Shown piece by piece: positions 1 through 64,000 of a DNA stretch of 64,000 bases. This DNA comes from a virus. Location of the stretch: IMG/VR virus record IMGVR_UViG_3300029267_003703, positions 21,448 to 85,447 of that record. One strand, 5' to 3'. The notes beneath the pieces are model-generated. The model saw only the letters and a list, made by a program, of their open reading frames with translations. It was not told the DNA's origin and searched no databases. The stretch's first letter is position 1. Each line of letters begins with the position of its first letter. Position numbers and translations under genes: made by a program.

Positions 1-2
1 TC

Positions 3-1016
3 GGCAAGCGCCCATACGTCCCCTTCGACCATGACGAGATCGATCGGTACGGCGACGAGCCCATCCCCTTCCCCAACATCGGAAGCTACGACCCGCCCGG
101 CTGGGAGAAAGCTGGAGACGAGAACGGGGACATCATCAATCTGTTCGTGGACAGCTCCGGGTGGGGTAGCCCGTGCGAGTCCGCCCTCACCCTCGATCAG
201 CTCAAGCAAAAGCTCCACGAGCTCCAAGACAGCGACGAGACCTACGGCTACGCCATCACCGAGGTCGGCCAGTTCCAGTTCTACATCACCGCGTTCAAGA
301 GGACCGGTGAGCCCGAAGAGGAAGAGGTCGACGAGGAGGCGGCTGAGAGCGCGTGGGAGTATGAGAAGCAGCTCGAGCATATCCGTGACGGGGGCCTGTC
401 GATGCACCTCAGGTCGGACATCACTGCCGCGGAGACTCCGGACGAAGAGGAGGACTGGGCCCACAAGGTGTGGCGCTGGCTGTGGGAGAACGACCAGGAG
501 GCGTTGATCCTCGTCGACGACTACAGCTACATGCCGAACCTCACATGGCGCCGCGTCCTGCCGGCCATTGTCGACATGGACATGCTCGACCCCGAGTCGG
601 ACTTGATCCTGCGCGATGTGGACCTTGATGGTTACCGCTTGCTCATGTGCGACTGCCGAGAGCCTCACCGGCAAGGCAGGCCCCAGCAGGCCATCTACTA
701 CCGGCTGGTTCACCCAGACGGCTGGATCGTGTTCGAAGGCTCCGACTTTGGGGCCAACGAGACCGACAGCGACGACACCGTTCGAAGCCTCATCAGCTTC
801 CTCACGCTGCGGAAGGGCGACACTGACGATGAGTACTTCAAGGACTACACCCCAGAGCAGCTCGAGTGGCGGGACTCATCTGCTGAAGAGCTCAGCATGT
901 GGGGGGTGGAGCCCGAACAGCTCGAGGACGATCCATTCACCATGTACGAGGTCGACGGCGAGATGACCGTGTTCAAGCCGTGGGGCTACGAAGGGGCGGA
1001 GAAGGGCCGTGAGTAG
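3..1016 (+). CDS. Hypothetical acidic protein, 5' end outside window
   Basis: The reading frame is open from the first complete codon of the window, so the true start lies upstream and 337 residues are visible. An internal GTG at 147 has no need to be the start, because the frame before it encodes normal-looking protein (PYVPFDHDEIDRYGDEP). The protein is acidic, with a Glu-rich stretch (EPEEEEVDEEAAE) near its middle and several Trp residues. I recognise no domain. Its stop overlaps the GTG of the next gene by 8 bases, so the two are probably co-translated. Confidence 0.75.
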   Translation, partial: GKRPYVPFDHDEIDRYGDEPIPFPNIGSYDPPGWEKAGDENGDIINLFVDSSGWGSPCESALTLDQLKQKLHELQDSDETYGYAITEVGQFQFYITAFKRTGEPEEEEVDEEAAESAWEYEKQLEHIRDGGLSMHLRSDITAAETPDEEEDWAHKVWRWLWENDQEALILVDDYSYMPNLTWRRVLPAIVDMDMLDPESDLILRDVDLDGYRLLMCDCREPHRQGRPQQAIYYRLVHPDGWIVFEGSDFGANETDSDDTVRSLISFLTLRKGDTDDEYFKDYTPEQLEWRDSSAEELSMWGVEPEQLEDDPFTMYEVDGEMTVFKPWGYEGAEKGRE

Positions 1017-1521
1017 GAAAGACTACCGGGCTCTGGACCCCGCCCTAAGCGAGCAGGGGTGGGAGGTGGAGTTGACGAGCAACGGGCACGTCAAGGCTAC
1101 CCCGCCGGGCAAGGAGCAACAGATTGTGCACTACTCCAAGTCCAGCGACCCAAGAGCGTTCAAGAACACCCTTCAGAACCTTCGAAGGTCGGGGTTCGTG
1201 TGGCCCTGGCCCACGGAGTCCTATCGAGTCTCTGACGGCGAGGAGGCGGAGGAAGAACAGGAGGAAGTAGAAGTGGAACAAGCAGCAGAGGCACAGGTGA
1301 CGGATCTGCCAGTGCTTGATCCGGACCGACTCTACTACGAGTTGAAGGAGGCCCGAACCTACGCGGCACTGGCGAAGGAGGCGCTGGAAGAGTCCAAGCG
1401 CAAGTTCGAAGAAGCACAGAAGGCCCTTCGGGGCTCCGAAGAAGAGTACGAGCTCGCCATCGAGCAGATGAAGACCTGCAAGCATCTGTTCGACACGGCG
1501 TTCCACGAGGAGAAGCTATGA
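1009..1521 (+). CDS. Hypothetical protein with acidic linker and C-terminal coiled coil
   Basis: A 170-residue protein starting at GTG, preceded by a GGAGAAGGG ribosome site inside the previous gene. The N-terminal 70 residues look globular, with basic and aromatic residues. They are followed by a Glu-rich linker (EEAEEEQEEVEVEQ) and then about 60 residues of heptad-like charged helix (LEESKRKFEEAQKALRGSE). No family recognised. Its stop overlaps the next ATG as ATGA. Confidence 0.7.
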   Translation: MSRKDYRALDPALSEQGWEVELTSNGHVKATPPGKEQQIVHYSKSSDPRAFKNTLQNLRRSGFVWPWPTESYRVSDGEEAEEEQEEVEVEQAAEAQVTDLPVLDPDRLYYELKEARTYAALAKEALEESKRKFEEAQKALRGSEEEYELAIEQMKTCKHLFDTAFHEEKL

Positions 1522-1826
1522 AACAGCGGATGAACGCCTACGACGAGAAGGTCCTACACGAGTTTCTCGACAAGAAGGGCATCAAGACTGGCGGGCCCAC
1601 CAAGAAGGTCCGGGTCCGTCTCGCAGCTCTCACACGAGTCGAGTACAGCTGTGTGCTCGAGGTTCCGGCGAACTACCCCGAGTTCGCTGGCGAGCTGGTC
1701 GACCACTTTTACGCCGACGTGGAGGGTAGCGAGTACAACGAGGACCCCGACTTTTGGGAGAAGGGGCACTGCTTCGTGGAGGAGGTGAAGGATGGGAAGG
1801 ACGGGCAAGAGGGCGGAGAAGGTTGA
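1518..1826 (+). CDS. Hypothetical protein, 102 aa
   Basis: A 102-residue protein that starts in a 4-base ATGA overlap with the preceding gene. The middle is beta-rich (KKVRVRLAALTRVEYSCVLE) and the C-terminus is a highly acidic, Gly-rich tail. No domain recognised. It sits in a run of small coupled genes typical of phage accessory or early regions. Confidence 0.65.
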   Translation: MKQRMNAYDEKVLHEFLDKKGIKTGGPTKKVRVRLAALTRVEYSCVLEVPANYPEFAGELVDHFYADVEGSEYNEDPDFWEKGHCFVEEVKDGKDGQEGGEG

Positions 1827-2094
1827 ACCGGAGACCCTCAAAGAGATGCAGATGCGAGGGGGGACTTGGGCAGCCTACCAGAACCACGACATGGGGCACT
1901 CGAACTTGGGGCACATTGTGTGCCTGCAGTACGGTCCGGGTTGCACCTTCGAAACGCCGCCCGAACGCATGCCGGACTCGCCGCGGATGGGCGTCATGTG
2001 GCGGTATGGCCTGATCGGGACGGTGAACATGGGCACGGGGGAGATCGAGCCGAAAGGAGGCAAGGATGTCGTACTACACGCTGGTAGGGACTAG
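1792..2094 (+). CDS. Hypothetical protein, 100 aa
   Basis: A 100-residue protein starting at ATG 1792 after a GGAGGAGGTGAAGG ribosome site. It overlaps the upstream gene by 35 bases and the downstream gene by 29 bases in other frames. It contains several His, Met and Trp residues, including an HDMGHSNLGHI stretch that could bind metal, but no family is recognised. Long overlaps on both sides lower confidence slightly, although the ribosome site is strong. Confidence 0.6.
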   Translation: MGRTGKRAEKVEPETLKEMQMRGGTWAAYQNHDMGHSNLGHIVCLQYGPGCTFETPPERMPDSPRMGVMWRYGLIGTVNMGTGEIEPKGGKDVVLHAGRD

Positions 2095-2416
2095 GGCGGG
2101 CAAAAGCCCGGCCGAAGACTACTTCGAGATGCCCAATGAGGAGCGGCCGGATGACGGTTTGCTCGTGCCCCTTGGGTACGAGCCGTGGCCTTCCGCGAAC
2201 TGTCCGGATTGCGCGCAGAAGGGCCGTGAGCACCCGCTCGTTTGGGCAGAAGCTGGGTTCGTGCCAGGGCACCGCGTGTGCCTTTGGTGCGGAAGTCACT
2301 TCGAACTGACCACAGACCGTGCTCTCTACAGAGAGGAACACTTGCATGCGCCTCGCGAAGACACCGCCTCTCTGTGGGTGCTTCGACGCGCGCGGTTCTA
2401 CAGGAGGAGAGGATGA
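2066..2416 (+). CDS. Small zinc-ribbon-like protein
   Basis: A 116-residue protein starting at ATG 2066 behind an AAAGGAGGCAAGG ribosome site. Two Cys pairs, CPDC near residue 49 and CLWCG near residue 72, are spaced like a four-Cys zinc ribbon, so structural zinc binding is likely. The C-terminus is Arg-rich. The biochemical role is unknown. It overlaps the next gene by 4 bases (ATGA). Confidence 0.65.
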   Translation: MSYYTLVGTRAGKSPAEDYFEMPNEERPDDGLLVPLGYEPWPSANCPDCAQKGREHPLVWAEAGFVPGHRVCLWCGSHFELTTDRALYREEHLHAPREDTASLWVLRRARFYRRRG

Positions 2417-2964
2417 GTGAGTACCGTTGGTACGTGCGCCAGATGTGGATCGGCGTGCGAGTGGCGGTGCCCAAGCCCTGGATCACTTCCGACTACCATG
2501 CCAGTGAGCTCGTCGGCGTGATCATCAGGTCCGGCCACGTGCGGGCGGTCGGCCACTTCTGCCACACGTACGTCTCGTATCTGGGCAAGAAGCGGTACGC
2601 CGCCGGCGCCGAGGATCGCATCTACCCGTTCCACTCACTGACGCTCGAACCGGGTGAGGAGCCCAAGAAGCTCGAGCTCGTCTTCATCGGCTGGTGCTCC
2701 GACAAGGATACGCCAGCCTTCATCACCGGATCGTTCACGCCATTGAGCCTGGTGGGGGCGGCCAAGGACCCGGACAACGTCGAGGTCATCCCATCAAAGC
2801 TGTGGCTTCCGCAGTGGACCCCCGAGTACCTGCGGAAGATGTGGGAGACCCAGGGGGTGCTGCGAGCAGTAGAAGAACGCCAGAAGGAACTGTGCCGGCG
2901 CGGGCTCAATGAGGTGAGGCGCGAGGCCGAGGAAAGGAGGACGCGTGAGCTCGAACAGGAATGA
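2413..2964 (+). CDS. Hypothetical protein, 183 aa
   Basis: Start ATG 2413 is chosen because it follows CAGGAGGAGAGG and gives an ATGA overlap with the upstream stop; the frame is open further upstream but without comparable support. The first 110 residues look like a compact beta-rich domain (VRVAVPKPWI, GVIIRSGHVRAVGHF), and the last 50 residues are a charged helix rich in Arg and Glu. No family recognised. Confidence 0.65.
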   Translation: MSEYRWYVRQMWIGVRVAVPKPWITSDYHASELVGVIIRSGHVRAVGHFCHTYVSYLGKKRYAAGAEDRIYPFHSLTLEPGEEPKKLELVFIGWCSDKDTPAFITGSFTPLSLVGAAKDPDNVEVIPSKLWLPQWTPEYLRKMWETQGVLRAVEERQKELCRRGLNEVRREAEERRTRELEQE

Positions 2965-3193
2965 CCACTCTTGGGTGACACAGGAGATGTTCGACAAGAA
3001 GCTCGAGGAGCTTCTGGACAAGGAGACCGGAGGTTCGCTCCTGATGATTCCAGGACTGTACGAAGTCGTCAGCGAGCACTTCAACAACGCGGTGCTCGAG
3101 GCGTTGGAAGAAGAAAGAGACCCCAAGATGGGGCTCGAGCGCGGGGGTCCGGACGACGAGGACGATGACTGGGAAGACCCGGAGGACCCGTGA
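2945..3193 (+). CDS. Hypothetical small acidic protein
   Basis: An 82-residue protein starting at GTG 2945 after GAAAGGAGG, overlapping the end of the previous gene by 20 bases. It has a helical N-terminal two-thirds and an extremely acidic C-terminus (DDEDDDWEDPEDP). No domain recognised. Its stop overlaps the GTG start of the nuclease gene as GTGA, so translation is probably coupled. Confidence 0.6.
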   Translation: MSSNRNDHSWVTQEMFDKKLEELLDKETGGSLLMIPGLYEVVSEHFNNAVLEALEEERDPKMGLERGGPDDEDDDWEDPEDP

Positions 3194-3510
3194 AGGCCCC
3201 CCAGTGGCACTTCTACGTCCTTCTGTGCCGTGACAACACCTACTACGCCGGCATCACCACGAACCTGGAGGCCCGGCTCCGGCGACACAACGACGGCAAG
3301 GGGTCGAAGTACACGCGGGTCCGCTTGCCAGTTCGGTACGTTTTCCACATGACCTCCGAGCACATGGACGAGCGCTTGGCCAAGCGCGTCGAGGCCTCCT
3401 TCAAGAAGCTCGACAGAGGAGCCAAGGAACGGTTCATGAACAGGGAGGGGAAGACGTTCGACAGGCTCACCCGGGCCCTCGGATACGCCTGCTGTACCAC
3501 CTTCGCCTGA
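3190..3510 (+). CDS. GIY-YIG endonuclease, single-domain (YhbQ-like)
   Basis: A 106-residue protein consisting almost entirely of a GIY-YIG nuclease domain, as in the bacterial YhbQ/UPF0213 group. Visible motifs are the degenerate GIY-YIG pair (FYVLLCRDNTYYAGIT, residues 8-23), the catalytic-type Arg29 in EARLRRHN, and the conserved GKGSKYTRVRLPVRYVF segment. The family cleaves DNA with one metal ion. Here the role could be DNA repair, host DNA degradation or free-standing homing; the sequence does not decide. It starts at GTG 3190 in a GTGA overlap and is the last gene before a strong terminator. Confidence 0.85.
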   Translation: MKAPQWHFYVLLCRDNTYYAGITTNLEARLRRHNDGKGSKYTRVRLPVRYVFHMTSEHMDERLAKRVEASFKKLDRGAKERFMNREGKTFDRLTRALGYACCTTFA

Positions 3511-3517
3511 CGGCGCG

Positions 3518-3547
3518 ACGGGGGCGCGACCCGCCCCCGTCTTTTTA
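3518..3547 (+). terminator. Rho-independent terminator after the GIY-YIG gene
   Basis: A perfect 9-bp stem (ACGGGGGCG at 3518-3526 pairing with 3532-3540) with a 5-base loop is followed immediately by CTTTTT. It ends the operon that runs in from before the window. Confidence 0.9.
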
Positions 3548-3571
3548 GCTACTGCTTTCTGTCGTTTGGGG

Positions 3572-3580
3572 TGGTACGCT
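3572..3580 (+). promoter_or_regulatory. Possible extended -10 promoter element
   Basis: TGGTACGCT just after the terminator matches the TGnTAnnnT form seen at several other gene starts in this window. A -35 box is poor (TGCTTT, 16-base spacer). It lies about 95 bases before the next gene. The whole 162-base gap 3511-3672 holds only the terminator and this and the next promoter candidate. Confidence 0.25.
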
Positions 3581-3634
3581 GCCGACGACGGAAAGGCGCA
3601 GCGAGATGGGCTACGAGGACGCCAAAGCATTGAC

Positions 3635-3663
3635 TTGATCTTCTTTTCTATCTACTCCATACT
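3635..3663 (+). promoter_or_regulatory. Sigma70-like promoter candidate close to start codon 3673
   Basis: TTGATC (3635-3640), a 17-base spacer and CATACT (3658-3663) lie such that transcription would begin about 3 bases before the ATG at 3673. There is no convincing ribosome site, so the transcript may be leaderless or nearly so. Confidence 0.4.
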
Positions 3664-3672
3664 GCTCAGAAG

Positions 3673-3984
3673 ATGACACAAGAAGGCAACAGGTTGTCCG
3701 ACGAGGAGCGCAAGGGACTGCCCGCTCGCGTGGACATCTCCAACGCCTACGCGTTCATCAAGGGAAGCGAGGCTCAAGACAGTCTTGCGGCCCTCACGTT
3801 CGACGAGATGATGCAGAGGCAGGTCGACCGCCTGGAGGGAAAAGACGGCGGCCGGTCCGCGATCGAGCGCATCACCGAGATCGAGAACCGCCTGAACGCA
3901 GTCGTCGAGCAGGCGAAAGAGCAGGAGGAGAGCGATGTCGATGCCGAGGACAACGTCAACACCGAGGCGAACCCCAGTCAATAA
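3673..3984 (+). CDS. Hypothetical protein at start of the tail operon
   Basis: A 103-residue acidic, probably helical protein. The C-terminal half is coiled-coil-like (ITEIENRLNAVVEQAKEQEE) and ends in a disordered acidic tail. It is the first gene after the terminator and lacks a clear ribosome site; a promoter-like pair ends 9 bases before the ATG. No family recognised. Its neighbours suggest a virion or tail-assembly role, which is inference from position only. Confidence 0.65.
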   Translation: MTQEGNRLSDEERKGLPARVDISNAYAFIKGSEAQDSLAALTFDEMMQRQVDRLEGKDGGRSAIERITEIENRLNAVVEQAKEQEESDVDAEDNVNTEANPSQ

Positions 3985-4216
3985 TGGGGTCGTTCAGCGG
4001 CCCGTGGCAGTGGAGCAAGCCCAGCTCGAGGTGCTCGGCCAGAACTACCACATGCGGCTGGAGAGGTCGGAGGATCGGGTGAGGGCCGAGATCGACGCGG
4101 TCGGCATCGACCTGTTCGGCTTCTCCGTCGAGCACGTCCGGTTCAACATGGTCGCGTCCATCACGGCCCTGGCCAACTACTTCGCCAAGAACCGCCTGTC
4201 GGACCTCGCTCACTAG
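3935..4216 (+). CDS. Hypothetical protein upstream of baseplate genes
   Basis: Start ATG 3935 has an excellent AGGAGGAG ribosome site 4 bases upstream but lies inside the previous gene (50-base overlap). A GTG at 4004 would give a shorter product and lacks such a site. With the long start the protein has 93 residues, and the conserved-looking core begins around VEQAQLEVLGQNYHMR. No domain recognised. It immediately precedes the baseplate genes. Confidence 0.55.
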   Translation: MSMPRTTSTPRRTPVNNGVVQRPVAVEQAQLEVLGQNYHMRLERSEDRVRAEIDAVGIDLFGFSVEHVRFNMVASITALANYFAKNRLSDLAH

Positions 4217-4224
4217 CCGGTTCC

Positions 4225-4253
4225 TTTTGGCGCCTTCGCCTTTCTGGTAGGGT
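4225..4253 (+). promoter_or_regulatory. Extended -10 promoter candidate at baseplate gene start
   Basis: TTTTGG (4225-4230), a 17-base spacer and TAGGGT (4248-4253) preceded by TGG. The -10 ends 9 bases before the GTG start codon at 4263, which has no ribosome site. The overlapping GGCG-CCTT-CGCC inverted repeat (4229-4240) followed by TTTCT could alternatively be a weak terminator. Confidence 0.4.
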
Positions 4254-4262
4254 AGACGCACC

Positions 4263-4925
4263 GTGACCGTCGACTTTCAAGTAGTCTACCCGCAGGACAT
4301 CGTGCAGCTCACGCAAGTCAAAGAGCTGTTCGGCTATGACCCCAGGGCACTGTTCGTAGAGGGGAAAGACTTCCGCCGAGTGGAGGAAGTGCGGATCAAC
4401 GACCAGATCTCCCCTCGGTACTCCATCATCTCGAAGAACCAGCTGGTCGCGCAGGTTCCCGATTCTGAGCTGGACCGGGACATCGATGAGGTATCGGTGC
4501 TGTCCGCGCGCCTCACCGTCACCCCAACGAGCATGTTGAGGTTTCGCATAGCTACGGGTGCGGGCTCTGGCAAGGTCGAAGGGTTCATGCGGCTGCTCCA
4601 GCTGTATGTGAAGGTCCTTCTGACCACCCCCGGCACGGACATCTGGATGCCTGGGATCGGGGGTGGCCTTCTTCAGAAGGTGGGAGGCACGGTGAGCAGG
4701 AAAGATGAGGGGCGCGGGCTCATCTCCGAGGCCGTCATCTGCTGCGACAACACGACGAGACAGATCATCGCCCTGCAGGCCCAGCAGCAGCTCCCTCCGG
4801 AGGAACGTCTGCTGTCGGCGAAGGTGGTCGCATCCGACTACGACCCGACCCTGCAGATGCTGACCGTCAGTCCGAAGATCGTGAGCCACGCCGGCGTGAC
4901 CGGCTACGCCACGCTCGTCCTTTGA
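4263..4925 (+). CDS. Baseplate wedge protein, gp25/W-like
   Basis: A 220-residue protein. Residues about 100-150 contain the pattern of T4 gp25/P2 W baseplate wedge proteins: a helix followed by LLTTPGTDIWMPGIGGGL, where related phages have a 'TPKGSxxxxPxxG' turn. The N-terminal 95 residues resemble a small beta domain. Proteins of this family join the baseplate wedge to the sheath initiator. The gene directly precedes the J-like baseplate gene, the usual order. The frame is closed by TAG at 4248, so GTG 4263 is the first possible start; no Shine-Dalgarno is present, which suggests a leaderless mRNA. Confidence 0.6.
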   Translation: MTVDFQVVYPQDIVQLTQVKELFGYDPRALFVEGKDFRRVEEVRINDQISPRYSIISKNQLVAQVPDSELDRDIDEVSVLSARLTVTPTSMLRFRIATGAGSGKVEGFMRLLQLYVKVLLTTPGTDIWMPGIGGGLLQKVGGTVSRKDEGRGLISEAVICCDNTTRQIIALQAQQQLPPEERLLSAKVVASDYDPTLQMLTVSPKIVSHAGVTGYATLVL

Positions 4926-4932
4926 GGTAGGC

Positions 4933-7900
4933 ATGGCACTGCGAGACTACGAGGCGTTCCTCCGCGAAAGGCTGCAGATCTGGGATCCCAATGTGGACGT
5001 GTCCCCGGGGTCCCCGATCGATGTCGAGGTCATTCAGCCGCTGCTTGGGCGGATCGGCAACGACCCGTTCTCGTCCAACCTTCCTCTGTTCATTCGGGAG
5101 AGGTTGGCGCAGGAGTGGCCGAACATGAACACGTCGGAGGGCAGCGCCCTCGTGGACCTGTTGGTCAAGGGCTCCGAGCTCATCTTCGACCCGGTCGTCC
5201 GGGAGACCAACCGCATCGCGCTGTCGCAGTCGCTCAAGGACCCTGAGCTGCTGACCACGGAAGAGGCCGACGCCCTGGCCGCCAACACGTTCTCCAACCG
5301 GACCCGGGGCGAGCTCGCTGTCGGCAAGGTGCGGGTGCGCTACGGTTCTCCTCGAGGCGTGAACGTCTCCCCGACCGACTACTTCCTGTCCAAGACGGGT
5401 CTTTTGTTCTACGCCACCAGCAAGCAGACCATCACGTCGCAAGAGATGCTGCTCAACCAGGAGGGCAACGAGTACTTCTTCGACGTGAACGCCATCGCGG
5501 AGGCCCCAGGTACGGCCTACAACATCGGTCCGGGAGAGATCTCCAGGGCACCGACTCTTCAGGGCGCTTCGAGCGTCACGAACAAGACCAAGTTCGGGGG
5601 AGGGCTGGACTCCGAAGGCGCTCTCGAGTTCATCACGCGCACGGACCAGGAGCTCAGCCATCGCAGCATGGGCGTGCTGCGCGGCATCATCCACAAGCTC
5701 ACTGAAGAGTTCGGCGGCATCACTCGAATCAACGTGGTCGGCTTCAACGACCCGGAGATGCAGCGCGACATCGTCAAGGGCGGGGGGCTTGGGCCCATCG
5801 TCACCTCGGGGGAGAACGCCTACAGCTTCCCAGACGGCTTGAACGGGGCAACCACTAGGCGCATCCGCGTGACCGACCCCGTCGACTTTCGCCTGCTCAT
5901 CGGCTCGCCGAACTTGGAGGTGGAGGACTACGTGCTGACAGTGCACGGTGCGTTTGCTGCGCCGCCGAGCATCCAAGACCTCGACATCACTCGAGTCATC
6001 AACGACCGCACACTCGAAGTGCGGCAGTCTCTGTTCGTGACGGGCCCCGACGCGCACCCGTGGGGTCTTCGGAAGAAGAGCATCACCTTGTCGAGCATCC
6101 CCGGGGGCATCGTCTTCCCGGACGGGGCGAACGGCGAGGTCAACATCGAAGACAACGAGATTCACATCGGCGGTCTGACCGACATCTACATCAAGGGCAG
6201 CTCCTTCGAGGACGGGTCCTTGGTACTCGACGCGGTCACGGACGACCAGCCGATCGCTGCCGGAACGCAGGCATTCATCCCGAACACCGCCGGCGTGGGG
6301 CAAAGGACCGTGGTCCTGCAGACCTACACGAGCGTGGGCCCGCCCACGCAGACGGGGGAGCTGTACTACATCCGAGATACGGACCCCGTCTACAACCTGT
6401 TCCGCGGCACCATCAACTTGGGCTGGGTCTTCCAGGTCACAGAGCCCTCTTCGGTGGCGGGCTTCTATCGGATCGTGGCAGTCGAGCACGTGACCGACCC
6501 TCTCGACATTCACTACGGCCGCGCGCGGTTGACCTTGGACGCTGACGCCGGCAACGGCAGCGGTGTTCAAGTCAACGACGTGGTGTGGAAGATTCAGGAC
6601 GACGTCGACGTCGAGCTCGCGGAGCCGAAGGAGACGAAGATCTCTGGAAACGACTTGCAGACGGGTGTCGGTTCCGACCTCGTATCCACCGCCACCGGGC
6701 ACAACTTCGACGCGCTTGGCGTGGCCGTGGACGACATCTTGCGCATCTACGACGGGCCTGATGCAGGGGACTACAAGATCATCGCCGTGCCCGCGCCGTT
6801 CACCTTGGTGCAGCTCGCGTCCCCTTTGATCACCACCAAGACCGGTTTGAAGTACACGATCTTCCGTCCGAACGCCGCCGGCGGGATGAACATGCCGCTC
6901 ATCCGCGTGCAGACGATCGACGTGCTCGACTCGAACCAGCAGCCCACTGGCTCGACTGTTCCTTTTGGGGCCCCGGTCTACGCCGAGACCAAGTCCTTCT
7001 CCAACGCGTTGAGGGGCAAAAAGGTCGAGATCCAAGACGGGACCCTTGGTATTGTGGGCCGGGCCTTCCCGACGAGCCTGTCACCGGCGCCGAACCTCGA
7101 CAACACGGGGGTGGAGGGAAAGGCCCTGCACATTCGGTGGCAAGTACAAGGCACCCTCGACAAAGACCCGCTCATCAGGTTCACCGATGTGCCGATGCCT
7201 GCGGTTGGTCCTGTCTCTCTCCAAGAGGTGGTCGACGCCATCAACACGCACATGTCGAACCCCGCCATCGCCGGGGTGGCCCCCGCCTACATCGTCAGCG
7301 AGAACCGGCTCGGTATCGCTCCAGTGGCCCCGTACACGGAAGTCGACAGCTCCACCGGCGGCCCGCTGCTGTCCTGCTACGAGAACTTGTTCGGAACGGG
7401 GGTCAGATGGCGGGAGCCTCTCACGTCCAGAGACGTTCGATCGGACGAGTTTCTGACACGGTACTACCCCAATCTGGGGTGGATAGATGACCGGCTTGGC
7501 ATCGATAAGCGGACGGACGTGGTGGATGTGCTGAACGGCTACCAGGTCGGCAGCTACCCGATCATGAGGGACCCCTGGATCCTCACTCAGGTGGCGGACC
7601 CTGAGTCTGGCCTCATCGTCGACACGGACCTGAACCCGGAGTCGGACAGAAGGGTGCGTGTGGGAGCTCGATCCATCGGGTACGGCCGCTTCTACTTCCT
7701 TGAGCCGGTCACCATCGAGTTCAATCAGGACACAGAGGGGACCGTAAGCCTGGACGACGGGACCATCCTTACCTTCCGTCCGGATCCTCTCATCAGTGCT
7801 GTGCGCATCCCGGCGCCGCCGAGCTCGATCGAGCCCAAGGATGGGTTCGTGACCGCCTACGTTCTGCCGGATGGTACGTTCAACAGCCCGAATGCCGAGT

Positions 7901-9099
7901 TCGTCAGCATGGGCATCCAGAGCGGGGACATCATCCGCATCGACAGGATGGACGTTCCGGTGTCCGGCCCGCTCACTGACCCGGTCCTGGCAATTGCGGA
8001 CAAGACTCTCGTCTTTTCTGTGGACGGTCACGCCGACGTGACCATCACGCTCCTGCAAACGGACAACCTGGGCAACATCGGGCGGCAGGAGCTCGCCGAC
8101 CAGATCAACTCGGCCCTCGGCGTGCCCGCGGTAATCATCGACAGCGCCAATCGCCTGACCCTGTCCGGGGACGTACCTGTGGTCCTGCGGTTCGACGACG
8201 ACACGGCCAACTCCGGCATCTACGCCATCCCAGGCATGCAGGCCATCGTCACCGAGGACACCAGCAACACCTCGGACATGTTCGGGGACTACCTCATCCT
8301 TCGGGTGGTGGATGAGCAGACCCTCAGGTTCAGGGCTATTCAGGGGCCGGCCGGCATCGTCACCACCTCTCCCTTCCAACACTACTCGATCGTTCGGCCG
8401 GGCGCGCAGCGCATCACCAGCACGCAGATGCAGCAGAACGAAGGTCCGGCGGGCCTGTACTACGCTGACGTGGAGATGGCGTCCAACGGCACGGGCGACT
8501 TGTACAACGTCGAGGCGGGCCTCGAGATGCAGATCGAGGGCTACTACACGTACGGCTACTACTTGAGCACGAACAACGAGGTTCTCACGTTCTCGGACGC
8601 TGAGGAGCCGGTCATGACGCTGCCCCCGGTCTACTTCCCCGTGGGCACTTCCGATGACCTGCGCAACGCCGTCAGGATCATCTTCCAGAACTTGCAGGTC
8701 AACTACCAGACGCAGAGCTTGGTGAGCGACGCTCAGAGCTACACCATGAGCGAGATCGAGCGCGACGTTTGCCAGAACCCGCTGGTCAAGCACCTGATCC
8801 CGCACTTCGTACGTCTGGACCTGGTCTACGAAGGCGGGTCGAAGGCGTCTGTGCTGCTGCCGGACGTCGAGGCGTACATTCGCAACACCTACCCCAACCA
8901 GCCCCTCGAGGCCACGGGCGTCCAGAAGCTGGCGCAGAACAGGGGCGCCACGTCGGTGGAGGGGCCGCTCGACCTCATCGCGGTGGTACACCGCACCGAC
9001 CGGACGGTGTGGTTGGACTGGTCGCAGAATCGGGTCAGCACCGGCCGCCTCTCTGCCTTCATCCCCGACGTTCTGAACCTCGAGCGCAGAAGCGCCTAG
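4933..9099 (+). CDS. Baseplate J/gp6-like protein, very large
   Basis: A 1388-residue protein. The first 250 residues carry the signature of baseplate J/gp6 proteins: SPGSPIDVEVIQPL, then a helical segment, a beta region with GELAVGKVRVRYGSPRGV, and AEAPGTAYNIGPGEI, which marks the J-like fold. Such proteins form the ring linking baseplate wedges. At about twice the usual length (J is near 300 and T4 gp6 near 660 residues) it carries long beta-rich insertions (residues about 300-1150) of unknown role before a conserved-looking C-terminal part. It starts at ATG after GAGGTAGG, 7 bases behind the gp25-like gene. Its stop shares the bases CTAG with the converging zinc-ribbon gene. Confidence 0.75.
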   Translation: MALRDYEAFLRERLQIWDPNVDVSPGSPIDVEVIQPLLGRIGNDPFSSNLPLFIRERLAQEWPNMNTSEGSALVDLLVKGSELIFDPVVRETNRIALSQSLKDPELLTTEEADALAANTFSNRTRGELAVGKVRVRYGSPRGVNVSPTDYFLSKTGLLFYATSKQTITSQEMLLNQEGNEYFFDVNAIAEAPGTAYNIGPGEISRAPTLQGASSVTNKTKFGGGLDSEGALEFITRTDQELSHRSMGVLRGIIHKLTEEFGGITRINVVGFNDPEMQRDIVKGGGLGPIVTSGENAYSFPDGLNGATTRRIRVTDPVDFRLLIGSPNLEVEDYVLTVHGAFAAPPSIQDLDITRVINDRTLEVRQSLFVTGPDAHPWGLRKKSITLSSIPGGIVFPDGANGEVNIEDNEIHIGGLTDIYIKGSSFEDGSLVLDAVTDDQPIAAGTQAFIPNTAGVGQRTVVLQTYTSVGPPTQTGELYYIRDTDPVYNLFRGTINLGWVFQVTEPSSVAGFYRIVAVEHVTDPLDIHYGRARLTLDADAGNGSGVQVNDVVWKIQDDVDVELAEPKETKISGNDLQTGVGSDLVSTATGHNFDALGVAVDDILRIYDGPDAGDYKIIAVPAPFTLVQLASPLITTKTGLKYTIFRPNAAGGMNMPLIRVQTIDVLDSNQQPTGSTVPFGAPVYAETKSFSNALRGKKVEIQDGTLGIVGRAFPTSLSPAPNLDNTGVEGKALHIRWQVQGTLDKDPLIRFTDVPMPAVGPVSLQEVVDAINTHMSNPAIAGVAPAYIVSENRLGIAPVAPYTEVDSSTGGPLLSCYENLFGTGVRWREPLTSRDVRSDEFLTRYYPNLGWIDDRLGIDKRTDVVDVLNGYQVGSYPIMRDPWILTQVADPESGLIVDTDLNPESDRRVRVGARSIGYGRFYFLEPVTIEFNQDTEGTVSLDDGTILTFRPDPLISAVRIPAPPSSIEPKDGFVTAYVLPDGTFNSPNAEFVSMGIQSGDIIRIDRMDVPVSGPLTDPVLAIADKTLVFSVDGHADVTITLLQTDNLGNIGRQELADQINSALGVPAVIIDSANRLTLSGDVPVVLRFDDDTANSGIYAIPGMQAIVTEDTSNTSDMFGDYLILRVVDEQTLRFRAIQGPAGIVTTSPFQHYSIVRPGAQRITSTQMQQNEGPAGLYYADVEMASNGTGDLYNVEAGLEMQIEGYYTYGYYLSTNNEVLTFSDAEEPVMTLPPVYFPVGTSDDLRNAVRIIFQNLQVNYQTQSLVSDAQSYTMSEIERDVCQNPLVKHLIPHFVRLDLVYEGGSKASVLLPDVEAYIRNTYPNQPLEATGVQKLAQNRGATSVEGPLDLIAVVHRTDRTVWLDWSQNRVSTGRLSAFIPDVLNLERRSA

Positions 9100-9404
9100 C
9101 TTCCGATGATCGGGATGTCAGGCGGAACCCGTGCGGGGTTCCCCCGCTCTACCTCCAGGCCAGAGTGGGGGTCGAACAAGTTCCCGCACGAGCCGCACCT
9201 CAGTACCGCCCGCGGCACGAGCGTGCCCTGTCCGAAGATGTGCTCTTTGGACAGGAACTCCTTGTGTCGTTTGCCTCCGCAGCGGGGGCACGTCTCGTAC
9301 TGCCGGTACAGGGCTTCGTACTTCCGGTTCTCTCCGGACAGATCGTCCTCATACCCTTCAATTGCCTTGCGAACCTGCTCTGGGGTCAGGGTGACACACG
9401 TCAT
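9096..9404 (-). CDS. Zinc-ribbon protein, reversed inside the tail operon
   Basis: A 102-residue protein with two Cys pairs (CPRCGGKRH near residue 39 and CGSCG near residue 70), making a typical zinc ribbon, and a helical N-terminus (TPEQVRKAIEGYEDDL). It is the only minus-strand gene within 25 kb of plus-strand virion genes. No Shine-Dalgarno precedes its ATG. A TATACC box on its strand lies 8 bases upstream, overlapping the -10 box of the rightward promoter. Regulatory or nucleic-acid-binding function is possible but not shown. Confidence 0.7.
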   Translation of the reverse strand: MTCVTLTPEQVRKAIEGYEDDLSGENRKYEALYRQYETCPRCGGKRHKEFLSKEHIFGQGTLVPRAVLRCGSCGNLFDPHSGLEVERGNPARVPPDIPIIGS

Positions 9405-9420
9405 TGGCCGATGGTATAAC
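9391..9420 (+). promoter_or_regulatory. Strong sigma70-like promoter
   Basis: GTGACA (9391-9396), an 18-base spacer and TATAAC (9415-9420) preceded by TGG: five of six matches in each box plus an extended -10. It drives the gene at 9440 (ribosome site TAGGAG) and overlaps the start of the divergent zinc-ribbon gene, so the two could influence each other. Confidence 0.6.
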
Positions 9421-9439
9421 GGGGGGCGTAGGAGTCAAC

Positions 9440-10342
9440 ATGGCCTGGAGTGCTGCTTTTCGAATTGACCAAGTCGGGGGAGCTGGTCCAGCGCCCGGCC
9501 CGGACCTTGCCAGGACAGACCTTTGGCAGGTCCATAGGGTAGACCTGACTCCCACCATGGCCCCGCCGGGGGCCATCTACGAGTGGTCCTTCGTCTCCCG
9601 GCCGCCCGGGTCAACGGCGGAGTTTTTGGACCCCGGCACCGGCCTGCCGAACCCAAACCACGCCACCCCCTACTTCGTCCCCGACGTGTGGGGGACGTTC
9701 CTCGTACGCCTGGTACTGAATCAGGGCTCCATTCCGGAGAACGTTCTCGTTGCGGCCGTCAAGTTCAATCACGACGGGCGCGTCATGCAGTGCGGCTGGC
9801 GCTACCCGGGCTTCGGTGAGCAGCAGGACTACGCCAGCGATCCTCGAGGGTGGGCCACGGCGGTCGAGAACATCTTCGACAGCATCTGCGCTTCGCTGTC
9901 TGTTTTCATCGAGGTCGGGGGGACCAGCGCTGCCAGCGCAGGGCTTCGTGAAGCCGATCTATCTTCCAAGGACCAGAAGAGGACCAGATACCGCTCGATC
10001 GACCACACCGACACCGAGCTCGCTACTCTGGCCTCGGAAGTCATCGACAAGAAGAACTATCTTGGCGGCGTCCTGGCTCTTCTACGATACGACGATGGAG
10101 GGGACGTTTATCGACTGGCGTTCCTGGATCCGGTAACAGAGTCGATAGTTACCCACTGGTCGATGGAGGACTTGTGCTCCAGCGAGCTCACCGGGCCCAT
10201 CCCGTACGCCTTGGCAGTTCGCGGCCATTACGTGGCCGTTGTTTGCGACCAGGCGGTGATCTTGTGCGATCCATCCATGGACCTCATCGTGCCGGGGTGC
10301 ATGACCAACTGGCCCCCCGTGGTCACCATCCCCGAAGTCTAG
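9440..10342 (+). CDS. Putative virion protein, 300 aa
   Basis: ATG 9440 is chosen because it follows TAGGAGTCAAC and the promoter at 9391-9420; an in-frame ATG at 9404 lies inside the promoter. The N-terminal 120 residues look like an immunoglobulin/PKD-like beta sandwich (GAIYEWSFVSRPPGSTAEF, then VWGTFLVRLVLNQ). The rest contains short beta segments. No named family recognised. Its position between baseplate and fibre genes suggests a tail component. Confidence 0.65.
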   Translation: MAWSAAFRIDQVGGAGPAPGPDLARTDLWQVHRVDLTPTMAPPGAIYEWSFVSRPPGSTAEFLDPGTGLPNPNHATPYFVPDVWGTFLVRLVLNQGSIPENVLVAAVKFNHDGRVMQCGWRYPGFGEQQDYASDPRGWATAVENIFDSICASLSVFIEVGGTSAASAGLREADLSSKDQKRTRYRSIDHTDTELATLASEVIDKKNYLGGVLALLRYDDGGDVYRLAFLDPVTESIVTHWSMEDLCSSELTGPIPYALAVRGHYVAVVCDQAVILCDPSMDLIVPGCMTNWPPVVTIPEV

Positions 10343-10351
10343 GAGGTCAAG

Positions 10352-10540
10352 ATGGCGGTCCCCTACGAAGTCATCACTTGCCCGGACCCCCCGTACACGT
10401 TCAGTCCCAACTCTCGCGCCGTCATCATCATCGAGGACGGCAAACCCCGGGTCTTCATCTCCGATCCCGACAAGGACAAGGTCTACACGGCCGAGACCTG
10501 TCTGTTGTCGGACATCACGGCCAACACAGCGGCCGTCTAG
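10352..10540 (+). CDS. Small hypothetical protein, 62 aa
   Basis: A 62-residue protein with a perfect AGGAGGTCAAG ribosome site before ATG 10352. It is beta-rich (SRAVIIIEDGKPRVFISDPD) and short, with nothing recognisable. It lies between two virion-type genes with 6-9 base gaps, so it is part of the same operon. Confidence 0.6.
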   Translation: MAVPYEVITCPDPPYTFSPNSRAVIIIEDGKPRVFISDPDKDKVYTAETCLLSDITANTAAV

Positions 10541-10546
10541 GTACTC

Positions 10547-11971
10547 ATGGCGATTCAGGCAACCACAGCATGGCAGGGAGAGGCGGGGGATCTTCCTCAA
10601 GGCATCGCGGTCGACGAGGCGGGGTACGTCTGGGTCGCCTTGAGAGGGGCCGACAAGGTGGTGAAGCTCGGGTGGGATGCCCTGTCGGCCATCCTGTCCT
10701 TCGAGGGGCAACGCCTGACGCAGCCCGGCCCCGCGGAGCTGCTGTTCGACGGAACCTACGTCTGGGCTTCGCACAGCTACGTCGACTACGAGACGCCCGG
10801 CCCCACAGTCCTGAGCGACACCGTTTCGCGCGTCTCGGCCAGTACTGACCAGGTCGTGGACGTGCTGCTCGAGCTCGAGATCTGCGACGAGGAGGCCATT
10901 CAAGTAGGAGCTGGCCCCTCGAGGATGTGCTGGGACGGCATGTACGTTTGGCTGAGCGCCAAGGCCCACATGGACATCTTCGCGCAAAGCCTAGCAGGCT
11001 CACAAGTCGTGACGATGGACGTTCCCTTGCCCATACAGATCAACCCCGTGTCGATGGAGGTGTCGACGGGAGTACCGCCGCACTTCATGGGGGAGCTCCT
11101 TGCGGTGCCGTGGGTCCCGCTTCTTTCGGGCATCGACGTGACGACCTACCCCGTCGCCTTCGATAACATGCGGGGGCTCTGGTTCTCTTTCTACCAAGAA
11201 GTGCATGTTGGGGCAGCCACGCTGCCTTCTGTTTGCGTCTTCCGGATCCCGCAGAACTGCTCTCGTGGAGAGTACGATGAGCTGGCGCTTCGGCACATGC
11301 CGGCTGGTGCCCTTCTTACTATCTCCGACCCATCTAGTTCTGGGTGCAACATCCAAACAGAAGATGCTGGCGCCGGCGTCATCGAGGCCATGCTCGGCAC
11401 CTCGGACGGTGACGTGCCAACGTGGAACGCGGCGACAGAAAAGTGGGTGCCCGGCCCTCCGGGGGCGGCCACAGACGTGCGCGTCAAGGTCACCGCGGCG
11501 GACACGACGACCGACTACCTCTTCAACAAGATCGCGGCCGGCTCGAACATCTCGCTCAACGTTCTCAACCCTGGCGCCAACGAGCAGCTCGAGATCAGTG
11601 CGGTGGGCGGCTCCGGCAGCCTCACCGGCACCTACACCAATGGGGGAGGTGTCGTCGCAGGAGACGCCGTGTACATCTCGGGTACCGATACGGTTGGTCG
11701 CGCTGACGCATCCGGCCTGTCGACGGCGCCTTGTGTAGGCTTCGCTGTGGCTGTTGGCGCGAGCGTGACGGTCCAGTATGCTGGCGAGGTAACATTGCCC
11801 AGTCCGGTTCTGGTGGCCGGGGCAGAGTACTACCTCGCCGCTTCCGCCGGGCAGATCACGACAACGGCCCCAACAGGAGCGAACAGAGTGCTGCAAAAGA
11901 TCGGGTACGCCAAGAGTTCGACGGTCCTCGTGTTGAACCCGGACAACTCGTACGCCGTTCTGGCAGCATAG
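10547..11971 (+). CDS. Tail-fibre-like protein: propeller-type N-terminus plus shared C-terminal module
   Basis: A 474-residue protein. Residues 1-250 show repeated blades of the form GIAVDEAGYVWVALRGADKV and MCWDGMYVWLSAK, reminiscent of NHL/YncE-type beta propellers. Residues about 270-474 form a beta-rich C-terminal domain that is clearly related to the C-terminus of the 12233-15820 product: both contain a GEVTxP strand, an ASAGQxTxTAPTGAN-type segment, an xxGYxxSxTxV strand and end in LAA. That suggests a common trimerisation or receptor-binding tip. The ribosome site is weak. Propeller assignment is by pattern only. Confidence 0.6.
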   Translation: MAIQATTAWQGEAGDLPQGIAVDEAGYVWVALRGADKVVKLGWDALSAILSFEGQRLTQPGPAELLFDGTYVWASHSYVDYETPGPTVLSDTVSRVSASTDQVVDVLLELEICDEEAIQVGAGPSRMCWDGMYVWLSAKAHMDIFAQSLAGSQVVTMDVPLPIQINPVSMEVSTGVPPHFMGELLAVPWVPLLSGIDVTTYPVAFDNMRGLWFSFYQEVHVGAATLPSVCVFRIPQNCSRGEYDELALRHMPAGALLTISDPSSSGCNIQTEDAGAGVIEAMLGTSDGDVPTWNAATEKWVPGPPGAATDVRVKVTAADTTTDYLFNKIAAGSNISLNVLNPGANEQLEISAVGGSGSLTGTYTNGGGVVAGDAVYISGTDTVGRADASGLSTAPCVGFAVAVGASVTVQYAGEVTLPSPVLVAGAEYYLAASAGQITTTAPTGANRVLQKIGYAKSSTVLVLNPDNSYAVLAA

Positions 11972-11984
11972 GTGGAGGAAGAGC

Positions 11985-12215
11985 ATGGCACGTTTCAAGT
12001 ATCTCGGTGAGCCGCCCCGTCCCAGTCTGGTCACTTCCTACGGCCCCTGTTTGAAGATTCGGATCCGTAAGCAGGACGGCACCGTTGAGACTTTGGAGCC
12101 TGTCTCCCCGGCGACTTCGTTCGTCATCGGGGAAGATATTGGACACGAGATCACCGACCCGCGTGTTCTGAGGCATATGAGGGCAGAGACAACCCGCTTC
12201 GAAGAGATCGTGTGA
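11985..12215 (+). CDS. Small hypothetical protein, 76 aa
   Basis: A 76-residue protein with a GGTGGAGGAAGAGC ribosome site before ATG 11985. It is beta-rich at the N-terminus (LKIRIRKQDGTVETLEPVSP) and ends in a charged helix (DPRVLRHMRAETTRFEE). The pattern resembles small tail or chaperone proteins encoded beside fibres, but no family is recognised. Confidence 0.6.
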   Translation: MARFKYLGEPPRPSLVTSYGPCLKIRIRKQDGTVETLEPVSPATSFVIGEDIGHEITDPRVLRHMRAETTRFEEIV

Positions 12216-12232
12216 GTCGGAGGTAACAAGAC

Positions 12233-15200
12233 ATGGCAGACCTGAGAGCACTCGTTATTCCCACAACCGGAGCGGGAGCGGGCAACTACGCCCACCTGCT
12301 CGACGGCGACCAGCTCCAAGTTGGAGCGGGCATCAAGGGGACCTCCGGCACCAACGTGCTGGTCATCTCCGACGCCAGTGGCAGCGGAACCATTCGCGTT
12401 CCTGCCGCACAGACCCTTGAGGTCACCAACATCGACGTCGGCGGACCGATCTACATTGGCCAGAACGGCGCCACGGCCGTGCAGGTTGGCCAAGCCGGCA
12501 TCACCATCGATGTCGGTACGCCTTCGGACGCCACGGCCACCATCAACTTGAACGGCAATGTCCTTACGCGTGGCACAGAAACCGTCGTCGGAACCAGCGA
12601 GTTCCAGGAAGATGCTACGTTCCAGGGGGATGTTACCTTCGGCGTGCAGTCGACGACGGAGACCGACACGGTCACCTTCGCCTCGCACACTCGCATCACG
12701 TCGAACATGATCTTCGGCCTCGCCAACCGCCGCATCGCAATGGAAGACGGCGCGCTCGACACGACAGCGTACCAGTTCACCGTCAGCGGCGGCGACGGCG
12801 GCGCGTACGATTCTGTCGCCCCCGGCGATGGTGGTGGGTTGGGCATCTACGGCGGTTCGGGCGGGGCGTACCCGGCAGGAACCGGTGGAGACGGCGGCAG
12901 CATCGTCATTACCGGCGGAACAGGTGGCACGGGCAGCACGCAGGGCGATGGCGGCGACGTCGAGATCAAGCCCGGCGCCGGCACCAACTACGGCAGCGTC
13001 ATCGTTGGCCACGCTACGCCCAGCGAGGCGTATCTGCTGTTCCTGAGCAGCAACGATGTTTCTCCCACGCAGGCAGACGGCCCCGGCTTCCGCATCAGCA
13101 GCTCAGGCAACATGCAGTTCTGCAACGCCGGAGGCACCTGGACCAGCTTTGCGGCGGGCGACACCCTCCCCACCGGCACCAACGATGGCGATCGTCTCGA
13201 GTACGCGTCGGGGTCTCCCGGAAGTTGGCAGGTGGTGCAGGACATCCACATGGCCAGCACCGGCGACCGCACCATCGACGTTCGAAGTGCGGCGACGGCG
13301 AGGTCTTTGACCATCGCGGCGGGCACCACCACCACGGCAGACGCGGCGGGCGCCAACCTCTACTTGATCGGTGGGGCGGCCCTTGGGACCGGCATCGGCG
13401 GCGGCGTGTCTGTTTCGGGCGCCCAAAACGGGACCGGAGGCCCGGGCGGTTTGGTGGCGATCAGCGGCGGTAACTCCACCGCCATGGACGGCGGCGACGT
13501 CACGGTTGTCGGCGGAACTGCCGCTGCTGGGGCGGGTGACGGCGGCAACCTCACCCTTGCCGGCGGCGGTACGACCGGGGGGAGTCGGGGAACCGTCTAC
13601 ACGTACGGTCCTTGGGAGCTCAAGTCCTCCTCGTCCAGCGTGTACGCTGTGGTCAATCTTCAGTGCACCAATGTCACCAACAGCGCTGACGGCTACACCA
13701 CCGGTACCCGCTTCCTCGACAACGTCGGCATGATCTGGGCGTACAAGGGCGACGGCTACCTCATCACGCAAGAGAACGCGGACGCAGCTTCTGTCGGCGG
13801 TCCGATGACCCTTCAGGGCGGCCGTGGAACGGGCGCCGGCGGCGGCGCGTTGAATCTGTACGGCGGCAACGCCGAAACCACTGGCGCCGGCGGCACCGTC
13901 ACTATCACAGGCGGTGCCGGAGGTGCGACATCGGGCAACGGTGGTTCGGTAGCTGTGAACGCCGGAACAACCACTACCTCCGGTGCGGGCGGAAACATCA
14001 CCCTCACAGCGAGCTCGGCTGCTACTAGCGGGCTCGGGGGCAACATCACGGGAACCGCCGGTAACAGTGCTGGTGCCGGCGGTGCCGGTGGGCACGTCAA
14101 CTTCGACGCCGGCCAAGGTACCGGCACGGGCGATGGCGGTTACGTCAGGATTCGTGCTTCGAAGGGTGGTGCGGGCGGCAATGGCGGCGACGCCACGGTC
14201 CAGGCCGGCGATGGAGGCACCTCGACTGGCGACGGCGGTGACGTGTTCCTGATCCCGGGAGTCGGAGACGGGGATGGTGTTGCTGGCAAAGCTATCGTCG
14301 GCAGCGCGTCCATGGACCAGTCGCATCTGTTGTTCTGGACCACGGATGGCCTTCCCGACACCACGGATGGACCCGGCATCCGGTATAACGCCGACACCGA
14401 CGCGATGGAGTACAACGATGCGTCGGTAGCGGATTGGACTCCCTTCGCAGGTGGTGGTGGTGGATTCGTCAACGCAGGTAGCGACGATTATCAAATCCTG
14501 TACTGGGATGAGTCGGGTGATCAGGAGTGGAAGCCCACCAGTGAGCTTCAACTCCCGAATGGGGACAATCGTGGCATCTACATCGAAGCCGATTCCACGG
14601 CGCGCACGTTGACTGTGGCGGGTTCTTCTGGTCTCGCTGCCACGAACAGTGGTGGCGACCTCGCTCTCATCGGCGGTCCCGGCAAGACGACCGGAACGGG
14701 CGGCAGCGTGCGAATCGCTGGCGGATACACCGGTTCTGGCGGAACCATGGGCGACGTCTACCTTGACGGCGGCTACTTCGACGGAGTCTACGGAAACATC
14801 TACGTCGGCAGCCTCAACACAGGCGGCACTTCGGAAGTGTTGCAGTTCGGCGCTTCCGGGGGCAACCAATTGCAGATCGACTTCACCAACAATGGCAACA
14901 GCCGGGTGATCAGTTCCATCACGTTCGACCCGTCTTCTGACCGTGAGGTCAACATGGCAGCCGCCGCAGGCAAGGGCGCCACGCTTAGCCTGGTCGGCCA
15001 GGACAGCACGGACAACGATGGCGGCGACGTTCAGGTTCTTGCCGGAGCCGCCAGCCCTGGTGCGGGCAGCGGCGGCAGCGTCTTGATACGAGCGGGCGAA
15101 GCCAACGCTGGAACTGGCGGCTCTGTCACCGTCAATGCCGGATCCGGGATCCTTGCCGGCGGCAATGTGATCATCGGCGCGGGCGACACGGCAAACGTGT

Positions 15201-15820
15201 ATCTCGAGGGCAGTACTGACGGCATCCGCTACGACACGTCGACTCACAAGCTGTACGCCATCGGTTCGGGCGTTATCAACCTCGTCACGACCAATGACAC
15301 GGAGCTCGAGTTCAACGGCGTTGCCGTTCCTCACGACGCCAACATCACGGGCGCCAACTTCGCCAAGCTGTTCGACGGCTCCGACCTCACAGGCCTCGGA
15401 CTCCACACCCATGGTGGAACGGGGACCGGCGGTGAGTTCACGGCCACGGCCAACGAGGGCGCCGTTGTCGGCGTCGCCTATGACAGCACAGACGCTGGGG
15501 CGTTCAACGTCGACATCGGCGCCAACTTGGGCGTCGACACCACCCCGTACCCCATCGGCTTCGCGGTTGCCGCCTCCACGGCCGGCAACCCCGTTCGCCT
15601 GGTGAACTCGGGTGAGGTCACCGTTCCGGGAACCCAGTTCACGGGCGGGGCTCCCACGGCAGCGGACGTCGGCAAGCCGGTGTACGCTTCCGCCACGGCC
15701 GGTCAGGTCACGTTGACTGCCCCCACGGGCGCAAACATCTACCGCACGAGGGTCGGTTACCTGACCTCCCCCACCACGGTCGCCATCAACATCGGCGACC
15801 CGGTCTTCCTTGCTGCGTAA
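12233..15820 (+). CDS. Glycine-rich repetitive tail fibre, 1195 aa
   Basis: Residues about 180-300, 360-460, 520-680 and 800-980 consist of irregular repeats of the type GGDGGSVxIxGGxxxxTGxG, spaced near 15-20 residues. They would form a beta-solenoid or polyglycine-II bundle. Between them are two copies of a module near residues 268 and 697 (LLFxxxx..DGPGxR..., then a Trp and FAAGD/FAGGG) also found in the next gene. The C-terminal 130 residues match the C-terminus of the 10547-11971 product. This points to a trimeric receptor-binding fibre. Start ATG 12233 follows CGGAGGTAACAAGAC. No chaperone domain is present, so folding may depend on neighbouring small genes. Confidence 0.7.
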   Translation: MADLRALVIPTTGAGAGNYAHLLDGDQLQVGAGIKGTSGTNVLVISDASGSGTIRVPAAQTLEVTNIDVGGPIYIGQNGATAVQVGQAGITIDVGTPSDATATINLNGNVLTRGTETVVGTSEFQEDATFQGDVTFGVQSTTETDTVTFASHTRITSNMIFGLANRRIAMEDGALDTTAYQFTVSGGDGGAYDSVAPGDGGGLGIYGGSGGAYPAGTGGDGGSIVITGGTGGTGSTQGDGGDVEIKPGAGTNYGSVIVGHATPSEAYLLFLSSNDVSPTQADGPGFRISSSGNMQFCNAGGTWTSFAAGDTLPTGTNDGDRLEYASGSPGSWQVVQDIHMASTGDRTIDVRSAATARSLTIAAGTTTTADAAGANLYLIGGAALGTGIGGGVSVSGAQNGTGGPGGLVAISGGNSTAMDGGDVTVVGGTAAAGAGDGGNLTLAGGGTTGGSRGTVYTYGPWELKSSSSSVYAVVNLQCTNVTNSADGYTTGTRFLDNVGMIWAYKGDGYLITQENADAASVGGPMTLQGGRGTGAGGGALNLYGGNAETTGAGGTVTITGGAGGATSGNGGSVAVNAGTTTTSGAGGNITLTASSAATSGLGGNITGTAGNSAGAGGAGGHVNFDAGQGTGTGDGGYVRIRASKGGAGGNGGDATVQAGDGGTSTGDGGDVFLIPGVGDGDGVAGKAIVGSASMDQSHLLFWTTDGLPDTTDGPGIRYNADTDAMEYNDASVADWTPFAGGGGGFVNAGSDDYQILYWDESGDQEWKPTSELQLPNGDNRGIYIEADSTARTLTVAGSSGLAATNSGGDLALIGGPGKTTGTGGSVRIAGGYTGSGGTMGDVYLDGGYFDGVYGNIYVGSLNTGGTSEVLQFGASGGNQLQIDFTNNGNSRVISSITFDPSSDREVNMAAAAGKGATLSLVGQDSTDNDGGDVQVLAGAASPGAGSGGSVLIRAGEANAGTGGSVTVNAGSGILAGGNVIIGAGDTANVYLEGSTDGIRYDTSTHKLYAIGSGVINLVTTNDTELEFNGVAVPHDANITGANFAKLFDGSDLTGLGLHTHGGTGTGGEFTATANEGAVVGVAYDSTDAGAFNVDIGANLGVDTTPYPIGFAVAASTAGNPVRLVNSGEVTVPGTQFTGGAPTAADVGKPVYASATAGQVTLTAPTGANIYRTRVGYLTSPTTVAINIGDPVFLAA

Positions 15821-15835
15821 GTAGCGGGCTGACCT

Positions 15836-15865
15836 GGGCGGCGGGGTGTGACAGCTCCGCCGCCC
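15836..15865 (+). terminator. GC-rich hairpin between two fibre genes
   Basis: A perfect 9-bp stem GGGCGGCGG (15836-15844) pairs with CCGCCGCCC (15857-15865) around a 12-base loop. No U-tract follows, so it may be an attenuator, an RNA-stability element or a Rho-type pause rather than a classical terminator. It fills most of the 78-base gap. Confidence 0.45.
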
Positions 15866-15898
15866 GCCACGTCTTCGGACGAGTAGGAGATAGAGAAG

Positions 15899-18800
15899 AT
15901 GGCTCTCGAGCGCGCGATCACCATCAACAACAGTACTGGCGGCTCTCCGATCGGGGCGTTCGCAACCATCAACGATGGAGACACGCTGCTCGTTGCCGAG
16001 GGCATCCAGTCGACCCAAACGGACATCACCATCACCCCGAACAGCGGGCAGGTGAAGCTTGTGGGCAACGCCCCGGTCATCAACTCTGGGTACTCCGGAG
16101 CCGACCAGGACGTCACCTTGTGGTTCGTGCGGGGCACCGGTGCCAACGTCGGCATTCGATGGGGCCAGACCGGCACCCAGACCATGGAGATTACCAACGA
16201 CGGCACCAATTGGTACTCCATCGCTACCGCCGGATCCTCCTTGATTGGCTACACGGAGGCCGCTGCCAACTATTCTACGGCTCTTGGCTCTGGTACCGCT
16301 GCTGCCGGCGCCCACGCAAACTCCGTCCTCGTAGGCTTTGAAGCTGGCGCTGCTTTGACTGGGGCCGACAACGTCATTATCGGCTATCGAGCCGGAAAGG
16401 CGATGACAACTGGCATCAACTCGGTGATCATCGGGTCCGGTGCTGCTGCACTAACAGCAGGATCTGCTGAAGACAACGTCATCATCGGTAAGGGGGCGTT
16501 TGCTGCCAACACCGGTACATCAGACCAGAACATCATTATCGGTTCTGGGGCAGCGGCGAACTATAGCTCATCCAACGGCCACAACATAGTGGTTGGGTAC
16601 CAGGCCGGTGCTGGTCTGGACACGGAATCGTATTGCACGATAATTGGATACCAGGCTGGTGCGACGGTGGGTGGCGGCAACGCCATCGCCATCGGGTATC
16701 AGGCAGGATATCAGATAGGGAGTTACTCGGTTGCCATAGGCGATCAGGCCCTCTACGCTGCAACGGCGACCAACAACGACGTGGTTGCAATAGGCCGTCA
16801 AGCTGGCCGCAACTCTAACGGTTACGGAACGGTTTACATAGGGCAGTATGCCGGGCGCAACGCTAACGGTGGCTATAACGTTGGCATCGGGTACACCGCT
16901 TTGGAGATGAGTGGAGCGAGTTATGCGGGGTTCAACGTCGGCATCGGGTACAGGACATTAGCCATCTTGAGTTCCGGTGATAGGAACGTGGCGCTTGGCT
17001 ACCAGGCAATGGACGTTTCCACCAGTGCATCGAACTCAGTAGCCATCGGCAACTCAGCGTTAGGGTCGAATACGACCTATAGCGGCAACGTTGCGATTGG
17101 GTCGAACGCGATGAGTGGGGCCAACGGTGGCACCGAAAACGTCGCCGTTGGGGCGTACGCAGGAGCCAGCATCACCACCAGCTACGGAGTCGCCGTTGGC
17201 TCGTATGCGGCATACAATCGAACGTCGTTCTTGAATGGAGTCGCTCTGGGGAGGCAGGCCGGAAGTGGGGGCAGCGGCTCGGACTGTGTGTACATTGGAG
17301 AACGCACTGGAGAAAGTGTCACCGGCGACAATAACGTCGCCATAGGGTACAACTCACAACGGTATGCGCGCACTGGCACAAGCTCCAACAACATATCCAT
17401 CGGGTACGAGTCCCTCAGGAGCAACACAACAAGCGCTGCCAACGACAACATCGCGTTTGGCTATCGGGCCTTGTACAGCACGGTAGCAACAGGCAACATC
17501 GCCCTTGGGAGGATGGCTGGGTACTCAAACACCACCGATAACTACCAAGTGTACATCGGGTGGGGCGCGGGGCTGGACAGCAACTTCAACTGTGAGGGGA
17601 ACGTAGGTGTCGGCTACCATGCGCTTTACAACGTACGCGGCATTGGGAGCGGTGGCTGCGGACGGAACACGGCAGTCGGGTATCAGTCCCTCGAAGCCCT
17701 CACAATCAACACCACGGACACGCAGGCGATCAGCAACACCGCGATTGGCTATCAGTCAGGCCTCAACATTGGGGATGCTGCCGATTACAACACGGCACTT
17801 GGTGCAGAGGCAATCGGCAGTGGGGCGTTGACCGCCAACAACAATACGGCAGTTGGCTTCCAGTCCCTGTACAACGTGACAGGTGGGGGCAACACTGCCG
17901 TGGGGACTGCGAGTGGAGACTCCATCACGAGCGGCGAGAATAACGTTTGCGTAGGGTACAACGCAGACGTATCCGCAAGCACTGACACGAACGAGATCGC
18001 AATCGGCTACGCTGTGACAGGCAAGGGGTCGAACACAACGGTGCTCGGCAACACATCCGTGACCGACACCTACGTTCGAGGCAACCTACGGGTCGGCAAC
18101 GAATCCACTGCCGCAAAGTACCTCTACTTCCAGAACAGCACAGGCGCTACTCAGCCTGGTTTCCGGTGGTCGGGATCGGCCGTCGAATGGTCGAACGACG
18201 GTACCAGCTGGTACACGTTTGCGGCGGGAGGCACGTCGCTTACCGGTTACACCCAGTCCGCATCGCCATACGGTACTGCGCTCGGAAGCGGGACTGCTTC
18301 TTCCGGTGCCGCCCTGAACATGACCCTGCTCGGCTACCAGGCCGGTGCGTCGCTTACAACTAATGGCGACGACAACACCCTGTTGGGGTTTCAGGCTGGC
18401 TCCTCGATCACTTCTGGGTATCAGAACGTATGCGTTGGGTCCAATACCGCCGTCAATGCTACGGCGAGCCTACAAGTGGCTGTGGGGTACAACGCGAGGG
18501 TCACGACCAGCCAGCCAGGGAGCATGCAATTCGGCAATGGTACCAACACGTATGCCAGTCGGACGGCACAGTTCGGGGATGCCTTCTACCAGTACATCCT
18601 GTACGCAAACAGCTACCAAAGCTATTCAGACGTGTCGCTGAAACAAGACATCGAATCGCTTTCCTCCGATGAGGGACTATCACTCATCCAAAAGCTTCGA
18701 CCCGTATCCTTCCGCATGAAAACAGGCACAACTGAATACGAAAAGCGGAAGCGGTTTGGACTCATTGCCCAAGAAGTAAAGCTTGCGGTGGAGGAAGCCG

Positions 18801-18952
18801 GGGTTGGAGCGCGTAGCGTATACTTCGACGAAGGTGAGATCTGGGGGCTGGACTACAACCAGTTTGTAGCCCCATTGATCAAGTCAGTACAAGAACTATC
18901 CACGATGGTGAAAGAGCTTCAAGCAGAGGTGGCTCTGCTGAAAGGAACGTGA
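15899..18952 (+). CDS. Tailspike with YadA/Hep-Hag-type repeats and S74 self-cleaving chaperone
   Basis: A 1017-residue trimeric-fibre-type protein. Residues about 120-880 are dominated by repeats such as NVAIGYQAL, NTAVGYQSL and NVCVGYNA, the left-handed roll typical of YadA-like adhesin heads. Two copies of a linking module (near residues 74 and 740: GxxPGxRW...NDGTSWYxFAAGGTSLTGYT-like) flank the repeats. The C-terminus is a peptidase S74 intramolecular chaperone starting at SDVSLKQDI, with the catalytic-type dyad Ser910-Lys915 (spacing +5 as in endosialidases), followed by LRPVSFRMK, FGLIAQEV and a C-terminal coiled coil. The last 108 residues should be released after trimer folding. Ribosome site GTAGGAGATAG. 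Confidence 0.85.
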   Translation: MALERAITINNSTGGSPIGAFATINDGDTLLVAEGIQSTQTDITITPNSGQVKLVGNAPVINSGYSGADQDVTLWFVRGTGANVGIRWGQTGTQTMEITNDGTNWYSIATAGSSLIGYTEAAANYSTALGSGTAAAGAHANSVLVGFEAGAALTGADNVIIGYRAGKAMTTGINSVIIGSGAAALTAGSAEDNVIIGKGAFAANTGTSDQNIIIGSGAAANYSSSNGHNIVVGYQAGAGLDTESYCTIIGYQAGATVGGGNAIAIGYQAGYQIGSYSVAIGDQALYAATATNNDVVAIGRQAGRNSNGYGTVYIGQYAGRNANGGYNVGIGYTALEMSGASYAGFNVGIGYRTLAILSSGDRNVALGYQAMDVSTSASNSVAIGNSALGSNTTYSGNVAIGSNAMSGANGGTENVAVGAYAGASITTSYGVAVGSYAAYNRTSFLNGVALGRQAGSGGSGSDCVYIGERTGESVTGDNNVAIGYNSQRYARTGTSSNNISIGYESLRSNTTSAANDNIAFGYRALYSTVATGNIALGRMAGYSNTTDNYQVYIGWGAGLDSNFNCEGNVGVGYHALYNVRGIGSGGCGRNTAVGYQSLEALTINTTDTQAISNTAIGYQSGLNIGDAADYNTALGAEAIGSGALTANNNTAVGFQSLYNVTGGGNTAVGTASGDSITSGENNVCVGYNADVSASTDTNEIAIGYAVTGKGSNTTVLGNTSVTDTYVRGNLRVGNESTAAKYLYFQNSTGATQPGFRWSGSAVEWSNDGTSWYTFAAGGTSLTGYTQSASPYGTALGSGTASSGAALNMTLLGYQAGASLTTNGDDNTLLGFQAGSSITSGYQNVCVGSNTAVNATASLQVAVGYNARVTTSQPGSMQFGNGTNTYASRTAQFGDAFYQYILYANSYQSYSDVSLKQDIESLSSDEGLSLIQKLRPVSFRMKTGTTEYEKRKRFGLIAQEVKLAVEEAGVGARSVYFDEGEIWGLDYNQFVAPLIKSVQELSTMVKELQAEVALLKGT

Positions 18953-18953
18953 T

Positions 18954-19268
18954 ATGGCACTTCAGATCGCAAAAGAGACCCCCTCTGGAGTCAGCGTGGA
19001 GTATTGGCGGATCAACCCGGTCATGACGATCGACATGGTGGAGCGCAAGGTGTACGCCAGGCTGATGGCCTACGTGTCGCAGGCCGCGCGTACGGGCGGC
19101 AAGAGGGAGGTCGTGATGGCCGACGAAGTCGTCGGCTTTGACGCCGTTCAGCGGATCGTGCTCGATGGTGCCGACTTCGGGACGGCCCTTGCGGCGGGTG
19201 AGTTCCGAGACGTCATGTACGCGAAGCTCAAGACCGAGGACTTCTTCAGCGGGGCCGACGACGTCTAG
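18954..19268 (+). CDS. Small protein following tailspike
   Basis: A 104-residue protein whose ATG follows the tailspike stop by one base, so translation is coupled. The first 35 residues are beta-like (VSVEYWRINPVMTIDMVERK) and the rest mixes helix and strand. Small genes directly after fibres are often assembly chaperones or tip proteins; nothing in the sequence proves this here. Confidence 0.6.
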   Translation: MALQIAKETPSGVSVEYWRINPVMTIDMVERKVYARLMAYVSQAARTGGKREVVMADEVVGFDAVQRIVLDGADFGTALAAGEFRDVMYAKLKTEDFFSGADDV

Positions 19269-19319
19269 TCTTGTACTTCCTTCTGTTTGGAAGTAACTTT
19301 CCGGCAGGAGGAAGAACAC

Positions 19320-19703
19320 ATGGCGCAGAAGAAGAGCAGTGTAAGGAAGACCATGGCGCAAAAGACCGCGAAGAAGGCTGCGAGTCCCGGTACCCCTCTC
19401 CCGTCCGGCGGGAAGAAGGTCACACCGAAAGACAAGAAGGCCGTCGACGAGATGAAAAAGGCGCTCGACGAGCAGCGTGAAGTTGTCGTGAGAGCGGCCG
19501 TTCAGTACGAGCAGGCCAAGACGATCCACAACCAGCAGGTCGCCAAGCTCTTGCAGCTCGATGGCGAGCTCACCGAGAAGGTCAAGTCGATGCTCGACAA
19601 GTACGAGCTCGATCCCGAGACCAAGAACTACAGCTACAACTTCGACAGGGGCACCTTCACGGAAGTCGAGCCCCAGCAGCCGCCGTCGGCCCCCAAGGAG
19701 TAG
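19320..19703 (+). CDS. Lys-rich coiled-coil protein
   Basis: ATG 19320 is chosen over an upstream in-frame ATG (19287) because AGGAGGAAG lies 6 bases before it. The 127-residue product has a Lys/Ala-rich N-terminus (KKSSVRKTMAQKTAKKAAS), then a long predicted coiled coil (residues about 40-100), and a Pro-rich tail. No family recognised. A short ACTTCC/GGAAGT inverted repeat lies in the upstream gap. Confidence 0.65.
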   Translation: MAQKKSSVRKTMAQKTAKKAASPGTPLPSGGKKVTPKDKKAVDEMKKALDEQREVVVRAAVQYEQAKTIHNQQVAKLLQLDGELTEKVKSMLDKYELDPETKNYSYNFDRGTFTEVEPQQPPSAPKE

Positions 19704-19706
19704 TAG

Positions 19707-22700
19707 ATGGCGTGCACGCCTCCAGGCTGGAGTACCCAGGCATGGGGCTGGACCCCTTGGGGTAGTCTTCCTGGGGGCAACATCCCGTTCCACGAGCCCT
19801 TCACGACGTACTGTGTGGGGCCGTGCGGCGAGATGGAGGACATCCTGGCGTACCTGCCGGTGTCCATCTCTGGCGACTTCGGAACGAAGCTACCTGATCA
19901 AGACCTGTGCATGTGGAGCATTGCCGGCCCTTCCGGCGTGGCGATCCCCACGGTGCTCACGATCGAGCACGTTCCGGACCCGAACTCTCCGGCGCCGGCG
20001 GGCACGCCCCCAAGCTGGACGCTCGAGCTCACGGCCGAGCTCGTCTCCCTCCCCACGGAAGTGGAGAACAGCGTTGAGCACGTTTGGTTTGGTGTGTGGG
20101 ACGAGGACGGCAACTCGGTCGGCATCTACGTGTCGCAGACGCAGATTGGATGGGGGCCACGCGTGGGCGAGCAGCCCATCGGCATTCTGACCCCCGCGCA
20201 GCTCAACGGGTTCCACCTTGAGGAAGGTGTTTTCTACACCTTCCGCATCTCGGTCAACGACACGACGCAGGCCGTCTTCATCTACATCACGAAGACGGAC
20301 GACCTTCTACAGCCCGGAGGCACCCACGCTTTGCGGGCCATCGTGCCGCTGCCAGGGCAGGTCGGCAGCCACACGGAAGCGACGACCGTCAGCGTGCGCG
20401 GCAGCGCCGGGCACGAGGTGCACATCTGCCTCGACTCCATCTGTCTGGCTCCCGCGTTCATGGCCCCGAACATGCCGCCGATTGCGGACGCCGGCGAGGA
20501 GCAGGAGATCAAGCTCTGCACCCTCGGCGAGCTCGACGGCACCGGCAGCTACGACCCTGAAGGCTCCCCGCTCATCTACTACTGGCGGCTGACGGACGGC
20601 CCCGTGGCCAGCCAGTACGTGTTCGAGGGTCTGGACGGAAGCACCCAGCCACTTGCTATCCCTACCGGCTTCACGAACATCCTGAGCACCACGCTCATGG
20701 ACGACGAGTTCCTGAGCAAGGGGCTGCCGATTGGGATCGGTTCAGGGGACGTGCTTCTCATCGAGGGCATCGCCTACGACATCATCGCCGTCAACGCGAC
20801 GGAGATCACCATCAGCGGCGAGTTCCTCGAGGACAACTGGAGCGCCAAGTACTTCAAGGTGCTCAAGCAGTCCATCCTCGACGACCCCTCGAGCCCGACT
20901 CCGCACTTCTACCCGGACGCCCCGGGCTTCTACCGTTTCGAGCTCATGGTCAGCGACGGCGGCATCTTCTCGGAGCCGGACGTGACGGTGGTCGCCGTCC
21001 GCGAGTCCCCCATGCCCCGGGGCTGCACGCCGAACGTGGGGTTCATCTGGACCAACCTGTCCGACTTCTGGTCACTGGTAGAAGAAAGAGAAGTGATCGA
21101 GACCGTGTGGAGCGCGATCACGCAGATCGCCGCTGGTCAGCTGCTCACTTTGTGGCAGGTGGACTACAACAAGAGCCTGCGAGACATCCAGCGCTCGATG
21201 GTTCGCAAGTGGCTCTACTACGACCTGCTCATTCAGGAGCCCTTCTACGACCTGACCGAAGTCAAGAAGATGGACAACACGACCGGCTTCCTGACGGGCG
21301 CCGGCGGCGTAGTGCAGCCTCCTCCGTTGGGCGGTGTGACCTACGACTTGGACGCGGACTACAGCGGCGAGGACATCCAAGAGCACGACTGGCTCATCCT
21401 CGAGGGCGTGGGCTACCGAATCAAGAAGACCTCGGTCGTCGGCGGCGTGACGCGTCTGACTCTGTACGATGCCATTTACAACAACCCGCCCATCCCTTCT
21501 CTGCCGGACTGGACCATCGCACGGCCGACCACGAGCTCCCAGATCGACTTCTGGAGCGGGCTGGTGGTCGCCGGCGACAATGCCTTCGTCGAGGTGCTGA
21601 ACAACGAGACGGGTGAGGTGTTGTACCTGCAGGTCGACGTGCTCGGTGCGGCTCCGGAGAAGCCGGGCGGCGTCGCCTTGGACCCCACGGAGTACCTGCC
21701 GTACACCGACAACGACCTGTACACGCTGCACTTCATCGCGGTCTTCCGGCGGAAGTACACGCCGATCAACGACCGCATCCTGGACGTGCCGTACCTGCAG
21801 GTCATCCTCAAGGACCCGCCCGAAGACCAGGTACTTCAGCGCAACGTCGACTTCTTCATCGACATGTTCCGTGACCGTAAGTGCCTGCGCTTCGACAGCG
21901 TGTTCGTGCACGAGGAGCCCGGGTCAACGGTCCCCATCATCATCGTCGACGACCCGACCCCGCCGGCGAGGTTGTGGGCTGAGTTCACGTACATCGACAA
22001 CCGCCAGGTCATCGAGTCGAACTTCGGCGTCGCTGCGGACTTCACCCTCGACGACCTCGAGAAGATCCAAGCGGCCTCCCCCGGAGACTTGGACTATCTG
22101 TCGGCAGTTCAAGGGCTCTGGTACGTCTTCTTCCACGCGCCCACGCCGTACAATCTGCGCATCGGAACGCAGATTCTTCTTGGTCTGCCGTTCTCGGAAG
22201 AAGATGGGCTGATAGAGGAGATCAGGCCCAACTTCTCCGCGGCCGGCACGCGCGTCTTGATTCGGGACAAGGAGGAGACGGGCATCGTCCGATCCTACAC
22301 CTACCAAGATGGGCTGGACTTGGAGATCAACCCGGAGACGGGGGTCGAGTACGTGGAGGGCGACTCGATCCAGAAGTTCGCTCCGCTGTCCACGGGCGTG
22401 GTCGTCTATGACTACCTGAACAACCCGCAGTGGATGTCGGTCCTCATCAGTCAGGGCGTGTTTCGGGAGATCGAGAAGTTCCACAAGTTCTTCGTACGCA
22501 TCGAGAGCCCTGCCTTCTCTTTGGCCGGCGCCGTGGCGGCGCGCAAGCTGGCGCTGGCGGTCAAGCCCATGCGTACCTATCCCCTTACTGCGGTTCGGTA
22601 CGAGGTCGGGCCCGACGACATCGACATTACGGACATCATGGCCCTGACGGTCAAGCTCGGGCTGCACGACGGCCCATGCTTCGACTTGTGGGGGTCGGCC

Positions 22701-23591
22701 AACATCTGGAATGAGGGCGATCCCGGCGTGGTCACCATCTTCCCGCCTCCGGATGGACGGCCTGATCTGTTGACGGCACCCCCGGTGCCCGGCGTGGACA
22801 CCTTCACTCATCACGAGAACCAGCCTTGGCCTCCGGCCCCTTGGTACTCGAGCTGGGAGTCGGAGTACACGACGCACGAGCAGCATGACGTCGGTATGGC
22901 GGGGCTGGACAAGGCAGGAGGCTTCCACGCCCCCATCGTGTGGCCGCAGTTCCTGGACCCGAACCCTGTGCCCCTCGAGTCCTGGGACTTCGAGCTCGAG
23001 GCCATCAGGTTGTACTTCGAGCTCGATGGGGCGGCCGAGGCGACGCCCACGTACGACCTCGACATTCTGGTCAACAGCTTCGTCGTGCTCACCCTTCCGT
23101 TCACGGTCATCTGGCAGACCAACCCGCACGGCGGCAACGACTTCTTCGAGCTGCGCCACGTCCTGCCGGCGTCCCTCACCATCAATTCTGGTGACACGGT
23201 TCAGGTGCGCCTCTCCCCCAGCGGCGTCGGCACGGGTAACCCGAACTGGACCAACGTCGAGGGTCTGCTCTTCGGCAAGTATCTGTACGAGAACCCCGAT
23301 CTGATGTGGGGCTACGGCTATCAAGACCTGTGCCCTGACGACGAGATCCAGCTCACGCACTACATGGCGTGGGCCTCGCCCATGATGGTGCAGTACAACA
23401 CCATCTTTTCCTACGGCCTGCCGGTGTACCCGGCTTACGTGGACCCGGTCACGAGCACCATCGTGCTGGACCTGGGCAACCCCACTCTGAGCGTGCCTCC
23501 CGGCAGCGGCCTACCCGGCTGGAGCTTCGGGCAGGTTTTGAATCCGCCCCCGCCCCCGTATACTGGGTACGCATCCATCAAGGTGATCTGA
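19707..23591 (+). CDS. Large virion protein with PKD-like domain
   Basis: A 1294-residue protein. Residues 1-250 contain Trp- and Pro-rich segments and a lectin-like beta domain (VEHVWFGVWDEDGNSVGIYV). A PKD/Ig-like domain spans about residues 255-430, with the hallmark PPIADAGE...LDGTGSYDPEG...IYYWRLTDG start and YRFELMVSDGG strand. The C-terminal 850 residues include repeated mixed alpha/beta segments and no recognised domain. The length, PKD module and operon position suggest a peripheral tail or host-contact protein. Start ATG follows AAGGAGTAGTAG. Confidence 0.65.
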   Translation: MACTPPGWSTQAWGWTPWGSLPGGNIPFHEPFTTYCVGPCGEMEDILAYLPVSISGDFGTKLPDQDLCMWSIAGPSGVAIPTVLTIEHVPDPNSPAPAGTPPSWTLELTAELVSLPTEVENSVEHVWFGVWDEDGNSVGIYVSQTQIGWGPRVGEQPIGILTPAQLNGFHLEEGVFYTFRISVNDTTQAVFIYITKTDDLLQPGGTHALRAIVPLPGQVGSHTEATTVSVRGSAGHEVHICLDSICLAPAFMAPNMPPIADAGEEQEIKLCTLGELDGTGSYDPEGSPLIYYWRLTDGPVASQYVFEGLDGSTQPLAIPTGFTNILSTTLMDDEFLSKGLPIGIGSGDVLLIEGIAYDIIAVNATEITISGEFLEDNWSAKYFKVLKQSILDDPSSPTPHFYPDAPGFYRFELMVSDGGIFSEPDVTVVAVRESPMPRGCTPNVGFIWTNLSDFWSLVEEREVIETVWSAITQIAAGQLLTLWQVDYNKSLRDIQRSMVRKWLYYDLLIQEPFYDLTEVKKMDNTTGFLTGAGGVVQPPPLGGVTYDLDADYSGEDIQEHDWLILEGVGYRIKKTSVVGGVTRLTLYDAIYNNPPIPSLPDWTIARPTTSSQIDFWSGLVVAGDNAFVEVLNNETGEVLYLQVDVLGAAPEKPGGVALDPTEYLPYTDNDLYTLHFIAVFRRKYTPINDRILDVPYLQVILKDPPEDQVLQRNVDFFIDMFRDRKCLRFDSVFVHEEPGSTVPIIIVDDPTPPARLWAEFTYIDNRQVIESNFGVAADFTLDDLEKIQAASPGDLDYLSAVQGLWYVFFHAPTPYNLRIGTQILLGLPFSEEDGLIEEIRPNFSAAGTRVLIRDKEETGIVRSYTYQDGLDLEINPETGVEYVEGDSIQKFAPLSTGVVVYDYLNNPQWMSVLISQGVFREIEKFHKFFVRIESPAFSLAGAVAARKLALAVKPMRTYPLTAVRYEVGPDDIDITDIMALTVKLGLHDGPCFDLWGSANIWNEGDPGVVTIFPPPDGRPDLLTAPPVPGVDTFTHHENQPWPPAPWYSSWESEYTTHEQHDVGMAGLDKAGGFHAPIVWPQFLDPNPVPLESWDFELEAIRLYFELDGAAEATPTYDLDILVNSFVVLTLPFTVIWQTNPHGGNDFFELRHVLPASLTINSGDTVQVRLSPSGVGTGNPNWTNVEGLLFGKYLYENPDLMWGYGYQDLCPDDEIQLTHYMAWASPMMVQYNTIFSYGLPVYPAYVDPVTSTIVLDLGNPTLSVPPGSGLPGWSFGQVLNPPPPPYTGYASIKVI

Positions 23592-24301
23592 TGCCCTTCA
23601 GCGAAGACATCGACCTCAAGGTCAACGTTCGAATCGAGGCCCGAGAGCGCGGCAAGCTCGTGCGCGTCCACGAGAGCCACAACATCTTCCTGAACACGGG
23701 GCGCGACTGGCTTCGTCAGCTGATGTCCTTTCGAGAGGCGCCGGATCCGATGCCTCCGGAAGGCGTGTACGTCGACCCGTGTCAGGGCGGCACCGTACCG
23801 TACTACAACAGTCGGCACTCTCTCATCAGGTACATGGCCTTGGGCATCGGTGGCTCCAAGCAGATCTATCCGGCCGCGGAGTTCTTGGTGCCGCCGCTCA
23901 GCCACTACCAACCGCAGTCCTTCTTGCAGACGGACACCGACCCGCTGGTCTTCAAGCTCGAGATTCCGGTCGTGCTGGACCTTCTCGGTCAGCCCGTGCC
24001 GCCGCCGGCAGTGGGCCCGAAGTGGCTGGGGCAGATAGCCAATCCAGTTTTGCTCGGCACAGGCCCAGGGCACGTGAAGTACACCCGCTTGTTCGCGGAG
24101 GCCGAGATCTCTGTTCCTCCATTCGACAACGTCCCTCTCTCGGAGATCGGTCTGTACATCGACGATCCGGACCCGAACTACATACTGACGAAGCCTGACC
24201 CGGTCGCACCCCCGTACAACCTGGTCGCCTACGACCAGTTCAACACCATCGTGAAGACCAACGCCATCGCCCTGCAGGTCGATTGGACGTTCCGCATCTG
24301 A
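23591..24301 (+). CDS. Putative tail protein, 236 aa
   Basis: ATG 23591 overlaps the previous stop as TGATG, which fixes the start; the open frame further upstream is antisense-like shadow. The 236-residue product begins with a strand-rich segment (DLKVNVRIEARERGKLVRV) followed by HNIFLNTGRDWLRQLM, a pattern common at the start of phage tail proteins of unknown function. It ends in alternating strands. No named family recognised. Confidence 0.65.
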   Translation: MPFSEDIDLKVNVRIEARERGKLVRVHESHNIFLNTGRDWLRQLMSFREAPDPMPPEGVYVDPCQGGTVPYYNSRHSLIRYMALGIGGSKQIYPAAEFLVPPLSHYQPQSFLQTDTDPLVFKLEIPVVLDLLGQPVPPPAVGPKWLGQIANPVLLGTGPGHVKYTRLFAEAEISVPPFDNVPLSEIGLYIDDPDPNYILTKPDPVAPPYNLVAYDQFNTIVKTNAIALQVDWTFRI

Positions 24302-24308
24302 GGTTGCA

Positions 24309-26993
24309 ATGACGATCTACCGGCTCACCGACATCGACTCCGACGACTACGTCCGCGCAGCCTTCTCCGGGCCCATCCCCCAGGTCGGTGTCGTCGAGTG
24401 GATCAACAACACCCCTGGGAGCCTCACACAGGCCCCGGTGAACGCTCCCCCGATCGCCCCAAACCCCTATCCAGGCACGCACTTCGTTGCGGACAAAGAG
24501 GATGCGTACGACGGCAACGCCAACCGGGCCCACGGAGCGTTGGCAGAGGGCATCGACGACCTCGACAACATCATGCATCGGGCCGTGGCGATCCCGTCGT
24601 ACGTCGACTGGACGCCCGCCGTTGGCGCGCACCCTACGTTCACCATTCCGCCGGTGTCCGGCCCCGTCTACTTGGGCGCTCCTATGTCCCCCGGCAACCT
24701 GGACCACATCTCGTTGGTGTACGCCAGCAACCACGCTGCGGTTCTCGACGGAGCCGGCAACCGCATCGTGGCCTCGGGGCTCGTACCCGGTATCGGGGCC
24801 GGGTCCCTGATCAACGGGTTCTCCCCGGGCACCGGCGTCGACATTACGTGGAGCGCCCCGGTCACCGGGGACGCCGCCACTGTCTACCGCATCTACTACG
24901 GAAAGAAGAACAGTCTCGGCGCGCTTGGCCGCGGCGATCTGAGCCGGCTGGCCGTGTTCAACACCGAGGCGGTGGGCGCGGCCGTGCAGCAAGTCCTCAA
25001 GCTTCTGCACGCCCCCGCAGCTCTCGGGCAGCAGTGGAACGACCCGTGGCAAACGACGATCTACGACGTCGCTTTCGGGGGCTTCAACTCTCGGTACAAT
25101 CGAGCGACGCAGGCCCTGACGGACGAGACCGCGTTGCAAACGTCCCTGGCCGCGCTCGAATGGGGCATCCCCGACGTGACGCTCGACACCCCGGGGGGCG
25201 GCTCTTGGCTAGAACGTACTGGCCCGGCCCCCTTGTCCATCAGCCACAAGGCTGCGGGCGAGTACTACCTCGACAAGTTCGACGCCATGTGGCGCGCGGT
25301 GAACCTTGACGTGAACGCGGCACCCAAGTACGGAGGCTCTTCCGGCTTCGTGATGGTGGGCGCTCGAGGAACGTTCACCGGCATCACGGCTACGCAAAGG
25401 GCTCGGGGTCTGGCGGGGTTCCTCCATACGACCATGCTCGGCATGACGTCCGGATCTTCCTACGCACCGTTCCTTTACACCTGCGTGAGTGACGGGGCGG
25501 CGGGGACCCTTTCGTGGACGACGCCGCCGGGGTCCATCACCACCACCGAGCTCGAGCTCACCGTGGACTCTGCCGACTTTTTCTGGAAGACGGTCGGTGT
25601 CGACAGCCGGACAGGCATCTGCTGCGGCGTTGACATGATCGAGCTTCGGAACGTTTCCGGTACTCAGACCGGGGTGTACGTCATCTATGCGCTGAACGCC
25701 GGGAATGCTCGAAAGTGTTACCTGCGGCACTTGTCAGGCCATCAGGTCACGGTGGCTTCTCTCGACACGGACGTCACCTACCGGCTGCACAACGTCATCC
25801 ACTACACCAGCGACGGCGTGTCGGAGATGGAGTGGAACCTGGCGTTTGTTGGTGGCTTCTCCCACCAGCCGGCTGTGCAGCTGTACGGGTCCGGGTACTT
25901 CCAGGCCCCTCTCATGGGCATGGCAGGGGCCACCCCCCTGCTACCGCCTATGCCTTTCAGTGTGTGGGGTACAGAGGGGCAGGCGATCCCCTCGCTGTGG
26001 TGGGGCGGTCGGGCCCTCAATGTTGACCCGGCCAGCGACCAGACTCCCCTCATACCGAAGGGCATGTTGATGCCCAACGGCAACGTCTGGGCACCCGGGC
26101 TGTTCGTCGACGACATCGGTCGCTACGACTTCATGAACCCGACTCTCCCCATTGACGTGCACTCGAACATCCGCCTCGACACAGGGCTCGGGTTGGTCGC
26201 CGACGGCCTGTTCACTCTCGGGTTGGCCCCAAGGTCGGGCACTGGCATTACGTGCGATGGCGACTTCACATTGACCCCGCCGACGGCCAAGTTGACCGCA
26301 CCGTTCGTCGACGTGTTGGACACGCTTACCGCTGCCGTGGTCGACACTCCATCCGCGCTTGTCGACGTACTGGACGTGACGGAAGTGCGCAGCATGCCCG
26401 GGACATACGTTCTGTTCTCTCACGACCTGCGGGGCGGCCCCGGTGTAGAGCTCCTCTTCAATCGCGCGAACGTCGACTACATCAAGTCGCGCAGCGGCGG
26501 CACCCCCGTCTACATGGAGGACGGCTTGTTTTCCATGGGGGCCGCGTCGTTCGACAACAGAACTCAGTGGGTCAGGTCTACGGAGCTGGTGTCGTTCGTC
26601 ACGGCAAACACCATGGCCGTCGAAGTCGCGAACGCCGACATGCCGTACAGAGACATTCGGGTGGACGGCACGTGGGGCGGTGGCACGGCCCTGTGGTACC
26701 TGCAGTTGGAGCTCAACGCCACGAAGTTGGTTCATGGTACCGTGCACTACGTTACGGTGCGGGGCGACTTCAACATGGCCGGCCCGGGTATCCAGATTGA
26801 GTTTGTGGGTACCAGCGGCACGTTGGTCGTCACTGACTCATCCGACCCGCCCGCTCCACAATACGCCTTGTCGGCGTCTGGAGGCGACCAGACGGCAACA
26901 TTCAAGTTGTTCGTGGCTGCGCAGGGCGGCATCGCCGGTACGCCGGCCGGCAAGGTGGTATACGTTGAGCGGATGGGCCAGCTGCTCACCTAG
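24309..26993 (+). CDS. Putative tail fibre or virion protein, 894 aa
   Basis: An 894-residue protein. The N-terminal 90 residues contain a short helical region ending in HGALAEGIDDLDNIMHRAV. The remainder is beta-rich with many Gly, Thr and Val residues, and the last 150 residues look like a compact beta domain (GTWGGGTALWYLQLELNA, then VHYVTVRGDFNMAGPGIQIEF). No enzymatic motif is visible. Placement after the other tail genes and before the lysis-type genes suggests a fibre or adsorption protein. Confidence 0.65.
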   Translation: MTIYRLTDIDSDDYVRAAFSGPIPQVGVVEWINNTPGSLTQAPVNAPPIAPNPYPGTHFVADKEDAYDGNANRAHGALAEGIDDLDNIMHRAVAIPSYVDWTPAVGAHPTFTIPPVSGPVYLGAPMSPGNLDHISLVYASNHAAVLDGAGNRIVASGLVPGIGAGSLINGFSPGTGVDITWSAPVTGDAATVYRIYYGKKNSLGALGRGDLSRLAVFNTEAVGAAVQQVLKLLHAPAALGQQWNDPWQTTIYDVAFGGFNSRYNRATQALTDETALQTSLAALEWGIPDVTLDTPGGGSWLERTGPAPLSISHKAAGEYYLDKFDAMWRAVNLDVNAAPKYGGSSGFVMVGARGTFTGITATQRARGLAGFLHTTMLGMTSGSSYAPFLYTCVSDGAAGTLSWTTPPGSITTTELELTVDSADFFWKTVGVDSRTGICCGVDMIELRNVSGTQTGVYVIYALNAGNARKCYLRHLSGHQVTVASLDTDVTYRLHNVIHYTSDGVSEMEWNLAFVGGFSHQPAVQLYGSGYFQAPLMGMAGATPLLPPMPFSVWGTEGQAIPSLWWGGRALNVDPASDQTPLIPKGMLMPNGNVWAPGLFVDDIGRYDFMNPTLPIDVHSNIRLDTGLGLVADGLFTLGLAPRSGTGITCDGDFTLTPPTAKLTAPFVDVLDTLTAAVVDTPSALVDVLDVTEVRSMPGTYVLFSHDLRGGPGVELLFNRANVDYIKSRSGGTPVYMEDGLFSMGAASFDNRTQWVRSTELVSFVTANTMAVEVANADMPYRDIRVDGTWGGGTALWYLQLELNATKLVHGTVHYVTVRGDFNMAGPGIQIEFVGTSGTLVVTDSSDPPAPQYALSASGGDQTATFKLFVAAQGGIAGTPAGKVVYVERMGQLLT

Positions 26994-27001
26994 GAGGTAT
27001 C

Positions 27002-27343
27002 ATGGACTTCGGACTCGACACGTTCCTCAGTTGGCAGACCGCACTGTTTGCCTGCGGCATCTACGCGGTCGTCTTCATCCTGCGTCGGCTCGTGGAGTTC
27101 TTCTACAAGAAGGCGAAGTACCAGGAGTGGTGGAAGCTCACCCTCACCCTCTTCCCCGGGGCGCTCGGCGCGCTTGCCGGGGTGTTCCTGACCGCGTTCC
27201 CGTACCCGGAGGTGCTCACCAACGGCACCGGGCGAGGGGTGTACGGTCTGGTGATTGGCCTTGCTTCAGGCGTCATCTACCGGATCGTCAAGCGCATCAT
27301 CAAGCAGAAGTTCCCACAGGCGTTTGAAGAGAAGAAGGAATGA
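27002..27343 (+). CDS. Holin-like membrane protein
   Basis: A 113-residue protein with three hydrophobic segments: residues about 12-29 (TALFACGIYAVVFILRRL), 45-66 (LTLTLFPGALGALAGVFLTAF) and 78-97 (VYGLVIGLASGVIYRIV). It ends in a basic-then-acidic tail. Size, topology and the next genes fit a class I holin, which would form lethal inner-membrane lesions. An ideal CTAGGAGGTATC ribosome site precedes ATG 27002. Holins cannot be proven by sequence, so other membrane roles remain open. Confidence 0.6.
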   Translation: MDFGLDTFLSWQTALFACGIYAVVFILRRLVEFFYKKAKYQEWWKLTLTLFPGALGALAGVFLTAFPYPEVLTNGTGRGVYGLVIGLASGVIYRIVKRIIKQKFPQAFEEKKE

Positions 27344-27675
27344 CCTTCTTTAGGGCATGGGCGTGGTTCAAGAAGTGGGGAGGTTGGGTCTTCGGCGGCC
27401 TAGCTTCCCTGGTCGCCATGCTCATCTTCTGGCGGAGGGAGCAGGCGGTCAAACCTTCGATCCGCGAGGTTGAAGATGCCGTCGAAGAAGAGGCGGAGCG
27501 CAAGAAGCGCGAGGAAGCTGCAAAAGGCGAGCGCCAGGAAAACGTAGTCCACGAGGAAGCCTCTGGTAAACGAGAGGCCATCATAACCGAACTCGAGGGC
27601 AACGCCGAAGGCAAAGACGACCCCGACAAGGTTGCCGAGTTCTTGAAGGATGTCGGCGACGAGATGAGGCACTGA
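27340..27675 (+). CDS. Single-TM coiled-coil protein, possible spanin or holin partner
   Basis: A 111-residue protein in an ATGA overlap with the holin-like gene. One TM segment (residues about 13-30, GGWVFGGLASLVAMLIFW) is followed by a long, highly charged predicted coiled coil (IREVEDAVEEEAERKKREEA). This N-in/C-out-type layout resembles inner-membrane spanins (Rz-like), although no outer-membrane partner is nested in it. Confidence 0.5.
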   Translation: MTFFRAWAWFKKWGGWVFGGLASLVAMLIFWRREQAVKPSIREVEDAVEEEAERKKREEAAKGERQENVVHEEASGKREAIITELEGNAEGKDDPDKVAEFLKDVGDEMRH

Positions 27676-27908
27676 TGGCAACACCGACCGAAGAGTACAT
27701 GGGGTACGCCGCCCGCATCATGGTGGTGCTCAACAACCACTCCGGGCCGGGGGAGTCAGAGGAGATCAGCCCTCTGCGTGAGGAGCTGACTCGTTTGGCC
27801 GAGGCGTTTCCGGATGAGATCGGCCCCCTCGACAAGTCCGCATCGGCGGTGGTCCAGTGGGTCATCGCCGGCTACGGGAGCGAGGTGTACACGCCTCCGG
27901 AGGTGTGA
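27675..27908 (+). CDS. Small hypothetical protein, 77 aa
   Basis: A 77-residue protein starting in a TGATG overlap. It is helical (AARIMVVLNNHSGP, then LREELTRLAEAFPDE) with no hydrophobic membrane segment. It is co-transcribed with the membrane proteins and the following candidate lysis gene. No family recognised. Confidence 0.55.
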   Translation: MATPTEEYMGYAARIMVVLNNHSGPGESEEISPLREELTRLAEAFPDEIGPLDKSASAVVQWVIAGYGSEVYTPPEV

Positions 27909-27909
27909 C

Positions 27910-28677
27910 GTGGAAGCTGCCAAGATCGTTCTGAACCTTCCCGAGAAGCCCGGCCAAGATCGAGAGGAGACCCTCATCGAACTGGTGAAGGCCGGGGAGT
28001 ACCTGCCCATTCAATGGTGCGCGTTTCGCAGCTCTCACAAGGGGCACAACGCCATCATCTTGTGCACGGCTGACGCGCTTCAGGTGGGGACGCCCGAAGA
28101 CTCCCTGCGCATCAACGTGACGCACACCGGCGCGCAGCGCATCGCCGACATCCTCGGCTTGCGGCTGCCGACCACCAAGATCGCAGACCTCATCCACCAA
28201 GAGGCCACCGTCCGCATCACCCCCTGCACGCAGACGCCTGACGCGCGCATGGCGGACACCTCGAGGATGTACCAGCACAGCCGCGCGGTCGGTGCCAAGA
28301 CCAAGGGGCGCGGCGGGCTGACGTCTACCGTGGGCAAGGATTGGGTGTTGACCAACCGGCTCAAGGGCAAGCCCGACAAGGGCGCGAACTTCGGCTGGCA
28401 CGTGGAGAAGGGCAGCTACTACAGCCCAGGCGGGCTACCGGTGCTTCAGCCCCTCGGCCTGGCCCACAACCGGCATCACGTGGACTACTCGCAGGTTCTG
28501 CGGCTCATCCACCCCGTCGTGACAGTGGACGGCAAGGACATGAACCTCGACGACGTTCTTCAGGACGATGAGCTCAGCGGTCTCGTCAGCGACGAGGGGC
28601 CGCTTGAGATCGTCCGGCATCCAGGGGTCGAGCCCCCGAAGCACGTTACGCCGCCGCCCCTTGCCTGCGGCGCTTGA
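27910..28677 (+). CDS. Candidate lysis protein of a bacterial/phage family of unknown function
   Basis: A 255-residue protein. GTG 27910, directly after the previous TGA, is the chosen start; sequence upstream in this frame is a shadow of the preceding gene. Recognisable blocks are RIADILGLRLPTTKIADLIH (residues about 78-97), LTSTVGKDWVLTNRL (about 138), NFGWHVEKGSYY (about 160) and HHVDYSQVLRLIHP (about 190). I recall the same block order in uncharacterised bacterial proteins (GWH...VDYSQ). Conserved His, Asp and Trp residues suggest an enzyme. Its place right after holin-like genes makes peptidoglycan cleavage plausible, but no known lysin domain is visible. Confidence 0.55.
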   Translation: MEAAKIVLNLPEKPGQDREETLIELVKAGEYLPIQWCAFRSSHKGHNAIILCTADALQVGTPEDSLRINVTHTGAQRIADILGLRLPTTKIADLIHQEATVRITPCTQTPDARMADTSRMYQHSRAVGAKTKGRGGLTSTVGKDWVLTNRLKGKPDKGANFGWHVEKGSYYSPGGLPVLQPLGLAHNRHHVDYSQVLRLIHPVVTVDGKDMNLDDVLQDDELSGLVSDEGPLEIVRHPGVEPPKHVTPPPLACGA

Positions 28678-29272
28678 AGTACGCCTCGCTCTGCTGCTGT
28701 TGAGCGAACTGCTTCGGCAGAATCTTCTCGAGCTCGTCCGGCAGCATCCCCGACTTGACCATCTTCACGAGCACCTCGCCGCACGCCCGGGCGTCGGCCG
28801 TGGCCTCGTGCGCGTCCTCGAGGACGACTCCCCAGCGGTTGCACACGTCTCCGAGCTTGCCCCCACGGGCGAACTTGTTCAGGACGCGGTCGATGGTCAT
28901 CGTGCACAGGATGGCGTCGGGCTTTGGCATCTCGAAGCCCAGCCGCTCGAACTCCTGCTGCAGCATCCGCTCATCGAAGCTGGAGTTGTGCGCGACCCAC
29001 ACGGGGTAGCGGAGGAGCTGCTCGCTGATCTCCTCTACCATCTCCTCGAAGCGGTACGCGGTGGCCAGCTTCTCCATCGTCAGGTGATTGATGTCAAGGG
29101 CCTCTCGGACCTGTGGGTCATTCGGGTCGGCGTGCTTTGGCCGGATCATGGTGTCCCAGACTTCTACTTCCCTCCCATCTTCGAAGAAGACCAGAGACAG
29201 TTCGACGATCTCGTCGGTCTTGCGGAAGCCTGTGGTTTCAGTGTCGAACGCCATTACTCTTTCGTGCCACAT
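28646..29272 (-). CDS. DnaQ-like 3'-5' exonuclease (DEDDh)
   Basis: A 208-residue RNase H-fold exonuclease. Exo I is FDTETTGF (Asp10, Glu12), exo II is AHNSSFDERML, and exo III is AHEATADA with the His-Asp pair, defining the DEDDh type of the proofreading epsilon subunit of DNA polymerase III. It could proofread for the phage polymerase, though that enzyme keeps its own exonuclease residues, or trim nucleic acids in repair. It converges on and overlaps the candidate lysis gene by 32 bases. No clear ribosome site precedes the first ATG; a second in-frame ATG is at residue 7. Confidence 0.9.
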   Translation of the reverse strand: MWHERVMAFDTETTGFRKTDEIVELSLVFFEDGREVEVWDTMIRPKHADPNDPQVREALDINHLTMEKLATAYRFEEMVEEISEQLLRYPVWVAHNSSFDERMLQQEFERLGFEMPKPDAILCTMTIDRVLNKFARGGKLGDVCNRWGVVLEDAHEATADARACGEVLVKMVKSGMLPDELEKILPKQFAQQQQSEAYFKRRRQGAAA

Positions 29273-29310
29273 GGTCTATTCATCTATCAGAAGATGAAAG
29301 AAGAAGCAAC

Positions 29311-29340
29311 TTGTCTGTTTTGCCCCTCGGCGAGTAGACT
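29311..29340 (+). promoter_or_regulatory. Promoter candidate giving a leaderless start at 29347
   Basis: TTGTCT (29311-29316), an 18-base spacer and TAGACT (29335-29340). The -10 ends only 6 bases before ATG 29347 and no ribosome site exists, so transcription would start at or next to the A of the start codon. Confidence 0.5.
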
Positions 29341-29346
29341 GCGAGC

Positions 29347-30000
29347 ATGCAGCCCGCCGTCTATGAATCGTGCGCCCGATCGCTGCTGAAGATTGCGGCC
29401 ACGAACCAGCAGATGCACGAAGCCATCTCGAAGATGGCGCCCAAGGGCGTGCACGTGATGACGGACCCGACGAGGGGCCGAGTGCGAGAGAACTGGGGAG
29501 GCGGGGTGTTCGGGCCTCACCACCTACTCGAGGAGGCGCTGGGCCCCAGCCTCAAGAAGAGGCTGCCCAAGGGCAAGATCGTCATGACCTCTTCGGGCAG
29601 AGACCCCACTACGCTGGCGCACGAGATGGGCCACGCCCAGTTCGACGAGTCGCTCATCGGGCGGACTGTGCAGAACCCGTACGTGCGGGGGCTGAGCTCC
29701 CGTCTTGCCCCCATTGTGGGGGCCGGGGTCGGGTACGCTGCCGGTGCGGCTACGCGCAGTCCTCTCGCGGGTGCCGCCGCCGGCGCAGCGGTGTCGGGCA
29801 TCGGGCATCTGCCGACCCTTTTGAGTGAGGGCATGGCCAGCATGAAGGCGGTGGACAACCTGCGCGCCGCCGGCGCAAGCGACGCCCAGGTGGCGGCAGC
29901 CAAGCGCGACATGGGCAGGTGGCTCCTCACCTACATGAAGGACCCTGCCTTGCACATGGCCGCAGGCGTGATTGCTGGTGGGGCCGGCGGTGCCGCATGA
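29347..30000 (+). CDS. Zincin-motif protein with Ala/Gly-rich membrane segments
   Basis: A 217-residue protein. Residues 89-98 read TLAHEMGHAQ, the HExxH zinc site of gluzincin/metzincin-type peptidases (His92, Glu93, His96); the third ligand cannot be assigned. It is followed by a long Gly/Ala-rich stretch (residues about 115-150) that could cross or contact a membrane, and by a second hydrophobic tail. The N-terminus has a SLLKIA motif shared with other putative virion proteins here. A prohead or host-entry peptidase, or an inactive relic, are all possible. It overlaps the deaminase gene as ATGA. Confidence 0.65.
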   Translation: MQPAVYESCARSLLKIAATNQQMHEAISKMAPKGVHVMTDPTRGRVRENWGGGVFGPHHLLEEALGPSLKKRLPKGKIVMTSSGRDPTTLAHEMGHAQFDESLIGRTVQNPYVRGLSSRLAPIVGAGVGYAAGAATRSPLAGAAAGAAVSGIGHLPTLLSEGMASMKAVDNLRAAGASDAQVAAAKRDMGRWLLTYMKDPALHMAAGVIAGGAGGAA

Positions 30001-30515
30001 GTTGGGACGGTGACGAAGTGGACACGAAGGTAGAAGGTAAGGGGCGGCCCGAGAAGTCCCCTCATCGCCTGGCGGTGACCCGCCCATCTTGGGACGAGTA
30101 CTTCCTGAACATCGCCGAGGCCGTGTCAGCCCGTAGCCACGACGCGGAGACCAAGGTCGGCTGTGTCATCGTTGACGTCGAACATCGAGTCTTGGCTACG
30201 GGGTACAACGGCTACCCGCCCGGGTACAGCGACGAGCTGCTCCCGAACATCCGACCGTACAAGTACAAGTACATGGTGCACGCGGAGATGAACGCCATTG
30301 CGAGCTCGCGCGCGGACCTGCGCGGCGGCACCTTGTACTGCACCAGCACACCGTGCAACGACTGCGCGAAGGCAATCGTTACGGCCGGCATCAAGCGTGT
30401 CGTGTGCGCCAAAGCGTACTCGATGCACGACGGGGTCGCAGCAGAGGCCCTCGATCTTCTTCGGATGGGCGGGGTCGAGGCTGTGGTAGGCCTGCCCGTG
30501 GAGTCTGTCGGATGA
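29997..30515 (+). CDS. Deoxycytidylate (dCMP) deaminase
   Basis: A 172-residue zinc deaminase that converts dCMP to dUMP, the precursor of dTMP. The zinc and catalytic motifs are HAEMNAI (His95, Glu97) and TPCNDCAKAI (Cys120, Cys123). The core NIAEAVSARSHDAETKVGCV and the substrate loop GYNGYPPG are as in T4 Cd and bacterial ComEB. It starts in an ATGA overlap with the zincin-motif gene. A 30-residue acidic/basic N-terminal extension precedes the domain. A product-side dUTPase or thymidylate synthase is not seen in this window. Confidence 0.93.
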   Translation: MSWDGDEVDTKVEGKGRPEKSPHRLAVTRPSWDEYFLNIAEAVSARSHDAETKVGCVIVDVEHRVLATGYNGYPPGYSDELLPNIRPYKYKYMVHAEMNAIASSRADLRGGTLYCTSTPCNDCAKAIVTAGIKRVVCAKAYSMHDGVAAEALDLLRMGGVEAVVGLPVESVG

Positions 30516-30664
30516 GCTACAGTGCGATGAAAGAGGGGCTGCTCAAGATCGCGGTTGATCCTGCGGCAGTTGGGGCCTTCGGACTAGTAACGCGATGCAC
30601 GGGCACAGCCTGCCTGGGAACTTGCGCCCACCAAAGTTGCCCCACGCAGGCAAGGAGGCGTTGA
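30512..30664 (+). CDS. Short gene, probable 5' part of a frameshifted membrane protein
   Basis: Start ATG 30512 overlaps the deaminase stop as ATGA. The first 25 residues (SYSAMKEGLLKIAVDP) carry the LLKIA motif also seen in the zincin-motif protein and look genuine. After about VGAFGLVT the frame yields Cys/Thr/Arg-rich sequence that looks like a wrong frame and stops at 30664. The -1 frame across the same DNA gives convincing protein that continues to 30912. I read these as one gene split by a single-base loss or a -1 shift, but a truly separate 50-residue peptide cannot be excluded. Confidence 0.45.
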   Translation: MSYSAMKEGLLKIAVDPAAVGAFGLVTRCTGTACLGTCAHQSCPTQARRR

Positions 30665-30912
30665 AGGCTGGCCTGATCGCGTCCGTCCCACTGGCCCTGA
30701 CCGGAGCAGCCATCCTTGCCCACCCTCAGTCCCGCAGAGAGATTCAGGATCCACGGCTCTACTCCAACATTCGCGGCGGGCTCACCGGGGAGTCGGCGGA
30801 GGAGCGGGTGCGCGCTCACAAGGACATCGAGCGGAGCAACCGAGGCAAGGGCGTGTGGCGCGCCATGAAGGCTGGCTTCTCCCGCTCAGGGGCTAAAAAG
30901 AAGAGCGACTGA
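30595..30912 (+). CDS. Membrane protein fragment, probable continuation of the 30512 gene
   Basis: This frame is open from 30559 and has its first ATG at 30595 without any ribosome site (105 residues). An alternative TTG at 30661 has AAGGAGG 5 bases upstream and overlaps the upstream stop as TTGA (83 residues). One hydrophobic segment (GLIASVPLALTGAAILA) is followed by basic helical sequence. If the 30512 gene is frameshifted, the native product would be about 130 residues: N-terminal LLKIA motif, PGNLRPPKLPHAGKEAL linker, one TM, basic tail. It resembles the neighbouring hydrophobic putative virion proteins. Confidence 0.5.
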   Translation: MHGHSLPGNLRPPKLPHAGKEALKAGLIASVPLALTGAAILAHPQSRREIQDPRLYSNIRGGLTGESAEERVRAHKDIERSNRGKGVWRAMKAGFSRSGAKKKSD

Positions 30913-30917
30913 GCGCT

Positions 30918-31148
30918 CTATCGGGCGGGGTAGTCAGCAGCGCCGAGGATGACGCTGCTGTCGTCGGGGTCGCGGTAGACCTTCAAGTACACGCGCCGGC
31001 CGACGATCTGGCCGAGCGCGTTCTTGAGCAAGACCACCTGCGAGGCAGGGGTCCTTGGGTCTGCCACCGCGCACAGCAGCGCGTTGCACGCTGCTGTGGC
31101 CTCCCGCTGTTCGGTGGGGGAGAGCTTCCACCATGGTTTCTTTCCCAT
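30918..31148 (-). CDS. Small hypothetical protein, 76 aa
   Basis: ATG at 31148 is chosen; the open frame continues upstream but reads as non-coding sequence. The product starts GKKPWWKLSPTEQREATAAC and ends in a beta-rich part (RRVYLKVYRDPDDSSVILG). The bases just before its ATG (ACAAGAGTAGTGATGG) nearly match those before the minus-strand gene at 54508 (ACAATAGTAGTGATGG), and neither has a ribosome site. No family recognised. Confidence 0.55.
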   Translation of the reverse strand: MGKKPWWKLSPTEQREATAACNALLCAVADPRTPASQVVLLKNALGQIVGRRVYLKVYRDPDDSSVILGAADYPAR

Positions 31149-31166
31149 CACTACTCTTGTGCCCGC

Positions 31167-31196
31167 TTCCCATCGAGTGTTGCCCGCTGGTAGGAT
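31167..31196 (+). promoter_or_regulatory. Extended -10 promoter candidate
   Basis: TTCCCA (31167-31172), an 18-base spacer and TAGGAT (31191-31196) preceded by TGG, 40 bases before the ATG at 31237, which has its own strong ribosome site. Confidence 0.4.
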
Positions 31197-31236
31197 CGTG
31201 GGGCAAGACGTTGCCATCACACCTCAGGAGGTTCCA

Positions 31237-32220
31237 ATGGCATCTGGAAGTGGACTGTTTTCGAACAAGGGGCCGCTCAAGCCTCACCTCACTGAGGGCA
31301 AGGGCGGCGTTGCTGGTGAAGTTGCGGACCTTCGAAGGGACGTAGGGGCCGCTCTTGGCGGCCTAGCGGCCTTGGCGGTCAACCATTGGGACTCGCCGCC
31401 AGCGGCTGACACCGACGGCATCAAGACGAGCGTGGCGAGCTCCGATGTGGCTGTGGAGTACACCGGTGACGACTTCGACGGCGCCGAGTTCTTGGTTGTG
31501 ACGGGCACTCGTGACCTCGACGAGCTCACGTACGGCGCCGGCGGGGCGCTCGACGGCGAGACCTTGTGGGTCAAGGTCGGGGCGTCCGGGGTGCTGCAAC
31601 ACATCACTCTTGCCGCTCCTGCGGACAAGGCCGCGGTGGCGACGCAGCTCACGGCCTTTACCGGCATCACGGCCACGGTTGACGGCGCGGACCACCTGGT
31701 GCTCACCAGCGCGACGCTGCCCATTCACATCGTGCGCGCGACCGGTAACCTACTCGAGGATCTCGGGCTCGAACTCGGTGTCGGCGTGATGGTGGGGGCT
31801 CGGCCGTTCACGGTCACGACCTCCGACTCTGCGGCGACGTGGGCCGGCAACTTCACGGTGTGGGGCCGGGACGTTCGCGGGCGTCTTCTCAGCGAGACGA
31901 AGGCCTTGGCGAACAACACGACGATCTCTACCACCACCCACTTCAAGTCGATCGAGAAGTGGGCGGTGGACCCGCAGAACAACGCGGCCGGTACCCTGTT
32001 GGCGGGCTTCGGCGCCACGCTCGGCCTCGAGGCCGCGCCGAAGATGCGTTCGGGCCGCCTCGTGATCATGCAGGAGCTCGAGGATGGGGCTGCGCCGGCG
32101 GCGGCGGGCGCGTTGTCGCTGCCCTCAGCCAACCCGCCGTACGGCGCGTATACCCCCAACAGTGCTCCCAACGGGGCGCGGGACTTCACGCTCTACTTCG
32201 AGGCCGACCCGACCATCTAG
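31237..32220 (+). CDS. Putative virion (head decoration or fibre) protein, 327 aa
   Basis: ATG 31237 follows CAGGAGGTTCC. The N-terminal 50 residues are helical (KGGVAGEVADLRRDVGAA), and the remaining 270 residues are beta-rich with many Thr, Ala and Gly residues (TLWVKVGASGVLQHITLAA, SGRLVIMQELE). It has its own promoter-like element and stands alone between convergent genes, as highly expressed decoration proteins often do. No named family recognised. Its stop shares the bases CTAG with the converging gene. Confidence 0.6.
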   Translation: MASGSGLFSNKGPLKPHLTEGKGGVAGEVADLRRDVGAALGGLAALAVNHWDSPPAADTDGIKTSVASSDVAVEYTGDDFDGAEFLVVTGTRDLDELTYGAGGALDGETLWVKVGASGVLQHITLAAPADKAAVATQLTAFTGITATVDGADHLVLTSATLPIHIVRATGNLLEDLGLELGVGVMVGARPFTVTTSDSAATWAGNFTVWGRDVRGRLLSETKALANNTTISTTTHFKSIEKWAVDPQNNAAGTLLAGFGATLGLEAAPKMRSGRLVIMQELEDGAAPAAAGALSLPSANPPYGAYTPNSAPNGARDFTLYFEADPTI

Positions 32221-32661
32221 TTGAGCAACTGCTGCTCGTCCTTCTTCTCCACCAACAGATACGGGTTGCGCGTGCAGCCCGGCATGTGCTCCTCGAACAC
32301 GCGGATTACCCACTGGTTGAGGATGTCGGCCGTGGCGGTCGCGTCTCTCGCTCCTGCGGCAGTCAGGGCTTTCAGCTGAGCGCTGGTCACGTCTGCCAGC
32401 AGGGAGGGGTGGTCGGCTACTGCCCTGACCGCGGACAGTACGCGGGCTACCTCCTTCACCCCCTCTGCGCTGACTGAGGCCAGCAGCAGCGCCGAGTCTT
32501 CGGGCTGCGTCTTTTGGATGACGAGGCCCGCAAGGTAGCGTTTGAACGGTGCGGGGAGGTTGTGGTCCGGCACGAGCTTCTCCAGGAAGAACTCGAACAG
32601 GGTGCGGTCGAACTTCCCCCCCTACGGTCTCCAGCTTCTCAAGGTCGAATTGTACTTTCAT
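32217..32661 (-). pseudogene. Helical protein gene interrupted at a 7-G homopolymer
   Basis: A strong ribosome site (CCAGGAGGGAAAACAG, minus strand) precedes ATG at 32661, which encodes MKVQFDLEKLETVG. At seven consecutive G residues (plus strand C7, 32616-32622) the frame runs off into nonsense, while the +1 frame continues as good protein: GKFDRTLFEFFLEKL, then a helical domain to 32217. Removing one G gives a single 147-residue protein. Without the shift, the downstream part would have only a GTG at 32573. The cause may be sequencing error, a true mutation, or slippage at the homopolymer. No domain recognised; low-Cys, helical, acidic C-terminus. Confidence 0.65.
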
Positions 32662-32677
32662 CTGTTTTCCCTCCTGG

Positions 32678-32683
32678 TATTCT
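32678..32683 (+). promoter_or_regulatory. Extended -10 element 7 bases before a start codon
   Basis: TGG followed by TATTCT (32678-32683) ends 7 bases before ATG 32691, and no ribosome site is present. The -35 region is weak (CTTTCA, 17-base spacer). It lies in the 29-base divergent gap. Confidence 0.4.
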
Positions 32684-32690
32684 ACCTCAC

Positions 32691-33149
32691 ATGAGAACTT
32701 CAACGGTCTTGTGCCTGGTTTTGCCGCTGGTTTGCTCGCCCGCGTACGCACAAGAGGTGACCCCTCCAACACCGCCAACAGTCCCGCCAGGCGGGGACAA
32801 GATCGAGTACCTAGAAAAAGACGCTCCGGCTCCTTACCCAGGCTTCCTCTACGACGCGGACACGGCAGTGCGGTGGGGCAACTGGCTCACGTTCTGGAAG
32901 AAGAGGTACGTCATCGACATGACCGAACAGAAGAAGGTCTGCGGCATCCGAGAGGACACGCAAACCAAGATTCATCTGATCGAAGTCGAGGCAAGGAACC
33001 GGATCATAGAAGAGCAGCGCAGGCGCCTCGAGGAGGTGGAGAATCCTCCGTGGTACGAGACCCAGTGGTTTGGGGTGGGGGCGGGGGCCACCGGCGCGTT
33101 CGGCCTGACGCTGCTGTCAATCTGGGCTGTGGGGCAGGCTGCTAAGTAA
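32691..33149 (+). CDS. Signal-peptide and C-terminal TM protein, spanin-like
   Basis: A 152-residue protein. Residues 1-20 form a Sec signal peptide with an AYA-Q cleavage site. A Pro-rich linker follows, then the segment KDAPAPYPGFLYD, a pattern I associate with phage Rz-like/lysis-region proteins, a charged coiled coil (RNRIIEEQRRRLEEVE) and a C-terminal TM helix (residues about 128-150). Such a protein would span the periplasm anchored in the inner membrane, consistent with a Gram-negative host and a role in late lysis. No outer-membrane lipoprotein partner is adjacent; a lipoprotein is encoded at 63505. Confidence 0.6.
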   Translation: MRTSTVLCLVLPLVCSPAYAQEVTPPTPPTVPPGGDKIEYLEKDAPAPYPGFLYDADTAVRWGNWLTFWKKRYVIDMTEQKKVCGIREDTQTKIHLIEVEARNRIIEEQRRRLEEVENPPWYETQWFGVGAGATGAFGLTLLSIWAVGQAAK

Positions 33150-33324
33150 GCTCGAGGCGCTCGAGCAGCCGCTTGTTGGCCTCGGGGGAGTTGGACGGGG
33201 GGACGCCGACGGCGCGCAGCGCGAGCACGCGCTCACCCGGCTGCATAGTGGCTACCTCTCCTTCGTACTCCACCACTTCCTGCGCGGTGGGACGGCGCGC
33301 GGTGTGCCACGGCTGCGCCGGCAC
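33142..33324 (-). CDS. Small hypothetical protein, 60 aa
   Basis: A 60-residue protein starting at GTG 33324 just after the stop of the preceding gene, with AGGAAGG upstream. It is helical and charged (RRPTAQEVVEYEGEVATM) and ends near the convergent signal-peptide gene, overlapping it by 8 bases. It is the last gene of the leftward replication operon. No family recognised. Confidence 0.5.
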   Translation of the reverse strand: MPAQPWHTARRPTAQEVVEYEGEVATMQPGERVLALRAVGVPPSNSPEANKRLLERLELT

Positions 33325-33329
33325 CCTTC

Positions 33330-33944
33330 CTATCCGTTTCCCTCCTGGTCTCCGTTGTCGAACTGGTCGGCGCCGGCGAAGGACTCCTGCAGATAGTCCT
33401 GCACCTTCATGCCCTCGTAGGCCGCCTCGGCGATCATGCCGGTGCCGATGAGCAGGGCCTTGAGCATCCGGTCCTGGACTTGGGCGTTCTTCTGCATGCC
33501 GTCGACCATCTCCACCAGTGCCTCGATGTTCTTGTTGGCGTCGGAGAGCTGGGACTTGAGCTCCTCGAGGGCGGCCGCGCTGGCCGCGGAGACGGGCTCC
33601 GCCTTTGTGGAGGTGGCCACCGGTGCGGCTTTGGGCTTCTCTTCCTCCTCGGTCTTCTTGCTGGTGTTGCGGGGTGTGCGCTTGGAGGTGGACTCGTTCG
33701 ACGGCGTCCGCGCTGCTGCCTTCTTGCTTCCGCTGCCCACGGTCTTGGCTGCGTGCTCAGCGATCTTCTCGGCTTGCTCCTTGGGCTTCATGCCGTCGTA
33801 CGCGCTCTTCTCTTTCGGGGTGCTGAGCATCCCGATGGCCTCGGCCGCCATGCGCCGGGGCCAGCCGCTCATGGCAGCGAGGTCGTCCACACTCAGAGCG
33901 GCTACTTCTTCCGGGGTCATCTTCTTCACTTGGGCAAACGCCAT
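33330..33944 (-). CDS. Hypothetical protein with Lys/Ser-rich linker
   Basis: A 204-residue protein with an N-terminal helical domain (TPEEVAALSVDDLAAMSGWP) resembling small helix-hairpin DNA-binding modules. A disordered Lys/Ser/Thr/Glu-rich linker follows (residues about 70-115), then a C-terminal helical domain with a coiled-coil stretch (KNIEALVEMVDGMQKNAQV). A good ribosome site (CGGAGGGAATGAACC) lies across the previous stop. Position at the end of the recombination operon hints at a DNA-associated role; this is inference. Confidence 0.6.
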   Translation of the reverse strand: MAFAQVKKMTPEEVAALSVDDLAAMSGWPRRMAAEAIGMLSTPKEKSAYDGMKPKEQAEKIAEHAAKTVGSGSKKAAARTPSNESTSKRTPRNTSKKTEEEEKPKAAPVATSTKAEPVSAASAAALEELKSQLSDANKNIEALVEMVDGMQKNAQVQDRMLKALLIGTGMIAEAAYEGMKVQDYLQESFAGADQFDNGDQEGNG

Positions 33945-33947
33945 GGT

Positions 33948-34358
33948 TCATTCCCTCCGTTCGTCGATCTCTTCTTCCGACTCAGGGTTCATCAAGATGC
34001 ACGCCACGACCTGAGTGTCAGTGCACGTGCGGCACGCGATGTCGATGACCGGCAGGCCCTTCTTCCGTTTGATCTGGGCCGTCAGTCCTGCTGTCCTGTC
34101 CTTGTAGGTCCACTTCTTGAGGTCCTGGGCGGGGCAGGTAAGCTGCGTTCGCAGCTGCGTCCAGTAGTCCAGGATGAAGTTCATCCATCCGTTTCGCCAG
34201 GAGTCGAACACGTTCTCGACCTCCGGCGGTTCTTCCCTTCCGGTGATGTAGGCTATCAGCTCCTCTCTGCTGGCCTCCGAGGGCACGGTTAGGCCCTTGG
34301 CTCGGCACACTTGGTACAGTTCTGTTCTGTTCACTTGTTGGTAGTAGCTGTCATCCAT
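33948..34358 (-). CDS. SAP-like small protein
   Basis: A 136-residue protein. Residues about 10-40 (TELYQVCRAKGLTVPSEASR, then LIAYITG) follow the helix-extended-loop-helix pattern of SAP or LEM-type DNA-binding motifs. The C-terminal part has Cys residues (CRTCTDTQVVAC) and an acidic tail. It starts one base after the RusA-like gene's stop, behind GGGAGGGTGAC. A DNA-binding accessory in recombination is a reasonable guess, not shown. Confidence 0.6.
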   Translation of the reverse strand: MDDSYYQQVNRTELYQVCRAKGLTVPSEASREELIAYITGREEPPEVENVFDSWRNGWMNFILDYWTQLRTQLTCPAQDLKKWTYKDRTAGLTAQIKRKKGLPVIDIACRTCTDTQVVACILMNPESEEEIDERRE

Positions 34359-34359
34359 G

Positions 34360-34839
34360 TCACCCTCCCAGAAGGGAGATGCTCGGCTCCTCCTTCTCCA
34401 TGTCGTAAAGTCGAATCGTAACGCGTTCTTCTTCTCCCGCAGCGTTCGGGCTCTTGGTCAGGATCACCACCATGAACTGGCTGTCGTCGATGCCGCAAAC
34501 GTCGGCGAGGACATCCTCCAGAAGTTTGACTCTATTGGTGGCGTCCATCTTCTTGTAACGCGTTCTCGACTGTTTTGGATACGTCTTGTTGAACAGGTTG
34601 TTGAAGAAGAAGACGAAGTGCACGATGTACGGGACGTTCTTCTTGATCTGCGCCAGCGACGACCCGTAGTGCTTGGTCAGGTACACCTTCGACTCCCGCT
34701 TGAACGCCTTGCCCTTGTCCGTGAGCCGCCGCCCGCCGCCGCGCACGATCTTGCCCCTGACTTTCACCGGGGGCACGTTCTCGTAGGCGTGGTTGGTGGT
34801 CGGCGGCATGTCCGGCAGGCGCAGCTCGATCATTGCCAA
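34360..34839 (-). CDS. rusA: RusA-like Holliday junction resolvase
   Basis: A 159-residue protein of the RusA family, dimeric nucleases that cut four-way DNA junctions. The N-terminal strand RLPDMPPTTNHAYEN and the catalytic region KMDATNRVKLLEDVL followed by CGIDDSQF match the family layout D-x-x-N-x-x-K...D...DD. It would resolve replication or recombination intermediates before packaging. It overlaps the upstream coiled-coil gene by 10 bases. It is a third nuclease candidate in the same operon beside two PD-(D/E)XK proteins. Confidence 0.85.
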   Translation of the reverse strand: MAMIELRLPDMPPTTNHAYENVPPVKVRGKIVRGGGRRLTDKGKAFKRESKVYLTKHYGSSLAQIKKNVPYIVHFVFFFNNLFNKTYPKQSRTRYKKMDATNRVKLLEDVLADVCGIDDSQFMVVILTKSPNAAGEEERVTIRLYDMEKEEPSISLLGG

Positions 34840-35414
34840 CCCCTGCCCATGTTGCTCTCCCTGACCTGGCCGTCGAACTCCGTTTTGCGGATCTCGACTT
34901 GGCGGGAGATGACCTTGAGGTGCTCCTTGGCGGAGTTGGACCTGTCCCTGAGCAGCATACAGACCTGCTCTTGAACCTGGAGCTCAATGCGCAGGGGGCG
35001 GTACATTGGGTGCAGCTGGAGGTGGTCCTTCTTCTGCTCGACCGTCATCTTCTCCTTCGTGTTCTTGAGCCTCTTGTCCAGGTTCGTGCGGATGCGGGCG
35101 GCCACGTCGTCGATCTCGTTCTCCAGTTGGAGTAGGATGGCGTTGGACTCCGTGAGCCGTTGGTTCACGAACGTTGCCCAGCCCAGGTACTCCACGTAGC
35201 GCTCGGAGTACTCGGTGCCGGAGATGTCGGCCAGCTCCCCTTTCTTGATGGGCGAGGGGGCGTTGGCTTCCGTGACGCCCATCTGTTCGAGCCGCTGCAC
35301 CGCGTCGTCGTAGGTGTCCCACTCGCGCTGTACCTGCTCGTTCTCCTGCTGGCTGATGGTGGGCGGAATGCGGAACTTGACTCCGCGGCTTACCGGCTGC
35401 CTTTTCTTTTCCAT
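34830..35414 (-). CDS. Helical coiled-coil protein of the recombination operon
   Basis: A 194-residue, mostly helical protein with long charged helices (NEIDDVAARIRTNLDKRL, RSNSAKEHLKVISRQ). No Cys clusters or catalytic motifs. It sits between the RusA-like and RecB-type nuclease genes and overlaps both. A structural or mediator role in recombination fits the position, but there is no family match I can name. Confidence 0.6.
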   Translation of the reverse strand: MEKKRQPVSRGVKFRIPPTISQQENEQVQREWDTYDDAVQRLEQMGVTEANAPSPIKKGELADISGTEYSERYVEYLGWATFVNQRLTESNAILLQLENEIDDVAARIRTNLDKRLKNTKEKMTVEQKKDHLQLHPMYRPLRIELQVQEQVCMLLRDRSNSAKEHLKVISRQVEIRKTEFDGQVRESNMGRGWQ

Positions 35415-36235
35415 GCGCGCGTCTCCACATTCATGCCGGCTTGTAGCATCGCCATCTCACCCGAGCGGTCCCTCGGTGAGCGGCGCCATGACGGGTGGCA
35501 AGTCCATGCGTACTTGCACCACTCGCACCAGATGCCCTCCTTGCGCGGTGGTAGTTCGCCCGCCTCGATGAGGGCGTTGAGCTCTACGATGCGGTCCACC
35601 ACCCTGCTCCAGATCATCGGTGTGTACTTGACCAGGAACGGTCCGGCGGACGGCGTGATGTTCTCGTTGCCCTTGTTGTAGTACATGAGCCAGGTTGCTG
35701 GGAGGTCCAGGCAGGCCATGTACACGTGCACTTGGTCGAGGTGGTAGTCCCGGGGCTCGGTGAGCTTTTCGAACTGTGCGGCCGACTCGGTTTTGATCTC
35801 CAGCCCCATGCGTGCGATCGGGTTGCCATCCTTGAGGAAGGTGATGACGCCGTCGCACGAGCTGAAGATGTTCCAGTCGGCGGCCACTGTGTTGTTGTCG
35901 GGGTTGATCCGCACCTCGTCTTCGAACTGGTAGGAGTCGAACTTGCCATCCATCTCGTGCATGGCTGCTTGGATGCCGGCGTGCACCCAGTGCCCATGCT
36001 CGAACTTCTTGCGCCAGACCCGCCCGATGACCCCCTTTTTCTCCGTGCCGGTCATCGTGTAGGCGGCGGAGCGCAAGCACCCCGTGATCTCGGAGGCATG
36101 CACGCCGGCAGGACGGTCGTGGTCGTCACGCTCGTCCATGAACCGTTCGTACGCATCCGAGAAGCCGCGGAACAAGTGCCCGTGCTCCTCCCAGTTCTCT
36201 TCCCGTTCGCCGTCTGCGATCGTCAGCAGACTCAT
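35390..36235 (-). CDS. PD-(D/E)XK exonuclease, Cas4/RecB-like
   Basis: A 281-residue protein. The nuclease core shows GVHASEITGCLRSAAY (Cys and Arg typical of Cas4/AddB-like N-termini), an Asp in CDGVITFL, LEIKTES as the E-x-K catalytic strand, QVHVYMACLD, and a terminal CEWCKYAWTC cluster. Together with the first Cys this could hold a 4Fe-4S cluster as in Cas4. Such enzymes resect DNA ends. Two adjacent ATGs exist; 36235 is chosen for its 4-base distance from AGGAGG, while 36238 would add one Met and overlap the upstream stop as ATGA. Confidence 0.8.
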   Translation of the reverse strand: MSLLTIADGEREENWEEHGHLFRGFSDAYERFMDERDDHDRPAGVHASEITGCLRSAAYTMTGTEKKGVIGRVWRKKFEHGHWVHAGIQAAMHEMDGKFDSYQFEDEVRINPDNNTVAADWNIFSSCDGVITFLKDGNPIARMGLEIKTESAAQFEKLTEPRDYHLDQVHVYMACLDLPATWLMYYNKGNENITPSAGPFLVKYTPMIWSRVVDRIVELNALIEAGELPPRKEGIWCEWCKYAWTCHPSWRRSPRDRSGEMAMLQAGMNVETRAWKRKGSR

Positions 36236-36588
36236 CATTCCTCCTTTACCTTGTGTCTCCAGTAGTCGTAGGGGATGACGACCCACTGTTCTTCGACGTT
36301 GCGCTGCTCGTCCGTGAACTGGATCTGCATGAGCGGCACCTCGCCGAGTTCGCAGTGGCCGCGCACCTTCGCCAAGTCGCTGCGCTTGACGGAGAACGAC
36401 TTCTTGCTCGTCATCTTCGCCTCGACGCGGAACTTGCCCTCCTTTCGTACGTCGTCCTTGTTCCAAGGCCCGCCTCCGGAGCCAGGCTGCCTGCGACCGC
36501 CGATGTCCTTGGCGATCTTGTGCTCCTGCCTCTCGGAGGCGCGCCTCGTCTTCTTGGCCTTTCGGCTCAGCCCCGTCGGAACAGACAT
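36235..36588 (-). CDS. PD-(D/E)XK resolvase/endonuclease-like protein
   Basis: A 117-residue protein. RASERQEHKIAKDIGGRRQ, SGGGPWNKDDVRKEG and FRVEAKMTSKKSF give the E...D...E-x-K layout of small archaeal-type Holliday-junction resolvase or VRR-like phage nucleases. A basic N-terminus precedes it. Start ATG 36588 lies 22 bases inside the RecA-like gene. The product may cut branched DNA, overlapping in role with the RusA-like protein 2 kb downstream. Confidence 0.75.
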   Translation of the reverse strand: MSVPTGLSRKAKKTRRASERQEHKIAKDIGGRRQPGSGGGPWNKDDVRKEGKFRVEAKMTSKKSFSVKRSDLAKVRGHCELGEVPLMQIQFTDEQRNVEEQWVVIPYDYWRHKVKEE

Positions 36589-37832
36589 GGCAGCCCCGTC
36601 ACCTTGTTGGCGAGTACCTGCCTGACGTGGACCGACAGCTTCGGGTCCTCGTCCAGCAGGCGGATGAGCTCGGCGACACCATTGATGCCCTCGAGCAGGT
36701 TCGAGCCGTTGGCATCCAGCACGTTGATGCCACCGCGCTTCTCGACGAGCAGCCCGTTTTGAATGAGCGGCTCGATGAGCGAGGCGTTGACGTCGATCAT
36801 CGACTTCATGGTGTTGTCGTTGAACATGAACTGGACCTTGCCCTTGCGGCCTTCCCGAACGCCCTCCTTCCCTTTCTGCGTCTCCCACTTGAACCACTTG
36901 CCGATCTGCGCCCCCTTGTCGGCGGAGCGGCCGGACTTGATCTTCTCGCCGTTCTCCACGATGACCGTGACGCTGTTGCCGTGCTTGACCGCCCAGCCGT
37001 CCTGGTTCTTGAACTTGCGACCGTAGGTGCTGGCTTCCATGTCGGCGCGCACCTGGCCCGTTGCGAGGATGGTGGTCTCGTGCTTGAGCCCCCCGAGCTC
37101 CGGGAGCTTGCGCTGGAGCTTGTGGTAGCGGTCGAAGAACTTGCGCTTGAGAAGGGCGCGGGCGGCCATCTTCTCCTTGTCGTCCATGTCCTTTTCGTAC
37201 TCGGCTTCGGACGTGAGCACGCTCAGGGAGTCGATGCCGATGATGTGGTAGAAGCCGGTCTCCAGTGCCTTGAGAAGGATGGTGAGAACCTCTTCCCCGG
37301 AGCCGCCGGTTGCGATGTGGAACGTGCCGGTCTTCTCCATGAGCAAAGTGCGCTCCTCGAGAGTGAGCGGTTCCATGCCCAGCTGCCTGCGGCCCTCTTC
37401 CATGTCGTCGATGGTGGCGAGCGGCAATCCTACACGGCACCCGACCTTGCGCATGAGCAGGTAGTCCGGCTTCGTCTCCACCCAGATGTGAAGGATGCGG
37501 GCGTCATCCCCGTAGATCGTCTGGTGGAACGCGTAGTAGTAGTCGAGCAGGACGGTCTTGCCAGAGCCATCGGGGCCGACGATGAGTGTGACGGCGTCGG
37601 CAGGCAGCCCGCCCCCGGTGCCCACGTCCAGCCCCGCAATGCCGCACGGTCGCCGCAGCAGGCTGGTATGCCCGGAGTCCTCAACCGTTCCGATTGCGTT
37701 GAACCCCATGGCCTCGTTGACGGCGTTGGCGATGGCCGCGCTCCTCTGCGCGGTGGCGGGCTTGTTCGTTGACGGAGACCGCTTCGCGGGTTTCTTCGCC
37801 GCTTTCTTGGTGGCCGGTTTGCGCGACGCCAT
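36567..37832 (-). CDS. RecA/UvsX-like recombinase
   Basis: A 421-residue protein. Start ATG 37832 (after GAGGAG) overlaps the zinc-ribbon gene's TGA by one base. A Lys/Ala/Pro-rich disordered N-terminus (residues 1-30) precedes the ATPase core: Walker A GPDGSGKT (Lys92), catalytic-type Glu in IWVETKPDY, Walker B HIIGIDSLSV, and a further strand ILATGQVRADM. Overall it is RecA/UvsX-like and should form presynaptic filaments for strand exchange in replication and repair. The C-terminal 110 residues form a separate helical domain. Confidence 0.85.
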   Translation of the reverse strand: MASRKPATKKAAKKPAKRSPSTNKPATAQRSAAIANAVNEAMGFNAIGTVEDSGHTSLLRRPCGIAGLDVGTGGGLPADAVTLIVGPDGSGKTVLLDYYYAFHQTIYGDDARILHIWVETKPDYLLMRKVGCRVGLPLATIDDMEEGRRQLGMEPLTLEERTLLMEKTGTFHIATGGSGEEVLTILLKALETGFYHIIGIDSLSVLTSEAEYEKDMDDKEKMAARALLKRKFFDRYHKLQRKLPELGGLKHETTILATGQVRADMEASTYGRKFKNQDGWAVKHGNSVTVIVENGEKIKSGRSADKGAQIGKWFKWETQKGKEGVREGRKGKVQFMFNDNTMKSMIDVNASLIEPLIQNGLLVEKRGGINVLDANGSNLLEGINGVAELIRLLDEDPKLSVHVRQVLANKVTGLPCLFRRG

Positions 37833-37999
37833 CACTTCTCCTCGATCTCGCCGGTCTCTTCGAAGGGCTCGGTGCCGCAGCTGGGGCACATGAGAACGTC
37901 ACCATGCCTTTCGATCTTGGCGCCGCACTTGGGGCAGCCGCCGCTGGCGAACTTCTTCATCTTGTCGTTCTTCGACTCGTCGACTCCGTACTTGTCCAT
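37832..37999 (-). CDS. 55-residue zinc-ribbon protein
   Basis: A short gene with an excellent ribosome site (ACAGGAGGTTGAG). It encodes 55 residues with two CxxC knuckles, CPKCG and CPSCG, spaced 16 residues apart, a classic small zinc ribbon, flanked by charged tails. It overlaps the RecA-like start by one base and follows the DUF6884-like gene by one base. Small zinc ribbons of this kind often bind nucleic acid or RNA polymerase. Function here unknown. Confidence 0.75.
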   Translation of the reverse strand: MDKYGVDESKNDKMKKFASGGCPKCGAKIERHGDVLMCPSCGTEPFEETGEIEEK

Positions 38000-38000
38000 C

Positions 38001-38471
38001 TCAACCTCCTGTGGATGAGTTCTGCTTTGCCGTTTGCATGAGCTCTCGCATCTGCTTGAACCACTGCAGTCGTCGGCCCATCGTCATTCCCTCCAACAGG
38101 GCGTATACGTGGTACCCGTGCAGCTGTGCGAGGATCGCTTCCGCGTACCGATGCCCGGCGTAGATGTAGATGTCGTCCTCTTTGGTGACTCCGAAGCAGG
38201 ACGTCAGTATGTTGGCGCAACGAGCCCCCCAGTCCCTTCGTTCGTTGGGGGACTTGGGGAGCTCGCGCTCGTAGGTGTAGACCGGGTAGTCGGGCCGCAT
38301 CACGTGGTGGAACGCGGACACGATGAGAACCCGGTCGTGTGCAAGGCACGCGTAGTCGTACGCGGCCCTGAAGAGGCTGCCGGTGTACAGCTCGCAAGCC
38401 GGGACGGGGGTGTCCCCCGTCTCGATCTTGCTTTTGCCGCACCCGACGAGCGCGATGGATTGCCCGCTCAC
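38001..38471 (-). CDS. DUF6884-like protein
   Basis: A 156-residue protein whose N-terminal signature QSIALVGCGKSKIE, then ACELYTGSLFRAAYDYA, and RVLIVSAFHHVMRPDYPV are typical of DUF6884 (formerly seen in DUF4433-neighbour or queuosine-like contexts). A nucleotide-processing or base-modification role has been suggested for related proteins, but the reaction is unknown to me. GTG start 38471 overlaps the upstream stop as GTGA. Confidence 0.75.
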   Translation of the reverse strand: MSGQSIALVGCGKSKIETGDTPVPACELYTGSLFRAAYDYACLAHDRVLIVSAFHHVMRPDYPVYTYERELPKSPNERRDWGARCANILTSCFGVTKEDDIYIYAGHRYAEAILAQLHGYHVYALLEGMTMGRRLQWFKQMRELMQTAKQNSSTGG

Positions 38472-38764
38472 TTCGCGGCCTTTGCTTCTTTGGCGGCTTC
38501 GTGCCTCGCCATGTTCATGGCGCTGTACTTGCGAACGCACCCGCACATCGGCATGACCTCTCCGCAGTCCTCGCAGATCTTGCCCTTGCCGGTGCCGTTG
38601 CAGGCCATGCACCGGTAGTCCTTCGTCCTGAAGTTCCAGTCGTGCAGGCCCGTGCCTCCGCAGATGCGACAGGTCCGGTCCCCTGGCTCGCGGTGTGCGT
38701 CGATGGGTTCTGGGAAGGGCACGACTGGCAGCACCTTCGGCAGCCTGTACTTTCTCTTGCTCAC
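38468..38764 (-). CDS. DnaJ-type zinc-finger protein
   Basis: A 98-residue protein with repeated Cys motifs: CRICGGTG, CMACNGTGKG and CEDCG, followed by MCGC. The first two match the CxxCxGxG repeats of the DnaJ cysteine-rich domain, so it probably binds two zinc ions. A basic, Pro-rich N-terminus precedes them. It lies between the polymerase gene (ATGA overlap) and the DUF6884-like gene. It could be a nucleic-acid or protein-binding accessory of replication. Confidence 0.75.
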   Translation of the reverse strand: MSKRKYRLPKVLPVVPFPEPIDAHREPGDRTCRICGGTGLHDWNFRTKDYRCMACNGTGKGKICEDCGEVMPMCGCVRKYSAMNMARHEAAKEAKAAK

Positions 38765-40818
38765 TTTGCCTCCGCCCAGTGAGCCCCTTTACCTGCGTCA
38801 GTGAGAAGCTCCACAGGAAGGTCGATCAAGAATGGGTGCTCCATGCGGTCCCTGATCTCCTCCATTGCCGCGTCGGCGGTTTCTGCTGGGCACTCGAAGA
38901 CGATCTCGTCGTGCACCTGCAGAAGCATCCGGCAGCCGTACTTCTCTTCGAGGTTGGCCTCGTCGCACAGAATCATGGCCATCTTCGCCACGTCTGCCGC
39001 CGTGCCCTGAATGCGGACGTTGCCGGACTGTCGCTCGGCACGCCATCGCATCTGTTCGTCGTGAGCGTGGATGTCGGGCAGAACCCGACGGCGACCAAGG
39101 AAGGTGTGAGCGCAGGTCGTCTCCCGGACGATGTCGACGGAGTCCTCGAAGAACTTCCGCACGGCCGGGTAGCGATCCATGTACGCTCCCATCTTCTCCT
39201 CGGCCTCGGCAACCGTGCACTTCAGCCGCTTGGCGAGCTCCCACTTCTTCATGCCGTAGTTCAGCCCGAAGCCGATGGTCTTGGCCGCGGACCTGGCATG
39301 AAGGCAGTCTTGCAGGTACTTGTGCTGAGCGAGGTCCTGTACTTTGAGCGCGCCCCACTCATCCTCGCTCATCTTCTTGGCCCGTTTGATGTCGTCGTAC
39401 GGGAGGCCGAAGACCAGAGAGGCGTTGCCGATGTGGATGTCCCACCCCTTCTTGAAGATGTCGATCATGTCCTGTTCACCCGACAGCGCAGCGAGCAGGC
39501 GCATCTCCAACTGCTTGTAGTCGAAGACGATCATGACGTAGCCCGGAGGCACGATGAATGCCTTGCGGATCTGGTAGATGTCGTCTTCCGGGTTCTTGAT
39601 GTTCTGCAGGTTGGGGTCGGACGACGAGAGTCGGCCGGTCCGCGCCACGTCTTGGTTGAACTTGGTACGGATGCGGCCATCTTCGTCCAGACGATCGAGC
39701 AGGCCCTCCACGTAGGTGCCCTTCGTCTTGGTGATGTCGCGAACTGCGAGGAGCAGGTTGGCGACTGGGTCGTTGTACTTGTCGCTGAGGTAGGTGATGG
39801 TCGCTTCATCCGTGGAAGGCGATCGAACCCCGCCCTTGCCACCCTTCGTTCGCTTGAGCGGGGTGTACTTCATCACGTCGAAGAAGTACTCCCTGAGCTG
39901 CTTGGTGGAGTTGGGGTTGGTGAGCAGGGCCCCGGCCTTGTCGGCCTCGTGGGCGATCTGCCTGGTGAGCTCGGCGAGCCGCTCTTCCATGGGGGCTTTG
40001 AGCCCTTCGAGGAACTCGACGTCGATGACGACTCCGTTGCGCTCGCACTTCCAAAGCACCTTGGTGAACGGTACCTCGATGATGAAGAACAGGTCGGCCA
40101 GGGTACCGATGATGGTCCGATGGTTTGGGTCCATCTCTCGCATCATGGCATCCATGCCGCAGTCGACCTCGACCTTCATGAGCAGCTCCTCGAGCTTCTC
40201 GAACAGCAGCAAGGTGCCGTAGGCGTCGTTCGAGGCGTACTCCGTCAGCAGGTCCCGGTCGTTCTCGTAGGCCCAGAGCAATGCGTCCTGTACCGACACG
40301 AACTTGCCGCCTGCCTCGACCTCTTCGGCCGTGGAGCCACGTGTGAGCTTGCCCCCTTTCTGGACCTTGAAGGTGTCCATGAAGTCCTTCCAGGTCCAGC
40401 CGAGGATGTGATCGCTGATGTACTTGAGCCGGTGCGGGTGCTCTTCGTACAGCAGCGCGTGCATGACTTGGATGTCGACGACTTGCCCTGCGAAGCGGAT
40501 GCCTACGTTCGCCAGCATGTGCATGTCGAACTTGGCATTCGCGAACACCCAGCTGATACGTTCGTCGTCGAACAGCTTGTGGAAGCGGTGGAGAAGACCG
40601 GCGTGCAGGGTACAGCGGTGCACCTGCCCGTCGATCGACCTCCACGACAGCGACCAGAACAGGGGCACGTCTCGTGTCTTGTTCAGGCCGGTGGTCTCCG
40701 TGTCGATTGCGATGACCCTGACCTTGCTCAGCGTCTCGATCAACTCGGAGGTGATGGCGCCGTCGAGGCCGTCGTCGTAGAAGTACGCCGCCGGCATCCC
40801 AACGTTCAGGCTCCGCAT
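38761..40818 (-). CDS. polA: DNA polymerase, family A (Pol I-like)
   Basis: A 685-residue replicative-type polymerase. The N-terminal 3'-5' exonuclease domain keeps DTETTGL (Asp39, Glu41), FANAKFDMHML and a YASNDAYGT exo III region. The polymerase domain has GRLSSSDPNLQNI, motif A FDYKQLEMRLL (Asp433), motif B RSAAKTIGFGLNYG and motif C QVHDEIVFE (His636, Asp637, Glu638). Motif A has Lys where most Pol I enzymes have Ser (DYSQIELR). No 5'-3' exonuclease domain is present, as in T7-type phage polymerases. The helicase and primase genes lie upstream in the same operon. Confidence 0.95.
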   Translation of the reverse strand: MRSLNVGMPAAYFYDDGLDGAITSELIETLSKVRVIAIDTETTGLNKTRDVPLFWSLSWRSIDGQVHRCTLHAGLLHRFHKLFDDERISWVFANAKFDMHMLANVGIRFAGQVVDIQVMHALLYEEHPHRLKYISDHILGWTWKDFMDTFKVQKGGKLTRGSTAEEVEAGGKFVSVQDALLWAYENDRDLLTEYASNDAYGTLLLFEKLEELLMKVEVDCGMDAMMREMDPNHRTIIGTLADLFFIIEVPFTKVLWKCERNGVVIDVEFLEGLKAPMEERLAELTRQIAHEADKAGALLTNPNSTKQLREYFFDVMKYTPLKRTKGGKGGVRSPSTDEATITYLSDKYNDPVANLLLAVRDITKTKGTYVEGLLDRLDEDGRIRTKFNQDVARTGRLSSSDPNLQNIKNPEDDIYQIRKAFIVPPGYVMIVFDYKQLEMRLLAALSGEQDMIDIFKKGWDIHIGNASLVFGLPYDDIKRAKKMSEDEWGALKVQDLAQHKYLQDCLHARSAAKTIGFGLNYGMKKWELAKRLKCTVAEAEEKMGAYMDRYPAVRKFFEDSVDIVRETTCAHTFLGRRRVLPDIHAHDEQMRWRAERQSGNVRIQGTAADVAKMAMILCDEANLEEKYGCRMLLQVHDEIVFECPAETADAAMEEIRDRMEHPFLIDLPVELLTDAGKGAHWAEAK

Positions 40819-40839
40819 GTGCTCCTCCTGGGCGGCCTA

Positions 40840-41982
40840 CTACCGCTGTTGCCCGTACTCCCTGGTGGAGTTACTCGGGGTGCGCGTGACTTGTTTCGGG
40901 CCCAGGATGGCGACTTGGTCGGCCATGGGGGTCGGTCCGAGCAGCGTCGGGAGATCGAACGGCTGGAGCATGAACTCGGCCTGCTCCTCCGTCAGCCCTT
41001 CTGGCAGTTCGATGGGGTGGGGCTCGCTGTAGTCGACGAGCTGGAACGTCTTGGTAGACTTGCGCCCCGGGGTCTGCGTCTCGACCATGGCGAAGTGCAG
41101 GTCCACGTCGAAGATGGATGCGGGCTGCGCGTCATCGCAGTTCTCGCACGCGTAGTACTTCTTCGGCAGTGTCGTCTGCTCGCAGTGTGGGCACAGGTAC
41201 ATCTCGTTGGCCTGCTTGTCGAGCGCTTCGATCTCCTCAGCGTCGAGCTGCGTCTTGCCGCGCTCGTAGAAGGGGTACTCGCACTCGGGGTTGCCACACA
41301 CGACCGCTTCCCAGTGGATGCTGTTCTTCGTGCCGCAGTTCTTGCAGCTGTAGAAGATGGCCTTGGCAGTGTCGAGGATGATGCCGCGGTACGTGGAGCC
41401 GAAGTCCCAGCGCATCTTGCGGCAGGGAAGGGTCTCGGCTTGCGGATCGCGACGAGAGCGCTGCCACGCCATGAACGCCGAGCCGTCGTTGCGTGTCTTG
41501 ACTTGGCCGGTGCTCTTGTCGAGCTGCGGAAGCAGCTGATACTCGTGGTAGTGGATGAGCGAAACGGAGTGCTGCTGCCTGCGTCCGAGGTAGCCCTCCT
41601 TCCAGCGGCCCCGCTCGTCCTTCGTGCGTGCAGCCAGGTACAGGTCGCAGCCGTGGCAGGGCTCTGCACGATTCGAGTCGAAGAAGTACAGTCCACCGCT
41701 GCACGACGTGGACTTGTAGGTGCGTGTGTCGCGGTGCTCACGCCAGGTGAAGAACGGCCAGTCTCCGACGACGACCTGGTCGTTGAGCAGCAGCTCTTGT
41801 CGGTACATCTGCGGCAGCAGGCGCACGATGTCCGGGGCGCGGCGGGTGCCGCTGGGGTAGTACGCGTCGTCCATCAGATGATACCCGAGCCGTCCTCCAG
41901 CTCCCCTCTGCCCCGTCTGGGCCATGAGGGCCATCATCTGCGTTACGTCGCCTTGTACGATGACAGGATCTTGTTCAGCCAT
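40840..41982 (-). CDS. Multi-zinc-knuckle protein between primase and polymerase genes
   Basis: A 380-residue protein. It has five or more Cys pairs: CHGCDLY (residue about 107), CKNCG (about 215), CGNPEC (about 229), CPHCE (about 262) and CENC (about 275). The N-terminal third contains aromatic and basic residues (GDWPFFTWREHRDTRTY), and the C-terminus is Pro-rich and polar. Its operon place between primase and polymerase, plus metal-binding and aromatic residues, suggests a single-stranded-DNA-binding or primase/polymerase accessory protein. No known SSB fold is evident. It overlaps the primase gene by 40 bases. Confidence 0.6.
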   Translation of the reverse strand: MAEQDPVIVQGDVTQMMALMAQTGQRGAGGRLGYHLMDDAYYPSGTRRAPDIVRLLPQMYRQELLLNDQVVVGDWPFFTWREHRDTRTYKSTSCSGGLYFFDSNRAEPCHGCDLYLAARTKDERGRWKEGYLGRRQQHSVSLIHYHEYQLLPQLDKSTGQVKTRNDGSAFMAWQRSRRDPQAETLPCRKMRWDFGSTYRGIILDTAKAIFYSCKNCGTKNSIHWEAVVCGNPECEYPFYERGKTQLDAEEIEALDKQANEMYLCPHCEQTTLPKKYYACENCDDAQPASIFDVDLHFAMVETQTPGRKSTKTFQLVDYSEPHPIELPEGLTEEQAEFMLQPFDLPTLLGPTPMADQVAILGPKQVTRTPSNSTREYGQQR

Positions 41983-42965
41983 TGCTTGTCACTCCTTGTT
42001 CTTGTGGCCCACAACTCAAAAGGCTCTGCGGATTGCACCGCGCCTACGACTTCATCTGGGGGCATGTGGTCGGGCTGTTTCCCGTACGGCACGTCTGCCA
42101 CCCGAACCGGGAAGGAACGGGACAGCTTTCGTCCGGCGATCAGGGTACCACTGAACCCCGCCTTGTCGCCATCAAACATCAGCACGACTCTTCTTCCCAG
42201 GCGGGACAGAATAGTGCACTGTTCATCGGTCAAACCAGAGCCGATAGTAGCGACAACCTCGTGGATTCCTGCTTGGTGAACCCACATGCAGGCTTTGAAT
42301 CCTTCGACTACTACCAGTGGCCCGTCGTTGAAAGTAAGAAGAGGGATGACCTGGTGCAGGTTCCAAAGAAGGACCTTGCGTTCGGTGCCGACCGTCGGCA
42401 TGCCCCAGATCTTGTACTCTTCCTTGTAGATCTTGTACCGGCCGCCTTCTTCTCCTTCTGTTCTTCTTCCGCTGACACCCACCAGACGGCCGTGGATGTC
42501 ACGCAGGGGGTAGGTAACGCGCATGTGTGTCTTGTCGAAGCCGACGTCGAAGTACCGCAGCACCTCCTCCTCGAAGCCCTGCTCGAGCAGTTCGACGGGG
42601 CACCATTGGAAGAGGCCGAGCAGCGATTCGGGGATGGTCGGGTTCGACAGCAGGTTGTCTCGAAGAGGATCGTGCCGAGGCACTTGTTCTTCTTCGAGAC
42701 GCTCGATGAGGGCGCCGTACCGTATCTTGATGACGGCCGGAGCCTCCCCGATGTCCCGGAGGAACCGGGCGAGGTTGCCCTTGGCGTGACAAGAGAAGCA
42801 GAAGAAGAGGCCACGTGAGATGTTCAGGGACAGTGTGCGCGACCCCCCGGGGTCATCCGAGGTATGGAACGGGCACTCCGCCATGATCTGGTCCGGCCCC
42901 GACTTCCGTACCTTCTTCAGGTACTTGTACGCAAGATCGAGAACGGCATCTTCTGGCGTAGTCAC
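41943..42965 (-). CDS. dnaG: DnaG-type primase
   Basis: A 340-residue primase. The N-terminal zinc-binding domain reads CPFH...FFCFSC (Cys and His ligands in the CHC2 pattern, residues about 31-62). The TOPRIM domain begins near residue 210 with VVVEGFKACMW (catalytic Glu) and continues with GSGLTDEQ and MFDGDKAGF (Asp-x-Asp metal site). It would synthesise RNA primers on the lagging strand. It is shorter than bacterial DnaG and lacks a separate helicase-interaction domain. It overlaps the helicase gene as ATGA. Confidence 0.9.
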   Translation of the reverse strand: MTTPEDAVLDLAYKYLKKVRKSGPDQIMAECPFHTSDDPGGSRTLSLNISRGLFFCFSCHAKGNLARFLRDIGEAPAVIKIRYGALIERLEEEQVPRHDPLRDNLLSNPTIPESLLGLFQWCPVELLEQGFEEEVLRYFDVGFDKTHMRVTYPLRDIHGRLVGVSGRRTEGEEGGRYKIYKEEYKIWGMPTVGTERKVLLWNLHQVIPLLTFNDGPLVVVEGFKACMWVHQAGIHEVVATIGSGLTDEQCTILSRLGRRVVLMFDGDKAGFSGTLIAGRKLSRSFPVRVADVPYGKQPDHMPPDEVVGAVQSAEPFELWATRTRSDKQWLNKILSSYKAT

Positions 42966-44413
42966 TTCTTCCCCTTGGTGCTCTTCTTGTTGCTGGGTGT
43001 ACGTTTGACCGACTCCAGTTGCTCCTTGAAGCTCTTGAGTGCGGCTGCTTCTGCGTCTTTCGACGATGGCTTTCTTTTCTTCTTCTTCTCTGCTGGTGAT
43101 TCGCCAGGGTCGTTCGCGTCGACCTCCTGAGCCTCACGCAGCTCTTTTTCTGTTACCCTTTCTTTGAAGTAGAAGTCCGTGGCCGGAACTCCTCCGATGC
43201 GGAAGCCAGGCAGGTCCCATTCACGGGAGCCCGCTATGCCCATCATGCAGGTGTTCTGGCTCCGGTCCTCGACCTTCTCGTTGACGACTCGGATGGCCGC
43301 AGTGGCGTCTTGACTGAAGGCGTCAGAGAATGCGAGCTCGTCGAGCTCCGCCATCTTGTGCCCAGCCGCTTTGCGGTTGGCCTGGCTCGTGGCAACGAAT
43401 GGGATCCCTAGCCGCAGTTGGAGGTCGCGAGCTTGTCTCGAGATTGCTTGGACCCGAACGTTGTCGCTGACGGCCCGCTTGTGGCCAGAGCTCATCAGGT
43501 AGATGCCGTCCACGTAGACGATGTGCGGCTTGTACTTGCTGACCTTCGCACCGAGCCACGCGATGGTGTCGCCGCCTTCGGACACGTCCTTGCCGGCCAG
43601 GCAGATGAGACGGTCGCTGTGTTGAATCTGCTGCGACAGGTCTCGTACCGCCCGGAAGTTGGCTCGGTCCTCTTTGGTCAGCTTGCCCCTGCGGAGCTCT
43701 CGGTATGGGACCTCTGCGAGACAGGCGGCGACGCGTTTGATGATGTTCTCGGGCGTCATCTCCTTGGTGTAGACCAGGATGTTGAGCCCCTGTGTGAAGT
43801 GGAAAGCGATGAGGTACGACAGGATCCACGACTTCATACTCTTGGGTCGGCCGTAGATGATGACGTAGTCGTCGTGCCACAGGCCGAGCGACTCCTCTTG
43901 GATGGCTTCCCAGGGCCACTTGATGGGCGACTCCCCGAGTCCTTCCTCAGCCAGGCAGTACTTCTCGTAGATGGTGTTCATAGCGGCCCCGAACGTGACG
44001 TCCTTGTTGGAGCCGTCGCTGATCTCCATGAGGATCTGCGTCTGCCTGTTGAGGTTGGAGATGGCTTCCAGGGGACTGACGTCGAGGTTGCCGAGTGCCA
44101 GCTCCATGGACTGCCTTGCTTGAACGGTGACGCGGTTGGTCCTGACCATCAGGCACAGGGACGCGGTCGTCATGCCGGGGTCGTCGCAAAGCACGAACGT
44201 GGGAAGCAGGGCCTTGAGCGTGTTGGGGCCGATGACCGAGCCCGCCGACTCTTGGAAGAAGCTGTACAGGTGAGTGAACGTGCCCCTACCCAGGTCGGTC
44301 TGGAAGTCTTCGTGGTTGATGCCCCACTCCAGCACCTCGGCCAAGTTCCCGGTGCTGATGATCCTGCTTAGGAGCTGCAACTCTACATGGTGCAGCCCTC
44401 CGCTCGATTGCAT
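42962..44413 (-). CDS. dnaB: DnaB-like replicative helicase
   Basis: A 483-residue RecA-fold SF4 helicase. The N-terminal helical domain (residues 1-150) is followed by the ATPase with Walker A YGRPKSMKSW, Walker B HIVYVDGIYLM, an EMTPENIIKRVAAC helix, and a Gln-x-x-Arg arginine-finger-type region near ATSQANRKAAG. The C-terminal tail is long, Lys-rich and charged (residues about 415-483), probably disordered and DNA- or partner-binding. It would unwind the fork with the adjacent primase. Ribosome site GAGGAGGGG precedes ATG 44413. Confidence 0.9.
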   Translation of the reverse strand: MQSSGGLHHVELQLLSRIISTGNLAEVLEWGINHEDFQTDLGRGTFTHLYSFFQESAGSVIGPNTLKALLPTFVLCDDPGMTTASLCLMVRTNRVTVQARQSMELALGNLDVSPLEAISNLNRQTQILMEISDGSNKDVTFGAAMNTIYEKYCLAEEGLGESPIKWPWEAIQEESLGLWHDDYVIIYGRPKSMKSWILSYLIAFHFTQGLNILVYTKEMTPENIIKRVAACLAEVPYRELRRGKLTKEDRANFRAVRDLSQQIQHSDRLICLAGKDVSEGGDTIAWLGAKVSKYKPHIVYVDGIYLMSSGHKRAVSDNVRVQAISRQARDLQLRLGIPFVATSQANRKAAGHKMAELDELAFSDAFSQDATAAIRVVNEKVEDRSQNTCMMGIAGSREWDLPGFRIGGVPATDFYFKERVTEKELREAQEVDANDPGESPAEKKKKRKPSSKDAEAAALKSFKEQLESVKRTPSNKKSTKGKK

Positions 44414-44425
44414 TCATACCCCTCC

Positions 44426-44746
44426 TCACAACGGCTTCGTCCCGTCGTTGAAGTGCGCGCCGAGGTCCGCCGGCGGGCCGCCGATCGACGAACCTTCCCC
44501 AGCTTCTTCCCCTCCTTCGAAGGTGACGCTGGCCATGTAACGCTCGATGGAGTCTCGCAGGGCCAGCACCTTTTCCCTGACGTCGGGAGATGAGAACTGG
44601 GTGACCGTGGTGGTGGCGTAAGTGGCGCCGTCCTTAGTGTTGATGAGCTTCGCCTCGGCGCGAATGTCCATGGCGGCGTCCGTCAGCAAGTCGACCTTGA
44701 TGGACGTGACCGCCAGCGCGTCGGCCTTTAGCGTTCCTTGGATCAT
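44426..44746 (-). CDS. Hypothetical protein, 106 aa
   Basis: A 106-residue protein starting at ATG 44746 after CAGGAGGCAGAGCG. The first half is beta-rich (LKADALAVTSIKVDLLTD, then RAEAKLINTKDG) and a helix follows (DVREKVLALRDSIERYM) with a Gly/Pro-rich acidic tail. No family recognised. It is related in style to the next gene upstream, which also starts with short strands; both lie between UDG and helicase genes. Confidence 0.55.
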   Translation of the reverse strand: MIQGTLKADALAVTSIKVDLLTDAAMDIRAEAKLINTKDGATYATTTVTQFSSPDVREKVLALRDSIERYMASVTFEGGEEAGEGSSIGGPPADLGAHFNDGTKPL

Positions 44747-45066
44747 CGCTCTGCCTCCTGCGCCTGCCAGACACGGGCAGGCAGCTCCTTGGACAGCTTC
44801 TGAAGACCGTCGCGGGCGAAGTGCTGGGCAATGGTCAGGCCGGTGGCGTAAGCCTGTTCGATGGCCTTGGTCGTCTGGTTGCAGTGCAGCTTTACTGCCA
44901 CCGAGCACTTCGCGTAGCCGAATGGCAGGTTGTAGCCGGCCGTGACCGTGACCTCCGCTGGCGGCCCGTCGCCTACGTCAATCAGGTCAGCCATGAGGGC
45001 GCCACCGAGCACTTCGTGCAGAGTCCGGCCGTCCTCGTACTCGAAGACACGTTCAGCTTCTACCAC
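44743..45066 (-). CDS. Hypothetical protein, 107 aa
   Basis: GTG 45066 is chosen, overlapping the upstream stop (GTGGTAG); sequence further upstream in this frame is a shadow of the neighbouring gene. The 107-residue product contains VTVTAGYNLPFGYAKCSVAV, a strand pair, then a helix ending in RDGLQKLSKELP. The AGYNLPFGYAKCSV pattern and helix give it the look of a small alpha/beta protein. No family recognised. Confidence 0.55.
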   Translation of the reverse strand: MVEAERVFEYEDGRTLHEVLGGALMADLIDVGDGPPAEVTVTAGYNLPFGYAKCSVAVKLHCNQTTKAIEQAYATGLTIAQHFARDGLQKLSKELPARVWQAQEAER

Positions 45067-45524
45067 GGCAGCACCGCCTTCTTGGGCTTGGAGTAGTTGG
45101 GGGTGTACGTGAGGACTTGGTCCTGCACGTCGGTGGGGACTTCCCCCTGGTCGACGAGCATGAGGAACGAGTCCTTGGGCATCTCGTGGTGTTCGCGCTT
45201 GAACACCTTGCCGCGCCACGTTTCGAACTGCTTCTTGCCGACGAGCTCGAAGCACCTCTCGTGGTCGATCTTGATGGTGAAGTGCTTGAACGAGAAGTCG
45301 GAGAAGCTCACGCCCATCCCCGTGTCCGCGCACTTGACCCGCAGCTCCTTGTCCACCGCCTCCACCGCATCGTTGTAGCGGTCGACGATGCTCGCGTAGA
45401 CCTCGAACAGCTCCCGGTGCATCTCACGGAAGCTCTCGAGCTCCTCCTTTGCGTTGAGGTACTGCTGTCCGCTCGAAAGCTCGGACGCTTCAATCGTGAT
45501 CGTCTTCTTCCTCTTGACCGACAT
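45060..45524 (-). CDS. Hypothetical protein, 154 aa
   Basis: ATG 45524 follows GAGGAGATACCT. The product begins with a basic stretch (SVKRKKTITIEASE), followed by a helix-rich domain (EELESFREMHRELFEVYAS) and a beta-rich C-terminus (FKHFTIKIDHERCFELVG). No catalytic motif seen. It overlaps the uracil-DNA glycosylase gene by 35 bases and is part of the replication operon. Confidence 0.55.
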   Translation of the reverse strand: MSVKRKKTITIEASELSSGQQYLNAKEELESFREMHRELFEVYASIVDRYNDAVEAVDKELRVKCADTGMGVSFSDFSFKHFTIKIDHERCFELVGKKQFETWRGKVFKREHHEMPKDSFLMLVDQGEVPTDVQDQVLTYTPNYSKPKKAVLPW

Positions 45525-46365
45525 AGGTATCTCCTCTTGGCGCGAACTCACCCTTTGATTCAATCTGGTGTCGCTTGTAGATCTCAGCTGCGAAAGAGAC
45601 CGCGTTGTACATCTTGACGGCGGCGGCATCCTCCAAGTCGTGCTCCGATTCTCGAGTTGAACGAAGCACCCATGCGGGGTGCACAGTTGGAATGCACAGG
45701 TACTCCACCTGACGCTGGATGACCGGCAGAGACACTTCGCCTTTCGTCTTTCGAGTCCATGCGTTCTTCTTCGCCGTCAGGCTGGGCAGGTAGGTTGCTC
45801 CTGGTATGTGAATCGATCTGGGTGCCCCGTTTTCCTTGGTGATGGTGATGGGCTTGCCGGTCAAAAACTCTGTGGCCACGGCCCCTAGCGTGACGATGAC
45901 GACCGGGTCGACCTTGTAGATCTCCTGGTAGATACGAGGCGCGCACGCCTTCATGTGAACGGAGGTGGGAGGAGAGTCCTCCCAGGCGATCTGTGGGGGG
46001 TCCTTCGACCCCGGGGGTCGCCGCTCGAACATGACGTTGCCGTCCTTGTCGAGCTTCTCCACGCAGCTTCTGCATGCCACGATGTTGGTGATGTAAGAGA
46101 TGTCCTTGATGTGGAGCATGGAGAGCGTCTGCCGCAGCAGCTTGCCGGACGGGCCCACGAACGGGCGGCCGGTTCCTTCCTCCACGAACCCAGGACCCTC
46201 TCCGATGAACATGATGCCACCGGGGCGGCCCTCTCCCTCGACGAAGCAGCGACGGAGAGCCAGCCTCCGCGCGCCGAGAGAGCACTTGGTGCAGTTGCTC
46301 CACTCCTCCGATAGCTCTTTCAAGCTCTTTCGGAAGTCTGGAACGAACTCTCGTTCTTCCGCCAA
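45490..46365 (-). CDS. udg: Uracil-DNA glycosylase, family 4 (Fe-S type)
   Basis: A 291-residue protein. It has the Fe-S cysteines CTKC (25, 28), ACRSC (near 99) and KACAPRI (near 141), the uracil-pocket motif GEGPGFVEEGTGRPFVGPSG, and motif HPAWVLR near residue 235. These are the marks of family 4 UDG, which removes uracil from DNA. The start is TTG at 46365, supported by AAGGAGGTGAGGC. A phage with both dCMP deaminase and UDG probably uses ordinary thymine DNA and repairs uracil, though a role in host DNA attack is possible. Confidence 0.9.
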   Translation of the reverse strand: MAEEREFVPDFRKSLKELSEEWSNCTKCSLGARRLALRRCFVEGEGRPGGIMFIGEGPGFVEEGTGRPFVGPSGKLLRQTLSMLHIKDISYITNIVACRSCVEKLDKDGNVMFERRPPGSKDPPQIAWEDSPPTSVHMKACAPRIYQEIYKVDPVVIVTLGAVATEFLTGKPITITKENGAPRSIHIPGATYLPSLTAKKNAWTRKTKGEVSLPVIQRQVEYLCIPTVHPAWVLRSTRESEHDLEDAAAVKMYNAVSFAAEIYKRHQIESKGEFAPRGDTYVGQEEEDDHD

Positions 46366-46401
46366 GCCTCACCTCCTTGGATCTAGTTTCTGTTTGGTGT
46401 C

Positions 46402-48171
46402 TTATGGCCGGTCTACGGCGCGGATGATGTCGTAGTAGTACGGCCCTCCTTCGTCGACTGGCCACTCACGTAGGTGCCTGCGCAGGTTGTGGCAGATGTT
46501 GTGCATCAGCGAGACGTCGTCTTCGAAGATCTCGATGAGCGGCTCTTTCTTCTCCGGCTTCATGCGCAGCGCCCGCCCCATCACCTGCTGAATCCAGCCC
46601 TTCTGCGAACCGGGCTCGAGGATGACGACGGTGTCCAGCTCTTGGCTGTCGAGTCCTTCTCTGCCGTACTTGGCGATGGAGAATGTGATCTGCTTGTCGT
46701 GCAGCATCGCCAGCCGGGTCTCACGCGGGACGTCGTGAATCATCAACCCGGCGTTCGAGTTGTGCCGCATCGCCTCTTTGAGGTAGGCCTCCTGCCTGTT
46801 CTTCAGGATGTTGTCGAGCCGTCGCCTCGCGGAGTCGCAGGCCATCTTGCCCGCTACCCTGTCGAGCTCCCGGCGCTGCCGCTCGGGCAGCAGGGTCGGG
46901 GTGACCTCGAGCTGGGCGCGTAGCTTTTTGATGGCCTTCTCCATGTCCTTTACGGTCTTCACCCGCATCTCTCGGTCCTCTTTGCTCGGCATGAAGGACA
47001 GGAAGCGTTGCAGGGTTCGAATGACGGACAGCTTGTCCCTCTTGTCGAGCGAACACGCCTCCTGCACGTTGGCTGGCGGGTCGAGCTCCTCGAGGGTGGG
47101 CTCGGGAATGTCGGAGTAGAACGTGCCGAGACCGTTCCAAAGCGACAGCAGGTTGACCAGCTCCTCGATGCTGTTGGACAGCACGAGAATCTTCCTGCCC
47201 TCGTCGAGAAGCTCCCCGATGCGGTTGAGGACGAAGTGAAGGCGGTCCGGCCAGCGTCCGAAGAAGCCGGCCAGCATGCCATAGTGCAGCTCCCCCCGGG
47301 CGTCGTAGATCTGTTGAACGACCGAGGGGTCCGCGGTGTTGGGGGCAAAGCCCGTCTCACGGAAGTTGATGTGAGGTTTCAGGTCTTGCGCCAGGTTCTT
47401 GTAGAGCACGGGGCCGACGTGCAGCTCCTGCACGATGTGCATGCCGTCCTTGCGCTCGGGGGTGGCGGTGAGACAGTACCTCCGGCCGTAGAACAGGTTG
47501 GCCGTCTTCGAGAATGTCTCGGCGCCGATGTGGTGGCCCTCGTCCCAGATGATGACGCCGAAGTACCGCCGGAACTCTTCCGAGAACCGGTCGGCCTTCT
47601 GCGACAACGTCTGGTAGGTAGCCAGAACGATGGGGTGCTCCCAGTCGAACTTGCTGCCCTCCACGCGCCCCACCCCGCCAGGCACGTCGAGGAACTCTTC
47701 GATGGCCGCCGCCCATTGGTCGAGCAGCGTGCTGTTGTCGACGATGATGATCGCTGGAACCTTCAGCTGGGCGATGAGCTCGAGGGCGCAGACCGTTTTG
47801 CCCTTGCCGCACGCCAGCTGAAGGACGCCGCCCCTTGCGAGCAGCATGTTCTTGACGGACTGGCGCTGTGTGAAGTCCTTGCGGTCTCGCCAGTCCAGGA
47901 TGATGCGGCTGCTGACTTCCGTTTGTTCGAAGGAGGAAGGTCGGCAGTCGACGATGTCGAAGTCGCGGGGCCGGTTGTACCTCCAGAACTCCCGGGGCAC
48001 GATCAAGTGGTGCTCCGTTTCGACGTAGAGCTTGTAGTACTTGATCGTCGTCGTGCCCGGGGAGTCGAAGGTGAGCGCCCGCTTGGTGCCCTCGACGTTC
48101 AGAACCTCCTTAGGTACCCAGAGATCGGAGTCCAGGTACCCCTTACCGCGCTCCCTCCTTACGGCCCTCAT
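46402..48171 (-). CDS. SF2 DNA helicase/translocase, UvsW/XPB-like
   Basis: A 589-residue protein. Motif I is LACGKGKT, Ia IIIVDNSTLLDQW, II DEGHH, III LTATPERKDG, V DTVVILEPG and VI QQVMGRALRMK, in the order of DExH-type SF2 helicases related to UvsW and XPB. A zinc-free helical insertion of about 130 residues (residues about 390-470) sits between motifs III and V. Such enzymes remodel forks and branched DNA or clear RNA. It overlaps the next gene upstream as ATGA. Confidence 0.9.
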   Translation of the reverse strand: MRAVRRERGKGYLDSDLWVPKEVLNVEGTKRALTFDSPGTTTIKYYKLYVETEHHLIVPREFWRYNRPRDFDIVDCRPSSFEQTEVSSRIILDWRDRKDFTQRQSVKNMLLARGGVLQLACGKGKTVCALELIAQLKVPAIIIVDNSTLLDQWAAAIEEFLDVPGGVGRVEGSKFDWEHPIVLATYQTLSQKADRFSEEFRRYFGVIIWDEGHHIGAETFSKTANLFYGRRYCLTATPERKDGMHIVQELHVGPVLYKNLAQDLKPHINFRETGFAPNTADPSVVQQIYDARGELHYGMLAGFFGRWPDRLHFVLNRIGELLDEGRKILVLSNSIEELVNLLSLWNGLGTFYSDIPEPTLEELDPPANVQEACSLDKRDKLSVIRTLQRFLSFMPSKEDREMRVKTVKDMEKAIKKLRAQLEVTPTLLPERQRRELDRVAGKMACDSARRRLDNILKNRQEAYLKEAMRHNSNAGLMIHDVPRETRLAMLHDKQITFSIAKYGREGLDSQELDTVVILEPGSQKGWIQQVMGRALRMKPEKKEPLIEIFEDDVSLMHNICHNLRRHLREWPVDEGGPYYYDIIRAVDRP

Positions 48172-48686
48172 CCTCCCCCCTCACCTCCTCCGTGCCGCGT
48201 GAACGGGGCGTTGGAGATGAAGTGTGCCAGGGACATCAGGGCCCCTACAGCAGCGCCTCTGCCCATGGTCAACGCAGCGTTGCGGAAGCTGAACTGCTCC
48301 ATCGGCTCTAAGGTCGCGAGCATGGACGGAACGGTATACCAGTTCGACGGGACCATCTCCACCGGGTTCATCTGGATGACCTCGTGGCCGACGGGGACGC
48401 CTCTTGTTACAGGAGTAGCGGAATTTTGGGGGGTAGAGAGAAACGCCGGACGCTTCACCGACGTGGACAGCGCCGCCGGCGGTGTGCCTCGGGTCAGGTT
48501 CGTGACCGGGACTTGGAATGATTGGGACACTTTCCTCGCTGACTTCTGCGCCCCGCACGATTGGAAGTAGTCGCACACGGGTCTGATGTTCGATCCTCCT
48601 GTGCTCATGTAGTTCGGATCGTATCCGCCCCTGCACTCAACAGCCTGAGCGGACCACAAGTTGCCGAAACAGTCCGGCTTGCCCAT
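48168..48686 (-). CDS. Cys-containing hypothetical protein, first gene of the replication operon
   Basis: A 172-residue protein behind AAAGGAGAACC. The N-terminal 45 residues contain five Cys (CFGNLW, CRGGYDPNY, CDYFQSC), a possible zinc site. A Pro/Ser/Thr-rich middle follows, with a Gly/Ala-rich hydrophobic C-terminal segment (AALTMGRGAAVGALMSLAHF). The mix of Cys-rich and hydrophobic parts is unusual for a replication operon and more like a virion protein. No family recognised. It is divergent from the head operon. Confidence 0.55.
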   Translation of the reverse strand: MGKPDCFGNLWSAQAVECRGGYDPNYMSTGGSNIRPVCDYFQSCGAQKSARKVSQSFQVPVTNLTRGTPPAALSTSVKRPAFLSTPQNSATPVTRGVPVGHEVIQMNPVEMVPSNWYTVPSMLATLEPMEQFSFRNAALTMGRGAAVGALMSLAHFISNAPFTRHGGGEGGG

Positions 48687-48749
48687 GGTTCTCCTTTCTG
48701 GAGCTACGTCTGTGCTCCGTTTCCCTTATGACCGCTCTCGGGCTATCCT

Positions 48750-48779
48750 TGCGCGGGCCTCTGCGCCATTGCTAGGATG
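48750..48779 (+). promoter_or_regulatory. Sigma70-like promoter for the head/portal operon
   Basis: TTGCGC (48750-48755), an 18-base spacer and TAGGAT (48774-48779) with upstream TGC as extended -10. ATG 48800 follows an AAGGAG ribosome site. No leftward promoter was recognised for the divergent replication operon. Confidence 0.45.
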
Positions 48780-48799
48780 GCAAGATAAGGAGAAACCCG

Positions 48800-50254
48800 A
48801 TGCGTACGAGCGGCCTGATCCTCGACCTTCAAGACGACAGCCAAGGGCAAGTACTTCGGCAGATCTATTCTTCTTCGGACGATCTACCGGAAGAGGTGAA
48901 AGTCGCTCACCCATTGACCGAGCAGGAGAAGACGACGCTCCCCGACGACGTCTTCGCCCTCGTGCTCGTCAACGGTCAGGAGTCGATGCGGAAGTACGCT
49001 TGCGTGGACCCCGGCAACACCCTGCTCAACGTCGAGTACTTCTTGCGCACCCGGCACAAGCTGCCAGAAGAAGCGCAGAAGGTCGCCGCTGCCAACCTGC
49101 GCACCGCCTGCTCATGGTACGGCCTCGTGCATTCGGAGCTCGAGAAGGTCGCGCTGGGACTGGGGGCAGCCAAGGCGCTGATCGGTCCCGCCATGACCGG
49201 GCTGTCCGCGGCGACTACGGTGGCGGGCACCTCGAAACAGATCAGCGGCAACCTCAATCAAGCACGGCAGTCTGGCGGCATGATCCAGAACTTCCTCAAG
49301 CAAGGGGAGGCCACCTTCACCCCGCTCATGCCCCCTCCGTCGTCTGAGCAGGGCAAGCCAGCCAAGACCAAGGCCGTCATCCGCAAGGTCGGGACGGTTC
49401 TTCAAAACAATGAGACTGGGCAGAGCATCAAGGGGCAGGAGCTCGTCAGTCAGACCCCTCCCACTCCCCCCAAGCAAAAGCGCGGTCGCCTCATCACCAC
49501 CCCCAGTTCCCCCGCCGGCTTCATGGAGACAGCGGAGAAGGTGCTTCATCCTCACGTGGACGTGACGGGCAGCGAGGCCAAGGTCGTCGTCCAGGAGAAG
49601 AAGAGCTCTGCGTTCGCCCTGCGTGACCGCTACCCCTTGGACAACTTGAAGCAGGTCAAGCGCGCCGCCGCCTACTTCGACGAGCAGGGCGTACGGATGT
49701 CGCCGGCGGATCGCCATGAGTACTGCGTCAACATGACGAAGCGAGCCGGGGCTCTCGGCATCCCCGTCAGCGAAGAGGCGCAGAAGTACGGCTCCGAGAC
49801 CTACGCCCCGGAGGAGGAGATCAAGGTGGCGATGGACGTTCGCCGCAACCTCGCCTCGGGCAATGAGAAGCTGATCGGTATGCTCAACGGCCTCATGAGC
49901 AAGCAGGCCCACATCCCTCCGGAGGTCTTCTGTGAGACTCTTGGCATGATCGACACGACCTTCGGTCTCAACCATCACTACGACCGCTATGTGCCTGACC
50001 CGTACTGGACCACCTATGGACTCGAAAAGCAGGCCGAGTTCGTCGAGACGATTGGCAACGAGACCATCACCGGGGAGCAGCTGCAAGCGTTCGCGAAGGA
50101 GAAGCAGGACGCTCGTGGTACGTTGGAGAAGGTCTTCGCCATGGATCTGGTCGACGAGTTCTGCAAAGACCCGATCGGCATCTTCAAGTCCCTTCCACGG
50201 GAACAGAAGTTGCTCATCATGCGGATGGCCAGTGCGGTTGCCGGTGGTGAGTGA
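48800..50254 (+). CDS. Putative virion protein with repeated LxKxA motifs
   Basis: A 484-residue protein. Residues 1-85 form an N-terminal domain. Three short motifs recur: ELEKVALGLG (near 114), LMSKQAH (near 369) and GLEKQAEFVE (near 406). Between them are a hydrophobic Gly/Ala-rich segment (residues about 115-150), a Pro/Lys-rich linker and a helical domain with YPLDNLKQVKRAAAYFDEQG and HEYCVNMTKRAGALG, a pattern I associate with structural proteins of large phages. It is the first gene of the portal operon, suggesting an internal head or portal-associated role. Confidence 0.6.
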   Translation: MRTSGLILDLQDDSQGQVLRQIYSSSDDLPEEVKVAHPLTEQEKTTLPDDVFALVLVNGQESMRKYACVDPGNTLLNVEYFLRTRHKLPEEAQKVAAANLRTACSWYGLVHSELEKVALGLGAAKALIGPAMTGLSAATTVAGTSKQISGNLNQARQSGGMIQNFLKQGEATFTPLMPPPSSEQGKPAKTKAVIRKVGTVLQNNETGQSIKGQELVSQTPPTPPKQKRGRLITTPSSPAGFMETAEKVLHPHVDVTGSEAKVVVQEKKSSAFALRDRYPLDNLKQVKRAAAYFDEQGVRMSPADRHEYCVNMTKRAGALGIPVSEEAQKYGSETYAPEEEIKVAMDVRRNLASGNEKLIGMLNGLMSKQAHIPPEVFCETLGMIDTTFGLNHHYDRYVPDPYWTTYGLEKQAEFVETIGNETITGEQLQAFAKEKQDARGTLEKVFAMDLVDEFCKDPIGIFKSLPREQKLLIMRMASAVAGGE

Positions 50255-51042
50255 TGCCCCACGTTCCGCAGGACCAGGACTTCGCGACCATCTTTCTCGA
50301 CCCTCAGCAGGACGCGAAGAACGAACCCACTATCACGGAGGAGAGCCGTCTCGAGCTGCTGTCCACCGAACCGCATCCTCTGGGGCCGGCTGACCCGCAG
50401 CCGACGGGCGGGGTCACCCTCTCCAACTTCTTCCGCCATCCAGAGGCGCACCCTATCGTCTTGGACCTGTGGCTCTCGAACAAGTTCGGCCCCGAGTGGC
50501 TCGACTGGGAGCCGGAGACTATCGAGGCGCAAGTCGAGGCGATGTGCAAGTGCGACCTCAGCTCCTTGAACCTGTCCAAGATCCACGCCCTCAAGTCTCT
50601 GCACTTGGTCGACTCCTTTTGGGAGCGGTGGGAGGTGTTCGTCTGGTGCGCGATGCCCTTCAACGACCTGTACCCGGACTTCGAGATTATGCAGGTGCCG
50701 ACGGTTCCGCAGTGCATGATCGCCGTCGACATCGCCGACCAAGTTCGGGACGACGTCGAGTGGTCGGAAGAGGTGAAGCGGTTCCTCGAAGTGGTGCACC
50801 GCCACGACGGCATCATGGTGCCGCAGGCTCCGCTCGACTTTGTCACCGTGGACACCGAGGGGTTCCCGCTTGAGCCCGGGGTCATCCAATCTCGGTGGCC
50901 CGAGGTCCGCAAGTCAGGCCGGGCTCCGGGGTGCGACACATCGAACGACTGCCAGCTCACCCGAATGCTTGAATCCTACCAGTTCATGCAGGAGTATCGG
51001 GACAGGCTTCAGCGGCAGCTAAGGACGGTCCTTCATGCCTGA
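50254..51042 (+). CDS. Hypothetical protein in head operon, 262 aa
   Basis: ATG 50254 overlaps the previous stop as TGATG. The product has an acidic, probably disordered first 50 residues and then a helical globular part with conserved-looking Trp and Asp residues (HPIVLDLWLSNKFGPEWLDW, LVDSFWERWEVFVWCAMPF). The region after GDTSNDC-type sequence is a charged helix. No family recognised, although its position between a putative internal protein and portal genes suggests a head role. Confidence 0.6.
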   Translation: MPHVPQDQDFATIFLDPQQDAKNEPTITEESRLELLSTEPHPLGPADPQPTGGVTLSNFFRHPEAHPIVLDLWLSNKFGPEWLDWEPETIEAQVEAMCKCDLSSLNLSKIHALKSLHLVDSFWERWEVFVWCAMPFNDLYPDFEIMQVPTVPQCMIAVDIADQVRDDVEWSEEVKRFLEVVHRHDGIMVPQAPLDFVTVDTEGFPLEPGVIQSRWPEVRKSGRAPGCDTSNDCQLTRMLESYQFMQEYRDRLQRQLRTVLHA

Positions 51043-52066
51043 GTTCGACGAGAACACCATGCGCGGCTTCATCGAGGAGATGGAGAAGCAGGCTCTCACA
51101 GGAAACCAGGTGCTCGGGCTGGCCACGGGCACCGGCGCGGCGCTCGGAGGTCTTTGGCAGGGGGGCAAGGCGTACCGAGAGGCCAAGCAGCAAGGTGCCA
51201 GCACTTCGGAGGCGTTGCAGCAGGCGGGCAAGAAGGGCCTGATTGGTGCGGGCGCCGGTGCGGCGATTGGTGGGGGACTTGGGGGCATCAGCAAGCTGCG
51301 TAAGGGCAAGGGGCTGTTCACCATGCCCAAGTCCTCCCCCATCATGGGGGGCCAGGTCATCGACCCCGGCAAGTCGCTCGCTGAGTTCGGCGGGCATGTC
51401 GGGCACATCTGGACGGGCAAGGGCAACGTTCGCAGTTTCGGCGGGGGAGCCGTGCCCGCCATAAAGGCGGAGTCTGAAGCGGCCAAGGCACTGGAGAAGG
51501 TCCGACAGGCCCCGGTGGGCGAGGTGAAGGATCCTCGGTTCCTATCCTCCATTCGAGGAAAGATCTCTCCCGCTGAGACCAAGCGGCTGGCTGAGGAGAA
51601 GGCTCAGAAAGCGCTGACAGCAGCTCAGGCCAGGGCCAAGGCAATGGAGCGGGCGGAGAAGGCAGGTCTCACCAGCATCCCAGGCACCCTCACCGGTATT
51701 GCGCGGGACCCTCGAGGAACTGCCGGCGCGTTCGGTGACTACATTCGGACCATGAGCGGGGGAGAAAAGGCATTCGCTCTTGGCTTCCCTGCTGCCTTTG
51801 CCGGCATGGGGGCGCTGGCTCCGGAGGAGGGGCAGAGCAGGCTCGGCGGAGCTCTGTCAGGCGCGGCATCGAGCGTGCCGTGGATGATGCCGTGGATGCC
51901 CAAGAGCTTCGCCATGACCATGCTGCCCGGGTCCTCGTCCATCATGCCTCAGATGGCCCTTGGCCGCCCCTTGGAGATGGCGGGCAGCGCTGCCGGTAAC
52001 GCAGCGACCTCGGGATACCGTCGGGTCGCCGGCGCGGTTCAGCCGCCGGAGGAACAGGGTAGATGA
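51035..52066 (+). CDS. Hydrophobic putative internal virion protein
   Basis: A 343-residue protein. It begins with NTMRGFIEEMEKQALTGNQV, which carries the EKQA motif shared with the neighbouring gene. Two long Gly/Ala-rich hydrophobic stretches follow (residues about 22-45 and 68-90), then charged helices (ETKRLAEEKAQKALTAAQAR). Such Gly/Ala-rich, membrane-compatible proteins in head operons may be ejected with the DNA or line the portal. It overlaps the portal gene as ATGA. Confidence 0.6.
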   Translation: MPEFDENTMRGFIEEMEKQALTGNQVLGLATGTGAALGGLWQGGKAYREAKQQGASTSEALQQAGKKGLIGAGAGAAIGGGLGGISKLRKGKGLFTMPKSSPIMGGQVIDPGKSLAEFGGHVGHIWTGKGNVRSFGGGAVPAIKAESEAAKALEKVRQAPVGEVKDPRFLSSIRGKISPAETKRLAEEKAQKALTAAQARAKAMERAEKAGLTSIPGTLTGIARDPRGTAGAFGDYIRTMSGGEKAFALGFPAAFAGMGALAPEEGQSRLGGALSGAASSVPWMMPWMPKSFAMTMLPGSSSIMPQMALGRPLEMAGSAAGNAATSGYRRVAGAVQPPEEQGR

Positions 52067-54090
52067 GCTTCTTTTCAGGAGGACTGCAGGGGGTGGCCAC
52101 GGGGCCCGGTTCGGGGCTGCGCTTTGCGTCTACCCGAGGTCGGATTCAGGGCAGCCCGTCGAACGGGATGAACTACCCGAGCCCGTTCTTCGACATCGGG
52201 CACACGTACCTGCCGGTCACGGTCAAGGCGCTGCTCCGCTGGTGCCGGTACTACTTCATGACGAACCCGCTGCTCAATGCGGGCACGTTCAAGATGGCCG
52301 AGTATCCGGTGACCGACCTGCTCATCGAGCACGAGAACCCCTCGGTGCAGAAGCGGTGGTCAGAGTACTTCCACGAGCACTTCATGTACCCGGCCTTCCA
52401 GATCGAGGTGGGCCTGGACTACTTCACGTACGGCAACGCGTTCATCACGATCTACTACCCCGTGCGCAAGTGGCTCAAGTGCAGGCAGTGCGGCCATCAG
52501 GACCACGAGGCGGACCTTCGGTCGAACTACATCTTCACCAACTTCGAGTTCCGCCTGACGTGCCCGCGCTGTGGGCACGTGGGGACCGCTGACGTCAAGC
52601 AGCAGTACCTCAAGAACGCCAGCGAGATCCGACTCGTTCGGTGGAACCCCGAGGATGTGGAGATCGACGTCAACGACATCACCGGCGCCGTCGACTACTA
52701 CTACATCATCCCGCCGATGATGAAGAACGACATCACGGTGGGCAAGAAGAGTGTGGTCGGGGAGATCCCGCAGATCTTCATCCAGGCTGTGCGAGAGAAC
52801 AAGGGCGTGAAGTTCGCGCCCGACAACTTCTTCCACCTCAAGCGGCCGAGCCTCGCCAACCTAGACCGGGGTTGGGGCACTCCGCTGCTTCTGCCCGTGC
52901 TCAAGGACGCCTACTACCTGCAGATCATGAAGAAGGCGCAGGAGGCGATCCTGCTCGAGCACATCATCCCGCTGCGCATCCTGTTTCCGCAGGCCGGCAG
53001 CGCGAGCTCGGACCCGTACACGACGATCAACCTCACTCAGTGGCGGGAGCACGTCGCCGGCGAGATCGCTCGGTGGAGGTACGACCCGAACTACATTCCC
53101 GTCATGCCGCTGCCCGTGGGGCACCAAACGCTGGGCGGTGACGGCCGGGCCCTGTTGCTGTCCGGTGAGATCCAGCAGTGGAGTGACCACTTGGTGGTCG
53201 GCATGGGCGTCCCGCGGGAGTTCATCTTCGGTGGCATGAGCTACGCTGGCACCAACGTGTCGATGCGGATGCTCGAGAACGCGTTCCTTCGATACATCAG
53301 CCGGCACTTGGCGCTGTCGAAGTTCGTGATGAAGTCCGTGTCCAAGTACATGGATTGGCCCGAGGCCACGTGCAAGTTCAAGCCCTTCAAGATGGCCGAC
53401 GACCTCCAGCGCAAGATGTTCCTGCTCAACGTCAACGCGCAGGGCAAGATCAGCGACACTTCCTTCCTGGCCGAGTGCGACTACGACCAGTCGGAAGAGA
53501 ACAAGATCATGCTGCGCGAGAACAAGGAGCGCCTCGAGGCCCTCAAGGACCAGCAGGTTGCGCAGGCCGAGGCGCAGGGCGAGGCCATGCTCGTCAACGC
53601 TAAGTACCAAGCGAAGATGCAGCAGGTCATGATGCAGGCACAGCAGGCGCCCGTCGCCCCGGGCGAGCCGGGCGGCCCCGAGCAACAGATGCAGGGCGGA
53701 GGTCCTGGCGGGCAAGGAGCCATGGGCGAACCAATCCCCGGGGGCCAGCCCGCCGAACAGGCGCAGCCCCAAGCGCAGCAGGCCGAGCAGGGCTACTTCC
53801 AGCAGCAGGTCGGCAGCCCGCTCAACATGGGCCAGGACATGCAGTCGAACCAGATGATGAACATCGATCTGCCATCGATGGCGATGCAGCAGGCCCGCAT
53901 GATCACCCAGCTCCCGCCCGAACAACAGCAGACCGCCATCCAGAACCTCGAGCAGCAGTCCCCCGAGCTCGCCGAGCTCGTGCGCCAGTACCTCACCCAA
54001 CTCCAGCCGCAAAGCGGAGGCGGGGGCGTCGACATGCGCCCGCAACCCAACGTGTACCCGGAACGGCGCGAGACGCCGATGGTGACTTAG
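52063..54090 (+). CDS. Portal protein with inserted zinc ribbon
   Basis: A 675-residue protein. The core resembles phage portal proteins: LLNAGTFKMAEYPVTDLL, RGWGTPLLLPVLKDAYYLQ, and the PREFIFGG segment with long helix SMRMLENAFLRYI. Portals are dodecameric DNA channels at the head vertex. Unusually, residues about 139-175 carry CRQCGHQ and CPRCGH, a four-Cys zinc ribbon inserted in the wing region. The last 170 residues are Gln/Met/Pro/Gly-rich low-complexity sequence. Assignment as portal rests on pattern and neighbours; a related structural protein is possible. Confidence 0.65.
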   Translation: MSFFSGGLQGVATGPGSGLRFASTRGRIQGSPSNGMNYPSPFFDIGHTYLPVTVKALLRWCRYYFMTNPLLNAGTFKMAEYPVTDLLIEHENPSVQKRWSEYFHEHFMYPAFQIEVGLDYFTYGNAFITIYYPVRKWLKCRQCGHQDHEADLRSNYIFTNFEFRLTCPRCGHVGTADVKQQYLKNASEIRLVRWNPEDVEIDVNDITGAVDYYYIIPPMMKNDITVGKKSVVGEIPQIFIQAVRENKGVKFAPDNFFHLKRPSLANLDRGWGTPLLLPVLKDAYYLQIMKKAQEAILLEHIIPLRILFPQAGSASSDPYTTINLTQWREHVAGEIARWRYDPNYIPVMPLPVGHQTLGGDGRALLLSGEIQQWSDHLVVGMGVPREFIFGGMSYAGTNVSMRMLENAFLRYISRHLALSKFVMKSVSKYMDWPEATCKFKPFKMADDLQRKMFLLNVNAQGKISDTSFLAECDYDQSEENKIMLRENKERLEALKDQQVAQAEAQGEAMLVNAKYQAKMQQVMMQAQQAPVAPGEPGGPEQQMQGGGPGGQGAMGEPIPGGQPAEQAQPQAQQAEQGYFQQQVGSPLNMGQDMQSNQMMNIDLPSMAMQQARMITQLPPEQQQTAIQNLEQQSPELAELVRQYLTQLQPQSGGGGVDMRPQPNVYPERRETPMVT

Positions 54091-54095
54091 GGGGT

Positions 54096-54123
54096 AAAAA
54101 ACGACGCCCCCCGAATGGGGGGC
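54096..54123 (-). terminator. Terminator for the leftward 54200-55911 operon
   Basis: GCCCCCC (54106-54112) pairs with 54117-54123 over a GAAT loop. On the minus strand it is followed 4 bases later by six T residues. For rightward transcription it lacks a U-tract but may still stall the portal operon. The 109-base gap holds nothing else recognisable. Confidence 0.5.
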
Positions 54124-54199
54124 CCTGCTCCGTCCGGCCCGTCGACTTCGACGTTCAACCCGGACTCACCCCTGAGCGGGGGCGCCGTGTGGTGCAGGC

Positions 54200-54508
54200 T
54201 CAGAACCAACCGTTGTCGGTCTCTGCCTGCACCTTCGCGAGCGTGGCCAGCGCCACCCCAATGCGGCGCCATGCGTTGAGGATCTCCTCCTCAGCACCGG
54301 CGCCCTGGGCGAGCGCAAGCCCCTCTGCAGCGCGGTGAGCGGCGAGCTCGTACTGCTCGGCCGCGTACCGCGCGTCAAGCTCGAGAAGCACGGCGACGCT
54401 CGCGTCGTCCTGCTGCTCCAAGAGCTTGAGGGCCCTGTTATAGGCCCTTCCGCAGAGGTTGCCCGCAACACGGCCGTTTCGGCTTTCGCCGCGGTCGTTG
54501 CGTGCCAT
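54200..54508 (-). CDS. Small helical hypothetical protein
   Basis: A 102-residue, fully helical, Ala-rich protein (LLELDARYAAEQYELAAHRA) reminiscent of TPR-like or helical bundle sequence. ATG 54508 has a TACAAT box 7 bases upstream and no ribosome site. The start context TAGTAGTGATGG is nearly the same as at the 31148 gene. No family recognised. Confidence 0.55.
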   Translation of the reverse strand: MARNDRGESRNGRVAGNLCGRAYNRALKLLEQQDDASVAVLLELDARYAAEQYELAAHRAAEGLALAQGAGAEEEILNAWRRIGVALATLAKVQAETDNGWF

Positions 54509-54515
54509 CACTACT

Positions 54516-54521
54516 ATTGTA
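54516..54521 (-). promoter_or_regulatory. -10-like element 7 bases before a start codon
   Basis: TACAAT on the minus strand (54521 down to 54516), preceded by AGG, ends 7 bases before the ATG at 54508. No recognisable -35 box (CGCAAA at 17 bases) and no ribosome site. Confidence 0.35.
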
Positions 54522-54533
54522 CCTTCTTTCTGC

Positions 54534-55160
54534 TTACTTTTGCGTCCACAGATCCATTACCTGTTCGGCCATCAGAGCCATGCAGCTCAGGCACATCAGC
54601 TCCATGGACTCTTCTTCGTCGAAGTGCCCGCCCATGTCGCTAGAAGGAGTTCGGCCGTCCGGGGGAAGCGGCTCCATGGTTCCGTAGACGGCGCGGATCA
54701 TGGGCTCACCGTCCACGGGTCTTTTGCAGAAGTCGCAGAAGATGGGAACGTCCGGATCCTCTATCTCTTGCGGGTCTGCGGGCTGAAGCCCTAGCTCCTT
54801 CCTCACCTCCTGTATGGCGAACTGGAGCTCGTCGACCAGGCTGCTCCACACGTCGAACGGAAGCATCTCCTCCAAGACCTCCCATTCGTCTTCTCCAACG
54901 TCATCCTCCATACCGTCGATCAGGTCGTATGGCTCCTGGTTGGAGACGATGAAGGAGGGGACCATCGGCTCGTCCCCGTTCATCCAGTACTCGCACATGA
55001 TCGTCAGATCGAGGTCCACGTACGGGATGACCCCGTCGAGTCGGACCACTTCCCAGCCGAGCGGGATGTCCCTGTCCGATCCTCTGCAGATGTGGCCGGA
55101 CGGCACGGGGCTCAGAACAAGGCTTGGGTCTCGGTACCTGTCGGGGAAGGTCATCGCCAT
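54534..55160 (-). CDS. Hypothetical protein with C-terminal zinc-knuckle
   Basis: A 208-residue acidic protein. ATG 55160 follows GGAGAAG, with a second in-frame ATG two codons later. A beta-rich N-terminal half (WEVVRLDGVIPYVDLDL) precedes a helix and a C-terminal part with CDFCKRPV and CLSCMAL, two Cys pairs about 48 residues apart, a possible zinc site. No family recognised. It overlaps the upstream gene by 10 bases. Confidence 0.6.
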   Translation of the reverse strand: MAMTFPDRYRDPSLVLSPVPSGHICRGSDRDIPLGWEVVRLDGVIPYVDLDLTIMCEYWMNGDEPMVPSFIVSNQEPYDLIDGMEDDVGEDEWEVLEEMLPFDVWSSLVDELQFAIQEVRKELGLQPADPQEIEDPDVPIFCDFCKRPVDGEPMIRAVYGTMEPLPPDGRTPSSDMGGHFDEEESMELMCLSCMALMAEQVMDLWTQK

Positions 55161-55750
55161 TGTATCTTCTCCAGTTGGACTCGGGCCCAGCGCTTGTTGA
55201 CGGTCTCGAGTCGCGGGTCGGGGGACATCCCGGTCTCCAGGTCCGCGTCCCACATGAGCGTGAGCAGCTCCTCGTAGTCGAGGCCGTTGATGTGCAGGTG
55301 GCGGGTGATCTCCATGCCTTCAGGCAAGGGCATGCCGCCGTACTCCTCGCGGGCGCCCCACTCCAGGCGGAGCAGGTCGTCCTGCAGGTCGTCGGGTTCG
55401 GCGGTGATGCCGACCCAGTTGAAGTCGTCTTGGGGTAGGTAGGGGGAACCCAACCAGTGGCACCACTGGCCTGGCTGCGCGATCTCCATCAGCACCTCGA
55501 GGTCCCGCTGGTTGCAGAACGACGTGATGCCGAAGTTGTCGATCAGCCAGGCCCGCACGCCTCCCAGAGCCCTTCCGGATGGGAGGTAAAAACCAACGAT
55601 CTCCCACACCCGGTTGAGGTACTCGACCTTTTCGCCGATGGCGTCGAACATGGGAGCCGTGGTCGGGTCGCCGGGCACGAGTTCGATTAGCCTCGTACCC
55701 GGCAACGCCACTGGTGGGCTCGCATACACGTTCGCGAGCCCTCCGTTCAT
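55151..55750 (-). CDS. Hypothetical protein, 199 aa
   Basis: A 199-residue acidic, Trp-rich protein (WEIVGFYLPSGRALGGVRAW, QWCHWLGSPYLPQDDFNWVG). No domain recognised. Its ATG overlaps the stop of the upstream gene by one base (TGATG). Codon use is like neighbouring genes. Confidence 0.55.
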   Translation of the reverse strand: MNGGLANVYASPPVALPGTRLIELVPGDPTTAPMFDAIGEKVEYLNRVWEIVGFYLPSGRALGGVRAWLIDNFGITSFCNQRDLEVLMEIAQPGQWCHWLGSPYLPQDDFNWVGITAEPDDLQDDLLRLEWGAREEYGGMPLPEGMEITRHLHINGLDYEELLTLMWDADLETGMSPDPRLETVNKRWARVQLEKIQWR

Positions 55751-55911
55751 CAGTCGTCGTCTCCTTCCTCGTCCTGGTCGTCGTCCTCGTGCCAGGCTGA
55801 TTTTTTAGGGTCGAAGCCGGCCTCCTTGATGTCCTCCTCCCGCTCTCCGAAGAGAGAGGTGAAGGACTCCTGCGCGATTCGGGCCATGTCATTCAGCTTG
55901 CTGGTGGACAT
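55750..55911 (-). CDS. Short acidic protein, 53 aa
   Basis: ATG 55911 is preferred over an upstream in-frame start (56010) because AAGGAGATTGAG precedes it. The 53-residue product has a helical N-terminus (TSKLNDMARIAQESFTSLFG) and a strongly acidic C-terminus (EDDDQDEEGDDD), much like phage scaffold or anti-repressor tails. No family recognised. It is divergent to the RNA polymerase gene. Confidence 0.5.
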   Translation of the reverse strand: MSTSKLNDMARIAQESFTSLFGEREEDIKEAGFDPKKSAWHEDDDQDEEGDDD

Positions 55912-56013
55912 CTCAATCTCCTTGTCGGAGGGCCACCTCCTGACCCTCCGGTTAGAGGGGAAGGGCGCGTACTTCGTCCCTTCAAGGCTCTTATGCCTGC
56001 GATCACGCACTCC

Positions 56014-56043
56014 TTGCCGCCGCTTCAGCCTGCGCGGTACAGT
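56014..56043 (+). promoter_or_regulatory. Sigma70-like promoter for the RNA polymerase gene
   Basis: TTGCCG (56014-56019), an 18-base spacer and TACAGT (56038-56043) with GG before it. ATG 56069 follows AGAGAGGAACAGG. The 157-base gap 55912-56068 holds no other recognisable feature. Host polymerase probably transcribes this gene first. Confidence 0.5.
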
Positions 56044-56068
56044 TGCGAGCAGTCCAGAGAGGAACAGG

Positions 56069-59000
56069 ATGGCGTACCTCGACCCGCAGGAAGCCTTCGA
56101 CCACTTCCAGAAGAAAGTAGTTGAGGGAGTAGAGCAACAGTTCCCGGTGAAGGGAAAGCAGCGCAGCCTTCACCTGGAGCGTGTGGAAGTTCCGGAGCCC
56201 CCTAGCCCGGACGACATCAAAGCGCAGCAGCAGGCGAAGATCGACGGCAAGAGCTGGGGCGTGCCCGTGTACGCCCATCTGACCCTCAAGGACAACGCCA
56301 CCGGCAAGATCGTGGACAAGCGCAAGGTGCGCGTCGCCGAAGTCCCGATGATGACGAAGCGCTACAGCTACATCGTCGGCGGGCAGGAGTACCAAGTCGA
56401 CAGCCAGTGGCAGCTCAAGCCGGGGGCGTACACCCGCCGCAAGCAGAACCAGCAGCTCGAGACGCAGTTCAACACGACGGGCCCCGGTTCCAAAACGTTC
56501 CACTTGAACTTCCACCCCGACAAGAAGCAGTTCACGGTACGGTGGAACAAGGCGGATATCCCGGCGTACCCGATCCTCAAGACGCTTGGGGTCACTGACG
56601 AGCAGCTCAAGAAGTCCTGGGGTGAGGACATCCTCGACGCCAACAAGAACGCCCGCGGAGTGGACGGGGCGCTCGCCGCGCTGTACCGCTCGGATCGGGG
56701 GCGCAACCCTGAGAACATCGAGCAGGCCAAAGAGCATCTGTGGGACACACTCCAAGCGTCGAAGATGGACAAGAGTGCCACGCACATGACGCTCGGTCGT
56801 CCCTTCGAGCATGTGAATGGCGACGCGCTGCACATCGCGTCCAAGCGCCTGCTCGACGTGCAGCGAGGCGGCGGCGAGGATGATCGTGACAGCCTGGTGT
56901 TCAAGAGGCTCCGTACGGCTGGCGACTTCGCCCTCGACAAGATGAACAGCCAGAAGTGGGCCGTGCAGAACAAGATGGCCAAGAAGCTCGACACGGCGCA
57001 GAGCGTGCGCGACGTCGTGAAGTTCGAGCACTTGAACACGGCGGTCCACAAGACCTTCAGCGAGAATCAGGCGTCGCGCGTTGCCAGCCAGATCAATCCG
57101 CTCGAGATGGTCAGCTCCTCGATGCAGACCACGGTCATGGGACCGGGCGGCATCCAATCCGAGCACGCCGTCATCGACCAGACGAAGTGGATCAACCCTT
57201 CGCAGTTCGGCTTCCTCGACCCGATCAACACCCCCGAGGGCCCGAAGACCGGCGTCACCCTGCGGCTGCCCATGGGCGTGCGCAAGAAGGGGGACGAGCC
57301 CCGCATCGCCTTGACGAACATGCAGACGGGCAAGACCGAGTTCGTCTCCCCGGGCCGAGCCATGCAGGAGAACGTGCTGCTGCCTGACCAGGTCGAGTGG
57401 AAGGATGGCAAGCCAAACCCGATCAATGGCAAGAAGTCGAAGATCTTGGGGCCGGGCAACGAGCTCCAGGTGGGCGACGCCAGCAAGGCGAAGTACGTCA
57501 TGCGGCACCCCACGCAGGTGTTCAACATCACCTCGAACATGATCCCGTATCTGCATTCGACGCAGGGTAACCGTGCAGGCATGGCTTCTCGCCACCTCGA
57601 ACAGGCGGTGAGCCTCGAAGGAAGGCAGGCCCCTCTGGTGCAGGTAGCCACGGGCGCGGGCAAGGGCCCGTACGACACGTTCGAGGGAATGGTCGGGGCC
57701 ATGTCGGGGCACCAGTCCCCCATCGACGGGACGGTGGAGAAGGTCACCAAGGATGGCATCCACATCAGGGGCAAGGACGGGGTCAAGCACACCGTTCAGC
57801 TGTACAACCACTACCCGCTCAACGACGTGAAGAGCACCATGCACTCCGAGCCGCTGGTCAAGCCCGGCGACGTGGTGAAGAAGGGGCAGCACATCGGGGA
57901 CACGAACTTCACGAAGGACGGCAAGCTGGCCCTCGGCACCAACCTGCGAGTCGCGTACGCCCCGCTCAAGGGCTACAACTTCGAGGACGGCGTGGTCATC
58001 AGCGAGTCCGCGGCGAAGGCCATGAGCTCGGTGCACATGACGAAGCACTCGTTGGCGGTCGAGCCGGACATGAACTTCGACCCCAAGAGGTTCCGTGCGT
58101 TGCACGCCGGTACCTACAAGACCGAACAGCTCGATAAGGTGGGGGAGGATGGCGTGGTCGCCGTTGGTACCCGGGTCAAGCCCGGTGACCCCCTCGTGCT
58201 CGCCACGCAGCCCTTCAAGATCAAGGATCGAACGGGCATCGGCGCGTGGAAGAAGAACATGTCGGGCGTGCATACCGACAAGAGCGTGAAGTGGGACGGT
58301 GACTACGAGGGAGAGGTCGTTGGCGTGCACCGTAAGGGCAAGAGCGTGCAGGTACACGTGCGCACAGTCGAGCCCATGCAGGTGGGCGACAAGCTCAGCG
58401 GCCGGTACGGCAACAAGGGCATCGTCACCAAGATCCTCGACAACAGCCAGATGCCGCGCACCAAGGACGGCAGCCACGTCGAGGTGATGCTCAACCCGGC
58501 AGGCATCCCCGGGCGCATCAACCCGTCGCAGGTCTTCGAGACCGTGGCGGCGAAGGTGGCCGACAAGACGGGCAAGCCCATCGTCGTGCAGAACTTCAAG
58601 CCTCACGTGGACCAGCTGCAAGAGATCAAGAACTTGGCCAAGGCGCACGGGGTGAGCGACACCGAGGAGCTGTACGACCCAGAGACCAACCAGAGCCTCG
58701 GGCAGATCCTCACCGGCAAGCAGTACATGCTCAAGTTGGTGCACCAAGTAGAGAAGAAGGGCGCGGTGCGCTCTGGCATGTCGCTGCCCGGCACGGACCC
58801 GGAGTCGTACGACCGCAACCTGCAACCCACGGGCGGCGGGCATCACGGCGGGCAGAGCATGGGCTCTCTTGGCATGTACGCCATGCTGGCCCACGGGGCC
58901 AAGGCCAACATCCGAGAGATGCAGACGTACAAGAGCGAGGGCCCAGACCCCGCGCCGGCGGAGGCCAAGAAGTGGAAGAGTCAGCACAACGAGGTGTGGC

Positions 59001-62000
59001 AAGCCATCCAGAACGGCTCCCCTCTTCCCCCTCCGAAGCCCTCGTTCGCCTTCTCGAAGTTCAACGACTACCTGAAGGCGTCGGGCGTCAACATGGAGAA
59101 GAACGGGCATCGGTTCGTGCTGACGCCGATGACCGACAAGCAGATCAGGGACATGAGCGCCGGCAAGCTGCCGAAGCCGGACCGCAAGCTCAGCTACAAG
59201 CTCGACAAGGACGGCAACCCTATGCCCGTGAAGGGTGGGCTGTTTGACGAGCGCATCACCGGCGGGCACGACGGCAAAAACTGGTCGCACATCGAGCTCG
59301 CTGAGCCCATCCCGAACCCCGTGTTCGAGGCCCCCGTACGCGCGCTCACCGGGCTGACGCAGAAGCAGTTCAACGATGTCATGGCCGGCCGCGCCGGCGT
59401 CACCCCTGGCGGCGCCTTCACGGACAACCCCCGAGCAGGGCTGACTGGCGGGCACGCCATCAAGAGCATGCTCAAGAAGGTGGACGTGCAGGCTGACCTC
59501 GAGCGCGCCAAGGCCGAGCTCAAGAGCACGCCCAAGACCAAGGTCGACGCCACGCTCAAGAAGGTCAAGTACCTCGAGGCGCTCAATCGGACTGGGCACA
59601 CGGCTGAGGAGGCGTACATCCTGCACAACCTGCCCGTCATTCCTCCGAAGCTGCGCCCCGTCTCCATCCTTCCGGACGGCAGCCTCAACGAGGCGGACTT
59701 GAACGGGTTGTACTCGGACTTCGGCCAGCTCAACGCGCAGATGGGTGACCCCGTCATTCGCAACAAGCTGCCGGAGGAGCGTAAGGCAAACCTGCGGGGC
59801 GCTTACTACGACGGCGTCAAGGCGCTCATGGGCATCGGCATTGCCCACAAGGACCAGAAGCAGAAGGGCCTGCTCAACCAGATCCACGGCCCTGAGCCGA
59901 AGAAGGGGTTCTTCCAGAAGACGCTGATGAATCGCCGGCAGGACCTGACGATGCGCTCGACCATCGTGCCCGAGCCCTCCCTGGGCTTGGATGAGGTGGG
60001 CATCCCAGAGCACTACGCCATGGACCTGTTCCGTCCCTTCGTCGTCAAGCAGCTGGTGCAGTCCGGGTCGGCTAAGTTCGACCTCGACGCGCACAAGATG
60101 ATCAAGGCGAACGATCCTCTCGCGAAGAAAGCACTCGAGCGGGTGATGGACGACAAGCCGGTGCTACTCAAGCGCGACCCTGCGCTGCACAAGTACAACG
60201 TGCAGGGCTTCAAACCGCGGCTCGTCGAGGGCAAGGCCATCAAGATCCACCCCCTGACGTGCTCGGGCTACAACGCGGACTTCGACGGCGACACCATGAG
60301 CGTGTACGTGCCCATCTCTCGGGAAGCCGAGGCTGAGGCGCACAAGATGATGCCCTCGAACAACCTGTTCAGCGACTCGACGGGTAAGGTGATGTACCAG
60401 CCGACGCACGAGTCCGCGCTCGGTCTGTACAAGCTCACGCGCGTCGACAAGAAGACGAACAAGACCTTCGCAAACCCGGGTGACGCCATCAAGGCCGCGC
60501 AGGCCGGCAAGATCGGGGTGACGGATCTGGTCAGCATCAAGGGTACTGGGCAGACGACGGCGGGGCGCCTTCTGGTGGCCGCCGCGCTTCCGCAGGACAT
60601 GCAGAAGCAGATCGTCAACGACCACAAGTTCGTGCTCGACAAGAAGGGCCTCAACACGATGCTCACGACGCTCGCCAAGCAGAGCGGAGGACTTCAGGAG
60701 GGGCAGCGCAACACGTACGGCCAGTACGTCGACAGGCTCAAGGATCTGGGCAACGGCGCCGCGTCGGGCATGGCCCCCGTTTACTTCGACAAGTCCCCGG
60801 GCAACAACGTGCTCGACCCCAAGAAGCAGCAGTTCGTTCGCATGGACGCGCACACGCTCAACCTGAACGACCTGTCGCCTGACAAGGCCACGCGCGACCG
60901 CATCCTTGCTGACACGCAGAAGAAGGTGGATGCAGTCGGCAAGATGAGCCTCTCGCAGGCCGAGAAGGATCGGCGTGCGGTCGATCTGTGGACGCAGGCC
61001 GACAAGACGATGGGCATGGCCCACAAGCGCAAGATGATGCAGAAGCCTAACAACCTCGGCATCATGAACATGAGCGGCGGCAAGCCGAACTGGGACCAGT
61101 ACAAGCAGTTCACCCTGGCTCCGATGCTCGTAACCGACACCTCAGGCAAGACCGTGCCCATTCCCGTCGACAAGAGCTTCAGCGAGGGGCAGGACGTCTC
61201 GGGCTACTGGGTCGGCATGTACGGAGCTCGCATGGGCGCCGTGCGCAAGGTGCAGGAGGTGCAGGAGCCAGGCGTCATCACCAAGGCCATGCAGAACACC
61301 ACGATGGACAACCTCATCGTGGACCACGACTGCGGGACGACTGGAGGAGTGTCGCTCAACGTCCACGACCGCTCCATCGAGGGCCGGCACCTTGCCAGCG
61401 ACTTCAAGCACGGCAAGTTGCACGTGCCGGCGGGTACCGTGCTGAGCCCCGACATCATTGGGCAGATCCGCTCTGTGAAGAAGGACGCGAATCTCGTCGT
61501 GCGCAGCCCGCTCAAGTGCCAGCACGAAAAGGGCATGTGCCAGAAGTGCATGGGCATCGGCCCCGACGGCAAACACTATGAGGTGGGCACGAACGTGGGC
61601 GTCATGGCGGCGCACTCGCTGGGGGAGAAGACGACGCAGATGATGCTCAACTCCTTCCACACCGGCGGCGTGGCCACGGGCCGCAAGGACCCGTTCGAGC
61701 AGTTCAAGCAGCTGGTGAACCTGCCGGAGAAGGTACCGAACGAAGCGACCCTCGCCGTGCGTTCGGGCACCATCACCAAGGTCGAGCCCCACAAGCTGGG
61801 GGCGTACGTGTACATCGATGGGCAGCCCCACTTCGTCGGCCGTGACCGTGGGGGCAAACCGCTGAACGAGTCGCTTCCGGTCCCCGGCTTCAGCTACGTG
61901 CCTTGGCAGCCGCCGAAGGCAGGGATGAAAGTCAAGGCGGGGCAGATCCTGAGCGACCCCAACCGCACGACGATCAACCCTCACCACCTTCATCAGGCCA

Positions 62001-62479
62001 CGGGCAAGATCGACGTCGTGCGCAACCACCTGTCCAACGAGATCTACGGGCTGTACAAGGACCACGGCGTGGACCGCAAGCACGTGGACGTGCTCGTGAA
62101 CTCCATGACGTCGACGACGAAGGTTGTGGACCCGGGCGGCTCCGACGTGCTGCGCGGCGAGTACCGCAACACCAACTGGGTCAAGAACCAGAACAAGCTG
62201 CTTCGGGCTCAGGGCCAGCCCACCGTGCAGCATGCTCCGATCCTCAAGGGGATCAACGAGATGCCCCTGCACATGCGCGAGGACTGGATGGCCAAGCTCC
62301 AGCACCAGAAGCTCAAGCAGACCATCCTCGAGGCCGCGGCCACTGGCGGGTCCACCAGCCTGCATGGCCCGCACCCCGTGCCGGGCATGGCCTACGGCGC
62401 CGAGTTCGGCATGACCTCCAAGGACGCGCTGCGCCCGGGCAAGTCCCACCTCAAAGACGTCGAACCCTACCACTACTGA
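56069..62479 (+). CDS. rpoBC: Fused RNA polymerase beta-beta' subunit (single chain)
   Basis: A 2136-residue polypeptide in which a complete bacterial-type beta is followed directly by beta'. Beta landmarks: NTPEGPKTGV (near 388), GYNFEDGVVISE (near 635), GDKLSGRYGNKG (near 773) and GGQSMGSLGMYAMLAHGA (near 927). Beta' begins near 1020 (MTDKQIRDMSAG) and has DLNGLY (near 1210), RRQDLTMRSTIV (near 1290), the catalytic NADFDGD (Asp1404, Asp1406, Asp1408), a zinc site at Cys1755/1817/1824/1827 and the trigger-loop region LGEKTTQMMLNSFHTGG. It is shorter than E. coli beta plus beta' (2749 residues) and lacks the N-terminal beta' zinc finger. It should transcribe phage genes with host or phage partners; no alpha or sigma gene was recognised here. 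Confidence 0.95.
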   Translation: MAYLDPQEAFDHFQKKVVEGVEQQFPVKGKQRSLHLERVEVPEPPSPDDIKAQQQAKIDGKSWGVPVYAHLTLKDNATGKIVDKRKVRVAEVPMMTKRYSYIVGGQEYQVDSQWQLKPGAYTRRKQNQQLETQFNTTGPGSKTFHLNFHPDKKQFTVRWNKADIPAYPILKTLGVTDEQLKKSWGEDILDANKNARGVDGALAALYRSDRGRNPENIEQAKEHLWDTLQASKMDKSATHMTLGRPFEHVNGDALHIASKRLLDVQRGGGEDDRDSLVFKRLRTAGDFALDKMNSQKWAVQNKMAKKLDTAQSVRDVVKFEHLNTAVHKTFSENQASRVASQINPLEMVSSSMQTTVMGPGGIQSEHAVIDQTKWINPSQFGFLDPINTPEGPKTGVTLRLPMGVRKKGDEPRIALTNMQTGKTEFVSPGRAMQENVLLPDQVEWKDGKPNPINGKKSKILGPGNELQVGDASKAKYVMRHPTQVFNITSNMIPYLHSTQGNRAGMASRHLEQAVSLEGRQAPLVQVATGAGKGPYDTFEGMVGAMSGHQSPIDGTVEKVTKDGIHIRGKDGVKHTVQLYNHYPLNDVKSTMHSEPLVKPGDVVKKGQHIGDTNFTKDGKLALGTNLRVAYAPLKGYNFEDGVVISESAAKAMSSVHMTKHSLAVEPDMNFDPKRFRALHAGTYKTEQLDKVGEDGVVAVGTRVKPGDPLVLATQPFKIKDRTGIGAWKKNMSGVHTDKSVKWDGDYEGEVVGVHRKGKSVQVHVRTVEPMQVGDKLSGRYGNKGIVTKILDNSQMPRTKDGSHVEVMLNPAGIPGRINPSQVFETVAAKVADKTGKPIVVQNFKPHVDQLQEIKNLAKAHGVSDTEELYDPETNQSLGQILTGKQYMLKLVHQVEKKGAVRSGMSLPGTDPESYDRNLQPTGGGHHGGQSMGSLGMYAMLAHGAKANIREMQTYKSEGPDPAPAEAKKWKSQHNEVWQAIQNGSPLPPPKPSFAFSKFNDYLKASGVNMEKNGHRFVLTPMTDKQIRDMSAGKLPKPDRKLSYKLDKDGNPMPVKGGLFDERITGGHDGKNWSHIELAEPIPNPVFEAPVRALTGLTQKQFNDVMAGRAGVTPGGAFTDNPRAGLTGGHAIKSMLKKVDVQADLERAKAELKSTPKTKVDATLKKVKYLEALNRTGHTAEEAYILHNLPVIPPKLRPVSILPDGSLNEADLNGLYSDFGQLNAQMGDPVIRNKLPEERKANLRGAYYDGVKALMGIGIAHKDQKQKGLLNQIHGPEPKKGFFQKTLMNRRQDLTMRSTIVPEPSLGLDEVGIPEHYAMDLFRPFVVKQLVQSGSAKFDLDAHKMIKANDPLAKKALERVMDDKPVLLKRDPALHKYNVQGFKPRLVEGKAIKIHPLTCSGYNADFDGDTMSVYVPISREAEAEAHKMMPSNNLFSDSTGKVMYQPTHESALGLYKLTRVDKKTNKTFANPGDAIKAAQAGKIGVTDLVSIKGTGQTTAGRLLVAAALPQDMQKQIVNDHKFVLDKKGLNTMLTTLAKQSGGLQEGQRNTYGQYVDRLKDLGNGAASGMAPVYFDKSPGNNVLDPKKQQFVRMDAHTLNLNDLSPDKATRDRILADTQKKVDAVGKMSLSQAEKDRRAVDLWTQADKTMGMAHKRKMMQKPNNLGIMNMSGGKPNWDQYKQFTLAPMLVTDTSGKTVPIPVDKSFSEGQDVSGYWVGMYGARMGAVRKVQEVQEPGVITKAMQNTTMDNLIVDHDCGTTGGVSLNVHDRSIEGRHLASDFKHGKLHVPAGTVLSPDIIGQIRSVKKDANLVVRSPLKCQHEKGMCQKCMGIGPDGKHYEVGTNVGVMAAHSLGEKTTQMMLNSFHTGGVATGRKDPFEQFKQLVNLPEKVPNEATLAVRSGTITKVEPHKLGAYVYIDGQPHFVGRDRGGKPLNESLPVPGFSYVPWQPPKAGMKVKAGQILSDPNRTTINPHHLHQATGKIDVVRNHLSNEIYGLYKDHGVDRKHVDVLVNSMTSTTKVVDPGGSDVLRGEYRNTNWVKNQNKLLRAQGQPTVQHAPILKGINEMPLHMREDWMAKLQHQKLKQTILEAAATGGSTSLHGPHPVPGMAYGAEFGMTSKDALRPGKSHLKDVEPYHY

Positions 62480-62495
62480 TCCTTCAGACTCCTCC

Positions 62496-62522
62496 TGTTG
62501 CTACGCAACACTGGCTCTTTTT
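62496..62522 (+). terminator. Probable terminator after the RNA polymerase gene
   Basis: TGTTGC (62496-62501) pairs with GCAACA (62505-62510) over a TAC loop; a T-rich run (CTCTTTTTCT) begins 4 bases later. The rest of the 159-base gap contains AT-richer sequence (including TACAGT near 62542 and TTGACG near 62564) that may be promoter for the next gene, but no clear pair was found. Confidence 0.45.
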
Positions 62523-62638
62523 CTGTCAGAAGAGGATTGAAGTACAGTCGATATTCCCTGACGTTTGACGTGACACGTTAGAGCTCAGGCGAAAACTATC
62601 GACTCTTTTACTTCAAGTTTTACACTTTAGGAGGTAAC

Positions 62639-63229
62639 ATGCCCGTCAAGAAGTGGGTGCTCACCGTCGTCAGAGACGGGGAGAAGACCAAGACCAAAGT
62701 AGAAGAGAAGATGGTCGTCATGGACCAGACCCACGCGGTCGTCCTCAGTCGAGGCGGCAGCACTGGTACGGTCGTCAAGAAGGAGAGAGTCTTTGACGAT
62801 GCGAAGTCGGCGCGCATCGCCGCGGCACGAGGCGGCAAGCCTTGTTGGGTATTCGTGGTGACCCGGGAGCACGTCCGCGGGCTCTCCGACAAACCCGAGC
62901 GACCCGAGGTCTTTTACGCCTACGTCTATCCGGCCCCGTTCGGTGGTTGGACCGTGCAGCGGGTCAACGAGAAGAAGGAGCCACTCGGCCGGCCCATCAC
63001 CGTGTACCACATCTCGAGGCACACCCGGGAGAGCGCGGCCCTCAAGGAGATGGCCAGGTGGGTGGCCATGACCCGCCCCGAGCTTCGCAAGTCCCGCAAG
63101 CTGCTCGAGCTGGAGGAGAAGTACATGGACGAGGTCGTCCGGTCCCTTCGCCGCAAGAAGGTCAAGATTCCCAAGCCCGAGAAGACCAAGGGAGTTCGCT
63201 GGCGCCCGCGCGCAAGGAGGACCCGGTAA
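62639..63229 (+). CDS. Basic hypothetical protein, 196 aa
   Basis: A 196-residue Lys/Arg-rich protein with an ideal TTAGGAGGTAAC ribosome site. The N-terminal 75 residues form a beta-rich domain (KKWVLTVVRDGEKTKTKVEE) with alternating charges, followed by a second mixed domain (RPITVYHISRHTRESAAL) and a very basic C-terminus (VRWRPRARRTR). It could bind nucleic acid. No family recognised. Its stop overlaps the next ATG as TAATG. Confidence 0.6.
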   Translation: MPVKKWVLTVVRDGEKTKTKVEEKMVVMDQTHAVVLSRGGSTGTVVKKERVFDDAKSARIAAARGGKPCWVFVVTREHVRGLSDKPERPEVFYAYVYPAPFGGWTVQRVNEKKEPLGRPITVYHISRHTRESAALKEMARWVAMTRPELRKSRKLLELEEKYMDEVVRSLRRKKVKIPKPEKTKGVRWRPRARRTR

Positions 63230-63504
63230 TGCCCGGCTACACCATCATCACCTGTGATGAGGACGGCATCCGGATCGAGCCGAACGTCCCCGAACAGGAG
63301 GTCCTCAAGCGGGTGACCCCGGACGAGGACGGATGCACTTACTATGGCGACGCCATCTTCTACAAGGAGATGCCGAGAGCATCTGACGGCTTCTTCCAGG
63401 ACCGTGAGCTCGGCGAAAGGACGGGAGTCTGCATCCTGCGCGGCGCCCAGGTCGTCACTCCCGTGGCCGAGGAGGTCGTCACCAAGTACAGATTGGAGGG
63501 CTAG
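63229..63504 (+). CDS. Hypothetical protein, 91 aa
   Basis: ATG 63229 overlaps the upstream TAA and is preceded by AAGGAGG; the frame is open upstream but is a shadow of the previous gene. The 91-residue product is acidic and beta-rich (YTIITCDEDGIRIEPNVP, CTYYGDAIFYKEM). No domain recognised. The next ATG follows its stop directly. Confidence 0.6.
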   Translation: MPGYTIITCDEDGIRIEPNVPEQEVLKRVTPDEDGCTYYGDAIFYKEMPRASDGFFQDRELGERTGVCILRGAQVVTPVAEEVVTKYRLEG

Positions 63505-63792
63505 ATGAAGAAGATGCTCGTGCTGGCGGTTCTTCTTACCGCCTGTTGCCCAAGTAGAAGGTATCCGGACGACGTCCGCAACGAGTTCCTCGTCGAGTGC
63601 GCGCAGGACGACATCCCCGTACGGCCGTGCATCTGCGTGCTCGAGGGGTTCGAGAAGCGCTACACGCTCGAGGAGTTCCGGACCATCTCCGTGGGGATGA
63701 AGAAGGGCGCGCCGATGCCCAAGGAGATGGGAGCCATCGTCGATCGGTGCGCCCTCGAGGAGAGAGAACATGACAAGGAAAAGAAGAGGTAA
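63505..63792 (+). CDS. Small lipoprotein
   Basis: A 95-residue protein with a lipoprotein signal: basic start (MKK), hydrophobic core and the lipobox LLTAC at residues 10-14, followed by a second Cys. The mature part is charged, with further Cys (ECAQDD, RPCICV) and a helical C-terminus. A phage lipoprotein may be an outer-membrane spanin, a superinfection-exclusion factor or a lysogenic factor. It starts directly after the previous stop. Confidence 0.7.
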   Translation: MKKMLVLAVLLTACCPSRRYPDDVRNEFLVECAQDDIPVRPCICVLEGFEKRYTLEEFRTISVGMKKGAPMPKEMGAIVDRCALEEREHDKEKKR

Positions 63793-64000
63793 GCTCGTAG
63801 GGTCTGCGGCGTACGGGCGGTGGGGCAAGAAGTTCAAGAAGATCTTGGCCGAGAGAGGGCTGACCGCTCGGAACGTGTCGGTTGCTTTGGGGCTGGCGCG
63901 CCATACCGTCGGGGCCTGGTTGCTGGGGCGCCAGGGCATCTCTTGGGAGTCGTACATGCAGGTCGTTGAGTGGGAACCCCGGCTTCGTTCTGATGAGCTG
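63770..64000 (+). CDS. HTH/XRE-like DNA-binding protein, cut by window end
   Basis: The frame starts at ATG 63770 after CGAGGAGAGAGAAC, overlaps the lipoprotein gene by 23 bases and is still open at the last base (77 residues visible). KKFKKILAERGLTARNVSVA followed by LGLARHTVGAWLLGR has the spacing of a helix-turn-helix of the Cro/C1 type. A basic N-terminus (MTRKRRGK) precedes it. It may be a small transcriptional regulator. The 3' end is missing. Confidence 0.6.
   Translation, partial: MTRKRRGKLVGSAAYGRWGKKFKKILAERGLTARNVSVALGLARHTVGAWLLGRQGISWESYMQVVEWEPRLRSDEL

Follow-up and report, generated by a model that had tools for sequence, protein, structure and literature searches.

The landmarks of both large subunits of bacterial RNA polymerase occur in a single reading frame of an uncultured phage, which raises the question of whether this locus encodes a complete bacterial-type core enzyme in one chain and how a phage might use it. 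The DNA analyzed here (the window) is a 64,000-nucleotide stretch, positions 21,448 to 85,447, of IMG/VR record IMGVR_UViG_3300029267_003703, an incomplete linear fragment of 85,447 b.

The open reading frame begins at an ATG at position 56069 and ends with a stop codon at 62479, giving a product of 2136 aa. Pfam domains follow in the order Rpb2 domains 3 and 6, then Rpb1 domains 1, 2, 3, and 5 (lowest E value, 4e-53), with Rpb1 domains 1 and 3 scoring below Pfam's own cutoff. A phmmer comparison with bacterial beta' gave an E value of 1e-98, and the protein is readily detectable with beta/beta' profiles, with strong matches in both Pfam and PDB, at roughly 20 to 30% identity to bacterial beta and beta'. 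Individual residues were assigned by mapping onto Salmonella beta/beta' (Table 1). The initial annotation, made from the sequence alone, had described a beta-beta' fusion joined near residue 1000-1030, and the coordinates, domain order, and residue mapping all agree with it, placing the joint at about residues 1011-1020. The linker is nearly nil, and residues 1-23 of beta' are gone.

TABLE 1 Positions in the window of the polymerase gene, its landmarks, and neighboring features
Feature	Position	Strand	Basis
Portal protein homologue upstream of polymerase	52063..54090	+	31% identity to the portal protein gp204 of Arash (E 8e-89)
199-aa ORF behind divergent promoter	55151..55750	-	44% identity in a relative; no Pfam match
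Small acidic ORF, 53 aa, first after divergent promoter	55750..55911	-	No Pfam match
Promoter-like element CGGCAAGGAGTGCGTGATCGCAGGCATAAGAGCCTTGAAGG	55979..56019	-	24.6-24.7 bits, top score in window
Single-chain RNA polymerase, beta fused to beta'	56069..62479	+	Pfam, phmmer, ~50 single-ORF relatives
Beta moiety, residues 1-1014	56069..59110	+	Salmonella beta alignment; model; Foldseek
Beta active-site lysines K775 and K783, GDKLSGRYGNKG	58391..58417	+	Salmonella mapping
Beta/beta' joint, residues 1011-1020	59099..59128	+	Salmonella mapping
Beta' moiety, residues 1015-2136, without N-terminal zinc ribbon	59111..62476	+	Salmonella mapping; model; Foldseek
Catalytic metal-binding loop NADFDGD, residues 1402-1408	60272..60292	+	Salmonella mapping
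Bridge helix, residues 1710-1745, predicted helix	61196..61303	+	Model, Salmonella mapping
Second beta' zinc site C1755, C1817, C1824, C1827	61331..61549	+	Salmonella mapping
Trigger-loop region, helices 1843-1864 and 1875-1884	61595..61720	+	Model, Salmonella mapping

Across 30 aligned sequences, both active-site lysines are unchanged, ADFDGD is constant, and three of the four zinc-site cysteines are invariant, the fourth almost so. The NADFDGD loop and the complete four-cysteine site noted initially are thus both present; the site, however, corresponds to the second zinc of beta' (E. coli residues C814/C888/C895/C898), and the N-terminal zinc ribbon (C70-C88) was not found by residue mapping, which shows it to be lost from the orthologous enzyme of Salmonella phage Arash as well. 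Structure prediction, proposed as a check and run on two overlapping halves of the protein, returned bacterial subunits as the top Foldseek matches: beta for the first half (pLDDT 79.9; E value, 3e-65) and beta' for residues 985-2136 (pLDDT 80.6; E value, 3e-63). Taken together, it is nearly certain that this frame is a complete bacterial-type beta-beta' fusion with its active-site, bridge-helix, trigger-loop, and second-zinc motifs intact. A 1363-aa antisense ORF at 56003-60094 was set aside as a probable GC-rich shadow frame with no independent support.

A chain of this kind in a linear fragment from an uncultured phage could in principle come from misassembly or sequencing error joining rpoB to rpoC. 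About 50 IMG/VR relatives from many metagenomes, however, carry the polymerase as a single chain with an identical joint in a single frame, so the fusion is not a chimera, and we regard an artefact as negligibly probable. The full-length relatives are each one ORF, at roughly 40 to 57% identity. Recent capture of a host rpoBC, followed by fusion in the phage, would fit the plainly bacterial-type sequence and its recognizable identity to bacterial subunits, yet that identity is low beside the values among the relatives that share the fusion, and the zinc ribbon is missing from both the source phage and Arash. No relative was confirmed when 84,980 species genomes were scanned with the alignment of the fused clade. 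In trees of 43 to 45 rows, bacteria form a group separate from the phage polymerases (SH-aLRT 100), the bacterial references being mostly Proteobacteria in a limited sample without archaea or any fused bacterium. Recent capture is therefore very unlikely, and the phylogeny bears out the earlier suggestion of a distinct phage lineage, outside any sampled host rpoBC clade.

Within the phages, the fused lineage is sister to a clade containing Arash and Vibrio phage D69, in which beta' is split at one or two internal points while the beta/beta' joint is kept. Indeed, the joint is fused in every relative that covers it, split-gene relatives included; since it stays fused though beta' is broken at two other points, it would be a constrained feature. 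In the tree, the fused rows make up one group, the two-gene rows another, and the three-gene rows a third, and a single clade of fused plus two-gene rows is rejected (p-AU 5e-6). These groupings argue against the single chain being a late re-fusion of the split forms rather than their ancestor, as does the homing endonuclease gene that interrupts the polymerase gene of D181; moreover, because bacterial beta' is unsplit, breaks in an ancestral single chain require fewer events. The root, on the other hand, rests on a long branch to bacteria that the tree tool flagged, and we consider late re-fusion improbable, though well short of negligible. With the same enzyme present as one, two, and three genes, the lineage offers a clean case of core-enzyme gene fission. 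Each of 13 records, the partial source record among them, has a single match to the beta catalytic domain, giving no sign of a second such enzyme.

Which partners might this core use? The initial annotation had recognized neither alpha nor sigma nearby. For alpha this stands: PF01193 found none in five records, including the complete Arash genome, while 13 of 14 control genomes were positive, although a diverged alpha might slip past this profile. For sigma it does not, as a sigma70-like gene lies on the same contig, 12 kb to the left of the window (G000:8738-9607). This gene, a homologue of Arash gp10, was recovered by comparison with Arash and with the PHROG family of sigma factors; a search with PF04542 alone recovered no sigma, and Pfam did not detect sigma region 2 in it. 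Among 13 records from the lineage, 12 carry a match to sigma. Omega (PF01192) was not found above the cutoff in eight records, which gave two weak sub-threshold matches.

Sequence analysis also identified a promoter-like motif of the lineage, GCAA-N17-GGnATAAGA. The strongest site in the window lies immediately before the polymerase gene in divergent orientation, with a predicted start near 55983, and a divergent motif occupies the same place beside 26 of 34 relatives' polymerase genes (permuted mean, 0.37; about 0.4 expected). Upstream of genes in one related genome (G002), the motif occurs 17 times against 1.3 expected, and it ranks as the first or second hexamer in five of six fused-clade genomes. 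The sequence GGTATAAG occurs in Arash and in a three-gene relative as well and was not found in two control phage stretches; D69 has only a weaker TATAA signal. The source contig holds few copies besides its one strong site. Raw intergenic k-mer counts were ambiguous, and ATAAGAA survived controls; CTTGTAC was dropped as a candidate, its occurrences falling mostly within coding sequence.

Evidence on where such an enzyme might act comes from Arash; comparison of two genomes showed genes for sigma and for portal, capsid, terminase, and baseplate proteins in common with it. Mass spectrometry of purified Arash particles detected both polymerase chains and sigma gp10, one of the chains topping all virion proteins in spectra, whereas the other Arash sigma, gp196, is missing from the virion table (PMC10585845). 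Per residue, the published spectra amount to 2.31 for gp206, 2.00 for gp216, 2.00 for gp10, and 1.51 for the portal protein (PMC10585845). The authors caution that abundant enzymes may merely co-purify, 116 proteins having been detected (PMC10585845).

That caution leaves room for a polymerase that stays out of the virion: it would be made during infection to serve middle or late genes, and early transcription from the ATAAGA promoters would fall to host polymerase. The motif resembles the sigma70 -10 element and so might be used by the host enzyme, and the polymerase gene lies beside that for the portal, with the motif absent from its own strand upstream. However, fused-clade genomes show no enrichment of TATAAT or TTGACA, the same GGnATAAG variant recurs in both sister clades, and the Arash chains and gp10 rank with the strong signals of the virion, at similar spectra per residue. 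We judge this alternative unlikely.

The best explanation, and a probable one, is instead a one-chain, alpha-less polymerase that is packaged in the virion with a phage sigma and reads early genes. A complete bacterial-type core would be made as one polypeptide without alpha, would probably pair with the phage's own sigma70-like factor, and would probably be packaged together with it, by analogy with Arash. The packaged enzyme would enter the cell along with the DNA and transcribe early genes from GCAA-N17-GGnATAAGA promoters, including the divergent one behind its own gene. In assembly, the covalent joint may do some of what alpha does in bacteria. The most specific version, a two-protein holoenzyme of beta-beta' chain and sigma in which the joint replaces alpha and which is both packaged and dedicated to the lineage-specific promoter, we advance tentatively, as somewhat doubtful in its entirety. 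The system is attractive because a full-size bacterial-type polymerase that aligns readily is here a single chain, apparently lacking alpha and omega, and comes with candidates for its sigma and its promoter, while a cultured Salmonella phage relative already has the parts in its virions; alpha-free assembly and minimal sigma-dependent initiation are now testable with two purified proteins.

The closest known systems are Arash (gp206 plus gp216) and Vibrio phages D69 and D181, which share about 31 to 34% identity with the fused polymerase over most of its length. As in the source phage, the joint lies at the same point, no alpha was found, sigma-like factors are present, and the portal gene is just upstream. 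They differ in that beta' is interrupted ahead of the region aligned with residue ~1497, hence their two genes (three in other relatives), whereas the source enzyme is uncut, and the active-site loop of Arash reads AADYDGD rather than NADFDGD. The mReC phages (Weinheimer and Aylward 2020, PMC7481178) are likewise tailed, with profile-detectable beta/beta' apart from those of bacteria; the text of that paper describes fusion only for crAss-like phages and leaves sigma unmentioned (PMC7481178). Their capsid family, PF07068, was found in none of 13 records, which is compatible with mReC membership since only eight capsid proteins were detected in the 97 published mReC contigs. Their terminase family, PF03237, gave weak matches in 10 of 13 records, three over the cutoff and none in the partial source record.

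The phiKZ-type polymerases resemble the source enzyme in their relation to cellular beta/beta' and in having neither alpha nor omega, and one version is packaged. They comprise, however, at least four or five chains in two sets with no recognizable sigma, and membership in that group was set aside for an enzyme of one chain and one set with a sigma. Helicobacter and its relatives have RpoBC fused in one chain, an enzyme that lies inside bacteria and works with alpha. The source enzyme is set apart by description, with no zinc ribbon, no alpha found, and a distinct phage lineage. Finally, crAss-like gp66, YonO, P23-45 gp64/gp96, and QDE-1 also carry both barrels in one chain, and some single-chain two-barrel polymerases are packaged (PMC10770324). 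These are far from beta/beta', in contrast to the source enzyme, which retains the majority of the bacterial domains and can be aligned over nearly its whole length. The fusion, earlier called unusual, is thus not a one-off, having about 50 relatives besides the cultured Arash and D69; because other single-chain viral polymerases such as the crAss-like enzymes and YonO were already known, what is new is its full-length bacterial-type form.

The 2,136-residue open reading frame (ORF) that the initial annotation had read as a beta-beta' fusion was recovered with exactly the same coordinates and length, and its identity as a single-chain RNA polymerase is as good as certain. Pfam beta domains precede beta' domains along the chain, a bacterial beta' is matched by phmmer (E = 1e-98), and mapping to Salmonella beta/beta' indicates that the beta lysines, NADFDGD, the bridge helix, the second zinc site, and the trigger loop are retained. 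At the joint, the beta C terminus (..KFNDYLKASGVNMEK) gives way within ~10 residues to a segment matching beta' from residue ~24 onward; by the same mapping, the beta' N-terminal zinc ribbon is missing both here and in Salmonella phage Arash. AlphaFold2 models of two overlapping halves, the modeling unit used in place of the whole chain, had mean pLDDT values of 79.9 and 80.6, with bacterial beta (E = 3e-65) and bacterial beta' (E = 3e-63) as best structural matches. These half models suggest that the intact fusion may form a closed active site.

An IMG/VR search yielded 56 related loci, some of them duplicate contigs of an earlier search, and the polymerase is one ORF, mostly of 2,060 to 2,190 aa, in all loci that span the gene. 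In-frame insertions, mostly of ~350 to 530 aa, occur in nine related polymerases, at the TPEG motif and NKGIVT/LNP region of beta and at the NADFDGD loop and trigger loop of beta'. All six inserts scanned matched homing endonucleases (LAGLIDADG in five) and two gave weak intein-splicing matches; polymerases bearing insertions are presumably inactive before splicing. One locus (L058) carries three insertions in an ORF of 3,259 aa.

The full fusion is absent from the sister group, recovered with Arash and Vibrio phage D69 as starting sequences, in which the polymerase occupies two genes (residues 1 to ~1490 and ~1497 to 2114) or three (with an extra break near residue 1115 to 1125). Both breaks fall within beta', and the beta/beta' joint is unbroken wherever the contig covers it. 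Because the joint alone is never broken, we infer that it may replace alpha. In Vibrio phage D181, a homing endonuclease gene additionally splits beta near residue 500.

In mixture-model trees of 1,898 to 1,927 columns, the fused, two-gene, three-gene, and bacterial sequences each formed one group, with support of 99 to 100 except for the two-gene group (85 and 51). The fused and split clades are sisters, with the bacterial sequences apart from both. Constraining fused and two-gene sequences together was rejected (p-AU = 5e-6). Since bacterial beta' is unsplit, parsimony favors a single beta/beta' fusion, with two later beta' breaks in the sister clade; depth and rooting are tentative, given that the branch leading to bacteria is long, as flagged by the tree tool, and that the cellular sequences sampled were all bacterial.

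The initial annotation had seen neither alpha nor sigma nearby. For alpha this held, with no match in five records searched, and nothing scored above the cutoff for omega in eight; for sigma it did not, as a sigma70-like gene lies outside the window on the same incomplete phage record (G000). Its product has hits to Sigma70 region 3 (E = 4e-9) and to structures of sigma factors (E = 2e-7), and it is similar to the Arash sigma gp10 (E = 3e-15). The PHROG sigma family was matched in 12 of 13 lineage records, and all 13 carry one beta catalytic domain each.

Features of the window and related loci (plain coordinates are window positions)
Feature	Position or loci	Strand	Basis or remark
Single-chain RNA polymerase, 2136 aa	56069-62479	+	ORF call, Pfam, phmmer
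Only strong motif site in window	55979-56019	-	75 nt behind polymerase start codon, pointing away
53-aa ORF	55750-55911	-	Strongly acidic tail; first ORF downstream of the divergent promoter-like site
Replication block	35390-48171	-	
Family A DNA polymerase	38761-40818	-	In replication block
DEAD/ResIII helicase	46402-48171	-	In replication block
Sigma70-like gene	G000:8738-9607		~12 kb left of window; Sigma70 region 3, sigma structures, Arash gp10
Intein-like in-frame insertions	L052, L055, L057, L058, L059, L068, L074, L075, L080		Homing-endonuclease domains
Beta' in two or three genes	L097-L136, L002, L003, L096		Sister lineage

The replication block also holds a Cas4-like exonuclease, a UvsX/RecA-like recombinase, a primase, a DnaB-like helicase, and a uracil-DNA glycosylase superfamily protein.

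De novo hexamer counts upstream of ribosome-binding sites ranked ATAAGA first or second in five of six fused-clade genomes (in the relative G002, 17 observed versus 1.3 expected), with no enrichment of TATAAT or TTGACA there; two unrelated phage stretches, used as controls, were without any signal. The consensus of 61 sites reads GCAA, ~16 to 17 bases, GG, one base, ATAAGA, and a pyrimidine-purine step ~10 to 11 bases further. By analogy to sigma70 promoters, this layout would correspond to a -35 element, an extended -10 element, and a start site, with G replacing the usual T at -7. Arash has TGGTATAAG at 27 sites, all but one of which share a strand; a three-gene relative has TTCAA..TGGTATAAGAA, and the signal in D69 is weaker. 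Of the 27 GGTATAA-type gene-upstream sites of Arash (L256 to L265), 26 are on the minus strand, against most structural genes, an orientation that early promoters would be expected to have.

The window's strong site faces the acidic 53-aa ORF and a 199-aa ORF. With polymerase-adjacent sites left out of the motif model, a motif 40 to 120 nt upstream on the strand opposite the polymerase was present in 26 of 34 relatives, a few of which are near-copies and not all independent, and on the polymerase's own strand in none of the 34. Permuted models gave a mean of 0.37 and a maximum of 3.

Mass spectrometry of Arash virions detected both polymerase proteins, gp206 (the top protein by detection, 3,516 spectra) and gp216 (1,210 spectra), and the sigma gp10 (467 spectra, 100% coverage), whereas the virion table does not list the other Arash sigma, gp196 (PMC10585845). 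Divided by length, these counts give 2.31, 2.00, and 2.00 spectra per residue, respectively, and 1.51 for the portal, values that, spectral counts being a crude measure, are compatible with a packaged complex of about equal parts. The authors name carry-over as an alternative to packaging (PMC10585845). A portal homologue (E = 8e-89) lies upstream of the window's polymerase, as in Arash. The Arash DNA helicase gp217 (L003:26136-27554), encoded directly after the beta' C-terminal gene, is another abundant virion protein, with 1,148 spectra; at E = 1e-3, the two fused-clade records compared yielded no homologue of it.

From homology to Arash and the motif, we propose that a virion-packaged one-chain core, together with a phage sigma, would carry out early transcription from the motif promoters. 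The weakest links are the user of the motif, which could be the host polymerase instead of the phage enzyme, and packaging in the window's phage, which would follow by analogy from that published for its relative. In searches of the open-access literature, we found neither a phage with a full bacterial-type beta-beta' fusion described, nor this promoter motif, nor the polymerase series of one, two, and three genes; the known kinds that the searches recovered are the crAss-type single-chain enzymes, the split phiKZ-type enzymes, and the clade of multimeric-RNAP-encoding Caudovirales (mReC).
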